From Pythium myriotylum (lineage: Eukaryota; Oomycota; Peronosporomycetes; Pythiales; Pythiaceae), in the NCBI GenBank assembly GCA_023091665.1, contig JALJCQ010000015.1, positions 1,054,001 through 1,118,000 on the forward strand: a DNA stretch of 64,000 bases. Reading direction: 5' to 3'. Shown one piece after another: positions 1-64,000 of this stretch. The first letter of the stretch is position 1. Every line of letters starts with the position of its first letter. Below the pieces are notes generated by a model that was given only the letters and a program-made list of their open reading frames with translations, had not been told where the DNA came from and did no database searches. Position numbers and translations under genes: made by a program.

Positions 1-650
1 TCGTGTGGGAACATGCAAGAAGACGGATACGTCTTCGTCGTCCGGTTGCTTCTTCGGCCAGAACCGGAGAGCTTGCCCAACCATGTCCTCATTGGACTCA
101 ACTCAAGACATCAAGTCAAGCCATTCCCAGCACATGCTCGGTGTGGGAGGGAACTGGATGGCGCTATATCAGTAGATAAAACACAACGTGGTTCAAACGA
201 GCCAGTATCCACTGTGTTAGCGATTCGGGGCGGCCCTTCCTCATCGGCCAGACGGGTACAAGTGTGTAGGGTTGCACAACCCAGGAAACTAAACAGTCAA
301 TTAGTTTCTCTTTCGTCTTAGCTCCAAATCTACTGGATTAACGTCATTTACTGTCTCAAACGTTTTCGCGCCAAAATGTACTGTCATACCCTTTTAATCT
401 GATACGCGATCCGCTATCCTTCCCTTATTCGATCAGCCGACGTCTGAGTGACGGTCTGACTGCCATCATGCTGCCGACAAGAGCCCCTCGGAAGATGGCT
501 CGCCGCGAAGAGGCGTGCGCCCTGCAGGCCAAGAGGCCGCCCGCGAAAGGTCTCCGCGTCACGAGTCACTGCAACTCTCCGGTCCCTCGCTCTTGAGCCC
601 GGCCGGCAATTGCAATCGGCGCCGCACGATCGAACAGCGCGCCGTCTCGG
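1..650. other. Upstream region of the giant gene, no gene recognised
   Basis: Short open frames exist on both strands but none has coding character or family signals. This is presumably the promoter and leader of the giant gene and the end of an unseen neighbour. Confidence 0.5.
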
Positions 651-3600
651 ATGCGCCCGTCGTGGTCGACATGGCTCGCGCTGCTTGCCGCGGTGGCTCT
701 CGCTGCGCCCACAGCAGGCGGTGGCCCAGCAGCAGCGCTGGTCGGTGTGCCCTCGGCCCCTCTTAATGTACAGCTCTCTACGATCAGTCAGGACGCGCTT
801 CATCTCGAATGGGAGCCTCCCGCAGACGACGGAGGTGCCCCCGTATCGGCATATCTTGTCGAGTGGGACCCAAATCCGGGCGTGAGAGAGGTGCAGGTGG
901 TGACTACGAGTACAAACACGGGTGCGAACGAGATCCAAACCATCCAGACCTACGCCGGAGACGTCGACGAGGTGCAAGAGATCTCAACCAGCGCCACGCA
1001 AGTGCTGGAGGTGCAAACCATCACAACGACCGCAGCTCCAGGCGAGACCTTAGGCGGCGTCTTCACGCTCGAGTTCGACACGACTTCACAGGGTGGAAGC
1101 AAGCAGCTGTCCGGTGTGATCGGATATAACGCCCCTGCGTCAGGTGATCGGTCAGGAGTGTTTGAGATCCTTAATGCGATGAGCAACATCGGGCCAGGTG
1201 GCGTGCAGGCTGTGACAAGGACAGGGCCGGACGCCCAAGGTGGTTTTGTGTGGTCGATCACGTTCGCTGCCTCAATGGGTAATGCGCCAGCGTTTACGCT
1301 GAAATCCAGTTTTCTCACAGGGAGCGGCGCGAACGTAGTGCTCAATACGCCCACGAACGGAAATATAATCTCCGGAGGCACATTCACGCTGGCTTTTCGT
1401 GGATCAACAACTGCAGACATCCCTTGCGATGCGAGTGACGCGCAGATGCAGCTGGCTCTCGAAGCACTAGCTACGATTGACTCGGTGATGGTAACGCGAA
1501 CAGGTCCGGATTTTCAGCGCGGCTATAAGTGGCGCGTTACCTTCACATCAAGCTCTGCTTTAAACACCGGGAATGTTCCAATGATCGCTGTCGGCGCCAA
1601 TGTCAAACTTATCGGTCTGGGTGCTGTCGTGAGTGTTGCCGAGATCACAAGAGGCAACCAGCTGGGTGGTACGTTCCAGCTCAGTTACAACGGTGTATCG
1701 ACGGCGGACTTGCCTCTGAACTGTGACACTGCTACAATGAAGATTCAGCTCGAAACTCTGAACATCGGCACCGTTGATGTGTCAAGGACCACCCTTCCAG
1801 ATCCTCAGGGCGGTTATACGTGGACTGTGTCCTTCACCAGTCTCAAAGGTGCTTTAAACGCATTCCAGAGTGACCTTACCAAGCTAAGTGAGACACGGGC
1901 GGATGCAGTGGTTTCGAAAGGCCTTCGAGTTATGCGAACAAGACCAGGAACTAGTCAAGAAGTCCAGAACATTCAAGTGACAACAACCGCGGCTACGGTC
2001 TCGTCCACGACGTATTTCTCGTTAAGAGTCGGGTTCGCAGGACAAACTGGCACCACTGGCCTCATTCCAGCGAATCCTATGGGCGATGGTACATGCATGT
2101 CGACCAAGCCAGAGATTCAACGTATTGCTGTGACGACAGTCGACACCACGGCCCAGGGTGGAGACAATCTTGTATCGTCGAAGACTGCGATTCAATTGGT
2201 TTTCACCAGCAATACGCTTGCAAGTACTGTCGAGATGACCAAGCCGATTTTTGTCAACAGTGCTGGAGGCGACTGTTCTATTGGACTGGCAGCGATCAAA
2301 ACAGAACTCGAAGCCCTCGCTGGTATTGTAGGTACGGTGGCAATTTCAGCAGGAGCTGCAATTGCGACACAGGCATGCACATGGACTGTCACATTCGCGA
2401 ACGAACGCGGAAATTTGAACCAGATGAAAGTCGTTGCAGCCAACGTTGGTGGAGGTCTTCCCTCGAGTACTGTTATGATCGGAGACGACACGATAGCAAT
2501 TACAACTGTTCAAGACGGCTCGATCAACATTATGAAAGCGGAGCTTGAGAGGCTCCCCAATGTTGCGACGGTTACTGTGTCCGCCTCTCCAGCATTAACA
2601 CCCAACGCCAATCAGGCGTGCACGTGGAGCGTGACTTTCGACGGTAATGCGGGTAACCTGCCACTGATGCAAGTCTCAATTGACAACGGTGTAACATTCG
2701 GTGCTTCTGGAACGACTGGAGGCGGAGACACAGTCACAGTTGCTGCTAATAGGGACGGAACTTCATCCACACTCGGCGGTGTGTTCGCCCTTGAGTTTGA
2801 CGGTCAACGCACTGGATACATGCCTTATGACGTTAGTGCGAGCGTGTTTCAAACTCAGCTCGAGGTGCTGTCGACGATTGGAAGTGTCTCAGTGACGAGA
2901 TCAAGTGTAGATCCGAATGGCGGCTACTCGTGGACGGTCTTGTTTCTCACTAACCTCGGCGATCTGAGCTTATTACAGCCTGATGCGGCAGCTCTCACAG
3001 GAACCGCTCCATTCATTACTGTGCAAGAGACAATAAAGGGGATCACTCCGCCTTTCAACTCGAAGGATCCAGCCAACGGTGCGTTACACTTCATCAAAGG
3101 CGTCTACATATATTCTTCACCCTCTTGCGTAACATCACAGGACTGAGTTTTGATAGTATCGTCGTGACCGACCTCAGTGACCTTTCCCTCACCGCAAACC
3201 ACGTCGATGAAAACGTCCCGTTCTTCTTTCGAGTGACGGCTATCAATGCAGCCGGACTAGGTGACCCTGCGCTATCATCACCCCAGTCGGCTATCCCAAC
3301 GCCTCGTGAGTCTTTCGAGCTAGACCTCTTCATTTGTATGTCCCTAAACACTTCGTTGTAGAGATTCCGGGGCCAGCGACAAACGTTACGCTTTCCGTTG
3401 TGGATGGTACGACGGTGGCAGTTTCTCTCCGGTCTCCGTTGAGCGATGGGGGCCTTCCCATCGACGCTTACCAAGTGGAATGGGCTACTCAACCGCTTCG
3501 AGATGAAATCCAAGAAGTCGTGCTGAAGATTCCTGTTCGGAACGAAATCCAGACAATCTCGACAGCCACGAGCACTACCAGCGAAGTGCAACTCGTCCAG

Positions 3601-6600
3601 CTCACATCGACGTATTCGGGTACGGCGGTAAACGAGGTGCAGTACGTCAGTTGTGACGCACTCTCGACAAGCGGCTCGTTCACGTTGACATTCAATGGGG
3701 AGACAACTGCACCGATTGGTTCATTGGAGGCGTCAACTGCCAATATCAAGGCTGTTCTAGAAGAACTCACTTCAATTACGACGGTGAACGTTGCGTTCTA
3801 TGGAGGACGCACAACAGCTTGTGCACCGTGCAGTGCCACGTCAGGTTGCTCCGCAGGGTTCGCAATCACTTTTGTGAGCGTTGTCGGAATTCAGGGCGAC
3901 ATGCCGATGCTTAAAGCAAACACATACGCCCTTGAAGGGAATCGCCGTGTGGATATCACCGAGCAGACCAAGGGCCAAGCTGCTGTGAGTGGAACCTTTC
4001 GGTTAACGTATTCTCGAGGCCGAGACACCGATACCGTGCCTCTGCAATTCAGCGCGAGCCCAGCGGCGATACAAAGCGCTCTTTCGGCTCTGGATGCGTC
4101 AGTCACCTTCGCAGTAACGGATGACACGGCATCTTTGCCTGCCAGCGATGTCTCTGCAGGCTCGAAGCTGTGGCGCGTGACCTTTATTGGGAGCGGCTAT
4201 ATCCCAGATCTGTCGCTGAAGCCGGTCAACAATCTTCTCGTGGGTAATGGCGCTGGGATCAAGTTCTACACAAAAGGGGCGACCTATGGTACAGCACTAG
4301 CTTCGGTGGCTGGTAATTATGTACGCGGAAAGTTTCGGGTAAGCTTGGGGGGCCACACGACAGATTACATTGATACCGACAGTTCGGACACGACAGTCAA
4401 AAGCCAGCTTGAAGCTCTGCCAAACATTGGTACAGTCCAAGTCACTCGGTCCGGACCATCGTTGAAGAACGAATACGTATGGACAGTGACCTTCGTATCG
4501 AATCCAGGTCAGTTCCCAGTTGGGGCTGGATACCTGGATATGCTAGTTGTGACCGACACATCCCAGTTGCTCGGCACCAACAGCCAAGTCGTGATTATGA
4601 CTGTTCAGGACGGTTCAGCGCCAGTCGATGGGAAGTTCCAGCTCCAATTTAGCGACGGAGTGACTACTGCTGTGACTCGCCAGCTTTCGCCACATGAGCC
4701 AGCACAAGGCATAAAAGAAGCCCTTGAAGCCCTCCCGTCAGTCGGCGGAGTGAGTGTCACGAGACAGCAACAACCCGACGGATACTCGTGGAGAGTAACA
4801 TTCGACAAATGCCGCACTAATGTCCCGATCTGCAATTTTGGCGATGTCAACCCGATGACTGCAGACGTGTCAGCTCTGGTGGGTGGCTTTGGCACGACTC
4901 TGGCGTCTGTTATTGTGAACGAAATCGTGAAAGGAGTTGGTCCTCTTCAGTCGATGCTTGTGACTGATCTTTCTGGAGGTGAACCATATGAAACAGTGAT
5001 CAAGAATCTCGCTTACGGGACTCAATACTACTCTCGTGTGTATTTCCGTAACGCCAAGAGCTTTGGTCTACGCACTCTGTCAGTGCCTGAATTCGTCATG
5101 ACGAAGAATCTGCCTCCTGGATCTCCTCTCCCGGTTGTCTTGGTGTCCTCGAGTGCAATCAGCATAACGGTTTCGTGGGATATGCCAACTGTGAACGGTG
5201 GAGCTGTCGTGAGCGGGTACGAACTGTGGATCTCAGAGTGGGGTGACATATTCCGCAAAGTGTATGATCGACCAAACGACCCTGTTACAATGCAGGCGAC
5301 CTTGACGACGTCGGGTGATAACGTGATTGAATCAGGGAAGAAGTATAAGTTCAAGGTTCGAGCGATTAATTTCTGTCGCGCGGACGATACTACGGCTGCT
5401 TGCTATGGTTCATTCAGCGAACCTGTTGAGTACAACGTGCGTGCCCCGACCGTGCCTCAGCCTCCACCTGCGTTGGCAAGAGACTCAACTACGACAGTCA
5501 ACACACCTGCAGCGAATGACGGGATCATTGTAGTCAATTGGGTTGGGCCACTGGACAATGGTGGTTCTCCACTCACAGCGTATGAGCTTTACATGGACGA
5601 CAACAGTGGCGCTGGGTGGGTGAAGCAAACTCTTGTAGGTGCATTTCCTTACAGCTACACATTCTCTGCATTGAACTGCAAGGAAGGTACCGTGTACCGA
5701 TTCTATGTTCGTGCTGTGAACGCCATTGGTCCGTCCAGTCCGAGTCCCGTGCTCTCAGTAACGATGGCAAACGTGCCCTCAGCACCAGCTTCGCCGACGC
5801 TTGTCGATGTATCCTCGAGCACGATGACGTTGCGGTGGCTCCCCCCACAGGCGTGTACGTCAACGCTCACAGGCTGCAATGGTACACCTCTGCTCGGTTA
5901 CAAGCTGTGGCAGTTTTCAGGAGTCACATCCAGTTACACAGCCACAGGATCGCCAGTCAACCAAGAAATTCAGCGAATTGTTACAACTGTCGACACTCCC
6001 GTACCAGAAATTCAGACTGTGACAATCCTTGGGGCATCCGGACAGTTTTCCCTATACGTCAACTTCTTAATGACGCCTTTGCTGAACGCAGGCACAGCAG
6101 GAGCCGCGACTGCTGCGCAAGTGAAAGCGGCGATTGAGACGACTGGTGTTGGAACGGTTACGGTGACGGCCACGGCAGTCGGCACTGGAACAACGTGGGC
6201 GGTTACATTCAACGGGTTCAATGGTGCGTTGCCAGCGGCGATGGTGGTAGTTCCATCAAAGTTGACGAACACCGTGCTTGCCACGTCGTTTTCAACTTCT
6301 GTCACGCGTCCTCAGGTCGGCTCCACAGCACTTGGTGGCGATTTTACGATCTCTTTCCGTGGCGCTGAAACCTCGCGCTTGGCCGTAACATCGACCGCCG
6401 CCGAAATAAAGCGACAGCTAGAGAACCTTCCAACTATTGGGGTTGTTTCGGTCACAGCAACGGCAGGCTCAAACAACGCAATGACATGGGATGTGACATT
6501 CCTCACAGAACACGGAGACTTGCCGACAATGCAAGTGACTTCTGGGAGGCTTAGGGGGGGCAACTCGAAAATACAGGTCTCGACCGTCCAAGAAGGAACC

Positions 6601-9600
6601 CCCGGGTCGATTGTGTACGATGGCTCGGCTGCACCCGACGTGCTTCAGTTCACAGCTCAGAATCTCGTGCCAGACACTCTGTACGCGTTCAAGGTCGTCG
6701 CAGTCAACGCTGTTGGAGAAGGCATTGGCGGAACCTCTACCCCGGGTATTGCAGCTTCGTCTGGGGCAGCTGCAAAGAAGACGACGGCATCTGGGGAGTC
6801 GCTTCACCGCGGGATGGCTGGTATCGTTTATGAAGTACAGAGCGTCAAGACGATAAATCTCGGCTCTGGAACTTTCACGTTGTTTTGGAAAGGTGGCCCA
6901 GCCATTGGTCCTGTGTCTACGACTACGACAGCCGGTACGCTTGAGTCGATGATCCCCTCAGCCGATAGCAGTGTCGGGAGAGTTCATGTTTCCAAGCAAT
7001 CGGTCAACGGGCAGGACGTATTGTGGCGAATAACTTTTGTCGGTCAGATCGGAGACCAGCCACTGCTGGCTTCCAGCGACCCGGTTCATGTGCTCGTGGA
7101 AGAGTTCATCAAGGGAAACGCAAATCAGTTCATCATCGAGCCGCGAAAAGCTTCTGGTGATGTCGTGACGTATGCCACACTTCCACTGACGTTCCAGGGG
7201 CAAGACGTGTTTTGGACAGAGCTGTGGTCCAGTCCAGCATCAGTCGTGGATGGCACCCACGTTTTTGCTAGTGATGGCGGCGTCGCAACATATAATGCGC
7301 CTGTGTACGAGATTCAAATGCTGACTTTCGACGGCACGATAGGAACGTTCAATCTCAAACTTGACACGACCAACCGTCTTGGCGGAGTTATCGCTACAAG
7401 CTCAATAGCTGTCAATGCCGCGACGCTCTCTGCTGGAGCTACTTCTGATGCAGCCGCAAGCAACCTGCTCAAACTCAGCATAGAGTCACTCTCCAATGTG
7501 CAAACAGTTAGCGTATCACGCGTGATGAACGCAGCTGCAACACCAGTGTCTTGGACATACTACGTGACCTTCACGGGTAACTTATGCGACATACCGGCGT
7601 TGCAGTTGGTTGGCGATGCTGCCTTCTTGGCGTCATCGACCCTACTGACACCTCCTGTCAGTTTTACCGAGATACAAAAGGGCCAATGTGAGGTACAGAC
7701 AGTTGCGACCACTGCCAGCATTGAATCAACTCCAGAGATCCAGTCGATTAGCACGTGGCTTGATGACAGCGCGGCTCCAACTACCATTGGGGGGTCGTTC
7801 CAACTTCTTTTTGGAGGCTCAGCTTCAACGGTGACAGTTCCAGCCAGCGCAAACGCAGCCACAATGAAAGCTCTGCTCGAGTCACTGCCTACTATTGACT
7901 CAGTTTCTGTAAGTGTTGAGAATGCCAACTACGGCGCAGCGACAGGTCTCCAGACGTGGCTCGTCACTTTCAATGAAATTCTTGGAAGCGTGCCTGATAT
8001 CACAGTCGCTTCCACGGCAGCGTTGACGGGCAATAGTGCAAAGGTGATTATCAAGGAAGTGAACAAGATGGGTCTATCCCTGGCTGGGACCTTTGTGCTC
8101 AACTTCATGGGAGATACTACAGTGAACCTTCCGTTTGACATTGAAGCAGATGAAATGAAGACCCAACTGGAGAACCTAAGGTCGATCGTTGAAGTCGATG
8201 TACAGAAGGAGGAGCGGTTCAACGGAAATCGATGGACGATTTCGTTCACCAAAAATCTCGGGGATTTGCCCCTTTTGGAAGCTTATCCGTACGCTTACGA
8301 GATCCAGCAGATAGAGACAATTGGTGGCAGTCCGACACCTCTCGAAGGATCGTTCACTTTGTCTTTTTTAGGCGAAGAGACCGATGTGATCCCATTTGAT
8401 GCGACGGATGTGACGATGAAGGCGGCTCTGGAAGCACTACCATCGCTGGGAGGACGCGTGGACGTCACGCGAACGGACAAGTTAGACGCCGGCAATCGAT
8501 TCCAGTGGCGCGTTACCTTCCGCTCGAGGCTCGGTAACATTGGGAATCTTGTGTTGGCTAACGGACAAGGGCTGACCGGCTCTTCCGCCGGGGTCCAAGT
8601 CACAGAGATCCAAGCAGGGTCGACTCAGTCACTCACAGGCACATATCCGAAACTGGAGGTCTTTCAAAAAATGGCTGGATATCCAAGCTATACCGGCCGA
8701 TATATTCCGTCCACTGCAGGTTCATTTTACTCGGTTGCTGTACAGCAGTTGACTAGAGGTGGCCTGCGAGCGCTATACTACGATAACTTTTGGCTCCAGG
8801 ACGTGCCGGTGATCGACAAAGTGGATGCGTCAATGGTGTTTGATTGGGGGAACGGAACAATCACGTCCTTCGGTCGAGACTACATCAGTATTCGCTGGTT
8901 TGGTAAGCTTGCTGTGCCCCGCTCAGATACGTATGTGATGTATGTGCAGTCCAGCGAAGGACTTCGCGTCTGGTTCAATCACACACTTCAAGTTGATACG
9001 TGGGATGATGGTGAAGAATCTGGCGGAACGATGGCCAATTTTCACGTCGATTTGAATGCTGGAACCTACTATGATATCCGAATCGAGTACCATGAAGAGA
9101 CAGGCGATGCTTCTTTTGCGCTTCAATGGAGTTCTTCATATTTAGCGATGGAGCCTGTGTCGTCGACTGCGCTGTATTACAGTGATCACATTTTGGGTTC
9201 TCCTTTCGAGGTTGACGTGACTCCGGGGGCAACAGACTTTCCTTACACCATTGCATTTGGAGATGGTCTTACAAGCGCGACTGCTGGTCTTGCAGCCCAG
9301 TTTATCATCCAGGCAAAGGATCAACTCGGAAATAACAAGACTTTAGGGGGAGATATCTTCGATGTGAGGCTTGCTCACCAGAGTGGACTCGTGCTGACAC
9401 CATTCCAGGAACCGAAGTACCGGGGACAGGGGCAGTATGTTGTCCAGTATTTGCCTGCTATAAGCGGGCAATACTCGTTGTCAATTCTCACCTCTGACGG
9501 AATCGATATTTACTGTGGTCAAGGCCTTGCAAATAAATGCAGTCCGTTCACACTGCTAGTCTCTCCTGGCGCGACCACACCGCACACAAGTCAGGCTCTC

Positions 9601-12600
9601 GGTAACAGTGGGGCCTCGTACGGGAATTTGGATGCCCTGTTAGAAGCGGTAGCCGGCCAGGCATCGAACTTCACGATTCAACCGAGAGACACCTACGCGA
9701 ACCCACGGGGAACAGGCGGTTCTGATCTATTTGAGACGAAAATGGTTCTTGTGGCTGACCGCACTATCCAGTACCGTAGTAGCTCGCTTCGGTTTAATAC
9801 CGTCAAGGGCGTCTACGATGTTCAATACTCAATTCCAAAGGCAGGGACATACGAGATCCAATCATACTTGAGTGGGACGCCCATACTTATGTGTCCAGGA
9901 GGGAGTTCGTCCTGCTTGACTCTCAGCACGCCGTCAACCCTCAAGGTTGTCCATGGCCAGCTTCACACACCAAGCTCTACGGTCGACGACACAACGACTC
10001 AGGCACTTTCGCAAGCTATGAGTGGGCACGATACATGGTTCTCTGTGTACGCACGCGACAACTTTGGAAATCTACGGATAGGGGATACGACGACGAACTC
10101 AATTTCGAATGGTGACGGCAAATCAGACGCGTTCCTGGTTACGCTAAGTGGCAAGGACGAAACTATTATCACTTCCAGCGCCGTGCAGATCCTGCAAACC
10201 GCGGATCTTCAAAACACAGGTTTCTTCCAGCTCACATTCGGTGTCTTTCGACGAATAATGTGTCCTCAATGCGTGACGACGCTATCCGGAACGACACTGA
10301 CTGTGAATGTCAACTTGGTTGGGCTTCTCATCGTGGGAGACAAGTTCATGGTCCAGGAGTGTGTTTTTACAGCCGCATCTGTGTCCAGTACGACAATCGC
10401 GGTGGCAACAGGCCATGGTTGTGCGGGGTTCACAGCGAAAAAGTGGCCCCTGCAGAAAGCATTCGGTACAGCTAGATTCACGCCGCTGTTGCCACAAGAT
10501 ATCAGTGCTGCAGCATTAAAGTACGCCCTACAAGATCTTCACAGAGGTGCGCAAGTTCAAGTTTCGCGATCGTTCGTTGCTCCAGTTGGGCCAGGGCAAG
10601 GCGCCTACAAATGGCTCGTAACATTTCTATCCCATTTGGCGGAATGGAGTGTAGCTCATCTTGCTGTCCAGTACCCGACTACGTCTAGTCTGGCGTCCAC
10701 GCCGCTCACAGTAAGCTATGTGGCAAGTGGGGGTGTGTATCCGGTGCACTACAACCCTCATTATGCGGGGATTTACACCATGGCGATCACCTCTCCAGAC
10801 GGGTTGCAGCATGTTGTCGGAAGCCCATTCCTAGTGTCTGTCGCTGACGACTCAGTGACTAACGGTCCGAGCTCACTAGCGGCATTCGGTAATTCACTCG
10901 TCGAGAACTTCTCGCAGCCAGTCATTAGCCTCAATGCGGGAGATTTGCTCCAGTTTCCAGTGCAGTTAAAAGATACAAGACGCCTTGAGCAGCAAGCTAT
11001 CCGGGTACGAGCTGTAGCGCTGGCACAGGTGTTTGAAGTTCAACAAGTCACCGTGACGACTGCTCCGTTGGTTCTGAACTTCCGCGGAGCACCTGTTGGA
11101 GTGACGATTAACATCGGTGACGCATTCACTCTCGTGAAGTCGCAACTAGAGTCACTGCCAACGGTTGCAGACGGAGGGATCACTGTCACTCCGTCAACAT
11201 CCAATGCAGGCGATACTCAAGTCACCATGAGCCACTCATTTTTGGTCACGTTCGTGAAAGACACTGGCAATGTCCCTTCCTTGGCCGTTGTATCTGGTGC
11301 TGCAACGATCACAGAGGTCACGCGTGGTGTGATTGCCTCACGGAAGGAGGTGCAGACTCTCAAGTGCGCATCCTCAGCGACACCTGCAAATGATGGGTCC
11401 TTTTCAGTGACTTTTGCGGGCCAAACGGGATTAGTTGCTGCCGGAGCTGCTCTCACCGGCTCAGCCGCGAGTCTGGCAACGATTCTCACCAATTTGGTAG
11501 GATCTTCGGTCAGTGTTACAGTAGAAGGTGGGGTAGCTCAATCAACCGTCTGTTCAGCAACACCAGCTCGATTGATGTTACAGTTCGATACCGCTCTCGG
11601 GAATATCCCAGCCTTGAGCTACTCGGTCCCTGGTACTTCCATACTTGTGATCACGAGTGAGGATGATTCGGGTGGTGCGATTAGCGGCGTGTACCCTGCT
11701 TGGGGATTCTTCAAACTAGGTCTTGGAGCGAGCGGAGTTACCTCCGCTCTAACCATCGACTCGACCGCAGCCCAGATAAAGGCTGCACTAGAGGCCTTAC
11801 CATCTATTGATACCGTAGTTGTCACTCGCGACTGGATCGGCGTTGACCCTGCTAACTTGTTGACGACGCTCTCACAGTGGACTGTCACCTTCACAACTCA
11901 CTCTGGCAATTTCCCGAACCTACAAGCTGATAGTTCTGGCCTTGCGATGAGCCAAGATGGTCAACTGACACCATTTGTTGATGTAAACGAGTACGTGCGG
12001 GGTTCACTTGGTAACAATAGGTCAGTCACGTCTCCAAATGGCATTGGTGTATCTCTTGTCACTACTAGAGAAGATCCAGGAATTCAGGAAGTCCAGGAGC
12101 TGCGCTGTCGTGGCGACAAGGCTTTCACTCTTATGTTTGGTGGACAGCAAGTCGTCATCCAACCAGATGCCTCGATGAGCGAGCTGATGACCCAACTGAA
12201 CACCATCGTGGCCATACCTTCGGGCGTTCGCTTGTACACCAAGCGGGAACGCTTGGCAGCTGCAGTAGCTCCGTATCGACCAGTGTGTAGCATCGCGAGA
12301 CCTGAAGCGATTTTAATTGTGTTCGAGGACGTTTTGGATGTTCCCCTCATCTCCTGGTCTTCAACAACGAGCGACATATCCATTGTCGAGACTGTCAAGG
12401 GTGTGCCAAAGAAAGAAACTCCTATCTCCATCGCAAACCTTGAGATCCAGAAGCTCTCTTGTATCGTCTCCGCTACGAATGGGGCTGGAGCCTCGATTGA
12501 CTTGAGCTTTGGGTCGTCCACGATCACCGTTGCAGCCAACACAGTGATTGCTTCATTTGAAGCGCAGTTGAACAGTATTGCTGAAATTGCTGCACTGGGT

Positions 12601-15600
12601 GGAGTGAAAGCATCGAGTGCACAGACTCAGGTGTGTAAAGTCGATGATGGTACGGCAGCTGTGCCTGTGGTCATTACGTTCCAATCTGTCTGCGATCCTG
12701 CTCTGATCCAAATTACTCAGACGAGAGATGGAATTTTGAGTGCCAGCACCATGGAAGATACGAAAGGGCTGAGGTCGCTGACGTACGATGGATCGCAACA
12801 GGGGCTCTTCAACGTTGTTCTTTCACCGGAGGTCAAGGGGACGTACTCGTTGACGGTCCAGGTATCTGGGCAGCAAGCATTCTTTCCTCCAACAATTGTG
12901 GTACATCCTGCATATGCAGATGCACAGACGTCGTGGCATTCAGCGCCACCGGTGGTGACTCAAGGGGTCGAGGAAGTCTTCACTCTTCAGTTGGTTGATC
13001 GTTTCTACAATAGGCTCGAGTCCAGCACAGAGCTGCTGACAGCGGGGTTCGTTCCAGCGCTGCGCATCGGGACTGATACTTACCCGGTAAATGTGTCCGA
13101 GGCTCAGCCCAATACGGATGGGCAATTCCGGTTGCGCTTTAAAGCTGAGCGTGCTGGAGTGTACAATTTAACGATCGACCGACGCGAATCTGGCGGTTTG
13201 TGGGCGAGCTACTATCGAAATGTAGATTTTACCCAATTGTCAGCTCGGCGTCGCGACTCTTCTATCAGCTATCAGTGGCTCGAAGTTTCACCGCTTGGGG
13301 AACCGTTTCCGAACAAATACTACAGTGTGATTTGGGATGGTGACATTCGCGCGCCAATGAGTGGGAACTTTGTCTTCACGCTAAGTGGCGATGACGGCGT
13401 TGCAATGGAACTAAATGGATCCGAGATCATTAATACCTTATTGACAGCAACGACGAGAAGTCAGTCAACGACAGCCGCGACTTCTCCAACGGTAGTCTTA
13501 AGTGCTGGGGAGTTCTATTCGGTTCGTATTCGCTATCGTACCAAGGATGCTCAGTCGTTTGTGAGATTGGAGTGGAGCTGTCTCGGCTGGTTTGCGAAGA
13601 CGGTTGTCTCTAGCGACTCATTGTTCACGAGAACGCCGATGCAGAACACCCCGTTCATGATCACGGCGTACCCTGGGACCATAGACCCAACAAACACGCG
13701 CAATACTATAGATGGGTTCAACGCAACTGCTGGCACGTTAAGCACGATCACGACTAGTGCATTGGCGACGTTTTCGTTCGAACTTGAGTCCCATGATCGC
13801 TTTGACAACACACGGTTCCAAGACGGAAGTACGAGTTTCGATGTCCTCCTCACTGGTGTAGGCGGATGGGCTCTGCAGGGGCGCGTGAATGATGTCGTCA
13901 CTGGTGATCCTGTCACCATCAATCCTGGAGTGATTTGTCCATCGTGTGCCGTGAGTTTCACAGGTTCTACGAACACTCTAGTGGTCAGTTCCGATGTGCT
14001 TAAACATCTCATCGCAGGCACCAAATTCCGTGTGCTGAACGCAAACGCTGGAACGCTTGCCCGAAGACGCGATTGCTTCTTCATAAGCAAGGCCACTGCC
14101 GCTTTCTTGAGTGGGACAGCGAATCTTTTGGTAGAACCCAACAGCGGCTGTGAAGACTTCACTGGCTCCAGTTTTGCAATCTCATCAGTCTACCCTGAAG
14201 GATGGCGATACCTATGCACTTGTTCTGTCGTGCAAGGTTTGCCAAGTTTGGCGTCGTGTAGTTCAGACTTGCGCTTGCTACCAGCAGATGAACCACTAAA
14301 GCGTGGAGATTCGTTGGTAGTCGGCCGTGAGCTCCACCAAGTACATTCGACACGTGGTGTCTTTGATGACACTCAGGTCCCGCTTATGACCGGTTATCTC
14401 GGCCCCACCAGTGACTTTGTTCCCGTCTTTAAGGCCAGCAGTGTAACTGGACGTCACAAGGTTTCCTTTGTCCCATACGTGAAGGGAGACTACCAGCTCA
14501 CGGTAAAAGTTCCTCGGGTGGAAGGTGTTCAAGCAGCCACGACATCATCGGATTCGGCTCTGGGCGGGGTCTTCCGCCTCAAGTTGCGGCAATCTGGCGC
14601 GATAACGGCAAATATCGCTTTCAATGCGCCGCCTGCTACAGTCAAAGCTGCTCTTGAAGCGCTAGCACCAATCATTCCACTTGGAACTGTCAGCGTCACC
14701 CGCACATGTGTGAATAATGATCCAACCCAGGGTTGCCGTTGGCTAGTCACGTTCGGATTTGAGGTGCAAGATCCAACCCAAGTTACACTTGAACCCGTCT
14801 ATCAAGGATTGCTGACCGGAAACAACGCACTTGTAACGACGCAGACGATAGTTGTTGCTCGACCAGCACAAATGATTGCTGGGTTCCCGAAAACAGTAAG
14901 CGTTGTCCCTGGTGCGACCAACCCAAGTGTAACGACGGCTTACGGACGAGGTCTATACACTGCAACAGCCGGTGAAGTCGCGCAGTTCACGATTCAGGCA
15001 AAGGATACCCACGGAAACAACCAAGAGACAGATACAGATACTCTCGATGTCCAAATTTTCCCAGCTGGCGCACCGTTTACGAGCGGTCAGCTTATTCACG
15101 GCCAAGTCAACTATTGGGAGGACGGGAAATACAATGTCAGCTACGCGCCAGTCAAATCAGGTACTCACACCGTCGCGATCACTATCCAAACAATGCCTGA
15201 GATCCACCAGGTTTCAACGATATTTGGCCAGCTAAAAGATCGCGGCGGGACATTTCGTCTTCGCTTGCTCGGTAACACAACCGATCCATTGGCTTTCGAT
15301 GCAAACGCAACACAAGTCCAGCAAGCACTTTTGAATCTCCCAGTCTTTCAGAGCGCGGAAACCTTTCCAACGATATCAGTCTCACGAATTGAGAACCTTA
15401 TTAATTTCGGGTTCGACTACCTCATCACTTACGCTCGTCTACCGTCGAGTGTGGCTGGACATCTTGCCGTTGTGGGCGCTGTGAACAATCTTTATGGAGC
15501 TAATGGAAGAGCGTCCATTACCGCCCAGCTAGTTCAGCAGCAGAGGCGCCAACACATCAAGACATCCAGCAACCTCGGAACACCAGTCGTTAACGAGGTC

Positions 15601-18600
15601 CAGGTAGTCCGGGTCCAGACAAGTGGTGCTCCGGCGATCACTGGCGGGACCTTCCAACTCCGGTACAATGGTCAAGTGACTGTAGCGTTGGCAATCGGCT
15701 CGAGCGCTGCAACTGTCCAGGCTGCATTGGAAGCTCTCACATCAATTAGACCAGGCGGAGTTGTGGTGACGAAATCCGCCACTCTTGATGCATTCGGTAC
15801 TGTGGAGTGGATTGTGACCTTCCAGGCGGCGTCGACCGGGTCTGGTCAGATCGAGTTCTGGTCGTCTAATATGTACACGCGCGATCGATTCACTGTAAAC
15901 AGTGCGCTGGTAGGTAACCTCCCGGCAATAGAAGTTGCTTCGGCAGCTCTGGTTGGTGGGAACAATCCGCAAGTCCTCGTTTATGAAGGTGGTGCAACAT
16001 CACTCGGTGGCACAGCGTCAATCATTGGTATCTCCGCGTTCACTACGATCGTTGCGCACGGCTCAATTGCTCCAGAACAGTGCACAGCAATTGACAGTGC
16101 GACTTCATTCTGGCCCGGCAGTGTCAACATTGTCGGACTTGAAGGTCTCCACAAGGGTAAGTTCAACTCACGAACCAGTTTCATCATTGAGACGCGGGAC
16201 GTGCATGGCAACTTGTTGGACGGTACTGGCAACGGAGACATTGGTGCTCCACGCGCTGAGCAACAAATCGTTGAGACGTCGATTGCAGGGGGCGGGTTGA
16301 GCAGCTCGCTACTTGGCACTTTTGCACTTCATTTCGCGGATCAGAAGACTGCACAGCTTCCTTTCAACGCAGGTATAAAAGCGGTTGAAGCCGAGCTTGA
16401 GAAGCTCGTAGCTGTCGGCGCAGTCACAGTGAATACCAACGATGTGACCACTCTCGTTGCGCTTGGTACCGTGGTCGCGACGAAGACATCCCCTGTGCTC
16501 ACGACTGGGGCCGTGGATTTCACACCACAATTCGCTGTTGGCGATTGGATTCGAGTTGGGTCAACTACTGGTCCGGTTTTTACAGTTGTCGCGATCACCG
16601 CAACAGCCATCAGTCTCTCCTCACCATACTTCGGGGCCTCTAATGCTGCCACAAACGTATACAAACAGAACTCCGTTGGTCGAGGTTACACGTACGTGAT
16701 ACAGTTTGATTCAGATTTGGGTGATTTGCCGTCACTGTCGATCGACGCTAGCACTCTCTCCGTCAACGGTGTCGGCACAAAAAGCACGAAGGTCACTGCA
16801 TGCGATGGGAATCGCGTTCAGCAGATCCAGATGACGGCAATGTCTCAGATATCGGGAACGTTCTCAATTGAGTTTCGTGGAGAAGAGACTGCAATGCTGC
16901 CGTGGAACATTAATGCAGCGGATTTAAGCGACGCCTTGGAATCTCTTAGCGGCATATTCACAGCCACAGTGAGCAGCACTGGCCCAGGCTTAAATGGTGG
17001 TACAACGTGGGTAGTTACACTCACCTCCGTTGAGCAAGATGACCAGCAAGATATCGACTTGCTTTATGCTGAAGGATATCTTTTAGTGGGAATGAACGTC
17101 CGTCTTGCCGTCCAACCCGTCTGTCCAACCACAACAACGGCCAATGGGCAGCTTCAATCTCAGTCGGGCAAACTCGGTCACACGTTCGTACCTGTATTGT
17201 CCGGTCCGCAAACAGCTCAAGCAGATGTGGTGTATCTCTCGCAAGGCAAATACGTCGCGACGTACGATACACCCAGAGCAGACGCTTACACGCTTGAAGT
17301 ATTGCATGCCAAACCAAATGGTCTTGTGGGAGCTTACTTCAACAACCGATGGTTGTATGGAGTCCCCGACGTTGAACGAGTAGACGAGAAAATCGCGTTC
17401 GCGTGGCCAACGTTTGTCACGGCGACAAGCCCAGACTACGTGAGCGTCAGGTGGAGGGGATACATCAAACCGACATTCAGTGAAGATTACACGTTCTACG
17501 TTCGTGTTAACGATGGTGCTCGTATGTGGATTCAGGATCAACTGGTCATCGATGCATTCGAGAATGAAGTGGAAACGGATCAGCTTGTTGAGCTGCGCTC
17601 TCCGAACACGACAAAACTTGTGAAAGATCGACTGACTGAGATCATACTCGAGTATCGTGAAGTCACGGGATTTGCTGGTATCGAACTACTGTGGGAATCT
17701 GGAACCCAAGACAAAAGCATAATTCCTCGCGAACGCCTATACTATCGGTCGACACCAATCCAGTCCAGTCCGTTTGCTGTCCAGACCTTCGGTGTCAAGC
17801 CTACGCCTCCGCTTAACACAACGCTTGCGATCGCTGGGTGGAACGCTCTCACTGTGACTTTCAGTGCCCCCGCAGATGATGGAGGTTCGGCTGTTGACGC
17901 ATATTTAGTTGAATGGTGGACTTCTGGTGCTTATGGCAACCCAGAGACCCAGGTCGTCAAGCTGGACAAAGCCAATACCGGCGGCACCTTCACTTTGCAG
18001 CTCGATTTGGGTAGCACAACCGGGCCAATCGCGTACAACGCTCTCTATTCAGACGTTGAGGCTGCTCTTGAGGCATTGGACAATGCAGGTGACGTTTCCG
18101 TCTCATTTTTGGCGACGTCAACTGTTTCAGTATATACGATTACTTTCCTTACGCGCGTGCAGGCCGTCCCGGCGCTCGTGGTAGACACAAGTCAGCTCGT
18201 TGGCTCGGCAATAGCGGGAGTCTGTGCCAAGGGAAGTACAACGGCAACGGGAAATCCGGGGAGCGTAGTGACCTGCACTGCCGCTGAGAGTACGACAAGC
18301 ACGGTCAGCATTCTTGGTTCGTCGACTCAAGTCTCGCTCGACGTTGAGCTCGGAGATCCGTATCGATTCACCATACCTGCCCTTGTTCAGCCATCTTCAA
18401 CGACCGCCCCGACTCAACCAGGACAAGGTGGCGTGGACAGCCCAGGATTCACGGTTCGAGTTACGGCGCACACGTCTGCAGGATACGGTCGTCCCTGTAC
18501 GCCAGTCTCTTTGAAGCCGATGGCTGTCCCTGCAGCTCCAGAGAACGTCGCACTCACCTTGGTCGCCGGGTCACCAACCAGTCTTCGCGTGTCCTGGGAT

Positions 18601-21600
18601 GCACCTGCCACTGACAACAGTGCGATAATCACCAACTTTATTGTAGAGTGGAGCGTTTGGTTGTTGGATACGCAGCAGCCCGATGGCTCGTCGACGATGG
18701 ACTTTCGGGAATCTGCATCGTTCTTCTTGAATGCCTACCCGACTTCTCTCCGTTACAAGTATACCATCTCTGGACTTAACCCTGGTGTCGCATACGTCGT
18801 CAATGTCCGAGCAGAGAACATAATGGGTGTGGGACTGCCTGGTTTGACCGTACCCAGCTTCGAAGTGCCTCGAAGCAAGGCAACGCGGCTCACCGATGGA
18901 ATCAGCGGCGTCGCACTCAGTGTGATACCGGCAACACCTGGTGTTGTGGCTATAGCGGACTCGTCGTCTTCATTGCGTCTGTCGTGGCTCGCTTCACCCA
19001 ACAGCAACGGCGCAACCGTGACGAAGTATGCATTAGAGTGGTTTGATGCACCTGCGAGACCCGAAGTCCAGATAATCAAGATTGCTGGCCAAAATGCCGC
19101 TGACATAGTCTCTGGCACTTTCCAAGTTGGGTTTTCGTCAGCTGTAACAGACGATCTACCCATTGATGTCACGGAAGGGGACCTACAGCGCAGCCTTGAG
19201 GCTCTATCTACGCTTCGTAGTGTTCGAGTGAAGCGATCGGCTGCCCGCATCTTAGGTGGTTATGAGTGGACAGTGACGTTTCTCAGTGAGAGTCCAGCTA
19301 TCGCTGGCGGAAAAACTCTGCAAGTGAATAGTGCGAAGCTTGTGGCAACACAGGTGTCGGTAGACGTTGGGTTCAGACTGGATCCAACTCATGTTGGAGC
19401 AACCAGTAAGACACTGGTTGCTACAAACGGGGTCGCAACGATGACTTGCACTGGTATCGAGTCGTACGCTCAGGTAGGAATGTTCATCCAGATCAGCGGA
19501 TATGGTGCTTCGGCAGGCGTGTGGCAAGTTATCGCAGTTGCAACCAACACGATCACGTTGGACTCGAATTTTCCTGGCACAAGCGGGTCTTACCCTTCGA
19601 GCGTTGGCTGGACAGTTCCTGGCGCGCTCCCGTTAAATTACAAATCGTTCGTGTACGACCTAGCGATACAGCCGATTACAACGCCTCCGTTTGCGTATAC
19701 GATCACGAACTTGATTCCTGGCTCCCCGATTTACGCCCGTGTGAGTGTGTGCAGTTCTCTCGGTTGTAACGCCCCACGAGCCACAACGCCTCTTGTGTTG
19801 GCATCTCCAAAGCAAAAGCCGACTGAACCCCGCAATATTCAGATATTCTCAGAGACTGCGACGACTCTGCGCCTGTTCTGGAACCATCCTATGAGCGATG
19901 GTGGCGATGTGATCACGCATTACCGAGTCGAATGGGACACGACTGCGTCGTTCGATACGGGGGCATCAGGAGCGCCTCTGGGATACGACCTCAAAAGCGT
20001 GGGGAACCCAGGTGTAGACTGCGTATTTACGCCTTGCGAAGCGGTCATTGGGGCGCTCACTCGAGGGACACCGTACTACGTTCGTGTCTTCGCGTACAAC
20101 TCATTCGGTTATTCTCGCATACCAGGTATCGGTCTACCTTCATTTGGAGTTCCAGCAACACAACCAGCACCGCCCAATCCAATTCGAGTGGACCCTGTGG
20201 TCACAGCTTTCGGCCAACCAATGTTGCATGTTTCTTTTGACTTAAGACACGATAACGGTGGTGCTGCGGTGAGCCAGTACATGATTGAGTGGGATGCAAT
20301 GGACTTGGACGCGATTTACGAGCGAGCTATCGTCAGCTCTGCGAATGCGGCAGCGCTTGCCGATGAGATTCTTTACGCTCGCCACACGACTCAAATGCTC
20401 CTGCTGTCTGCGGACGCATACGACGTAAGAGGAAGCTTCCGCGTATCTTTCATGAGCCATGCGACAGTGTCACTCAGCTGGGACGTCGGAGCTGACGCAC
20501 TAGCAAGTGCTCTCGAGGCTCTCCCAACAGTCGGTAAAGTGCAAGTGCGGCGTTACATCACACCGAGCAACAACGGCTTCGCGTGGTTTGTACGGTTTCT
20601 CTCTCATCGTGCAAATTTGAATGGTGTCATCGGAACTCTCCCCCTTTTGCTCGTATCGATTGATCCGACGGATTTAGTGAGTGCGTTTGCTGCAGTGAAG
20701 AGCGCAACGGCCACGACAGCGCTGACCGGGACGAACGCGAAGATTGAGAGTGTGACTGTAATCAAGGGCTGGAATGGGTACGAGCAGCAGACTGTGACAG
20801 TGTCAGGTTCAGTGGGAACACTCGGAGGAACCTTCCAGCTCGGCTTTGGCGCGGCCAAAACGTCGCCATTACCTGGGAATGCTAGCGAGACTCAAGTTAG
20901 AAGTGAGCTGGAAAGACTGGGTGGAACTGGACGAATTCAAGTTTTTAAGTCAGCTCTGAGTGCAGTGTCGGGATTCCAGATTATCGTTGTTTTCACAACC
21001 AATCTCGGGCCAAATCAGCCCTTGCTATCGTGTGATGGGGCCGGTCTTACGAGCTCGATGCCCTCAGCCACCTACTCATGTACTGTGGCGCGGTCCAAGA
21101 CGGCAAACAGACCAGCGATGAAGAGTAAGTATTACCGTTCCATTGTCGTCCCGACAGCGTCCATCATTTCGCAAGACAATCCTCAAGTGGGGCAATTCAA
21201 CATCTCGGATGGGATTGTCGCAGGAATTGCTTACCATATTCGAGTGTCTGCCTGGAATGGTGTCGGAAGCGTTTTCGGCGAGACGATGTACTCCACCCCA
21301 GCACTCGTGGTCGCTCAAACACGTCCGGACCCACCACAAGATGTGAGCATTGACTCGGTCTCTTCGCAAGCTTTCCTCGCCACGTGGACGCCACCGATGA
21401 ACACCGGTGGCTCGCCGCTCACGAAGCTTCTGGTGCAGTTCGCCGCCAAAAAGGGGGTAGCAGAGAAGCAGAGTATTCGTGTGGTGAGTCAGCTGAGCCA
21501 ACTCGGAGGGTCATTTACTTTGGGAGTGTGGGGAACACTGGATATGACTCCGTCGATCGATTGGGACATCTCAGCCACAGCTCTCAGAGATATCATCTCG

Positions 21601-24600
21601 GCTCTTCCCAGTGTTGGAGCCTCAGTGGACTCGGTCACTCGTCGTAACGTTTTACTCGGGGGCTTTGGTTACGAATGGGTGGTCACGTTCAAGGCCGACC
21701 AAGGTGACATACCAGACCTGACGGTTGCTGACGGAGGTATTAACCTACAAGGAGCAGATTCCACAATCACTATTGAGGAACGAGTAAAAGGCGCGCTCGT
21801 CAGCTTCACGAACGCCCCGCTACCTGCTAACCAAACGGTGACTCTACAGCCAAAAAGTGAGGTTCAAGAAGTCTTCCTTTTCTCCAGCTCACGCGTCGAC
21901 CTGGGTGGAAGTGTGGTCCTAAACTTCTGCGGGGACATCACCCCTGCGCTCCCTGTAACGTCATCTGCGGACGCATTACGAGTGGCACTGGAAGGTCTCT
22001 CAACAATCCAAGAGGTCAAAGTGACAACAGAGGTTATAAAAGTACGATCGCCTGCGCGTGTACGTCAGCAGTTTGGCGTGAAATGGAGGATTACCTTCGA
22101 GACTGAGACTGTGGATCTGCCGCTACTTCTCGTCTCCACCGACAATGTTGTGTTCACGACCTCAGCGTGCGGAGGCACCCTCACCGGAACAGCACCTTGC
22201 GTGCGTGTACGAGAGCAACGTAAGGGCGGGTTGCCATCTCGCGCAGTTCTTAGCAGCGCATATTTGTCCAACTCTTCAAGTTATGAATTTCGATTCTTGA
22301 CTTCGAACGAACAGTTTGCTGCTTCAGATTTTACACGCTTGCCCACGTCTTTTGAACCGAAGCAACGTCCACCAACCTCCCCGCGGGATGTTGTTGCGAC
22401 ACCGCTGGGCGTGGACTCGATCGGCGTCTCGTGGCGAGCTCCTTCCTTCGACGGCGGGCTCAACGTAACCCAATACGAGGTCCAGTGGGATGTGAGCACT
22501 CAGTTCGATCAGCAGAGCATCCTCGCAGGGTCTGGATTTGTCGTTGTAGATAGCTTGTCGGTGTGGTCTTCTCAAGTTGTGGTTGCCAGCGACGAAGGCA
22601 ACACAACCAACGCATTCACTTTCATTGTGCGCGGCGTTGACACCACGCAGAAATTTTACGTGCGCGTGCTCGCGTACAACTCGCTTGGTTACGGAGAGCC
22701 GAGTGCATTGGCCATGCCCATCGACACGCACGAGCGAGTTGATCGATTTGTTGTCAAGGCAGCAGATATCACGGCTGCTCTTGCCACACCGCAAACTTTC
22801 AAGCTTTCGTTCAGTAATTATGCTGCAACGGAAACATCCTCCATTCCTGTAAATGCTGATGCTGCAACTCTTGAGGCGGCTCTGAACGCGCTTCCAATGG
22901 TTGGCGTCGTCTCGGTGACTCGTGATGACCACTCTAAAGGCGCCGCGGCATCACCGTTTGATGAATCGTCTGTCGACACGCCCTTCGAATTCCGCCTCGA
23001 GTGGACGATCACGTTCACAACTACATCACGTGAGCTAATCTTCCCTTTGACACTGGGAACGCTGCAAGTCGCGCTTGACACGGTGCCCGCTGGGCCGATC
23101 GCTGCAACTGACTTAACCATCTACGCAGTTCGTCCTGGGGTGGGGTATCCACTCCCAGCTTATCTCGTGGCTCAGCCAATGCCTTCAACAGGACCGATCG
23201 ATGTGAAGGTGTCTATTGTCGACAGCACGTCTTTGGGAGTAAGTTGGAGCGCGCCGTCACTGTACGCTGCTACCAAGTATCTTGTCGAGTGGTGCGATGC
23301 AGTTGATTTCGCAAAGGGAATCCCGCGCTACGGCGGGGCTTCGTATGCTAGTGCTGCTGGTTACTCACAAGTTGTAGCAGCGGCTGCGACAAACGTGTAC
23401 TCCATCCGCGGCCTGGCAACAGGCACGGCATACTATGTTCGTGTGTCTGCGTACAACGGGGATATCGCAGGCCAACCAGGCAAGAACCTGGGCTACAGTC
23501 CTCCAGTGCTTGCGTCAGTTCTCGACAGTGCGAATGCATACGCTCCGATTATAGCTACCGAAAGTATAACGCCGATAGCACAGCTTCCGTTCAAGCCGAC
23601 GACAGTTATGGTGCGTGTGAGTACTCGAGATATCGCGTCGCAGATCGAAGTGCTTTTTACTGAGCCAACAGTCAACGCTTTGGCATTCGTCGCTGGCAAC
23701 GGCGGCTCGGGAATCACGAACTACCGGGTGATGTGGGATACGAGTTCTGACTTCGTCGCCGCCCCGCAAAGCTTCGACGTGCCCATGGTATCTCAGACGG
23801 CCAATGCCCCACTCTCGTGCGCAGCATCAACTTGCGTGTTCCCACTCGGAGCCGGAATCGAGTCAATTGCTCGATCTCCTGATACGACAGCAGGTTCGTT
23901 CCGCGTCGCAGTGGCCTTGGACACCGAGTTTTCGAGTCAAATCTGTGCGTCCTGCACGCTCTCATTTGACCCCGCCGCAACCAGAGTGTGGATCGATTAT
24001 ACAGGTTCTACCCCAGACCTGAAGACTGTGCTTGGCACAGGTGCATTCTTCATGGTGAACCGTGACGGTCTAACGTCGTGTAGGTTCCAAGTCGTCGCCG
24101 CCACCGTTGCGGTACTGGGGAGTGCGGCACGATTAGCGATTGCGCCAGAGAAGAGTGGCGCCCGTTGCAGCCTTGCGGATGGCACATACTCGGTGCACAC
24201 GCGTCCACAGACACCTTGTTTGACCGCGACGACCCTGACAGCTGCAGCACTCGAGACAACCATTGAGACTCTGCTTGGGGATGATGTCTCAGTGTCGATC
24301 GATTCGACTTTCGGCGCAAAATTCCGAGTAACCTTCACCGGCACATCGTTTGCCTTCCCAGTGAGGAGTCCACAGCTACAAGTTGTTGCCTACGATGGGA
24401 CAGGAGGCTGCACTAGCGTTGCAGGCACGGTGTGGACTGCATCGGAGTTGGCCAGTGGTGCTGTTCAGCCGGGCGTGCCATACTACATTCAGGTCGCAGC
24501 AATCAACGGGGTGGGACTCGGTGCGTTTCGTTCCGCAAGCCCGAGCTGTCACGACTTACCCTGCGTCAACGGCGCCTCCTCGCTTGCACCGGCGTCTCCA

Positions 24601-27600
24601 CCCAGCGCACCGCTCGGTGTGAAGGTCGCAAGCGAGCGAACCGACCGCACAAAACTCAATGTCAGGTGGACACCTCCTGCAACATCGAACGGCTCCCCCG
24701 TGCGCGCATATTTAGTCGAGTACTCGGTCGATGCATTTACGACTGTCGCACTGTGTGCTGGGTGTGCGACGGCTCTCACCGGTGGATCGTCGATGACATT
24801 AACGCTGTCATCGAACATCGTAATTGGAGCAGGGACACTCATCAGACTGAGTAGTCTAACCCCGCAATGTTTGCTCATCGTTCGAAGCGTCCAGACCGCT
24901 TGGGCCAATGGCAAGATTGTGTACATGATCGATGGAAACCACGGATGCGACGACTTTAGTGGAGCTACCGTGAACGTCGATGCTCTTCACGGTCCAGGCA
25001 GTGGCTTCGTTTCGTTGACCCCTGGTGCTGTCAAGAATGGCGCAGGCTTTACGACGACATTAACGGGTCTCTCAGCGAACACTGTGTACACTGTGCGGGT
25101 GCGAGCTCAAAACGGAGAGGGCATTGGTGCCGGAACAATTGCGACGCCCGAGTGCGAAGACGGAATCGAAGCCTGTACGGCGGCAGCTCCGTCCAGTGCA
25201 AATGCGATAGTCACGCGTCAACTTCCTGCCCCGCCAACGGTGCGTGTACCGAACCAGCTCCTGACTGGGCCAGCGGGGATAGCGAATGAGCATGGATTCA
25301 CGAAGAACTCGGCGTGGATCTCTTTTACGGATCCGAACGATTGGCAAGGACTCGAGCGTGTTGACTGGTACCGCGTCGAGTGGGACACGCTGCCAACGTT
25401 TTCATCAAGTAACAAGCAAAGCGCTATCGTGACGCTAGCAGCCCTGGCACCGTCGCTTTGGCCTACAACACAGCTTTGCACGAGCTGCGTTACGGACTTG
25501 AGTGCTGCAAACGTACTTACAATCACCAACCCGAACAGTAATGTGGTTGTGCGTGTGGGCGACGTCCTCACGGTGGATCTGAGTGTGACTAACTGCCAGT
25601 TTACAGTCTCAGCTGTCGGCTCGTCGACATCAATTACAGCTGCGGCAGGCCACCAATGCGGCTTGTTCAGTGGAAAGGCACTTGCTCTTCATCGCCGATC
25701 GACGTTCTCGTACCAGCTCACTGGACTAGCCATGGGCGTTCGCATAAATATTCGTGTTACCGGTCACAACTCACTTGGCTACGGGGTTGCTAGCGACTCA
25801 ATTTCTATCGCTCCAATCGTCACGAGTGATCCTCCTCCGTCGCCCGATGTGACATTGAGCGCGCTTACCAGGGAAGAAAGCGCCTCACCTGCGGATCGCG
25901 TCACGTCGCTGGTTGTGCGCTTCCTTCCACCAAAGATTATGCTGCCTACCGATGTGAATGGTAACGGCGGATCAGTCATCTCGCAATATCTTGTTGAATG
26001 GAGTAACGCAGATTGGGCAACGGGCTTTCAGCCACATGTACAAGTGATCAAGACCACATCGTCTTCTTCTGGTAAGATATCCGGCGCCTTTCGCCTGCAG
26101 CTCGACACGACAGCGTGTGTCAACTGTCAAATTCAGGGCAGCTATACTACGTCTTTCATTCGCTATGACATCTCTCCGGCCGGTCTCACTACTGTACTTC
26201 AGAATCTTCCGAATGTTGGAAGCGTGCTTGTCACGCTCGGCAATGGCGGAGTGTGCACGAGTAAGAATGAGTGCACGTGGCAAGTCACGTTTACGTCTGA
26301 ACTAGGACAGGTGCCCGACCTCTTAGTACTCGAGAATCGGCTCTCGTCAGAACTCGGCCTGGCGTCCATATCTATTTCGTCACTCAACGCACAAGGTGGG
26401 CAAATTGGATCTCTCAACGGCAATGTCTACTGCCCAACGACTGGTGGAGCCAGCGGAAGGGGTTCATGTGGTGTCGTCGCGGTGACGTCTTCCTCAGCAG
26501 TACCGTTCCGTTATGTCATCAAAGGTCTCACGCCTGGTGTGACGTACTACGCTCGGGTTTCCGCGTACAATGACCTGGGCTACGGCCTTCGTCGATTGAC
26601 AGCACCAGCGTCGTTGCGTGTCCCATTTGAGGCACCAACGAATCCATCCTCGCTCTTTAGTTCGATTTCGAATCCTGTATTGACGTTGGCAGGGCCGACC
26701 TCGCTGCTCGTATCATACGGTCCGCCGAGTTTTGATGGTGGCTCACCAGTGACTGCCTACACGATCGAGTGGGACCCAAAACCAACTTTTGACAGCGGCA
26801 TCAATGGCGATCCTCTGGGAGATATGCTGATCACGGGGGCTATGGGGTCCCAGTACACGATCACGGGACTGACGAGTGGCATTTTCTATTATGTGCGTGT
26901 ATATGCGATGAACGCCGAAATCGGTGCTGGCCCCCCAACTCCTACAGCTCCTCAACGTGAAATGCCTCGGGGCAAGCCCGGAGCGCCCAGCAGCGTTACA
27001 GTGGAGAACAACAATTGGCTCGTTCCTCTTGGCACGTCGCTGACGGTGAGATGGCGAGCACCTGCTGATGCCTCGGTTTCCATTTCGAATTATCGCGTTG
27101 AGTGGTACCAGAAGGCGCTGGCGGCTCCGTTCTTCGGTCAACAAGCAGTCCAGCGCGTCGAAACTACTGGTCCAATCACGAGTGGAACATTCACACTCGG
27201 ATTCGGGGCACAGACTGATTTTCGCACGCTTCCGGGGAGCCTCAGTGTCGTGAATGGCCAAAGTTTCGTTACAACATCATCGGATCTCACAGGCTTTCTT
27301 TCTCGAGGCGATTTAATCCTGATTGATGGTAGACTTTACTTGGTTGCGGTTACAGGAGCCTTCACACCCACACAAATTCCGCTTGCCGATGCCACCGGCT
27401 ACGACACGACACTTGGATCCCAACTCGGCTCGACGCAGGTGATCTATGCAGGCAATACGAAGAATGGGGTTCCTATCCAGACGCCTTGGAAGACTACACC
27501 ACTTAGCTTTGACATAACGCCGAGTGCGATGAAGGCTGCGCTCGAGATGCTGCCCAGTTTACTCGGCCTCGTCCATGTCGAGCGCGTGCAGGTCGGTGCC

Positions 27601-30600
27601 ACGAACAATTACCGCTGGTTGATCACGTTCTCCAGTCAGGTGCCGTCACCGATTGCCATTCCATATCTGATTGTGAACGATCGGAATTTGATCGGCCCCA
27701 CCACTGTCGACGCGAGTGTGACACCTCAACAAACAGGTCAAGCCCCACTTGCCTTCGGCTGGACGGTAGTTGTTGCTCCTGTGAACGACGGTTTCGGGTT
27801 GAGCTCTGCGATGGCTTATAACATCACGTTTCTCACCACAGGTACACCGTACTACGTTCGAGTAGCCGCTCAGAATGACCGCGGATTTGGAGGATTTGCA
27901 AGGGCCTCTGCCATTGACGATAGCGGATCGCTACAAGGGATAGTTGGTCTTGCACCGACGAGAGTGCCTTTTCCTATGGAAAACAGCAAACTTCGCATTT
28001 TGTCGAAGTCTCTCGTGGAGTTTGTCTACGATCAAGTGGCAGTTTCAGGGGGCCAACGCGTGACGCAATATGCCGTTGACTATGATACATCGTTCGCTTT
28101 CAATAGCACGAACGCGAAAAATCTGATGCTGGCACCATCAACAACTTTCCATCGTGTCACCACCGCAGCTCACACTGGACCGTTCACAACGGGCAGTACC
28201 TTCACGCTTGCAACTATCGATGACGCACAAGGCTTCAAGGGTGACTTCCGCGACCAGGTGGATGCTTTTGCGAGTGCAACTCTGACGGCGACAACTGGCT
28301 TCCTCACGCGCATCGCGCCGTCGGCGGCCACTGGCATCGGATCGGCAGATTTTTCGGTCGTCTTCTCTCGCGGGGAATACGTGCGGATTCGCAACAGTGA
28401 TGCGCGTGTGTGCCTGGACAGCGCGGTTAAGTTCCAGCTCACTGATGGCGTTGTAACGTCCACGTACGATCATCCGTCGACGACACTTACGGTGGCAGCT
28501 GCCTTGACGACGGCAATGCAGGCGTATCTAATTCAAGCTACAGTCATCTCTATCGGGACGTCTTGCCGCGCCTCTATTGTGCAGGTGGTGAGCACGACTC
28601 AACTGAAGCTTCAGCACTCGTGTTCTCCTGCGCTTCTCACCGTCCCAAACCAATTTATCTTCGTGCACTGGGGACCTGCCGTTCTGCCTTTGTGCTTACC
28701 AAGTGATCCCTGGACGCAAATGGACGCAATGACACTCCAGGGTTTCATTGCACAGCTCGGTACACTGACTGATCCAATGCCACTATTTCAACTTGACACG
28801 TCCGTCGGCGTGGCGGTGAGTCTTGTTGTGTCCACATCAAACGCTGGCGGAGCAACAGACCAGATCTCTTTGTTGAATGAGCTCTTCATTGAGTGCGGTG
28901 ACTACATCCGACTGGGAGACCCGACCAACGGGCCGATTTACAGAGTACGCGGGAAGTGCGATCTTGTGAACACGTGTGGCTGTGTGGCACCCAGTGCCAC
29001 GGGTGCCATCCAGCTTGGGGACCTCGGCGATTACTCTGCAGCCGTGAGTCTCTCAGGTGACTCGCTCCCGTTTGCAACACGAGAGGTCCAGACGCTGAAG
29101 TTTTTAACGACAACCGGTGACCTTGACCACGGAAACGGCGGTTTCCGGGTTAAATTTGGGGACGAGATCAGCGCGACATCTCTGCGTGGAGGCAACGGTG
29201 GCGCAAGTTTGAATGACGATGTTGGATGTCTTTTGTGGTCGTCAGGACCCTTGTCAGCCGATGCAGCGCGTGATATCTCGTCACTTGAGTCCGAGCTTGA
29301 GTCCTTCAATGGGATCGACGATGTGCGCGTCACAAGAACGCTCACGACGAACCCGACAGTCCTCGTTTACACAATAGAATTCCTTGGCGTCAGTGTTCGG
29401 GGGAAACTTCCGACATTGATCATTCAGGACATTGGTACCAACGGGTGTAGCGCCTTCAGTGGCTCAGGCCTTGCAAATATGGCAGCTCCCCTTGCCGAGA
29501 AAGTGCAAGATAGCTACGTGACGATCTACATGGCCCCCACGACGCAGGCACTTCCATTTGATTCAAGCGACGTTGACCTGAAAGCAGCATTGGAGCAGCT
29601 AAGTAGCGTCTCAAACGTCGACGTCTCTCGTGTAGTGAATAAGAACGGATTCGACTGGAAGATCACACATGTAGCATTTGACCCAGCGCGAGTACCCCCT
29701 ATGATCGTGGCAAATGGATTCCGTTTGCAAGCTCAACAGGACCCTCGCATTACCGTGACGACGTTCAACAAGCTCATACTCGACTCCGTCGCTGCGGCAG
29801 GAACCTCATTCTTTGCCCGTGTTCGTGCTCGTAACGCTGTGGGGCTTGGTGAACCCGCGGTTCCTGTTCCATCTTCGGTCCAGCCGACCGATCAGCTTCC
29901 TGGAGCTGTGGCTCGACCTCGAGTTCTTGTGATGTCAGACACAGAGGCTTTTGTCGAATGGGCTTATCCACGCTTTGACGGCGGGCTGGATGTAAGCGAG
30001 TACAAGGTTGAGTGGTGGAGCACGACAGTCAATGGTGGAGCGAAGCAATCTCAGGTCGTCCACCATCTTGAGACGCCACCCGGTGTAGCCGATATCAACA
30101 CCATCAGCATCTCTGCTCCGATCGCTGGCACCAATATCTTCCTCTCTGGAACATTCAAAGTTGGCTTCGACGGACAGTGGACAAAGCAGCTCCAGTACGA
30201 CACATCGGCAATTGTGATGGAGGCAGCACTCCGCAACTTATCGACTATCGAGAAGAACGTCGGGACCGATGGGATCAGTGTGAGTCGCGTGCTTGATACG
30301 AACGGGTACACGTGGGTCGTGACGTTTGCGGGGCAGACCAAGTATGGCATTGGGGACCAACACCGCTTCCGACTGTCCTTGCTGGATCAACGCAGATCTC
30401 ATAAGCTGGAGGTTGACGATAGAAACCTTCTCGTGTGCACGACTGCCCAGCGTACGGTATGTCAGCCGATGCTCACCAACTCGATTGCCGCTAGTGTCGT
30501 CATCGGCACGACTCAGGAGGTGCAGACAATTACTTGCACAGGCACGCCCTCCACGGCTTTGACCTTTACACTTTCGTACATGGGGGCCACAACGGCCGCG

Positions 30601-32124
30601 ATTGATTCGAACGGAGACGTCAGTGCAGTTGCGAAGGCTCTTAATGACATTATCGTGGCTGGTCGCGTGTCCGTACGCTTCCGCAACGTAGCGCAAACAA
30701 CAGTTTGTACGGCGACAAACCCTGGGGCGATTGAGATCGAGTTTACAACTGAGCGAGGCGACGTCGGCATGCTGGTGGCTGGAAGTGTTTCTGCCACGCT
30801 GACAGTCGTGGTTAGTGAAGCACGCAAAGGTCGAGCGCAGCGAGTCATCGGGCGTCTACCTTATTCTTATCGTATCTCCGGTCTTACGCCTGGGGCGACT
30901 TACAACGTTCGTATCGCTGCGTACAATAGCCTTGGTTACGGAAATTTCCAGCTTGCGCAGCCTGAGTCCCGCGGGGTTATTCCAGCTGTGCGAGGTCCGA
31001 CTATGCCCCAGTCACTCAGCGTTCGAGCTCGCCTCTCGAGCGCAAGCCTACTCGTCGTGTGGGAAGAACCCCAGAGCTCAGGAGGTTCCGCCATAACGTC
31101 GTACCGCGTTGAGTGGGACACCAACCCGTCGTTCACGAGCTCGTGTGGGGAGCGCAGCGAGGTCCAAAGCATCGATCTGAGCTCTACATCGTTACCTGCG
31201 GCTGGAGCGACGTATAAGCTGTTACTCGGGTCGACAGTCGTTGGATGCATGGACTGGCAGACGACGGCTGCGCAGCTCCAGATCAAAGTCAGGGCGTTAG
31301 GTGGTGTGTACTCGGCAGCTCAAGTCACTCAGTTTGGAGACGATTCCGCTCGGTGGGATTACGGCCACACGTACATCGTCACATTCATAAATCCCGTGAC
31401 TGCTGCGACGTCAGACTTTCCGATTCAAATCCCACTCTTCCAGGTGGATGCAACTGATGCGACGTGCCGGAGCTATCCGGGCACTATAACCATTGACCGC
31501 GCACGTTTCGGACCTGGACTAGACACCAAGCAGGCGCAAGGCAAAGTTGACAACAACAATAACGAGTGCAATGCATTACTGGAAGAGCCCATCGGAAAAC
31601 AGACAATCACAGATGCGACCGCACTCGTGAACGGGGTTTCGGGGCAGGCATTACAGCTCGCGCTGACGACACTAGCAAGTGCCGCAGACGGTAGCGACAA
31701 CGTAGTACTGGGTGCGAATGCGCCTGTGCTGTGTGTGTCCTGCGTGCAGAAGATGGCAGGGAACGTGCTGACGGTGACAACGTCTCTAGTGGGTGTCGTC
31801 GCCGCTGGCTCCTACGTTATCGTGGAGGAAGTTCTGAACCCGGCCCCATCACCGACGTCGCTCACACCTGCCGTTGTGGGTCGTAAGTGCGTCCTAAAGG
31901 CTACAGCCGTGGCAGCTACTAGCGTCACGTTTGACACGACGGACGCGGCGTTCGCGAACAGCGCGGGCTGCCAGCTGCCCAACACTTTCGATAGCGTGGC
32001 ATGGCAGCTCAAACGGTTCAACCTACGCGCATACACGATCGCTGATCTGTTCCCAGGGCGAGATTACGCAGTGAGGGTCTCGGCCATTAACGCGGTCGGC
32101 GAGAGCGTGGCCGCGATCGTATAG
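651..32124 (+). CDS. Giant secreted FN3/filamin/PA14 multidomain protein with nested repeat modules
   Basis: Three exons: 651-3078, 3141-3305 and 3362-32124. Introns of 62 and 56 nt have GT-AG ends and matching phase 1 junctions that restore an FN3 domain. The product is about 10,451 residues. Residues 1-25 look like a signal peptide (hydrophobic run after MRPSW); FN3 begins right after. Zone A (to residue ~2620) is FN3 plus ~100-residue repeats; zone B (~2620-5670) has three PA14 and about eight filamin-like domains; zone C (~5670-end) is FN3-rich. About 22 FN3 domains are recognisable from their PPxxDGG, EWD and YYVRVxAYNxxGYG signatures, and about 45 repeats from GGTFxLxF, LEALPxI and WxVTF. 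No transmembrane segment or GPI signal is visible, so it is probably secreted, possibly as a wall, matrix or flagellar-hair component (inference). The last FN3 stops right at its final strand, so a missed 3' exon is possible. Confidence 0.85.
880..3078 (+). repeat. First insertion block: six ~100-residue repeats inside FN3-1
   Basis: FN3-1 starts conventionally (PSAPLNV, LEWEPPADDGG, YLVEWD), then breaks after the EWD motif. EVQ linker segments and six repeats follow, and the FN3 resumes only at 3141-3305 (FFFRVTAINAAGLG). Each repeat has the order GGxFxLxF, about 15 residues, LExLxxI, V-V-TR, GGYxWxVxF, GNxPxM or a similar segment, and an LTG-like turn. In each repeat the helix-like LEAL segment lies between two beta-like stretches. 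The family identity is unknown to me. Confidence 0.7.
3079..3140 (+). other. Intron 1 of the giant gene
   Basis: The donor is GTGCGT and the acceptor CATCACAG, 62 nt apart. Reading through hits a stop at 3144-3146. Splicing joins phase 1 to phase 1 (g|ga, Gly) and connects the last repeat of the first block to the second half of the first FN3 domain. Confidence 0.8.
3306..3361 (+). other. Intron 2 of the giant gene
   Basis: The donor is GTGAGT and the acceptor TTGTAG, 56 nt apart. Splicing joins the end of FN3-1 (AIPTP) to the start of FN3-2 (IPGPATNV) in frame. Everything downstream is a single exon of 28,763 nt. Confidence 0.8.
8758..9180 (+). other. PA14 domain 1 of the giant protein
   Basis: It lies at residues ~2663-2804. 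It opens with GGLRALYYDN, continues with YISIRWFGKL, DTYVMYVQSSEG and VWFNHTLQVD, and ends with the YYDIRIEYHEETG and LQWSS strands. This is the usual order of a PA14 beta barrel, a fold often used for carbohydrate or adhesin functions. It lies directly after a repeat block and before the first filamin-like domain. Confidence 0.75.
9190..9960 (+). other. Two filamin-like Ig domains of the giant protein
   Basis: Two consecutive domains show the filamin/ABP280 pattern: SPFEVDVTPGAT, then AGLAAQFIIQAKDQLGNN, then GQYVVQYLPAISGQYSLSI, and again AGQASNFTIQPRDTYAN followed by GVYDVQYSIPKAGTYEI. Neither has a repeat insertion. Confidence 0.65.
9961..10860 (+). other. Filamin-like domain 3 with two levels of insertion
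   Basis: The filamin start (DTWFSVYARDNFGN) and finish (GVYPVHYNPHYAGIYTM, SPFLVSVAD) are about 200 residues apart. Between them lies a repeat (GFFQLTFG to KWLVTF) that is itself interrupted by a CxxC module at 10258-10455. Confidence 0.6.
10258..10455 (+). repeat. CxxC module, copy 1
   Basis: The pattern is CPQC, then LTVNVN, then VGDKFMV, a central cysteine (QECVFTA), and a final GHGCAGF. It is inserted between the first strand and the helix of a ~100-residue repeat. Confidence 0.6.
10861..12930 (+). repeat. Filamin-like domain split by five repeats
   Basis: The filamin first half (AGDLLQFPVQLKDTRR) is followed by five repeat-like units starting at VFEVQQV, KEVQTLKC, WGFFKLGLG, QEVQELRC and LEIQKLSC. 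The filamin second half (GLFNVVLSPEVKGTYSLTV) resumes near 12800. Several of these units are more diverged and carry cysteines (LKC with TVC, LRC with PVC, LSC with QVC) that could form a bond within the unit. Confidence 0.55.
13190..13630 (+). other. PA14 domain 2 of the giant protein
   Basis: It lies at residues ~4141-4287. It opens with GGLWASYYRN, then YYSVIWDGDI, GNFVFTLSGDDGVAMELNG, EFYSVRIRYRTKD and VRLEWS. It follows a filamin-like domain directly, as in the third copy. Confidence 0.72.
13928..14190 (+). repeat. CxxC module, copy 2
   Basis: CPSC is followed by NTLVVSSDV, IAGTKFRV, the central cysteine in RRRDCFF and the final SGCEDFTG. It sits inside a filamin-like domain that starts at TFSFELESHDRFDN and resumes at GRHKVSFVPYVKGDY. 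Confidence 0.6.
16440..16690 (+). repeat. GD module nested in a repeat (copy 1)
   Basis: A ~70-residue segment (VVATKTSPVLTTG, FAVGDWIRVG, FTVVAITATAISL, PYFGAS) separates the VTVNT strand of a repeat from its YTYVIQF strand. Related segments occur near 19390-19620 (VGMFIQISG, VWQVIAVATNTITL) and 27235-27470 (SRGDLILIDG, LYLVAVTG). It resembles the CxxC module without the cysteines. Confidence 0.5.
17320..17750 (+). other. PA14 domain 3 of the giant protein
   Basis: It lies at residues ~5517-5661. It opens with GLVGAYFNNRWLYGVP, then YVSVRWRGYI, DYTFYVRVNDGARMW, LTEIILEYREVTG and IELLWES. It closes the PA14/filamin zone; the next domain is an FN3. Confidence 0.75.
23940..24215 (+). repeat. 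CxxC module, copy 3
   Basis: CASC, then a VWIDY strand, FFMVNR, the central cysteine in TSCRFQVV and a final RCSLADG. It lies between the first strand (AGSFRVAV) and the weak helix (LETTIETL) of a repeat. Confidence 0.55.
24748..24995 (+). repeat. CxxC module, copy 4
   Basis: CAGC, then MTLTLSSNIV, GAGTLIRLS, the central cysteine in PQCLLIV and the final HGCDDFSG. This copy is inserted directly into an FN3 domain (YLVEYS before, YTVRVRAQNGEGIG after), with no ~100-residue repeat around it. Confidence 0.6.
25474..25695 (+). repeat. CxxC module, copy 5
   Basis: CTSC, then VLTITNPNS, VRVGDVLTV, the central cysteine in NCQFTVS and the final HQCGLFSG. It is inserted directly into an FN3 domain between WYRVEWD and INIRVTGHNSLGYG. 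Confidence 0.6.
31726..32000 (+). repeat. CxxC module, copy 6
   Basis: CVSC, then VLTVTTSLV, AAGSYVIV, the central cysteine in RKCVLKA and the final AGCQLPN. It sits in the last FN3 domain, after a diverged repeat, and is followed by the terminal FN3 half (DYAVRVSAINAVG). Confidence 0.55.
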
Positions 32125-32295
32125 AGACACATTGCATTGGTTTGAAGTTGCAAGTTCGAGTCCCATACGTTACCTGCTGAAAATTATGAAAGAATGATTG
32201 CTGCCAACATTTCTGTAGGCGAAACCCAAAAAAGAACCTCCATAATAACATATTTGGTTGGTGGGCGGCTCCTGAAACGGTCATCACTCGACAGC

Positions 32296-33861
32296 ATGAA
32301 GCCTCGACGCCAACGCTTCGACATGGTGGCTCCGACCGCGACCGCTGCGCTCGACGCGCGACGTCAGGCGCAAAAAACGCTCCGCGAGATCGACGCTTTG
32401 CTCGACGACGACGAGCCACTCTCCACGGGAACGCGTCGCCTCGTAAATGCTGGCTCCGAGTCAACTTCCCCAGGGCCGAGCTCGTACGACCCGCAGAAAG
32501 AGCGAACACAGTGGAGACATGGTGCAGCTGTAGCTTTGCACCATCGCACGCTGCCTCCAAACAAGAAAACTGCTGTAGTTCGACTAGAATCAGCACGAGC
32601 CACGAAGACTCCGGGGCCAGGCGCTTACAATGTCGAGTCTGAAGACAGAGTCGTAAAGCCTCGCGTCACAAGCGCTGCATTTCTATCAGTGAAAACAACG
32701 CCAATAGCGGACCAAGATCGGTCGATATCTCTAGGGCTAGAGCCGGCAACTGCAGACAAGTGGCTGTCCCGCTTCGCATCGACGAAAGGGGCAGTGGCGT
32801 ACAAGCCGTCGAGTGGGCCGAGTGGCTGCAGCCGCGAGCAGCGCGAGAAGCTGCGACATATCAAGATACAGAAGACGCGGCACTGTCGCGTTGGTTTTTA
32901 CAATGTGCGCTTTGAGCTTACCGAGCCGCGACTCGGCGCGAAGGGAATCGTTCCGATGGATAAGTCGTCCAGCCGCACCATGGGCGACAGCGTGCGCCAC
33001 ACCAAGGCAGCTCTGAGACGGCACATACGGGCATGGCAGCCTATACGACCTGCCTCAAAAGAAACTATTAAATCGGAGACTGTTTCTGCTACTAGAGACG
33101 TTCGAAAGCGAACAGTCACGACAATCCAGTGGCGACGAGCACGAGCGAAGGCTTTGCTAGAACGAGGCGCTGCGCACCCGAACAGCAGAACACTATCAGG
33201 ACCTAGCCAGCCACTTGATCTCGGACTACCCACTCGATCACTGCGCCGCGATCTAGTGGCACATGCTTTAAGAAAACAATGCGGACGAGATGCCGTGCGC
33301 TGTCGTGCGAAAAATCGCCGCGTCACAATCCGCTTTGACGCTCCCCCAATGAGAGAGACGAAGCAGCAAGCCACCGAATATTTGACCGGAAAACCGAAGT
33401 CGAACCCAGCCAACACGGTCGTGTACGCGAAGATGCTCGGCCGCGACGACGCCACAGTCGACCCTGACGGCATTTTCCTGGTTGGTCGGAGCCAGAATGT
33501 CGACTACACGAATGGCCGTCTCTTGCACAGGCCGAACGAGATCGCGATTCGTCCTCGCATCTCCACGACAACCTTCCGCGTGTCTCACTCTCTTCGACAC
33601 GACAAGCCTCGAAGCGAGTCAGTACTGTCGCCCAAGTTCATGCTGGTAGAGCGACGCACCAAGGGCCATGCGTTCCTGCGTTTCGAGAACCAGCTCGATC
33701 GACGCGAACGCTCAAAAGCCAAGGTCTTTGCGTTGGACTCGCATTTGCTTCGCGACCACGAGCCGCTAGGTCCTGAAGCTGTGCGAGCAGCGAAAAGGCT
33801 CAAGTTCCCTCACCGAGGCATTGCCGAGTTTAGCAAACTGCGAGGAAGGGACGACTCATAG
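32296..33861 (+). CDS. Sperm-tail PG-rich (SHIPPO/STPGR) repeat protein, probable axonemal protein
   Basis: The protein is 521 residues from the preferred ATG at 32296 (MKPRRQ). An in-frame ATG at 32194 would add 34 residues that look like leader sequence. PG-rich repeat signatures are GPSSYDP and TPGPGAYNVE near the N-terminus, with weaker VAYKPSSGPS and FYNVRFEL copies further on. Such proteins line flagellar doublet microtubules in other eukaryotes, which fits an organism with swimming zoospores. The whole chain is very basic (many Arg/Lys-rich stretches). It lies about 170 bp downstream of the giant gene on the same strand; whether they are co-regulated is unknown. Confidence 0.65.
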   Translation: MKPRRQRFDMVAPTATAALDARRQAQKTLREIDALLDDDEPLSTGTRRLVNAGSESTSPGPSSYDPQKERTQWRHGAAVALHHRTLPPNKKTAVVRLESARATKTPGPGAYNVESEDRVVKPRVTSAAFLSVKTTPIADQDRSISLGLEPATADKWLSRFASTKGAVAYKPSSGPSGCSREQREKLRHIKIQKTRHCRVGFYNVRFELTEPRLGAKGIVPMDKSSSRTMGDSVRHTKAALRRHIRAWQPIRPASKETIKSETVSATRDVRKRTVTTIQWRRARAKALLERGAAHPNSRTLSGPSQPLDLGLPTRSLRRDLVAHALRKQCGRDAVRCRAKNRRVTIRFDAPPMRETKQQATEYLTGKPKSNPANTVVYAKMLGRDDATVDPDGIFLVGRSQNVDYTNGRLLHRPNEIAIRPRISTTTFRVSHSLRHDKPRSESVLSPKFMLVERRTKGHAFLRFENQLDRRERSKAKVFALDSHLLRDHEPLGPEAVRAAKRLKFPHRGIAEFSKLRGRDDS

Positions 33862-34017
33862 AGCGCGAAACATTGAACATCCTTCTTCCTGAATCCGAGT
33901 GCTTGAAAACATCGAGAATACCAAACCGAGCAGACAACGCAACGACAGCGAAAGTTGTGTTTCCTAGATGCTTATTGATGTTATACATGAAGAACGAACA
34001 GACCCCTGTCCTGAGGT

Positions 34018-34632
34018 TTAGACTTGGTAGGCCTGGAGCGTCGTGGGCGCGCGTGAGAAGACGGCACGGTCGCACTGGAGGTGCTTGCCGAGCTGACGGA
34101 TGGCGCGACTCGTGTGGAGGAGCGCGACGCGCTGATCTTCCTTCTCCGAGCCCTGAATGTGGAAGCGAGTACGCACCTCGGAGCGCATGTGGCCGATGCG
34201 GCGCGACAAGATCACTGAGGTCGCCAGCAAACACACGAGCAGCAGGATTTCGGTCCAGAAAGCCCGCTCGCCGCGGAAGAGCTGGATGATCGTAACGATG
34301 TTGGCGACAAAGATGAACGCGAAGACAAAGTAGTTGAAGGCGTGGCGCAGCAAGGCGCGACCGTAGGTGGACCAGCCCAGTCGCACCTCGAGCTGCGCGA
34401 CGGGGAAGCACGGGCAGCAGCTGACCATCCAGTAGTAGGGCGACTTCCAGTCGCAGGCGCGCAGGTCGGAGGCCCATTCGCCCACCTTGATGCCGTTGAT
34501 GTCGATCTCCTCGGTGCCGGGGAGCTGGCTCTGGGCCGTCGGCGTGAAGACCGAGACGAACGCGCCCGAGGGGCTCGAGCTCTCGATCGGCGGCTGGGTC
34601 TGCATCGTCGGGGTAAGTGGCGGATTGAACAT
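34018..34632 (-). CDS. PLAC8-family cysteine-rich membrane protein
   Basis: The protein is 204 residues, starting at the ATG at 34632 (MFNPPLTP). Upstream in-frame codons reach 34818, but only from a TTG. A proline/threonine-rich N-terminus is followed by a WASDLRACDW segment and the PLAC8 hallmark CCPCFPVAQ, then YGRALLRHAFNYF. Two hydrophobic segments follow (FVFAFIFVANIVTII and FWTEILLLVCLLATSVIL) and a basic tail. PLAC8 proteins are small membrane proteins implicated elsewhere in metal handling or cell size; no specific role can be read here. It is convergent with the PG-rich gene (about 160 bp between stops). Confidence 0.75.
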   Translation of the reverse strand: MFNPPLTPTMQTQPPIESSSPSGAFVSVFTPTAQSQLPGTEEIDINGIKVGEWASDLRACDWKSPYYWMVSCCPCFPVAQLEVRLGWSTYGRALLRHAFNYFVFAFIFVANIVTIIQLFRGERAFWTEILLLVCLLATSVILSRRIGHMRSEVRTRFHIQGSEKEDQRVALLHTSRAIRQLGKHLQCDRAVFSRAPTTLQAYQV

Positions 34633-35220
34633 GGGCGCGAGCGTCGGTGGGGCGAGAGGCGAAGTGGCGGCGAGCGAGGAGGCAGTTTCGGTCGTCTTTG
34701 TCGGGGCTTGTTTACGTGTGGGATGGATTTCTTCTGGGTGAACCTCTTGAAACGAATGTGGGGAGATGCTGGGAGTTCTGTGTAGATAATGATCGCATTG
34801 GAAAAAGACCTGTGACAAATGATAATCGTGTAAAAGTGGAGGATACGGCGCGCAAGAGGCAGTCGGTTTTTCGTGCGATGTGGTGCGGGGGAAGAAGAGC
34901 GCTGGATAGTTGCCGAGGCGCCGCGATCGCGCGTGCTTTGGCTGGAGGAACCACGTACCACGCGCTCATCCGTCTCGACGAGCGAGAGACAGGGAAATGC
35001 GTCACCGCTCTCTCTCTCTCTCTCTCTGTCGCGTGGTGGGGTATGTATGGGACACCCTCTCCCTCATATCATCACGTCGAGTCTCAGATTGGACTCAGAG
35101 GAATGTCGCTTCAACGTGGGGGAGGAGCTGCTTGAAGCCACCATTCTCGCGTCAACTGACTAGGGAGCTTTCATTTATTATCCCTACGGTACAGATTAAA
35201 TATGTTGGCGACAGGGCTCT
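34633..35220. other. Intergenic region with a (TC)n microsatellite
   Basis: These 588 bases lie upstream of the PLAC8 gene and downstream of the protease gene (both minus strand). A TC dinucleotide run of about ten units lies at 35007-35028. No convincing gene or initiator element was found. Confidence 0.6.
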
Positions 35221-36753
35221 CTAGCAACGGACGGGCTGCAGCCCGAGGACGTCGATGGCGACGACAGGAATCGCTGTTGCTTTACACTCTCCTCGCATGC
35301 TTGATTGCTGCTTCGTCTTATCCAGCACGACCTTCTTTGGCAAAGCTTTGAGGTCAAGACGCCCAGCTCGGCCAGCTCTTGACGCCAGTGAGATCCCAAG
35401 CCACGCGTGGAGCTGTGAGACAAGCCACAACGTGCCCATTGCGATAGCGACAAACATCGAGCTTCGTAAGTACACTACCCCGAGGTCTGCGAGCTGAGAG
35501 TAACCGCTATTGAGGGCCAAGGGTGGTTTCACGCCGCCTGCACACGAGCCGTTTGGACACGCGAAACCGATTCGCCTGTTTTCGTGGTCGAAGACTGTGT
35601 AGTACGCCCGTATAAAGATATCTCCGAGGATTATCATGTCCGAATTGGATTCATCGAGTTGTGGAGTGCAAACGCGATTCTCACACCGGACGTAGTCGCT
35701 CCCTTGAAGAACGAAATGCTTCACAGCTCCGTCAGTTGTGACTTCATCAAGATTCGTCGGCACACGTTCGCGAAACGAGAACGCCAGCGCAGGAAACTCA
35801 TTGTGCTCGCAGTTTCGACAGGAGAAACCGCCACTCCGATGAGACCGGTTGCGAAATCGGGAGCCTAGACGCCGCTGGATTGCCTTAATCACTGCTTCAT
35901 AAGATGCCTTGGGTAGGAGCAGTAGGGATGTACCCGAGTCGACAATTGCGACTGGGTCGGATTTGTTGTGGCCACTAGAAATCACGGGTGAGAACTGTCC
36001 GTCTCCATGATTGGACTGGATGCCCATTTCGTAGAGATTCAGCGACCAGAAGCCGTACGAACTCGACCGTGGATCATCAATCACCGGAAAGTGGTGCCAC
36101 TCCGCATTTGTTCCTGCCAAAGATGAGTCGATACCGCCAAAGATGAGTTGAGACGGTGGCTCGGCCCCAGGAAACGGGTTCAAGTAGAGCGAAAACACCA
36201 TCGGAAGGCGATAGTCGTCGCTGTCGCGAAGCATCCCGAGCAAACTTGGCGTGGACACTCGCGCGAGCGAGTCCATAGCGAGTCCAACAATGCCTTCGGT
36301 CTGAAATCGACGAATGTCGTTGCCTTGTTCGTGCACACTGCCGATGCGAGCGTCGTGGAGCCGTAAAGAGTCGCCCAGCCGCAGAGTCTCCCGCATCGCG
36401 TTTCCGCGGACGATGCCGCTGCCGTACTGCAGCGTGAACGCGCTCTCATTCAGGTCGTCGTCTTCCCCGACGACGATGGCGTTCAGCGCCTCGTCATCGA
36501 CTGGAGCTACGAGTCGTGGAGCCGAGTCGTTGGTGTGGTACCGGTGGACGCCCGCGCAGGCGCGGCACCGGTCGCTGGGCACCCAGACGTCGCTGGAGCC
36601 CGTGTCAAAGATGACGCGGAAGGGCTGCTCGCCGACGTGGATCGTGCCGAAGAACTGCATCTGGTCGTAGTTCTCGAGCGCGATGCGCACGAGCGCGCGC
36701 GTCGGCGTCGGCGCCAGGAGCAGCGCGGCGCCGAGCGCGAGCGGGCGGGGCAT
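35221..36753 (-). CDS. Pepsin-like aspartic protease with C-terminal membrane anchor (family A1)
   Basis: The protein is 510 residues from the ATG at 36753 (MPRPLALG); codons upstream in frame include no ATG. A signal peptide (about residues 1-20, GAALLLAPTPTRA) is followed closely by the mature enzyme with no long propeptide. The first active-site motif FDTGSSDVW has its catalytic Asp at ~50 and the second, VDSGTSLLLL, at ~272. The flap region (QYGSGIVRG) and the ILGDIFIRAYYTVFD motif are intact. A hydrophobic stretch at about 440-465 (MFVAIAMGTLWLV) gives a type I topology with a short basic cytosolic tail. It is probably active, in the secretory or endolysosomal pathway or at the cell surface. 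Plasmepsin-V-like or cathepsin-D-like specificity cannot be decided from sequence alone. Confidence 0.85.
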   Translation of the reverse strand: MPRPLALGAALLLAPTPTRALVRIALENYDQMQFFGTIHVGEQPFRVIFDTGSSDVWVPSDRCRACAGVHRYHTNDSAPRLVAPVDDEALNAIVVGEDDDLNESAFTLQYGSGIVRGNAMRETLRLGDSLRLHDARIGSVHEQGNDIRRFQTEGIVGLAMDSLARVSTPSLLGMLRDSDDYRLPMVFSLYLNPFPGAEPPSQLIFGGIDSSLAGTNAEWHHFPVIDDPRSSSYGFWSLNLYEMGIQSNHGDGQFSPVISSGHNKSDPVAIVDSGTSLLLLPKASYEAVIKAIQRRLGSRFRNRSHRSGGFSCRNCEHNEFPALAFSFRERVPTNLDEVTTDGAVKHFVLQGSDYVRCENRVCTPQLDESNSDMIILGDIFIRAYYTVFDHENRRIGFACPNGSCAGGVKPPLALNSGYSQLADLGVVYLRSSMFVAIAMGTLWLVSQLHAWLGISLASRAGRAGRLDLKALPKKVVLDKTKQQSSMRGECKATAIPVVAIDVLGLQPVRC

Positions 36754-36776
36754 GGCGCTGGAAAGGCGTCTTCTCA

Positions 36777-36783
36777 AGAATGA
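36777..36783 (-). promoter_or_regulatory. Initiator-like element of the aspartic protease gene
   Basis: On the minus strand the sequence TCATTCT matches the oomycete Inr core TCAYTYY and lies about 25 nt upstream of the ATG at 36753. The wider context GCATTCATCATTCTT contains overlapping Inr-like words. This supports the short start rather than an upstream one. Confidence 0.4.
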
Positions 36784-37802
36784 TGAATGCTCCCATTGGA
36801 GTTGGAGCTGCCCGCGAGCGGTTACAGCAGGTCGAGACCATCACCTCGGGTCACGGGTTACGGTTCGGCGATTGGAGGAAAACGATCCCGCTCAGTTTGT
36901 GAGTAATTCGACTAAGGACCGTTTCGATTGGATGTTATATTGAGAGAAGCCTAGGATTGGACAAAAGTGCTCACTGCTGACTGATGACTTGGCTCGTTTC
37001 TGGACTGGCCAAAGAACCTGCTGGCCATCACTGCAACTTGCACTTGGGAGGTGACAGAGAACACGAAAACCGGTGTAGATACCGGTTTTGATGGGTCCAC
37101 TTGGCGGGTGGGCCGATTACGACCCAGACAAGTCTGATGGACAGGCCTCTGCTTCTACATTCCACGGCTTCAGTCGAATGGCTATGAGGCACTTGGGGCA
37201 AGTTCCATTGCTTTCGCATGTGTTGGTGGCGGCCTGTCAGCCTGTCGGCCTAGTGCCCCGTGAGTAACTCATTTCGAAGTGGAGACCATCGCTCAGTTGG
37301 TGATGCGCTTCGGGAGACGCAGCGCAGCAATCGGGCAATAAAGATTCTCAACTTGACATCGTGGGTCTGCTTGGCCGCGTCATTCGAAAATAAATGGAAG
37401 CGTCTGGTGGAGGAGGTGGCCACGTTGCCCGCGCTCTCATGGATGAGAGATTCGACGGTCAAAGTCTGCCATAGCAGGGAAGCGAAAGTCGTCACAGGTT
37501 CTTGAGCTTTGATGAATTTAAATCAGTACATCTCACACTTTCCTGACCCAAACTGGGAGGAGCCATCGAGTAAAATACACTGATACAAGCTAGTCTAATG
37601 GACATCCCTTCCACTTGCACATAGCCGGTGCAGCTCCTGAATCTTCCGGCTCTGCTCAGCGAATCTGCGCATTCTTCAGATCCGCTTTACGCGAGCGCAT
37701 CGCGGCGCATGTGATCGACTGAGTGGACCTGCGGAACAGCCCGAGGCCTCGAGTGGAGACCAGTCGCCAATCTTCCCAGGCGAAGCCAAGCCGTCTTTCG
37801 CA
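36784..37802. other. Intergenic region between divergent protease and phosphatase genes
   Basis: About 1 kb of non-coding sequence separates two divergently transcribed secretory-enzyme genes. A CATTCTTCA word at 37670-37678 resembles the Inr and lies about 130 nt upstream of the phosphatase ATG. No other feature was recognised. Confidence 0.5.
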
Positions 37803-38951
37803 ATGAAGCTCTTCACTGCTGTCGTCGCGACTGCTCTCTGCGCAGTCACGGTCACCGCCGAACGCCCTGTGTGTGGCGACGGCGGTGCGGATCAAACGAC
37901 GCCGACTCCAGTCACAACGACGCCAATTCCGTCCACTCCATCGCCAACTCCTGTCGCGACGACGCCGACGCCATCCACTCCATCGCCAACTCCTGTGACG
38001 ACGACACCTGCCCCGACGAAGACGACTCCAGCTCCCGCACCTGGTAAGCAGCGGTGCTCAATCACTGTCGCCGACGAGCACAAGATCAACGTTGACTGCG
38101 CCTCGACCGACCGCGTGCGAGTCATCGGCGTGGGCGACTGGGGCGAGGAGTTCATCGCGCCGTACGTGCTCGGTGTGCGTGACGGAGTGACAGCACTTGC
38201 CAAGACAGGAGACTACGATTTCATTCTCGCAGTCGGCGACAACTTCTACAAGAACGGCGTCACGTCCACAACCGACCCGTTGTGGCACTCGACCTGGGTC
38301 GACCGTTGGTCCATCGGGAAAGACCTCACGCTGCCGTGGATCACGTTCATGGGCAACCACGACTGGTACGGCAACGCGCAAGCACAGATCGACTACGCCA
38401 AGACGCAGGAGGACGGCGCCAAGTACTGGATCATGCCGAGCAAGTACTACAGCGTCGACGCGACGGTCCAGGGAGCCAAGAAGTTTAAGATCACGGTCGT
38501 AGACACCATGACCATCAACACGACGGCCGAGTTTGACTGGGCGGCCAAGGAGTACAACGACCCGAGCGCCGAGTTCGTGATCGCGGCGGGCCACCACCAC
38601 TTGTACTCGGCCGCCAAGCGTGGCGACAACAAGGACGCGCCGATGCTCCAGCTCAAGCAGCTCATCGAAGGGACCGACAAGGTCAAGGCCTACCTCTGCG
38701 GCCACGAGCACGACATGCAGTACTTGCGGTCGGCAGGGAAGGACTACTTCATGTTCGGCGGCAGCGGCCGAACGATGAACGAGACCGAGGTCGGCCCGGG
38801 CACCGCGGCCGAGGTCGTCTACTTCAAGAAGAAGTACGGCTACTCGACGTTCGACATCCAGCCGGCCACGCGCAAGGTCGACGTGACGTACTACGTGCTC
38901 AACAACCAGGGCCAGCTCATCGAGACGCTCCACTTTGCACGCCAGTACTAG
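37803..38951 (+). CDS. Secreted purple acid phosphatase (metallophosphoesterase, TRAP/type-5-like)
   Basis: The protein is 382 residues with a clear signal peptide (1-19, MKLFTAVVATALCAVTVTA). A Pro/Thr-rich linker (about 31-80) contains near-identical TPSPTPVxTTP units. The catalytic domain carries all expected metal-site motifs: GDWG (111), GDNFY (145), GNHD (184), AGHHH (263) and GHEH (300). Purple acid phosphatases hydrolyse phosphomonoesters with a dinuclear Fe-metal centre; this one is probably extracellular, for phosphate scavenging. The Pro/Thr linker is a likely O-glycosylation stalk. It is a single-exon gene with strongly GC-biased third positions. Confidence 0.88.
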   Translation: MKLFTAVVATALCAVTVTAERPVCGDGGADQTTPTPVTTTPIPSTPSPTPVATTPTPSTPSPTPVTTTPAPTKTTPAPAPGKQRCSITVADEHKINVDCASTDRVRVIGVGDWGEEFIAPYVLGVRDGVTALAKTGDYDFILAVGDNFYKNGVTSTTDPLWHSTWVDRWSIGKDLTLPWITFMGNHDWYGNAQAQIDYAKTQEDGAKYWIMPSKYYSVDATVQGAKKFKITVVDTMTINTTAEFDWAAKEYNDPSAEFVIAAGHHHLYSAAKRGDNKDAPMLQLKQLIEGTDKVKAYLCGHEHDMQYLRSAGKDYFMFGGSGRTMNETEVGPGTAAEVVYFKKKYGYSTFDIQPATRKVDVTYYVLNNQGQLIETLHFARQY

Positions 38952-39187
38952 CCGGCCCAGGCGGCTGCTATCTTTGGTGATGAGGTCAAATTATAATTTC
39001 ACGTACGGTGTGTCATCTTTTCGTCCAATCCATAGTGGCCAGATGTTTTTATCCCCCACTGAGCTCGCCGTGGCTGCTTGCATTGGATTCTGATTGGCCA
39101 TAAACCCCGTCGCATCCAATTATCTTTTATCTTTTCGGGGCCCAGCCCTCCCTCGTGCTCAGCAGGCACTAACTTTCCCTCGACGAC

Positions 39188-41068
39188 ATGGCGAGCGCCG
39201 CGATGGCGTCGAGCGCGACGGCGCAGCACAACCTCCTGGCGCTGCAGACGCAGCTGCTGGCGCTGCAGAGCGAGAACGCGACGCTCACCAAGGCGCTCAG
39301 TCTCAAGGAGAACTACGTGCTCCAGAAAGAGCAGCAGCTGCGCGTGCTCCAGCAGCGCCTCGAGGACCTCGAAGGCGGCGTCGCGACCTGGAAAGACCGC
39401 TACCTGCAGCAGCTCCACGCGCTCGACACGGGCGACGCGCCCGTCCGCGCCAGCGGCGACTGGACCGCGCTGCCGCTGCCCGCGCCCAGCGGCGCCCAGG
39501 AACTCCCGAACGCCGACGCGATGGGCGCGCTCGTCGACAAGCTCTCGACCGCCGACCGCGAGAAGCTCAAGGCGCTCATCGGCATGGAGCGCACGCGCGA
39601 CCCGGCGCAGGCGCGCGCGCCGTGGGAAGAGGCCTTTCTCGACGTCTCGGACGAGCTCCAGAGCGTGCTGCTGCAGTACCTGCTGCCCGTGCTGCTCGAG
39701 ACGCAGCGCATCGAGAACCAGCGCGCGGCCGCCGACGGCGCGACCATGGCCATTCACTGCCTCGCGCGCCGCTACGCCAAGCCAGCCACCGACTTCAAGA
39801 TCGTTTGTCAGCTGCTGCCGCGACAGGAGAAAGAGAGTGAAGAGACCACCGCCGCTGTCAAGACCGAGGCACCGACGGTCTCTACTGCGGCGACAACGGC
39901 GCAACGAGGTAGCTACAGCACCAGCAGCACCACGGCAGCTTCATCTGCCACTGCGTCGACGAGCGCATCGAGCACATCGTCGGCGGCAGCGACAGCCACC
40001 TCATCTTCGGTGTCGCTCGCGGCAGCAGCCGCAGCTGCGGCTGAGCGCCTTCCGGCGGCAGAAGAACATCTCTTCGACTGTGTAGAATGCGATGGTTCCA
40101 AACGCACAGCTGCACCCGTTTCTCATGGCCCCCGCGAGATCCATCCCTCCAAAGCCGTGTACATCTCTCGACCGATCGCTCAGCAGCCGACATCGCCGTC
40201 GAGACGATACACCTTGGGTCCGAAGAGCTCCAGCGGCTCAAGCGCTGACTCGTTGCGCACGACGACGATGAGTGGAGGCTCGATCACCGGATACCCATCA
40301 TTTGGATCGACACGCCGGAGTGATCACTCATACAGCGAAAGTATCGACGCCGATCGGCGTAGCGGAGCGTCCTCCAACAGCCTCACAGGCTCGTTGCCTG
40401 GTTCTGGGTCGTCGAAAGATTCGGGCAAAATCAAGAAGATCATGGGTAGTGTCATGAAAGGACTGAACCGCCACAAACCGCAGCTCACCACAACCAACCC
40501 GCAAATGGAAGAGGACGATTCGGTTTGTGACGGCTGTGGTCGCGGGCCTATAACCGGCGTCAAGTGGATCTGCCGAACCTGCAAGATTCTAAAGGAACAA
40601 GAGTACGAGTTGTGTGAGAAGTGCTATGGTCAAGGTCTTCACGGCAAGGAGAACGAAGATGCATTGTTCGAACGCATCGAAGAGATTGTCGTGGCTAAGT
40701 GCCCTAAACTTGCACGCGAACAGGACCTTATGAAACTACTGCGAGTGGGAATTTGCAAAGCAAACCTCAAGAAGTACAGTTTTTGCCTCACGTGGATCGC
40801 CGATCTCCTGCTATGCAAAGCCACGAAAGACCTACGAGCACGCGCGCTTGAGATCTCACAGATATCACCACAAGTCCGCAGCGAGTTTGTGCGGCTTCTC
40901 ACCGAACTTTTGACCAAGCACCGGCGAGACATTGAGCTCATCACGGAATGGCAACCCGTACAAAACGTCTCAGCCGCGTCTGGAGGATCGGGAGATGGCA
41001 CTACCATGCTCCAGCTCGACACGCTTCGTATCTGGGTCAAAGATGCGGTGGTCGATGGCACTGGTTAG
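39188..41068 (+). CDS. Coiled-coil protein with ZZ-type zinc finger
   Basis: The protein is 626 residues. The N-terminal ~60 residues form a heptad-rich coiled coil (LLALQTQLLALQSEN). A helical segment follows at about 100-210, then a long Ser/Thr/Ala-rich low-complexity linker to about 445. Residues ~447-490 hold a ZZ-like finger (VCDGCG, WICRTCK, ELCEKCYGQGLH), although one usual position is not obvious. The C-terminus (about 495-610) is helical (AREQDLMKLLRVGICKANL) and unrecognised. ZZ fingers mediate protein contacts in signalling and autophagy adaptors, so an adaptor role is an inference only. Confidence 0.7.
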   Translation: MASAAMASSATAQHNLLALQTQLLALQSENATLTKALSLKENYVLQKEQQLRVLQQRLEDLEGGVATWKDRYLQQLHALDTGDAPVRASGDWTALPLPAPSGAQELPNADAMGALVDKLSTADREKLKALIGMERTRDPAQARAPWEEAFLDVSDELQSVLLQYLLPVLLETQRIENQRAAADGATMAIHCLARRYAKPATDFKIVCQLLPRQEKESEETTAAVKTEAPTVSTAATTAQRGSYSTSSTTAASSATASTSASSTSSAAATATSSSVSLAAAAAAAAERLPAAEEHLFDCVECDGSKRTAAPVSHGPREIHPSKAVYISRPIAQQPTSPSRRYTLGPKSSSGSSADSLRTTTMSGGSITGYPSFGSTRRSDHSYSESIDADRRSGASSNSLTGSLPGSGSSKDSGKIKKIMGSVMKGLNRHKPQLTTTNPQMEEDDSVCDGCGRGPITGVKWICRTCKILKEQEYELCEKCYGQGLHGKENEDALFERIEEIVVAKCPKLAREQDLMKLLRVGICKANLKKYSFCLTWIADLLLCKATKDLRARALEISQISPQVRSEFVRLLTELLTKHRRDIELITEWQPVQNVSAASGGSGDGTTMLQLDTLRIWVKDAVVDGTG

Positions 41069-41412
41069 ATCCGATGGTACCAATGCATGGCGAGACAGGG
41101 AGGCAGTTGAAGTGGAGCTAAGTGAAATGGAGCTTTTGTGTTGAATGTACCAATGCCTCACGAATGTTCCCGAAGCACTACAAGCAGGATATAACACTCC
41201 AAGCAGCGACACTCTTGAGATGCAATGGCAACGAGTGAGCCCCCGAAGCAAAACGACTGAAAGCGTCTCCTCAAAGGGTCGGCCAATTTATCCGTTGGAT
41301 CCGTTTCTGAAGGAGGAATAAAGGATATCCAAGCTTTGCTAGAAGATCAGCGCCCTGACCCTCCAGTACGCAGCACAGACAAGTTGTGCAAGATCTTGGA
41401 CGCTGTCTCCGC
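41069..41412. other. Intergenic region upstream of the cysteine-rich array
   Basis: These 344 bases contain no recognised gene or initiator element. Confidence 0.5.
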
Positions 41413-42963
41413 ATGCTTCATCGACTTATCGCGTCATTTGTACCGGTCTTTTTGGCATGCTGGTCACCTAGCGAGCCCGCGCCTGCACAGAAGTTTGATA
41501 TGATGTCCGTCGAGCCCACATGTCGAGTGATGAGCGACCCTTCCAGTCCTTTCCAGTCAGGGCTGGCCGTGCTCGTGGCAATCCGCAACCTTTACGTCGG
41601 CAAGACTGATGCGCCGACAATAATCGACCCGGAAATATTCGCACCAATTGATGAGAACTTACCAGCGCTGTCTATGTGTGTGGCCGAGACTAACTTGATC
41701 AAATTGCTGACAGCGCTGGCCGCATCTCCTGACGCAGTTCAGTGCTGGAACGATCTCACGACGCTGGCTACGCAGCCACTGTGGGCCTATACCGTTGGCG
41801 TATTTGGTGACACTGTGTGTCCGGCAGCATCCACTCTTGCGCCGTGTATCACCGACGTTCTGGTGCCTGCGGTCGAGTCAATGATGAAGCACACCAAAGG
41901 TTGCTGCCGGCCACTTAAAGACCAGATTCTAGAAGGGTTTGGAGCTCCATTGAGTGAGACTATCACTTCAATTGTTCAGCTATTGGTCAACACGTTTTGC
42001 AGTGAGCGCTCAACTGAGACCTCGCCCCCGGAGACCTGCGGCGATTCGCTTCTGAACAATTGGTTACCAGCCATTGATGGCAGCGATGAGAAGGCGTTCT
42101 GGGGCTTTCTGGACAGCTTCCAAATCCCGAATGACCAGGTTTGCAAGGCTGCTGCGGGCGGAGAGTTCGAGACGACTCTCCACATGACGCAGCAGTTCGG
42201 ATCGCCGACTGTGACGCCGTACGGTCTGTGCTACTCGCAGATGGATGCACTAACACAGTACGTGCGGGATCTTCCCATGTGGATATTGGATCGGAATCTT
42301 GCGGCGATCGACGGGAAGAATGGCTTGTTTGCCGAAGGCCGTTGTCTGAAAGGGGCAGATTTTCTGTCGTGGGCTTTGGACGAAGGAGGCAGCATTATGA
42401 GAGCCATGCGGATGATTGACGCCGTCACGGGAGTTTTAAATGAGCTCTTCGGTGGCGGATCAGATGATGATCCCAACGAATCCGGTAGCGAAGACTATGG
42501 ATCAGAGGGAAGTAGCGCCCAAGATATTGATACCTCCAGCCTTTCACCTACCACGGATGGCACAAACAGCGAGAGCCCCCCAAACCGACTTGGAGAATCT
42601 TTTGTTGACGTCGTGGACTCACGTGGTGGAATCGAAGCCCAGGAGCCTCCGCTGGCAACCCCCGCGACAAAGTTCCTTCGGAAAGACTCAGATCATGCCT
42701 CAGCAAAGGCTTCAAACGCAAACCCTAACTCTCTCACAAAGAAGAATCACACAACACGAGTGCTCCAAGTAGCTGGCGGTATGGCGGACGCCGCACGCAA
42801 GCTGTTCTCGGAGCTCGTCTACCTGACCGACAGTTTATGTTTCCACATTCCCAATAGCATGCAGTGTGAGTTTGCTGGCGAATGGCTCATGCAACCATAT
42901 CCTGTATCCACCGAAGCCATCAGCGATCTCACGGATCAGTCTCCAACCGGACATCAGATATAA
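41413..42963 (+). CDS. Secreted 14-cysteine family protein, tandem paralogue 1
   Basis: The protein is 516 residues starting at the ATG at 41413 (MLHRLIASF). This start aligns with those of the two downstream paralogues, and the codons upstream in frame lack an ATG. A signal peptide ends about residue 26. The core (about residues 36-340) shares with paralogues 2 and 3 the cysteine order ending in CVAE, VCPA, GCC, CSER, CGDS, the motif FQIPNDQVC, LCYSQ and GRCLKG. An acidic Ser-rich linker follows, and a short C-terminal unit repeats the LCFHIPN and QCEFAGEW motifs. No family is recognised. The even cysteine number suggests a disulphide-bonded extracellular fold. It ends without a membrane anchor. 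Confidence 0.75.
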   Translation: MLHRLIASFVPVFLACWSPSEPAPAQKFDMMSVEPTCRVMSDPSSPFQSGLAVLVAIRNLYVGKTDAPTIIDPEIFAPIDENLPALSMCVAETNLIKLLTALAASPDAVQCWNDLTTLATQPLWAYTVGVFGDTVCPAASTLAPCITDVLVPAVESMMKHTKGCCRPLKDQILEGFGAPLSETITSIVQLLVNTFCSERSTETSPPETCGDSLLNNWLPAIDGSDEKAFWGFLDSFQIPNDQVCKAAAGGEFETTLHMTQQFGSPTVTPYGLCYSQMDALTQYVRDLPMWILDRNLAAIDGKNGLFAEGRCLKGADFLSWALDEGGSIMRAMRMIDAVTGVLNELFGGGSDDDPNESGSEDYGSEGSSAQDIDTSSLSPTTDGTNSESPPNRLGESFVDVVDSRGGIEAQEPPLATPATKFLRKDSDHASAKASNANPNSLTKKNHTTRVLQVAGGMADAARKLFSELVYLTDSLCFHIPNSMQCEFAGEWLMQPYPVSTEAISDLTDQSPTGHQI

Positions 42964-43461
42964 ACCAACTACTGCCTATAGATGTATAGTTTTGACTACC
43001 AGTACAGGGAACGTAGTCACCACTGCAATGCCTATCGTATGAAAGGACATTGGCACTTGGCTTGGATTGAAGCATGAATCCAAATCCATGGGTCTCACAA
43101 CGGCTGAGACGGTGAGTGTCGCGTCCTTTCGTCGTTGACCACGATCCCGAGAATAATGTTCTCGGAGAGTGCGCTTGGAACGGACGCGGATTCAACCGCC
43201 GAGACCATCACTATTACGAAGCGTTCAGCTTAGTCGCGTCAAGCGAGCCTCCGTCAACAATCACTGCAAGCATGGTGCGACTGAGATGCAAAATTATGAA
43301 ACCAACGGGGCCGAACGTGGCCCCTCAGAGGGGCGACTTCAACTGCAGCCCCCCGGTTCCAGTCGAAGGCGGCAACGGACGCCAAACCGATCTCTATCGT
43401 CTACGCTCATTCCTCAACTTGGTGCCCACCTGCAAAAGGAAGTTCAAGCTCTCCGACAGGC
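42964..43461. other. Intergenic region between paralogues 1 and 2
   Basis: These 498 bases contain no gene that I can support. The core promoter of paralogue 2 lies at the right end. Confidence 0.5.
43405..43420 (+). promoter_or_regulatory. Oomycete core promoter (Inr plus flanking element)
   Basis: The sequence GCTCATTCCTCAACTT matches the published oomycete consensus GCTCATTYYNCAWTTT at 15 of 16 positions. It lies about 42 nt upstream of the ATG of paralogue 2, the usual distance. It is the best promoter match seen in the window. Confidence 0.75.
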
Positions 43462-45111
43462 ATGCTCAGCCCTCTCCGCATTCTCTTTCGCGTGTCGGCG
43501 CCCCTACTCGCGCTTGCTCCGTCAGCAACGCTCGGTCAGTACGTGCCATATGAACCCAGCGCCGGCTCAGCCCCCCAATGTGGCCGGATCAGCGACCCCA
43601 AAAGTACGTTCCAGTCGGGACTTCGGTTAATGCTTGCTGTCCATGCTTCGTACATGGGCGAGCAGACGCCGACGTTCGACTCGTCGATCTTCGACCCAAT
43701 TGACCAGGCCCTGCCCGCGCTCTCGGAGTGTGTGGCCGAGACAAATCCGCTGGAACTGCTCATGGCGCTCGTAACATCACCAGACGCTGTGAAGTGTATT
43801 AACGACACCACGACTATCTTCTCAACACCAGCAGATGAATATGCCACGGCGATTTTCAACGAGACCGTGTGCCCTGCTGTCAAGACGCTCGCCCCATGTC
43901 TCACTGACGTCTTGCTACCGGCCATCGAAAGCTTGATGGCCCGCACGAATGGGTGCTGCGACGCGTTGAATGACCAGATCCAAGGCGCATTCGGCGCTCC
44001 ACTGCGTGCGACAGTCTCGACGATTGTGAGGCTGCTCGACAACGCTCTCTGCAGTGAGCGTTCGAGCGAGTACTCGACACCCGAAAAGTGCGGTGACTCT
44101 CTTGTCCAGAATTGGGTGCCTAGCATGATTGGGGACGATGAGAAGGCGTACTGGAGCATTCTGAATAGCTTCCAGATCCCGAACGACCAGGTGTGCCTAG
44201 CCGCGGCAAGTGAGGTGTTCACCACGACCACAAATCGCACTCAGCAGTACGGCTCGCCCGACGTGACTCCGTTCGGCTCATGCTACTCTCAGGTTGATTT
44301 GCTCACCCAGTATGTCCGCGACCTGCCGCTGTGGACTGCTGGCGCGGACCCCTACACGGTTGATGGCAAGAACAGTCTCTTTGAAGATGGCCGCTGCCTC
44401 AAGGGTACCGACTTCTTGTCGTGGGCCGAGGACGAGAACGGCACGATCATGAAGGCTGCGCGTGCGATCGACGACATCATCGCTGCTGTGGACGGAATCG
44501 TTGGCGGAGGAGCCGAGGACTCGGCCGATGGTTCTGATGGCAGTAACGACTACGATGACGGCAGCGGCAACAGTTACGAAGATCCGTACGGTGACAGCTC
44601 TGATAGTTCGACAGACGGGAACAGCGACGGGTACGCGCCGAGTGATCCTCCGAGCGAGGGAGATGGCAGTGCCGTAGGACAAGTCCTCAGTACCCAAAGC
44701 TTCGACGAGGATGTTCCAACCCCAGCACCGTCGCCTGCTCTCCGTATGAGGGTGGCACTTGCTAAGAAGGCGGCCCCACCGATGAAAATTGCGCTCTCCA
44801 AGAAGGAGGCGCCGCCGATGAAGGTCGCACTCGCCAAGAAGACGGCTCCGGCCATGAAGGTTGCGTTGGCCCCGAAGAAGAAGGTGGCTGTTCGAGCCGC
44901 GATCGCAAAGCACTTGAAGAAGCATGCGGTGCGCCGACTTGCCGATTCAGACAGCGTAGCGGGTGCTCTGCGTGACCTCTTCCAGGGGCTCGGCTACTTC
45001 GCCGACCAGCTGTGCTTTCACTTGCCAAACGGCGTGCAGTGCGAGTTCCTCGGCGAGCTGCTTACGCAGGCGTACACCACGCCAAGCACCAGCACTTACC
45101 CAGGAGTGTAA
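43462..45111 (+). CDS. Secreted 14-cysteine family protein, tandem paralogue 2
   Basis: The protein is 549 residues with a signal peptide (about 1-25, LLALAPSATLG). The conserved core has the same fourteen cysteines as its neighbours and the motif FQIPNDQVC. An Asp/Ser/Gly-rich acidic stretch follows, then a basic block (about residues 425-490) of four near-identical units (PMKVALAKK and variants, spaced 12-13 residues apart). The C-terminal unit has QLCFHLPN and QCEFLGEL. The acidic-then-basic tail is absent from paralogue 1 and is unlike the Ser-rich tail of paralogue 3. The upstream core promoter supports expression. Its function is unknown. Confidence 0.78.
   Translation: MLSPLRILFRVSAPLLALAPSATLGQYVPYEPSAGSAPQCGRISDPKSTFQSGLRLMLAVHASYMGEQTPTFDSSIFDPIDQALPALSECVAETNPLELLMALVTSPDAVKCINDTTTIFSTPADEYATAIFNETVCPAVKTLAPCLTDVLLPAIESLMARTNGCCDALNDQIQGAFGAPLRATVSTIVRLLDNALCSERSSEYSTPEKCGDSLVQNWVPSMIGDDEKAYWSILNSFQIPNDQVCLAAASEVFTTTTNRTQQYGSPDVTPFGSCYSQVDLLTQYVRDLPLWTAGADPYTVDGKNSLFEDGRCLKGTDFLSWAEDENGTIMKAARAIDDIIAAVDGIVGGGAEDSADGSDGSNDYDDGSGNSYEDPYGDSSDSSTDGNSDGYAPSDPPSEGDGSAVGQVLSTQSFDEDVPTPAPSPALRMRVALAKKAAPPMKIALSKKEAPPMKVALAKKTAPAMKVALAPKKKVAVRAAIAKHLKKHAVRRLADSDSVAGALRDLFQGLGYFADQLCFHLPNGVQCEFLGELLTQAYTTPSTSTYPGV
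44746..44920 (+). repeat. Tandem PMKVALAKK repeats in paralogue 2
   Basis: Four consecutive imperfect units of about 36-39 nt encode variants of A-P-P-M-K-(V/I)-A-L-(A/S)-K-K, followed by a Lys-rich stretch. The units differ at codon level (gcccca/gcgccg, aagaag), so the expansion is not brand new. Confidence 0.7.
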
Positions 45112-45626
45112 GACAACCGCCGCCAACTCTGTACTCTCATCTATACTGCGTTACATAGCGATAAGCTCAATACAACATTGGACGTAGCACCCAATCGTTT
45201 CGTACTCGAAACTACCGTGTTTTCGTGAGACGCTACCACGACTCAGATTCTTGAAGGTGGTTTCGCGATGTTGGAATGTTCACGAGATGATTGGCCTGCA
45301 GAGGACGCGCGGTCGCATTCCCGTGTCGTTTCAGACGCACGCAATGGATCTGATAACGGACAGGCAAACTGAGATGGCTACAACTGGGAGTGTACCCACG
45401 TCGACACCGTCTCACCTAGTATTCCCACGGTCTCAGAGAATCCTGCCGCGACGAGGTTGGAGCGGTTCATCTCGAATACATAAATCGGCTATAGTCCGCC
45501 CTTACATGTGCATCAAGCCACCAGCGTATCTTCGCTCGCTGCCTCTCACTTCGCAACCAGCCTCGCTCCCGTGACGCCCAACGCACCTCACTTCATTCTT
45601 GCACATCTCATCGAATCAACGGCGCA
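45112..45626. other. Intergenic region between paralogues 2 and 3
   Basis: These 515 bases contain no supportable gene. The initiator-like element of paralogue 3 is near the right end. Confidence 0.5.
45593..45599 (+). promoter_or_regulatory. Initiator-like element of paralogue 3
   Basis: TCATTCT fits the oomycete Inr core TCAYTYY and lies 28 nt upstream of the ATG. The flanking element matches only loosely. Confidence 0.45.
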
Positions 45627-47330
45627 ATGCTTGAACCTTCTCGACTGATTCTTCGTCTTGTTGTGGCGCCTCTTCTGCTTCTCCTTCTCATCTGCCCAGA
45701 GACAGAGTCGGCTCGGCAAGCGTGCAAGCGACTCACAGACAATACCAGCCCGTTCGTTGAAGCGGTTAAGCGACTCTCGGCGATAGGGGGATTGGCCCCG
45801 GTGACATACGATGCCTCGGCATTCGCGCCATTGGAAAGAGCTCTACCCACACTTTCCACCTGCCTGGCGCAGATTAACCCGGTGGTATTGATCTCGAGTT
45901 TGCTATCATCTTCTCCTCAGGCACTGCGCTGCTGGACCGACCTCACTGTGTCCACAGATGCCGAGACGATTGGTGATGGAGAGACAACGGTGTTCGGTAC
46001 TGTTGTATGCCCAACAGTCGAGAAACTCTCGCCTTGCTACTTCGATGTGCTACTACCCGCGGTGGATGCAGCGCTCGCGACTACGAACGGCTGTTGCGAT
46101 CCTTTCCTCGAACAAGTTCAATTGGTTTTCGGTGCGCCTTTCAAGCCTGCGATGACAACGCTTGTTCGAGCCATCGGCAATGCACTGTGCAGCAAGCGCC
46201 AGGCATCCGGATCGACCGAAGTTGATGTCTGTGGCGATATACTGGTGAAGAATTGGGTGACTCGAATCGTCGGAGACGATGACGAGGAGTTGACAAGTCT
46301 AGTAGACAGCTTTCAGATCCCTAATGACCAACTATGCCAGGCTGCACGAAACGAGGCGTACGTGACCACTATGAACACTACTCAGCGGTTCGGTGGGGAT
46401 AACAGGATCCCATACGGAGTGTGCGCTCAACCGATGGACGAACTCGTTCAGTATGTGCACGAGCTTCCCTATTGGAACTCCAGTGATGATGCCGCGGTCG
46501 TAGATAAGATTTTTACGGATAAAAGCTGCCTCCCGGGGCGAAATTTCCTCCCCTGGGCATCGAACGAAGGAGGATCGTTCAAGAAAGGAGCCCAGGCGTT
46601 GGACGCCATGGTCAATACGGTCGCTATCCTCCTGGGTGAAAATCAGCCGCCGTTAGCATCTCCGACGCCGACTCCAGTGGTCACGCGTGCGCAGCCTCTC
46701 ACTTCTCAGCAGTCATCAGGTGAATCGAGTGGTAGCGATGATGGAATGAGCGATTTGAGATCCAAAGGATCGAGTGACAGCGGCTCAAATGGATCTGACG
46801 GATCGAGCGAAAGCAGTAGCAGCAGCAATGGAAGAGGTTCTGGCAAGTCGAGTGAACGCGGCAGCGAGAGCGCTAGCAATGACGGTGACGCTCCAGGTGT
46901 GTTTGATAGCCTTACTGACGATGGTGTCGACACATTGGCAGCGTTCTTCGCGATCAACGTATCTGAGATCGTGCAGTCGACTCTCTCACGCCTCGAGCCC
47001 CTTGCCGCAGATTTCTGCCTCCATATTCCAAGCGGTGTGACGTGCAACTTTCCTGGCGAGAAACTGACGTTGCCCTTCCCAGAAGTTGCGCTAACGTCGG
47101 CGACCACCGAAGCTCCGTCCCCACAGCCGACGGCGACGATACCAAAACCGGCAATGAATGGGGGAGGCGCCTCGGTCTCAGAAGGCGCGACGACGACGAC
47201 GACGACCAACTCGACCAACTCAACCTCGGGAGATTCGTATTCCGTTGGAATCCACCGCCATCAAAGCGTCGTCTTTTTTACTCTCGTCTGCACACTCGTC
47301 GCGGTTGCCCTGGAGTTCTGCGACGTGTGA
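45627..47330 (+). CDS. 14-cysteine family protein with probable GPI anchor, tandem paralogue 3
   Basis: The protein is 567 residues. The signal peptide is strongly hydrophobic (LVVAPLLLLLLIC). The core keeps the fourteen cysteines (CLAQ, VCPT, GCC, CSKR, CGDI, CQAA, CLPG) and the FQIPNDQ motif, but is the most diverged of the three. A long Ser/Gly-rich linker (about residues 370-425) is followed by the FCLHIPS and TCNFPGE unit. The Thr/Asn-rich end (TTTTTTNSTNSTSGDS) and a final hydrophobic run (VVFFTLVCTLVAVALEF) look like a GPI attachment signal. This would place the third paralogue on the cell surface while its sisters are released. Its function is unknown. Confidence 0.75.
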   Translation: MLEPSRLILRLVVAPLLLLLLICPETESARQACKRLTDNTSPFVEAVKRLSAIGGLAPVTYDASAFAPLERALPTLSTCLAQINPVVLISSLLSSSPQALRCWTDLTVSTDAETIGDGETTVFGTVVCPTVEKLSPCYFDVLLPAVDAALATTNGCCDPFLEQVQLVFGAPFKPAMTTLVRAIGNALCSKRQASGSTEVDVCGDILVKNWVTRIVGDDDEELTSLVDSFQIPNDQLCQAARNEAYVTTMNTTQRFGGDNRIPYGVCAQPMDELVQYVHELPYWNSSDDAAVVDKIFTDKSCLPGRNFLPWASNEGGSFKKGAQALDAMVNTVAILLGENQPPLASPTPTPVVTRAQPLTSQQSSGESSGSDDGMSDLRSKGSSDSGSNGSDGSSESSSSSNGRGSGKSSERGSESASNDGDAPGVFDSLTDDGVDTLAAFFAINVSEIVQSTLSRLEPLAADFCLHIPSGVTCNFPGEKLTLPFPEVALTSATTEAPSPQPTATIPKPAMNGGGASVSEGATTTTTTNSTNSTSGDSYSVGIHRHQSVVFFTLVCTLVAVALEFCDV

Positions 47331-47358
47331 AAACAGACACACGTCTCACACTCCATTC

Positions 47359-47386
47359 CCTCGTAACAATGACCTCGTAACAATGA
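47359..47386 (+). repeat. 14-bp perfect tandem duplication
   Basis: The unit CCTCGTAACAATGA occurs twice head to tail between paralogue 3 and the bL34 gene, within the likely bL34 promoter or leader. Each copy carries an out-of-frame ATG. Confidence 0.85.
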
Positions 47387-47467
47387 CTTTTCAATTCAGA
47401 ATTGAATCGCATGCTTTTGCTGCAGGCTCGTGGTGGTGGCGTCCACAGAGTGAGCTCCTCGGAAGCT

Positions 47468-47972
47468 ATGGCGTCGTTGCTCGCGAGAAATGCGCTGGCG
47501 CTGGCGCGCGCCCGCGGCGCTGCGGCGTCGCTCACGGCCGTGCGCGCGCTCTCCACCGGCGTGTCCATGCAGGTGCCCGGCGTCGTGAACCCGGCGCTGC
47601 TCATGATGATCAACCCGGTGTCAGCGCCGACTCCGGCCATCATCGGTGCGAACGGCTGCGTTGGATTCCATGGCGCAATAGCCAACTCACAGTGTCGTGT
47701 GTCTGACTGCAGACCCATTCGTGCGCAACCCGATCGTGTTTGAGATCAACTCGAGCCTCCAGATCACGCAGACGCCCGAGATCGCTCCGGCGATGATCGA
47801 GTGCCCGACCAACGCTGTCAGCGAGCCGATGCTCGCTGTGAAGCGAACGTACCAGCCGAGTGTGCTGCGCCGCAAGCGCAAGCACGGCTTCCGTTCCCGA
47901 GTTGTCTCCATCGGCGGTCGTAAGGTGCTGAAGCGTCGATTCCTCAAGGGCCGATGGCGCATGTCGCTGTAG
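47468..47972 (+). CDS. Mitochondrial large-subunit ribosomal protein bL34
   Basis: Two exons, 47468-47645 and 47713-47972, encode 145 residues. The 67-nt intron (GTGCGA to GACTGCAG) joins in phase 1. The C-terminal ~45 residues are a canonical bL34: [20 protein letters not shown], then [13 protein letters not shown]. The N-terminus ([17 protein letters not shown]) is Arg/Ala-rich and lacks acidic residues, as in a mitochondrial targeting peptide. An upstream in-frame ATG at 47411 could extend it by 19 residues. The role is structural, in the mitoribosomal large subunit. Confidence 0.88.
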
Positions 47973-48089
47973 AGCTGGCACGTCGAAGCCAACTCAGAAT
48001 GATGCGCTAGCTAGTGTAGTTCTACGCATGCAACTCAAATACGAGAGAAGAGAACAGTGTTAGAGAACGTGTGTCGCGAGATAACCTAT

Positions 48090-48813
48090 CTATTCGTGGT
48101 CTACGAGCACAGGCCCCATGTACTTCTCGAGTGCAGGAGAGAATACTTCGTAGATGAACGTGACAGGCCGGCCACCTTTCCAGAACAAGTACGAGCGACC
48201 CCAGAACGGCCCTTTGAACCCGAAGGCTTCTTCGAGCTCAGCGGACGTGCCACAGAATACACTCTTCATATCGCGGAAGAGCTCCGTGCGGTTCTGGAGG
48301 ATGTTCTTGCCGATCGGGATTTTCTGGTTCTTGAAGACCTTTCCCACGTCGCCTTCGTTCAACCACGAAGCAGCATACCCGAGACGTTCACCGCGAGCGT
48401 TGCGCAGCCAGACTTGGCGGCGGCATCGAGGAGCGGGGATCTCGCTGATGTGCTCCTGAGCACCATCCAGGGCCTCGCCGATGTGTTCGTGGCCGATCAC
48501 GTCTACTTCAGTCAGAGAGCCCGAGAGCAGCCCGAGATGGTGCGTGGGCGAGCCATTGCCGAAGAGGAAGAGCTTCCAGGCTGCCGACATATCGCGGCGA
48601 CCGAGCTGGCACGATAGAACTCATTAGGCCCGCACCAGCAGCGCCGAGCAGACGACAATTGGGTACCAGCATGTTGTCGGTGCCCGTGACGATGTACGAG
48701 AGCTCGAGGCGGTGCCACGCGAGCACGGGCGCGGCCTCCTCAGGCGTCTTGGCCGCAGCGACCAGCGCGTCGGCGGTGTCGGCAGCGAGCGGCGCCGGCG
48801 GCGGGTTGGCCAT
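48090..48813 (-). CDS. UbiC/chorismate-lyase-fold-like protein
   Basis: Exon 1 is 48667-48813 and exon 2 is 48090-48605. The 61-nt intron (GTACCC to GTGCCAG on the minus strand) is phase 0; the product is 220 residues. From LAWHRLELSYIVTGTDNML the chain follows the UbiC pattern: SLTEVDVIG, an RQVWLRNARGERLGYAASW strand pair, PIGKNIL, and the C-terminal FWGRSYLFWKGG and EVFSPALEKY, which resemble the RR(S)xF and ExFLP segments of bacterial chorismate pyruvate-lyase. Bacterial UbiC releases 4-hydroxybenzoate from chorismate. Whether this protein has that activity is open. No strong organelle signal is visible. The fold call is from pattern memory only. Confidence 0.5.
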
Positions 48814-49346
48814 TTTTCGAACGTGTCGGATGCGGACGAATGCCAGTGGCTCCTGCGTCAGCGCACCCTCTAATTCGATCTATCGGTTAGGATCGTCATC
48901 CTCAACGGTTAAGAACCAACGACGCACGATTTCCTGAATTTTCGGATTTCGGGTGTGTGGCGAGAGTTCGTCTTTTTTGGGTCCGGTAGGAATCTTTGTT
49001 CTGTGGGTACACTGTAACCTTTTCCCTTGCCCGTATCACCACTTCCCCTAGTCGCACCTGTATAGTGTACACCTACCCCTACTCTCTCGCCATCTCTCAT
49101 TATTCTCTCTTCGCCTGACTTGGAAACTGTATACTGGCTAGAGTGTATACCGGTCCACCCAAAGCGCTGGGTGAAAAATTCAGTGCGTGGGTGTATGGGC
49201 GAGGCCGTTTCATCGCGCGAGGTTTTTACCCAAATCCGGGAGGTTTTATTCCTGACTCACTGCTTTAGCAGTACGACTTGGCGGCTGTTGAGCTCCTGGA
49301 AACGCGAGACAACAACGCCCATAGCCACATTACCCTCGTCGTGAGT
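48814..49346. other. Intergenic region between divergent genes
   Basis: These 533 bases separate the minus-strand UbiC-like gene from the plus-strand GH5-like gene. There are pyrimidine-rich stretches (around 49080-49110) but no clear initiator match and no gene. Confidence 0.5.
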
Positions 49347-51084
49347 ATGAGCCAGCCGCGCGGGTCCTTCGGAGGGCGCAGCTCCGAGGTCGAGCGGATC
49401 ATCGCGGCCGCCGAGGTCGACACGACCTTCGCCGGCAAGAAGAACGTCCGCTACCGAGGACGCCGATCGGTACGTGGCCGTCGAGCGAGCGACGAGAGGA
49501 AGAGAGAGAGGGGCTGACGACCGTGGGGTTGTTCCACAGACGTGGCCAGGAGCGCTGGCGCTGCTGCTGGTCTTCGCCGGATCGGTCTTCGGGCTCGTGT
49601 ACTACGGCATCAAGGTCCATGACAACGTCAACACGGCGGCCTCGTCGGACGCCGCCATCCGCGAGCGCTTCGGCACGGGTACGGTCATTACCGACGGGCG
49701 CGTGATCAACTCGACGGGCGAGGACATCGACGTCGTCAACCCGGAGGAGTACAAGGACAACAGTACGTGCTTGACGTACGGGGCGGGGATGAGTTTGTGG
49801 TGACTGACAAAGTGCTGTCTTGCAGAGTGCGAGCTGCCCAACTACGTCAGCAAGAACGGTCGCATCTTCGCGGTCTTCAAGAGTGGCAAGGAGGTGCAAC
49901 TCGACATCAAGGGTGTCAACTGGTTGGGCATGCAGGACAACAAGGGTGTGCCGAAGGGCCTCTGGGATAACTCTCGCGAGGGCTCGACGGTTTACCGTGT
50001 CGCCCAGTTCCTCACGGGCAACGGCTTCAACGTCGTTCGCCTGCCCCTTGCTATCGACTCGGCGATGCGTAACATCGAGATCTCGACGTCGCTCATCAAC
50101 ACCAACTCGCAGCGCGCTCTCACTGCTACACGCTACATCACTTTCCTCGGCCAGCTCGTCCAGGGTCTGGGCCAGCAAAACCTTGGTGTCGTGTTGGACT
50201 TCCACATCCTCTCAGCTTTCACCGCCGATGACACGACACTCTGGTACGGCACGACAATCCAGCTTGATGATATCAAGACCGCTATCACGAACCTTGCCAC
50301 AGAGCTTTGCAACAGCAAGCACTTCAACGTCATTGGAATTGACCTCAAGGATGGTGTCGGCAAGACGGCCACCTGGGGTGATGGCTCGGACACGGACTGG
50401 GCCACGGCAGCTACGACGCTGGGTAACCATGTGATCAAGTCGTGCCCACAGTGGCTCTCGTTCATCCAGGGTATCCAGGGTGACGCGCACAAGGATACTT
50501 TCGAAGGTAACCGCGTGATCAAGAACAAGTTCTTTGCTGGTTCGGACCTGAGCAACGTCGGCACCAAGCCAATCCAGCTTAGCACGCAGAACAAGGTCGT
50601 GTACTCCCCCAAGTACTGGTCGAGCTCGTTCCTGCCGCTGCCTTTCTTCTTCGACGATGGCACGGCTAAGGGTGATATGCTTGACGACTACGTCGAGAGC
50701 TCGGATGACACTCTCCGCAAGAACGTCGAGACGAGCATCAAGAACATGTTCGGTCCAGCGTTGGAGTCGGGCGCCGCCGTCGTGCTCTCATCTTTCGGTG
50801 GTCTCACTGGTACAGAGGATCTGACGAAGAAGAAGACGAGCACGCGCATCATTCAGGTGCTTATCGAGCAAATGCTCAAGACCAACCAGGGCCTGGCTGG
50901 CGGTTTCTGGTGGACTCTGAACCCCGACACGTACTGGCCCTACCCTGCGCCGGACAACAGCAACGCGACCAACTCAGGTCTCGTCGACACAACGTGGCGA
51001 GAGGCGAACATGAACATCCTGACGAATTTGAAGAAGATGGATGGCATGGCGAGCGTGCAGATGATTCCGTGCGTCACCGCTTAA
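49347..51084 (+). CDS. Membrane-anchored GH5-like protein lacking both catalytic glutamates
   Basis: Three exons: 49347-49469, 49540-49762 and 49826-51084, encoding 534 residues. Introns of 70 and 63 nt have GTACGT donors. A short cytosolic N-terminus is followed by a signal anchor (WPGALALLLVFAGSVFGLVYYG), giving type II topology. The lumenal domain is a glycoside hydrolase family 5 barrel: LDIKGVNWLGMQ, FNVVRLPLA, LGVVLDFHIL, TATWGDGSDTDW, NKVVYSPKYW and GFWWTLNPDTYWP. The acid/base motif normally read as DLxNEP is here DLKDGV, and the nucleophile strand (usually xGEFG) is VVLSSFGG. Both glutamates appear lost, which predicts a catalytically dead, perhaps glucan-binding protein. Confidence 0.8.
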
Positions 51085-51268
51085 GCAAGAGCTCCAACAA
51101 CCACAGTCGGTAGTACATGACGACTTGGTCCTCAATTCATACAATCTGTATTCGTATCTCATTTGACTCAGTATCCTCATCAAGTTTGGCATAAAGCAAA
51201 CAGAGAGAATCCAAACAAGTGCACTCGTGAAGCATTTGTTACGAAGTTTGGAAGATCCTTCCTGAGTT

Positions 51269-53288
51269 CTAACGCTTCTTCTGACGAGATCGCAATCCAC
51301 CCGATTTACTCCCCGCTGAGCCCGCCGTCCGCTTGTCACCAGCCCCGAAGGCAGGCGTCGTTGCCGGTAGGAACGAGGATCCCACAGTGCCAAACCCACC
51401 CGGAGCCGCAGCCGAAGTTGCGCTTGGTGTAGGGGTTGATGGTGCACCGAACCCGAAGCCGCTAGATGTTGCTCCCGTGGATACAGTTGGTGTAGACGAC
51501 CCGCCGAGGCTGAAAGAAACCTGCTTTGGCGCAGCAGTAGTCGTAGCTGCAGTGGAACCGAAGTTGAAACCACCACTTGAGCTAGTAGCGGCGGGGGTCG
51601 CAGATGCTGTACCAAAACCACCGGTCGATAGTGTTGGAGCTGATCCCGACCCAAAGAGGCTGCTACTGCCAGTCGAAGTTGCACCAAAGCCGGCGGTGCC
51701 CGTAGTAGTAGTCGTGCCAAATCCACCAAATCCGGGGTTTGCGGCCGGGGCTTGGGGCTGCTGTGTGGCAACGATTGTCGGGGTAACACTTGTCTTGAAA
51801 CGGATATTGTCAATGTCGCTTTCTCTGGAGGCATTGCTTTTCTTCTTCTTGTCGAAGGGGTTCTTAAACCCGGCGAGATTCTTGTCTCCGTGCTTCAGGA
51901 GATCCTGTTTCATCTTCCTGATAAATGCTTGTCGCATTTCTTCAGTCTTCTCATGAACCTCAGCGACGTGAGCGGCGACCTGGATGAGTGCAGAGTTTTG
52001 CGATAGTAAGATCTGCTGCAGAAGTGCTGGGTCCACTCCACTAAGACTTGCTGCGTCAAAACCACTGGCTCCACGTCGTTGCTTCTCATACAGCGGCTGA
52101 AACTCTGCCTCAACACTCTCGATCTGTGCCTTGAGCTGTTCCATACGAGCTTCGAAGTTGTCGAGGAGTTCCCAATAGTACGGTGAAGGCATTTCGACGC
52201 GGCGCATGATTCCGTAGAACCGCTGAGAGGTGCTCTCGCCACTCATGCTACGCAGGTTGAGCGTCGCAGTGTCCACTTGGTTGATCAAGTGCTTGACGTC
52301 CTTTCGGACATGATGTACTGCCGTTGCCTGACGATCCTGCAGATTCCGACGCACAAGCACATCCTGGTCCAGTTGATCCAAGTTCGCCTTCAGAGCATCA
52401 AGTTTCCTGGCCGAGACAGACTTGAGAAATGCGTCTGATTGATCTTCATCCTTCAGGAATTTGTGGAACTCCGTCATGTTCTTTTTCACATCGGCCGGCA
52501 GCGCGTCAAATGTAGTCTCGAGTTTGATGGTTGGTTGAGCAGGAGCAGCCTGCGGTTGCTGTTGTGGTGCTCCGAAGCCTCCACCGAACCCTCCGAACGA
52601 TGTCGTCGCGGCGGGAGTAGACGTACCTCCAAAGAGGCTTCCTGTGGGTTTCGCGCCAAAGAGGCTGCTTCCGGTCGTCGCTGTCGATCCCCCAAAGAGA
52701 CTAGGCGTTGTGGTTGTTGTACCACCGAACAAGCTAGTACCCGTGGAAGCGGCTGGAGCAGCCGCACCAAAGCTGAAACCACCAGAGCTCGCTGGTGTCG
52801 CGGCTGGCGCAGCTGCCGCCGTACCACCAAAACTGAAGCCTGTTGAGGCTGGAGCTGCGGCAGTCGCCGTGGGAGTCCCGCCAAAGTTGAAGCCGCCAGA
52901 GCTTGCCGGCGCAGCAGCCGCGGACGTTCCTCCGAAGCTAAACCCCGTGGATGCAGGCGCAGCAGAAGTTCCGCCAAAGGAGAACCCGCCGCTGGCCGCA
53001 GGCGCCGCCGCCGGGGTAGGCGTGCTAGCGCCGAAACTGAAGCCGCCGCTGGCTGCAGGGGCGGGCGTCGCCGCGGTCGTGCCACTGCCGAAGCTGAATC
53101 CTCCCCCTGTGGATGGTGCGCCCGTGGCTGGCGCCGACGTGCCGCCGAAGCTGAAGCCTGTGAATGGGCCATAAAAAAATAAAAAAACTGTGTCAACACC
53201 GTCATGCGCGCAAGAGGAATCGGCGATTGCTCGAACCGGAGGACGCGGCCGGCGTCGCGACCGCCGTGTTGCCGAAGCTGAAGGACAT
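51269..53288 (-). CDS. NUP58: FG-repeat nucleoporin Nup58/Nup45 (Nup62 channel complex)
   Basis: Exon 1 is 53237-53288 and exon 2 is 51269-53157. The 79-nt intron is phase 1; the product is 646 residues. The spliced start (MSFSFGNTAVATPA) begins FG repeats directly. Unspliced reading would give an Arg-rich non-FG leader, so splicing is favoured. The N-terminal third holds many GGFSFG/GFNFG repeats. The central coiled-coil (about 245-470) includes FHKFLKDEDQ, DVLVRRNLQDRQ and PSPYYWELLDNFEARM, typical of Nup58. Another FG/GFG stretch forms the C-terminus, ending in a basic tail (GLRSRQKKR). It is part of the central transport channel of the nuclear pore with Nup54 and Nup62. Confidence 0.8.
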
Positions 53289-53553
53289 GGCTTCCGTTCG
53301 CGACCACGTCGACTAGCGGAACGCGCGTGGGGCGATCGACGCGAGGCGACGCCACGGGGTCTCCTGGTCAATGCCGCGCTTGGGTTTCCCCCGCTTTGAA
53401 CTCGGCGCCGCCAGCAGCCCCGACAGCCTCTTTGTTCCGATATGTGAATTGGATTTGGAAGAGAGGAGGTTCGTATCGGGTTTACTTAACTGAAGCCGTT
53501 CGAAAACATCCCTTCATGGATTTGACTCGTCCGCGACCGAAGCGAGGAGCAAG

Positions 53554-54349
53554 ATGGAGACGCCGAGCGTGAAGACCGAGGACGTGCCGCCCAACCACAC
53601 GATCTACATCAAGAACCTCAATGACAAGATCAAGATCGACCGCCTGAAGGAGTCGCTCTACGCGAGCTTCTCGGCGCACGGCAAGATCCTCGAGATCGTC
53701 GCGAGCAAGGCCTACCGGCTGCGCGGCCAGGCGTGGGTCACCTTCGATGACATCGCTAGCGCGTCGAACGCATTGCGCGCGATGAACGGATTCGTCATTT
53801 TCGAAAAGCCGATGGTGATCCACTTTGCCAAGGAAAAGGCCGACGTCATCGCGCGTCGAGAGGGCACGTACAAACCGCGCGAGAAACGCAAGCTCGAGAC
53901 CACGGAAGAGCAGGCGGTCAAGAAAGAGAAGAGCAACTCCAACGGCGCTGCGAATGGCCACAGCAACCAAAAACACCATGCGCCACCACCACCTCCGCCA
54001 CCACAGCAGAACTTGCCCAACAAGATCTTGTTCCTCCAGGAGCTGCCAGAATCGTGCAATGACCAGATGCTCAGCGTCTTGTTCAAGCAGTACCATGGAT
54101 TCAAGGTGCGTAGTTCATTGCCCTCTCGTCTTGTGGTTTCTTGATCTGAAGTACTAATGTGGGTGGCTTATCTGTATTTTTCTGTCCTTTTCTTTCACTT
54201 TGCAGGAAGTGCGAATGGTCCCGGGCAAGAAGAGTCTGGCATTTGTGGAGTTTGGAGATGACGCGCAGGCGGCCATCGCGCTCCAGGGACTCTACGGATT
54301 CAAGCTCACACCCACAGACACGCTCAAGATCTCGTTTGCCAAGAAGTAA
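53554..54349 (+). CDS. U1A/U2B''-type snRNP protein with two RRM domains
   Basis: Two exons, 53554-54105 and 54206-54349; the 100-nt intron is phase 0 with a strong pyrimidine tract before TTTGCAG. The product is 231 residues. RRM1 (about 12-95) has RNP2 IYIKNL and RNP1 RGQAWVTF, plus the U1A-like NDKIK segment. A basic linker with a seven-proline run follows. RRM2 (about 158-231) has ILFLQEL and KSLAFVEF. The length and two-RRM layout match U1A/U2B''/SNF, the spliceosomal proteins of U1 and U2 snRNPs. A single oomycete protein may serve both particles (inference). It is divergent to the Nup58 gene, with 265 bp between start codons. Confidence 0.85.
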
Positions 54350-54810
54350 AGAGACGTTTTACGCCAAGAGCAGAGCCTTGTCCGATCGAGATGAGAATGC
54401 AGACACTGTTCGCCGAGGCCGAGGCCACCGCGACGAAGACACGACAGGACCAGAAGAACTCGCACAGCGCGATTCACTAACTATAATAGCACCAAAGAGA
54501 CCCACACTCGCGTGCTGCGCGTCGTCTCCCCTTCCGATTCCTCCGTTCCATTCTCGTGGCCATGACGCGCGACGCCTCATCGCATTTGGCTCCCAATCGT
54601 ACCTAGGCGGGGTCACCCTCGCGTGTTCTTGTGGTGGGCGCCGACGCGTTTAAAACACATCCAACTTCAACTGTATTTGGCTCGGATTCTTCAAGCTAGT
54701 GGTGTTTAAAACACCACGAGCAGTCCGTCGACGGACCCATCCGATGGGCAGCAGGCTAGCTCCACTTCTCCAATCCCCATCGCAACACCAGGAAGGAGAC
54801 GACGACGACG
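54350..54810. other. Intergenic region between the U1A-like and GlnRS genes
   Basis: These 461 bases hold the U1A-like 3' end and the GlnRS promoter. A GTGTTTAAAACACCAC palindrome lies at 54701-54716, with a related GTTTAAAACAC at 54649-54659; both may be regulatory. No gene is seen. Confidence 0.4.
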
Positions 54811-56808
54811 ATGGCGACCGACGCGCTCGAGGCCCGCGCGCTCAAAGTAGCTGAGAACACGCCCGAGATGCTGGCCGAGCACGCTCGCATCACCGGCGGC
54901 AAGGTGCGCACGCGGTTCCCGCCCGAGCCGAATGGATACCTCCACATCGGACATGCCAAGTCCATGAACATGAACTTCTTCGAGGCCTTCGAGAAGCTCG
55001 GTGTCGCCGCCGACAAACGCGAAACGTACTTCCGCTACGACGACACCAACCCGGAGGCCGAGAGCCAGGAATACATCCAGGCCATCCACGACAACGTCAA
55101 GTGGCTCGGCTACACCCCGACCAAGATCACTTACTCGAGCGAGTACTTCACCGAGCTCTACGAGCTGGCCATCAAGCTGATCAAGAAGGGCAAGGGCTAC
55201 GTGTGCCACCAGTCCAAGGCTGAGATCGAAGCCTCGCGCGCTGTGTTGCGCGACTTCCACGCCGCCCCCGGCGAGAAGAACGAGGCTGACGTGCCAGAGG
55301 CTGCCAAGTCGCCGTTCCGCTCCCGCTCTGTTGAGGAGAACCTCAAGGAGTTTGAGAAAATGCGTGTGGGTCTCTATGCGGAAGGCGAAGCGTGTCTGCG
55401 TATGAAGATGGATCTCGCCAGTCCAAACCCGAACATGTGGGACCACGTTGCATACCGTATCAAGTACGTCCCGCACCCGCACATCGGCAGTGACTGGTGC
55501 ATTTACCCTACGTACGACTACACGCACTGCATTGTCGATGCGCTGGAGCACATTGACTACTCCATTTGTACGCTGGAGTTCGAGACCCGCCGAGAGTCGT
55601 ACTACTGGCTGCTCGACGTGCTTGACTTGTACAAACCCAAGGTTTACGAGTTTGCTCGTCTTAACATGACGTACACTCAGCTGTCCAAGCGAAAGCTACT
55701 CAAGCTTGTGACCTCGGGCACTGTCCGTGGATGGGACGATCCACGTTTGGCAACGCTCAACGGACTCAAGCGCCGCGGCCTCACACCAGAGATCATCAAC
55801 CGTTTCTGCCGTGAGATCGGTGTGACGCGTGTGCAGTCGACTATTCAAATCGATCGGCTATTCTCAGTAGCTCGTGATGTACTCGGTGAAAAGTCCAAGC
55901 GTGTGATGGCTGTGTTGGATCCCGTCGAGGTCGTACTAGAGAACTACGATGAAGTGCCAGACAAGGCTGCGCTGAAGATTAAGGTTGCTGATTACCCACA
56001 GGACGCTGAGCGCGAGGGCGGAGCCCACCACTTCGTGAATCTGACAAAGAGCGTGTTCCTTGACCGAAGTGATATTCGCGTGGAGGACTCGAAGGACTTT
56101 TACGGCCTTGCTCTCAACAAGCAGGTGCGTCTCAAGTACGCTTTCAACTACACCGCGACCAAGATCGACACGGATGCCAATGGCCGAATCACCAAGGTGT
56201 TTGGTGTCGTTGACTGGAGTAACGAGGTCAAGCCGAAGGGTATTCTCTCGTGGGTCCCAGCCAAGAGCCCTGTGGTGGAGGTGCGAGTGTACTCTCACCT
56301 CTTCAAGGTGCCAGAGCTCAGCGGCACGGTGACTGACTGGGAGAGCCTGCTCGACCTGGAGAAGTCTGAAATCGTGTACCCGAACGCTCGCGTCGACCCC
56401 GAATCGTACGCTCTTAACCTCAAGGACGACGCCGTGCAGTTTGAGCGTGTTGGTTACTTTGTTGCCGACAAGGACTCGACTCCGAAGCGCAAGGTCCTGA
56501 ACCAGATCGTGCCTCTTCGCGAGTCGTCGGTGCTCGCCCAAAGCGAGGACAAGCCCAAGAGCGATGCGAACGCGAGCCGTAAGGACGCCCAGGCGGCGCA
56601 GCTCGCTGCGAAGAAGGAGAAGATGAAGATCTCCCCGGTCGAGATGTTCAAGTTGCAGCCGGAGCTCTACTCGAAGTTTGATGACGAAGGGCTCCCCACT
56701 CACGATGCTGCGGGCGAGGCGCTCACCAAGTCGACGATCAAGAAGCTGAAGAAGGAGCAGGACAAGCAGAAGAAGCTCTACGAGGCGTACCTGAAAGAAC
56801 AGGCGTAG
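54811..56808 (+). CDS. QARS1: Glutaminyl-tRNA synthetase (cytosolic, class I)
   Basis: The protein is 665 residues in a single exon. The class I signature RFPPEPNGYLHIGHAKS carries HIGH at residues 45-48, and the KMSKS-type loop reads QLSKRK at about 290-295. Further GlnRS marks are YFRYDDTNPEAE, YDYTHCIVDALE, SICTLEF and GWDDPRLATL. The C-terminal anticodon-binding beta barrels are complete (HHFVNLTKSVF, GVVDWSNEVKPKG). The N-terminal extension found in animal and yeast enzymes is missing, so the enzyme starts almost at the catalytic domain, as in bacteria. A Lys-rich tail of about 60 residues (KKLKKEQDKQKKLYEAYL) could add RNA binding. Confidence 0.92.
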   Translation: MATDALEARALKVAENTPEMLAEHARITGGKVRTRFPPEPNGYLHIGHAKSMNMNFFEAFEKLGVAADKRETYFRYDDTNPEAESQEYIQAIHDNVKWLGYTPTKITYSSEYFTELYELAIKLIKKGKGYVCHQSKAEIEASRAVLRDFHAAPGEKNEADVPEAAKSPFRSRSVEENLKEFEKMRVGLYAEGEACLRMKMDLASPNPNMWDHVAYRIKYVPHPHIGSDWCIYPTYDYTHCIVDALEHIDYSICTLEFETRRESYYWLLDVLDLYKPKVYEFARLNMTYTQLSKRKLLKLVTSGTVRGWDDPRLATLNGLKRRGLTPEIINRFCREIGVTRVQSTIQIDRLFSVARDVLGEKSKRVMAVLDPVEVVLENYDEVPDKAALKIKVADYPQDAEREGGAHHFVNLTKSVFLDRSDIRVEDSKDFYGLALNKQVRLKYAFNYTATKIDTDANGRITKVFGVVDWSNEVKPKGILSWVPAKSPVVEVRVYSHLFKVPELSGTVTDWESLLDLEKSEIVYPNARVDPESYALNLKDDAVQFERVGYFVADKDSTPKRKVLNQIVPLRESSVLAQSEDKPKSDANASRKDAQAAQLAAKKEKMKISPVEMFKLQPELYSKFDDEGLPTHDAAGEALTKSTIKKLKKEQDKQKKLYEAYLKEQA

Positions 56809-57455
56809 ATGCAGCATTAGGAAACGTAGCCATCGATCGAGGAATGACGATCGTCGTGGAGGAGTGGGTACATGGGTTCCTTTTCCCCAATTCTAATTCA
56901 CCAGGGTATCCATTATGATTTGACAACGTTTTTGCGCCCTAGCCCTAGATAAACTAAGCTGTTGGACGTTTACAAAATGAGGTGGCGCTCGCGACCATCA
57001 ACGGGTCGTGGGACTGAGTCAGTGCTGCCTCGTCCAGCGGAACCCACCGCGTTGTGGCGCGGCTGCGTGGCGGATACAAATCGTGACGACGTCAACCGAT
57101 CCGCTCGCTCTTCTCTTCTCGTCTCGACACCGAGTTGCCCGCCGCAGTTGCGAGGCCCGTTTGATGTTTTTTTTACGATCCTGTTTTTTCCGTTTCTCTG
57201 TGCTCGGAGGCAATCACCTTCGAGTGATTTTCTGGACGTTGGATTCCGCGAGAACCGACGGGGAGCTCGCTGGCCCAATTATCTGCGAGCACGGCCCCGC
57301 TTCGTCCAATCCCATCGCGCGACGACCGACCGTGTTTTGGCACCGACCCGGCGCTGTCCCCTCCGGCCGCCTTCCTCAGAAAATCGCTTGGTCTCTGCGA
57401 GGCACAGTCAGTCGGCAGGGCCTCCTTCCCTTCTTCCCTTCGCGCCGTCTTCTCC
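56809..57455. other. Intergenic region after GlnRS
   Basis: These 647 bases contain the GlnRS 3' end and the promoter of the next gene. There are poly-T runs near 57170-57190. No supportable gene or RNA is seen. Confidence 0.5.
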
Positions 57456-58064
57456 ATGGGCGGCGGCAGTGCGACTTCCGCTGCCATGCCGCCGCTCTCC
57501 CACAGCCAGGGCGACGCGCCCGCCGTCTCCAGCGCCGCGCGCCCCAAGCCCGTGGAGACCGTGCAAGTCGCGACCCTCTCGACGGTCGCCATGGCCGCCG
57601 CTAAGCCCGTCAAGAAGCACCACAGCGGCCGCAAGAAGAAGAAGCGCGGCTCCATGAGCGAGCTCACGCCGCTCATCGTCAAGGGATCCTCGTCCACGTC
57701 CAGGTCTCCGACCGACGAGGAGATCTACCCGCTCCCGTGGTTCCGCAGCCCCGAGTGGACGCGCAAGCCCTCGCCGCTCAACACCAACGACAAGCGCCGG
57801 AAAGCCGGCAGTCGCTTCCGCCGCGGCCGCCACGAGCCCACGTCGCTCTGCAACGCCATCATGGCCAAGCTCTGCTGCGGACTCGTCTCGGCCGACAGCG
57901 ACGCCGACCTCGAGCTCGGCACGCGCGGCGGCGACGAGCAAGTCGAAACGGACGGCTTCAAGCAGTGCGTGCAGTTCCTCGTGGGTCTCATCGTCGTCGT
58001 CGCCGCCGTGCTCATCGTCATGATCATCTTCCAGCCTTTCCAGCAGGACTCGAGTCTCTGGTGA
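57456..58064 (+). CDS. Small tail-anchored membrane protein, unrecognised
   Basis: The protein is 202 residues. A low-complexity N-terminus with a strongly basic patch (KKHHSGRKKKKRG) is followed by an SELTPLI segment, the PLPWFRSPEW motif and a second basic patch (KRRKAGSRFRRGRH). A cysteine pair (AKLCCGL) comes next. One C-terminal transmembrane helix (FLVGLIVVVAAVLIVMIIF) leaves about 11 residues after it, so the bulk is cytosolic and the protein is probably tail-anchored. No family was recognised. The high GC third positions and clean reading frame support a real gene. Confidence 0.65.
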   Translation: MGGGSATSAAMPPLSHSQGDAPAVSSAARPKPVETVQVATLSTVAMAAAKPVKKHHSGRKKKKRGSMSELTPLIVKGSSSTSRSPTDEEIYPLPWFRSPEWTRKPSPLNTNDKRRKAGSRFRRGRHEPTSLCNAIMAKLCCGLVSADSDADLELGTRGGDEQVETDGFKQCVQFLVGLIVVVAAVLIVMIIFQPFQQDSSLW

Positions 58065-58316
58065 ACTATCTATGTATCCTCTCTAATGCTATTCCTCCCG
58101 TCTCGCTCTCGCTCGCTCGCTCCCCGCACTGCCCTTGGCCGCCGCGCTCTACAAGGGCGGAGGACACTTCTCCCCCATATTCCCTCAAGCGACGCAACGC
58201 CTCACCAAAGTATCCTTCGCAATATTGTTATGTCCGTCCCACTACTGTACTGCACCAACCCACGGGTCGGACCCGTACCATGAAACCCGCGGGCTGATGG
58301 GGGGATATCTTGCGGC

Positions 58317-58323
58317 TCACTTC
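58317..58323 (+). promoter_or_regulatory. Initiator-like element of the COPB2 gene
   Basis: TCACTTC, within GCTCACTTCCAAC, fits the Inr core TCAYTYY. It lies 26-32 nt upstream of the isolated start codon at 58349, consistent with a very short 5' leader. Confidence 0.4.
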
Positions 58324-58348
58324 CAACGCGAGTGACACGTAGTTGAAA

Positions 58349-61300
58349 ATGGTGCGTGCATTCCTGCGCATGGAGGGACTCGCAGGCGGCTGGCGACGGA
58401 CGCAGCGCGTCTCCAGCGCTGCACATGGTCCCATCAGAAAGCGCTTTTCTCGCTCTTTCCAACGATGTGCTTGGCGACGCGCAACGCCGCCTGCATCCCT
58501 CAAACGCGTGAGATGGGTTTGTCCGGGCCGCTAACCTCGTTCTTCCGTTTTCCTGCAGCCGCTTCGCCTGGACATCAAGCGCAAGCTCTCGTCGCGCTCG
58601 GAGCGCGTCAAGTCCGTGGACTTGCACCCGACCGAGCCGTGGGTGCTCTCGGCGCTCTACTCGGGCAGCATCATGATCTGGAACTACGACACGCAGTCGC
58701 TGGTCAAGACCATCGAGGTCAGCTCGCTGCCCGTGCGCAATGCCAAGTTCGTGCCGCGCAAGCAGTGGATCATCACGAGCTCGGACGACATGCAGGTGCG
58801 CGTGTTCAACTACAACACGATGGAGAAAGTCGCGGCCTTCGAGGCCCACACGGACTACATCCGCCACATTGAGGTCCACCAGTCGCTGCCGTGCTTTCTC
58901 ACGTGCGCCGACGACATGACCATCAAGATGTGGGATTGGGACAAGAACTTTATCTGCACGCAGGTCTTTGAGGGCCACAGCTACTACGTCATGATGGTCA
59001 AGTTCAACCCGAAGGATGCCAACACGTTTGCTAGTGCTTCGCTCGATCGCACGATTAAGGTCTGGGGCATCGGCTCGGCTCATCCGCACTTTTCGCTTGA
59101 CGGGCACGAGCGTGGTGTCAACTGCATCGACTACTACCCGGGCGGCGACAAGCCGTACCTCATCTCGGGCGCCGATGATAAGACTGTCAAGATCTGGGAC
59201 TACCAGACCAAGGCCGTGGTCCACACGCTCGACGGCCACGGCAACAACCTCACCTCGGTGCTCTACCACCCGCGACTGCCCGTCATCATCTCGGCCTGCG
59301 AGGACGGCGCCGTGCGCATGTGGCACTCGACCACATACCGCCCGGAGACCACGCTTAACTACGGCATGGAGCGATCGTGGGCACTTGCGGCCCATAAGTC
59401 AGCCAACAAGCTCGCTATTGGCTACGACGAAGGCACAGTTGTGCTGCGACTCGGCCACGACACGCCTGTTGTGAGCATGGACCCGAGTGGTAAGCTCATT
59501 TGGACCAACAACAACGACGTGCAAACTGCGAGTGTCAAGGGCGTCGTCGCCGAGATGGCGCTCCAGGACGGCGAGAAGGTGCCGCTCGCTGCGCGTGAGC
59601 TTGGTAACTGCGATGTCTACCCACAGAAGGTCAAGCACAACAACAACGGTCGTTTCGTCGTCGTTTGTGGCGACGGTGAGTACATCATCTACACGTCGCA
59701 GCAGCTGCGAAACAAGGCCTTCGGCTCGGCTCTCGATTTTGCATGGTCCCCAACGGGTACTGGCGACTACGTCGTGCGTGAAAGCATTTCGAAGATTACG
59801 CTCTTCAAGAACTTCAAGGAATACAAGTCGGAGAAGCCGCGCGTGTTGTCTGCTGAGGGACTCTTTGGCGGCACTGGTGCAATCGGCATTAAGGGCAATG
59901 ACGCGATCGCCATGTACGACTGGGATGAGATGCGTCTCATCCGCAAGATCGATGTCGCCGTCAAGAATGTTTTCTGGTCAGAGGCTGGCAACCTTGTCGT
60001 TCTTTCGTGCGAGTCGAGCTTTTATGTGCTTCAGTACAACAAGGAACTCGTTGCGCAGGCGTTTGCGACGGGCAAATTCCATCCGGACGAGGGTGTGGAC
60101 GGCGCGTTCGATCTCCTCCACGAGATCTCGGAGAAGGTTGGCACGGGTACCTGGGTCGGGGACTGCTTCTTGTACACGAACGCAGGTGGCCGACTGAACT
60201 ACTACGTTGGTGGTGAAGTCATGACGCTCGCACATCTGGACCAGAAGATGTACATGCTCGGCTATTTGCCTCGTGAGAACCTGGTGTTCCTCATGGACAA
60301 GATGAAAAACGTCTACAGTTACACTGTGTCGCTCGTGATGCTTGAGTACCAGACAGCTGTCGTTCGACGCGACTTCGAAACTGCGAACGCGATTTTGCCA
60401 AACATCCCACAAGATCAGATGGACTATGTTGCACGATTCTTGGAGTCCCAAGGCTTCAAGGAAGAGGCTCTTGCCTTGAGCACTGATCCCGACCAGAAGT
60501 TTGATCTTGCTGTCCAGCTAGCGAAACTCGACGTCGCGCGCGAGATTATGCTCAATGAAATCGATAAAAAGGCTGCTGCTGGTCAGGAGCTCTCAACAGA
60601 GACGCAGCACAAGTGGAAGCAGCTTGGCGATTTGGCGCTCAACGATTTCCAATTCTCGCTCGCCGAGGAATGCGCTGTGCGTGCAGATGATTTCAGCTTG
60701 CTGCTCATTCTGTACTCGAGCCGTGGTGATCGTGCCGGCTTGGAGCAGCTCGCGCTCCTTACCAAGGAGAAGCGCCGCTACAACATCTCGTTTGTGTGCT
60801 ATTTACTGCTGGGAAAGACCGTCGAGTGTATGGACGTGCTCAAAGAGACCAAGCGATTCCCGGAGGCTGCGTACTTTGCGCGCAGCTACTGCCCATCAAA
60901 GATCGAGCTTGTCATGGATAAGTGGCGTGAAGACCTCGCAACTGTGAGCTCGCGTGCGGCGAAGAGTCTCGCTGACCCGTCAAAGAATCCCGAGCTGTTC
61001 GAAAACCTGGACTTGTCTGCTCAAGCGGAGGCCATTCTGTTGTCCCAATACGGCGAGAGCGGTCGAATTGCCCCGGCTGTCGAGTATCTTGCTCACCAGG
61101 CTCTGCTAGACAGTGAGAACGTGCTATTCTCAATACTCAACGGAGGCAGTGGTGCCAACTACTCTCCACCTCCTCCGGCCATTCCTGACACATCAGCTGC
61201 AGAGGCGGAGGCCGCCGCTGCTGCTCAGGCCCATGCTGAAGCCCTCGCTCAGGCAGAAGCATTGGCTCGTGCGCAGGCAGAGCAAGAAGCTCGTGCACAG

Positions 61301-61948
61301 GCCGAGGCACACGCTCGGCATCTTGCTGAGCAACAAGCGCGTGCAGAAGCTGAAGCCCGTGCTCGTGCTGAGGCGGAGGCCCGAGCGCGAGCGGAACAGG
61401 AAGCCCGTGAACGGGCAGCGGCAGAAGCACAGGCTCGCGCCGAAGAGGAAGCTCGTGCTAGAGCCGAGGCAGAAGCCGCTGCTCGCGCTCAAGCTGAGCA
61501 TGAAGCACGTGAACGTGCGGCTGCGGAAGCTCGTGCTCGGGCCGAGGCCGAGGCCCGTGCTCGGGCTGAAGCAGAAGCACGTGAGCGCGCCGAGGCAGAA
61601 GCTCGTGCTCGGGCTGAACAAGAAGCACGTGAGCGTGCCGAGGCAGAAGCTCGTGCTCGTGCCCATGCCGAGTACGAAGCCCGACTTCGTGCTGAGCAGG
61701 AAGCGAAGGCCAAGGCTGAGCAGGAAGCCCTGGCTCGTGCCCAGGCCGAGGAAGCCCAGCGAGCAGCCGCCGCGTCTTCTTTCAGCTCTACATCCACGTC
61801 GACGTTCAGTTTCTCGACAAGCACCGTGACGGCGACGGCCACAGCAGCCGCGACGGCGACGACTGCGAGCAGCCTGTTGGACTTTGAACTTGAAAACGAA
61901 GACCTCAACTTTGAAGACGACGACGAAGGTGACTGGGGAGAAATGTAA
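58349..61948 (+). CDS. COPB2: Coatomer subunit beta' (COPB2), with ATG-only first exon and extended Ala/Arg/Glu tail
   Basis: Exon 1 is only the start codon (58349-58351); a 207-nt intron (GTGCGT to TCCTGCAG) follows and exon 2 runs 58559-61948, giving 1130 residues. The spliced N-terminus, [20 protein letters not shown], is the invariant beta'-COP start. WD40 repeats fill about residues 10-300 (IWNYD, KMWDWD, KVWGIG and KIWDYQ units), then the second propeller and alpha-solenoid ([20 protein letters not shown]). Residues ~880-1070 are an unusual [16 protein letters not shown] repeat, followed by a Ser/Thr-rich stretch and an acidic end ([13 protein letters not shown]). It is the COPI vesicle coat subunit for Golgi-to-ER retrieval and binds dilysine signals. 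Confidence 0.92.
61195..61775 (+). repeat. Degenerate AEARARAE coding repeat in COPB2
   Basis: About 190 codons made almost only of Ala, Glu, Arg and Gln in short periodic units ([21 protein letters not shown]). The pattern predicts a long, highly charged single helix or coiled coil. Synonymous codons vary between units (gct/gcc/gcg, cgt/cgc), so it is not a fresh slippage product. Confidence 0.75.
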
Positions 61949-62161
61949 AGCGAGGCTCTCGTGACGAGTAGCGAGTGAGGCGTTCGTAGGTGTAGATCAT
62001 AATACATGCACGCAAGCAGGATGTCTGTCAATGAACACCACCAACCTTCACACCGGTCGATGCTGACGCTCTCTATGCTGAAATTACCGGTATCTCACCG
62101 GTACAGTTGTCCGTTTGCTCGCTCTTCAATCCCGTAGCTCCTCCCAAGAAGCCACGCCAGC

Positions 62162-62787
62162 ATGAGCAGCACCGCCGCGACCGACGCCTCTGCAGGCAAC
62201 AACAGCGCGCCGAGCAGCAACGGCGCCGCGTCCGCGCCCGTGACGCCCGCGTCCGTGCTCGAGGGGCTCAAGAGCCACAAGGAGTGGCAGCGCGCGGTCG
62301 TCTTCGACGCCGACAGCCGCGTGATCGCCACGACGTTCAAGGTCACGGACGCCGAGGTCGACGCCTGGCTGCGGCTCTTCGACAAGCGCGAGGACACGAT
62401 CGCGGCCGGCATCATCCTGCTCGGCGAGCAGTACGACGTGCACCGGTGCGTTAAGGCGTTGATTGGCGTGTTGGTGGATTGACGACGCCACTGACGAGGA
62501 TGTGCATGAGCAGCTTCCACCCGCCGCTAGTGTACGGCCGTCGCGGCGACCCGACGTCGGACGACAGCGAGGGCATCTGCGTGTGTCGCGTGGATCGCAA
62601 GACGAGCAAGACGCCGGTCTTTGCGCTCATCACGTACACTTACCCGACGCTTTCGGCGCGAGCCGCGCCCCAGCTCAAAGAGTTCTGCGAGAGCCAACGT
62701 ACGTGACGAGCGGGCTGCAATCTTTGTGCGCTGACATCTCATTCCTGATAAACTTTCTTGTGTGCTGCAGTTGTCAACCTTCCGTAG
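62162..62787 (+). CDS. Profilin
   Basis: Three exons: 62162-62445, 62514-62698 and 62771-62787, encoding 161 residues. Introns are 68 and 72 nt; the last exon codes only for LVNLP and the stop. An Ala/Ser/Asn-rich N-terminal extension of about 30 residues precedes the profilin fold: KEWQRAVVFDADSRVIATTF, FKVTDAEVDAWLRLF, then AAGIILLGEQYDVHRFHPPL and the end ALITYTYPTLSARAAPQLKEF. Profilin binds actin monomers and proline-rich ligands. An alternative acceptor 3 nt upstream (exon 2 from 62511) would add one Ser after the Arg. The N-terminal extension is unusual for the family. Confidence 0.75.
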
Positions 62788-63219
62788 AGGGGATCTTAAT
62801 CAGAAAACAAGTAATACACATACGTCCACTGTAACGCAACGCACTCGGTTGGGGTTGTGATGTGCATGAGCTCCTGCTCCTCGTTTGTTTCATGTTCAAC
62901 CAACAACACCCTACACTCCTGCTCTGATCATGTTCAACGTGACGCAACGGAAGGTTTCTAATTCTTTCTGTAGCTACATAAGGTCAACCCTTCCCAGGTA
63001 GATGGCGATTCCGGCTGCCCACCTCAATCCAATCGCGCAGGAGAGCGACGACTTGGCGATGTGGTGAAGTAGTCGCGCGGGTTATCACACAGAAAGTAAG
63101 GTCCTCCAGGTACCATCTTCATCTTGCTTCTGCACACTGTTTGCTGAAGGAATACATGAGCAGAGTTTCCAAGAACTCATAGACTCGAAAGGAATTTCTA
63201 TTGCTTCAGGTCCGTCCCC
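62788..63219. other. Intergenic region between convergent genes
   Basis: These 432 bases lie between the ends of the profilin and CBEL-like genes and contain no recognised element. Confidence 0.5.
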
Positions 63220-64000
63220 CTACTCAAACACGCCAGACGCGACGTACACGTTTTGGCTCTCGGCGTAGTTGGTCTTCTCAGTCCACTTCGTACCGGTCTT
63301 GAGCAAGCAACGCTTCTGGCTACCTCGCTTGAAGAACGTGAAGAGCTTGCACTGGGAGTTCGACTTGCAGTAGTCGCAGCACTCCTCAACCGTCTCAAAT
63401 GCCTTCTCTGTATCTGGGAGATCGTTGCCATGGAAGTAAATGTTGCGCTTCTGAGTGCCGCAGCGCTTCGTATCCCATGATCCGGAGCTCGCGGGTGTTG
63501 TCGGCGTTGGTGCAGGCGTAGGACGTGTGACGACTGGTGCCGGTGTCGTCGGCTGTGGGGTCGAAGACGACTTCTTGCCGGACACTGAACCCACTGACTT
63601 GACACGACCACCATCGCTCGTCTTCAAGTAACATGCGCGCTGTGTCGTCGAATAAGTGAACACCTTGCAGTTCGTGTCGCTGTTGCACGCGTCACAGCAG
63701 TCCACTAGATCCACGTTCGACACAGAGCGCAGATCGTTGCCGTAGTAGTCGACGTCCGTCTCGAGGCCGGCCGCACACGTGTCTGGTTTGTCGATACACT
63801 GGTAGCTGGTGGCGCTCCAGGGGTGGCAGTAAGCGCCGGCCGTGTCGCAGCACGGTGCGGTTCCGCCACAAGTGAGACCCGTATCGATGCAGGTCGGGGC
63901 TGGTGTCGGCGTTGGTGTTGCCGAGAGCTTTCGCCCTGACACAGCGCCTTTGGACGCACGACGACCAGCATTGCTGCTCTTGAGGTAGCACATTGGTCCA
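63220..64000 (-). CDS. CBEL-like secreted protein with PAN/Apple domains and CBM1-like segment (5' partial)
   Basis: The frame is open through the right edge, so the start is missing. From the edge inward: the end of one PAN/Apple unit (CYLKSS, VSGRK), a TPTPTPAPT linker, and a CBM1-like six-cysteine stretch (LTCGGTAPCCD, YCHPWSATSYQC). Next is a PAN/Apple domain (DYYGNDLRSVSNVDLVDCC, CKVFTYSTT, ACYLKTS), another Pro/Thr linker, and a final PAN/Apple domain (FHGNDLPDT, VEECCDYCKSN, CKLFTFFKRG). The unit resembles CBEL, the cellulose-binding elicitor lectin of Phytophthora, which sits in the oomycete wall and binds cellulose. The right end is a window cut, not a gene break. Confidence 0.8.
   Translation of the reverse strand, partial: GPMCYLKSSNAGRRASKGAVSGRKLSATPTPTPAPTCIDTGLTCGGTAPCCDTAGAYCHPWSATSYQCIDKPDTCAAGLETDVDYYGNDLRSVSNVDLVDCCDACNSDTNCKVFTYSTTQRACYLKTSDGGRVKSVGSVSGKKSSSTPQPTTPAPVVTRPTPAPTPTTPASSGSWDTKRCGTQKRNIYFHGNDLPDTEKAFETVEECCDYCKSNSQCKLFTFFKRGSQKRCLLKTGTKWTEKTNYAESQNVYVASGVFE

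Follow-up and report, generated by a model that had tools for sequence, protein, structure and literature searches.

Within the 64,000 nt window analyzed here, part of a 58.7 Mb assembly of Pythium myriotylum, a three-exon gene on the forward strand, spliced at two GT-AG introns, encodes a 10,451-residue protein in which 15 of 22 FN3 domains are split by long insertions at one fixed point (Table 1). The explanation proposed, which as a whole is considered probable, is that the protein would be secreted and extracellular, of about one megadalton, with a backbone formed by a string of some 31 Ig-fold domains (22 FN3, nine filamin-type). In the split FN3 domains, the chain would exit after strand C, pass through guest domains, and return for strands C', E, F, and G; the halves would close into one FN3, with the guests projecting sideways at one point per domain and the backbone uninterrupted. 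The guests would be mostly a phage-type module of ~93 residues, and sometimes a VGD module of ~72 residues. Most of the filamin-type domains would be opened likewise, close to strand C and in the F-G region, where the PA14 heads would sit, and the whole could serve in adhesion at a surface, in the cyst coat, or in a matrix, with sugar binding by its PA14 domains.

The residue numbers (33-865) assigned to the first unit in the initial annotation fit the spliced gene. The protein start is signal-peptide-like as judged by eye (MRPSWSTWLALLAAVALAAPTAGG), and similar hydrophobic leaders open the orthologs P0006, P0009, P0010, P0031, and P0034. Pythium protein P0002 ends at the same residue, which makes a downstream anchor exon unlikely. 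The Pfam fn3 model matches exon 1 at residues 35-96 through its positions 1-57 of 84 only (E 1.4e-6), and PF00041 matches two parts of exon 3 (E 1.9e-19 and 1.6e-105). Ahead of the first repeat come four short units that open with EVQ or EIQ, at residues 80, 94, 107, and 120 (residues 80-131; window 888-1043); similar series are visible in relatives P0006, P0009, P0010, P0031, P0034, and P0035. The neighboring region (32194-61948) has Pfam matches to a SHIPPO-repeat protein, an aspartyl protease, a calcineurin-like phosphoesterase, a ZZ-finger protein, a Glu/Gln-tRNA synthetase, and a COPA/B-type coatomer subunit; four other long frames there have no Pfam match. No tRNA genes or Rfam families were found within the window, and an NCBIfam scan of three pieces gave one weak TamB match, far under its cut-off.

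Table 1. Gene structure, domains, and inserted modules in window coordinates (gaps in residues between half-profile matches).
Feature	Position	Strand	Content	Basis
Exon 1	651..3078	+	Signal-peptide-like start MRPSWSTWLALLAAVALAAPTAGG, FN3-1 N-half, most of FN3-1 insert	ORF, splice reading
Intron 1 (GT-AG)	3079..3140	+	Splicing keeps frame	Read from sequence
Exon 2	3141..3305	+	FN3-1 C-half	ORF, splice reading
Intron 2 (GT-AG)	3306..3361	+		Read from sequence
Exon 3	3362..32124	+	FN3-2 to FN3-22	Stop-free inside; same end residue as Pythium P0002
FN3-1	747..3283	+	Split, gap 753, 7 repeat matches	Profiles
FN3-2	3364..5088	+	Split, gap 503, 4 repeats	Profiles
FN3-3	5113..5370	+	Intact; C-half weak (E 0.26)	Profiles
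FN3-4	5467..5748	+	Intact	Profiles
FN3-5	5773..6744	+	Split, gap 250, 2 repeats	Profiles
Filamin-type 1	6754..9228	+	Weak N-half (E 0.07), repeats, C-half, PA14, G strand by eye	Profiles
PA14-1	8761..9138	+		Pfam PF07691
Filamin-type 2 and 3	9217..9954	+	Not opened	Profiles
Filamin-type 4	9961..10848	+	VGD module and repeat after strand C	Profiles
Filamin-type 5	10879..12909	+	Four repeat matches inside (one weak); N-half by eye	Profiles
Filamin-type 6	12895..13677	+	PA14 between strands F and G	Profiles
PA14-2	13195..13587	+		Pfam PF07691
Filamin-type 7	13720..14910	+	N-half weak (E 0.12); VGD module after strand C, repeat in F-G region	Profiles
Filamin-type 8	14902..16059	+	Two repeats in F-G region, G strand by eye	Profiles
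Filamin-type 9	16048..17796	+	VGD-holding repeat, second repeat (before or after strand C), PA14, G strand	Profiles, model
VGD module within guest repeat	16444..16659	+	Residues 5226-5297; repeat positions 1-49 before, 47-91 after	Profiles
PA14-3	17317..17727	+		
FN3-6	17797..18507	+	Split, gap 175, 1 repeat	Profiles
FN3-7	18526..18855	+	Intact	Profiles
FN3-8	18928..19791	+	Split, gap 218, 1 repeat and further stretch	Profiles, model
FN3-9	19816..20139	+	Intact	Profiles, model
FN3-10	20161..21273	+	Split, gap 304, 2 repeats	Profiles, model; 2haz 104/104 half to half
FN3-10 insert	20299..21135	+	Model residues 468-746, between strands C and C'	Model
FN3-11	21322..22338	+	Split, 2 repeats	C-half by eye, end approximate
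FN3-12	22369..22710	+	Intact, then one repeat	Profiles
FN3-13	23188..23478	+	Intact	Profiles
FN3-14	23584..24543	+	Split, gap 239, 1 repeat and VGD module	Profiles
FN3-15	24598..25149	+	Split, gap 111, VGD module alone found in gap	Profiles
FN3-16	25303..25788	+	Split, gap 109, VGD module alone found in gap; N-half weak (E 0.065)	Profiles
FN3-17	25831..26607	+	Split, gap 170, 1 repeat	Profiles
FN3-18	26659..26952	+	Intact	Profiles
FN3-19	26974..27909	+	Split, gap 237, VGD module within its repeat	Profiles
VGD module within FN3-19 repeat	27238..27426	+	Residues 8824-8886; repeat resumes at position 15, its start by eye	Profiles
FN3-20	27964..29871	+	Split, gap 569, 2 repeats and other material	Profiles
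FN3-21	29896..30963	+	Split, gap 284, 2 repeats	Profiles
FN3-22	30994..32109	+	Split, gap 305, 1 repeat and VGD module	Profiles

Distribution of split FN3 domains along the chain and among relatives

FN3 domains were located with separate half profiles (N for strands A, B, and C; C for approximately E, F, and G), built from and searched against this protein. The two kinds of half alternate along the chain: 22 N-halves, with 21 C-halves by profile and one, in FN3-11, by eye; a stray C-half match at residues 4410-4422 (E 0.28) was left out. Among the 21 gaps measured between halves, seven are of 27-46 residues and 14 of 109-753. With FN3-11 (~280) as the fifteenth, 15 domains are thus split (gaps of ~110-750) and seven intact (46 or fewer), which bears out the initial annotation's statement that well over half of about 22 FN3 domains are broken. 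The examples it named are FN3-5, FN3-10, and FN3-21, and its description of the first domain also holds: FN3-1 runs through SAYLVEWD to residue 73, its C-half match with FFFRVTAINAAGLG begins at 827, and seven repeat matches (one weak, E 0.0087) lie in between. The xEWx-type end of strand C coincides with the end of the N-half profile in split and intact domains alike.

The protein gives 44 matches to the repeat, 42 of them reaching E ≤ 1e-3 and two being the halves of a single copy: 27 in FN3 C-C' gaps, 16 in the filamin region, and one, the single exception to the FN3 rule, at residues 7342-7445 (window 22792-23103), after FN3-12 and possibly in its F-G region. A control set of 80 comprised the spliced window protein and 79 relatives; 59 of the 80 had an adjacent N-C pair, and the 21 without a pair were left out. 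In the 50 repeat-bearing proteins, 165 FN3 gaps are of 60 residues or fewer, one is of 61-90, and 241 exceed 90; in the nine FN3 proteins without repeats, all 104 are of 60 or fewer. Because the proteins are related these counts are not independent, and no probability is attached to them. Of 1,042 repeat matches in a wider set, C-C' gaps account for 673, stretches between domains for 168, and other places for 201, in part owing to missed halves. Repeats also occur in sequences with no FN3 halves found: a 7,504 aa frame (C11 20001-50000, L028-L030; 14 matches) and a 3,766 aa frame (C33 228001-248000, L031-L032; six matches) in the same genome, both without halves at E ≤ 0.01, and a 6,322 aa metagenome protein (P0025; 48 matches).

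Close relatives of the protein come from oomycetes and from two algae, Triparma and Aureococcus, the nearest named ones being from Pythium insidiosum and Globisporangium splendens (55 and 52% identity over a 1,600-residue query region). At matching positions, FN3 gap lengths are nearly equal in Pythium, Phytophthora, and Saprolegnia; Triparma, Aureococcus, and an Alexandrium transcript show similar splits whose lengths differ. A paralog in the same genome (C4; 7,412-residue frame) has 13 measurable FN3 domains, seven with gaps over 90; one gap spans 2,189 residues and contains 15 repeat matches, provided that no half went undetected in it. The alternation of halves, the single cut point, and their conservation across species are established at the level of sequence. 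The split architecture therefore looks old and held constant, which argues against a currently evolving system: the “evolvable” architecture proposed earlier finds no support, split or intact status being kept position by position between species, at near-equal gap lengths.

As an origin of the constant cut point, a single founding insertion, with the split unit spread by duplication and some inserts later lost, would be compatible with the explanation preferred here, and is rated at slightly under an even chance. When 72 FN3 domains drawn from five proteins are placed on a tree (72 columns), the split and intact labels cluster somewhat, at 17 changes against a shuffled mean of 22.4 (shuffles as low: nine of 500 for split, three of 500 for intact); the starred branches force just one change, and all 17 of the smallest supported groups (two or three rows, mostly matching positions across species) share one label. 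However, the tree is nearly unresolved, stars marking just four of its 69 inner branches; split and intact domains are mixed in each of the four wider groups with support (five to eight rows); and guests in filamin loops and inside repeats suggest repeated insertion in other hosts. With its deep branches unresolved, the tree does not decide between one founding insertion followed by duplication and several insertions.

Predicted pairing of halves and nature of the guests

An AlphaFold2 model was made for 817 residues (window 18898-21348) covering FN3-8 (split), FN3-9 (intact), and FN3-10 (split), from an alignment of seven sequences (the query and six homologs), with mean pLDDT 75.8 and pTM 0.41. 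Its secondary structure places FN3-10 strands A, B, and C at 429-467 and C', E, F, and G at 747-798 (strand names assigned here), so the insert would sit in the C-C' loop. All 104 residues of a single solved FN3 (2haz) align at 2.2 Å with model residues 418-809, from one FN3-10 half to the other; the fold list reports just the end points of each alignment, and that 2haz skips the insert is deduced from its length and fit. From model residue 303 to 808 the titin tandem 3lpw_A is matched at 196 of its 197 residues, and chains of three FN3 domains align from near residue 2 to 810, split FN3-8 included. The insert itself is predicted to fold as separate domains, with 9d93_Md aligning over 491-738. 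For FN3-10, the split domain tested singly, the model thus predicts one closed two-sheet sandwich with the insert apart, as the initial annotation had proposed, rather than independent halves; for FN3-8, the second split domain modeled, pairing is supported through the three-FN3 chain alignments. Pairing and separate guest folding are in this sense predicted, for one run of three units. Guests leaving a paired FN3 at one point would be expected to stick out laterally and to leave the backbone continuous, and an extended backbone with side arms would be a sensible geometric reading, although at pTM 0.41 relative domain placement, guest direction, and side-arm geometry are not predicted.

The halves might instead be separate degenerate domains or linkers flanking the repeat arrays, without pairing. 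Low-scoring halves (the C-half of FN3-3, E 0.26; the N-half of FN3-16, E 0.065), the FN3-11 C-half missed by its profile, and the low global pTM could be taken that way, but 2haz is a complete single FN3 that ends on both sides of the insert, the halves alternate along the chain, and the same split recurs in relatives and in the C4 paralog; on the fit of 2haz to FN3-10 in particular, non-pairing was rejected as highly improbable.

The main guest, the ~93-residue repeat, has relatives in bacteria and on the capsids and tails of actinophages (Bxb1). In the PDB, a profile of 13 repeats found matches where one repeat alone found none: to the Bxb1 tail tip cage gp23 and major capsid protein (9d93 and 9d9w, E 2.7e-28 and 0.0011, the former from three stretches of 9d93_Ma). 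The fold match to the Bxb1 module covers 88 residues at 1.9 Å, and PHROG tail sheath and major tail families also match (best E 1.6e-10). The module is the same as in gp23 and the major capsid protein, but there it is part of virion proteins. A first scan for bacterial relatives gave none and a second 22 loci; no FN3 halves were found by this protein's profiles (E ≤ 0.001) in 24 bacterial reading frames with the module. The POTRA model (PF08478) reaches 25.8 bits over the whole protein against a cut-off of 23, yet no single stretch passes; the best (positions 36-58 of 69) lies inside a repeat, and the model is also listed for some relatives.

The other guest, the VGD module, can be read as lying inside guest repeats at two places (Table 1), which would make the nesting three deep. 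Two matches to its profile at E ≤ 0.05 in the repeat-less protein P0023 indicate that weak VGD matches are noise. An SH3-like label for the module was dropped for want of fold evidence.

Could the inserts be long in-frame introns or optional exons, leaving ordinary FN3 domains in the mature protein? The gene does have introns, and P. infestans P0006 lacks one module of the filamin 9 region although its flanks align, which could reflect a predicted intron. The inserts are, however, conserved protein domains whose predicted folds match solved structures, and with exon 3 open in one frame for 28.8 kb straight through them, and their presence in protein models of many species, this was rejected as a very remote prospect.

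Filamin-type and PA14 domains

The filamin-type region between FN3-5 and FN3-6 contains nine C-halves at E ≤ 0.01, with six N-halves at the same threshold, two weak, and one by eye; further profile matches (N, residues 2114-2127, E 0.54, and 9121-9151, E 1.0; C, 2712-2732, E 0.07) were left out. PF00630 (filamin repeat) is above its cut-off, with E 9.2e-36 in four stretches; no filamin N-terminal actin-binding CH domains were found by Pfam in exons 1 to 3. As read from sequence, seven of the nine domains seem to be opened too. Repeats or VGD modules would open them near strand C (for domains 4 and 7, clearly after it), and repeats or PA14 would do so in the F-G region, where all three PA14 domains appear to lie. 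PA14 (PF07691) matches are above the Pfam cut-off, and each stands between a filamin-type C-half and a G strand of SPFxV type (one such motif by eye). Both families are thus matched, but PA14 would sit between the last two filamin-type strands, not beside the domain. A model of the filamin-PA14 region (mean pLDDT 63.9, the N-half poor at below 50) supports the PA14 fold; PA14 fills its fold list, with no filamin among the 50 rows listed, and the matches include sugar-binding PA14 domains of Marinomonas and of yeast flocculins. Insertion confined to FN3, as first described, thus stands for FN3 and is too narrow for the protein, in which filamin-type domains and even repeats seem to be opened.

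Elsewhere in the genome, a 1,683-residue frame (C12 960001-968000, L063) has filamin-type domains and three PA14 matches; at least once, by reading, a C-half is followed by PA14 and then by an ILGSPF segment, so that PA14 is apparently inside a filamin-type domain there as well.

Relation to described proteins and possible role

An insert in the C-C' loop of an FN3 domain has a precedent in FnIII-2 of the insulin receptor. This domain carries an insert domain (ID) with domain parts on both sides (passages of PMC10560217, PMC2577065); the insert holds a cleavage site and is presumably disordered in the crystal (PMC2577065). The insulin receptor and IGF1R resemble the Pythium protein in having an FnIII interrupted by an insert, but there it is one domain of one receptor, as against 15 of 22 FN3 here, and the inserts here are module arrays predicted to fold, with other Ig-fold hosts seemingly opened as well. 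The protein is not a member of the insulin receptor family, though its split works like that of FnIII-2: L domains, the cysteine-rich region, and a tyrosine kinase were absent from Pfam scans of exon 3 (E ≤ 1) and of exons 1 and 2. The initial annotation knew of no such arrangement in described proteins; the receptor insert provides a precedent. Among the matches listed by one open-licence library, none describes a protein that splits more than half of its FN3 domains together with a second Ig-fold family and phage-type guests, and the same library listed nothing that titles or abstracts showed to be relevant on nested FN3, split domains, oomycete FN3/PA14/filamin, or stramenopile mastigoneme/PA14 proteins.

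Among the matches listed for Phytophthora FN3 and giant oomycete proteins, PMC5771568 alone looked relevant. Its passages describe giant putative secreted FN3 proteins of Saprolegnia parasitica, of 5,297 to 9,440 aa, which are expressed more highly in cysts than in mycelium and are named as potential components of attachment bundles. SPRG_05384, SPRG_19863, and SPRG_03974 are, like the present protein, very large putative secreted oomycete FN3 proteins, but the relative of this gene is SPRG_04153 (P0007), absent from that table, so the cyst data concern other proteins; the passages make no mention of a nested architecture.

Some relatives carry the database names Titin, Projectin/twitchin, or Twitchin, and titin FN3 tandems are among the best fold matches, but an intracellular titin- or twitchin-like elastic protein was rejected as scarcely credible, since the I-set domains and kinase that accompany FN3 in those proteins were absent from Pfam scans of exons 1 to 3, a leader peptide is seen by eye in gene and relatives, and PA14 and GLEYA matches are present. 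PA14 and GLEYA are known from extracellular proteins. For the secreted, guest-bearing backbone preferred here, adhesion at a surface or in a coat is the most likely role, tentatively proposed at somewhat below even confidence, with putative sugar binding by the PA14 domains; the structural part of the explanation is far more secure. In phage Douge, Ig-like surface domains on capsid and tail bind host glycans (PMC13033339).

A more general rule is favored by a narrow balance: several Ig-fold families would serve as sockets, each at set loops (FN3 at C-C'; filamin-type domains near strand C and at F-G), and guests would themselves be sockets, yielding a covalent branched brush with up to three nesting levels. 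It would predate the oomycete/ochrophyte split, perhaps being older if the dinoflagellate copies are vertical, and would share its main guest with phages.

Giant proteins are annotated as beads on a string; here many beads appear to be threaded through one another, and for a class of stramenopile proteins ordinary profile scans would give wrong numbers and lengths of domains and wrong boundaries for constructs. FN3, a popular engineering scaffold, would have a natural, fixed acceptor loop that seemingly tolerates very large folded cargo. Oomycete cyst and surface biology gains a concrete candidate component.
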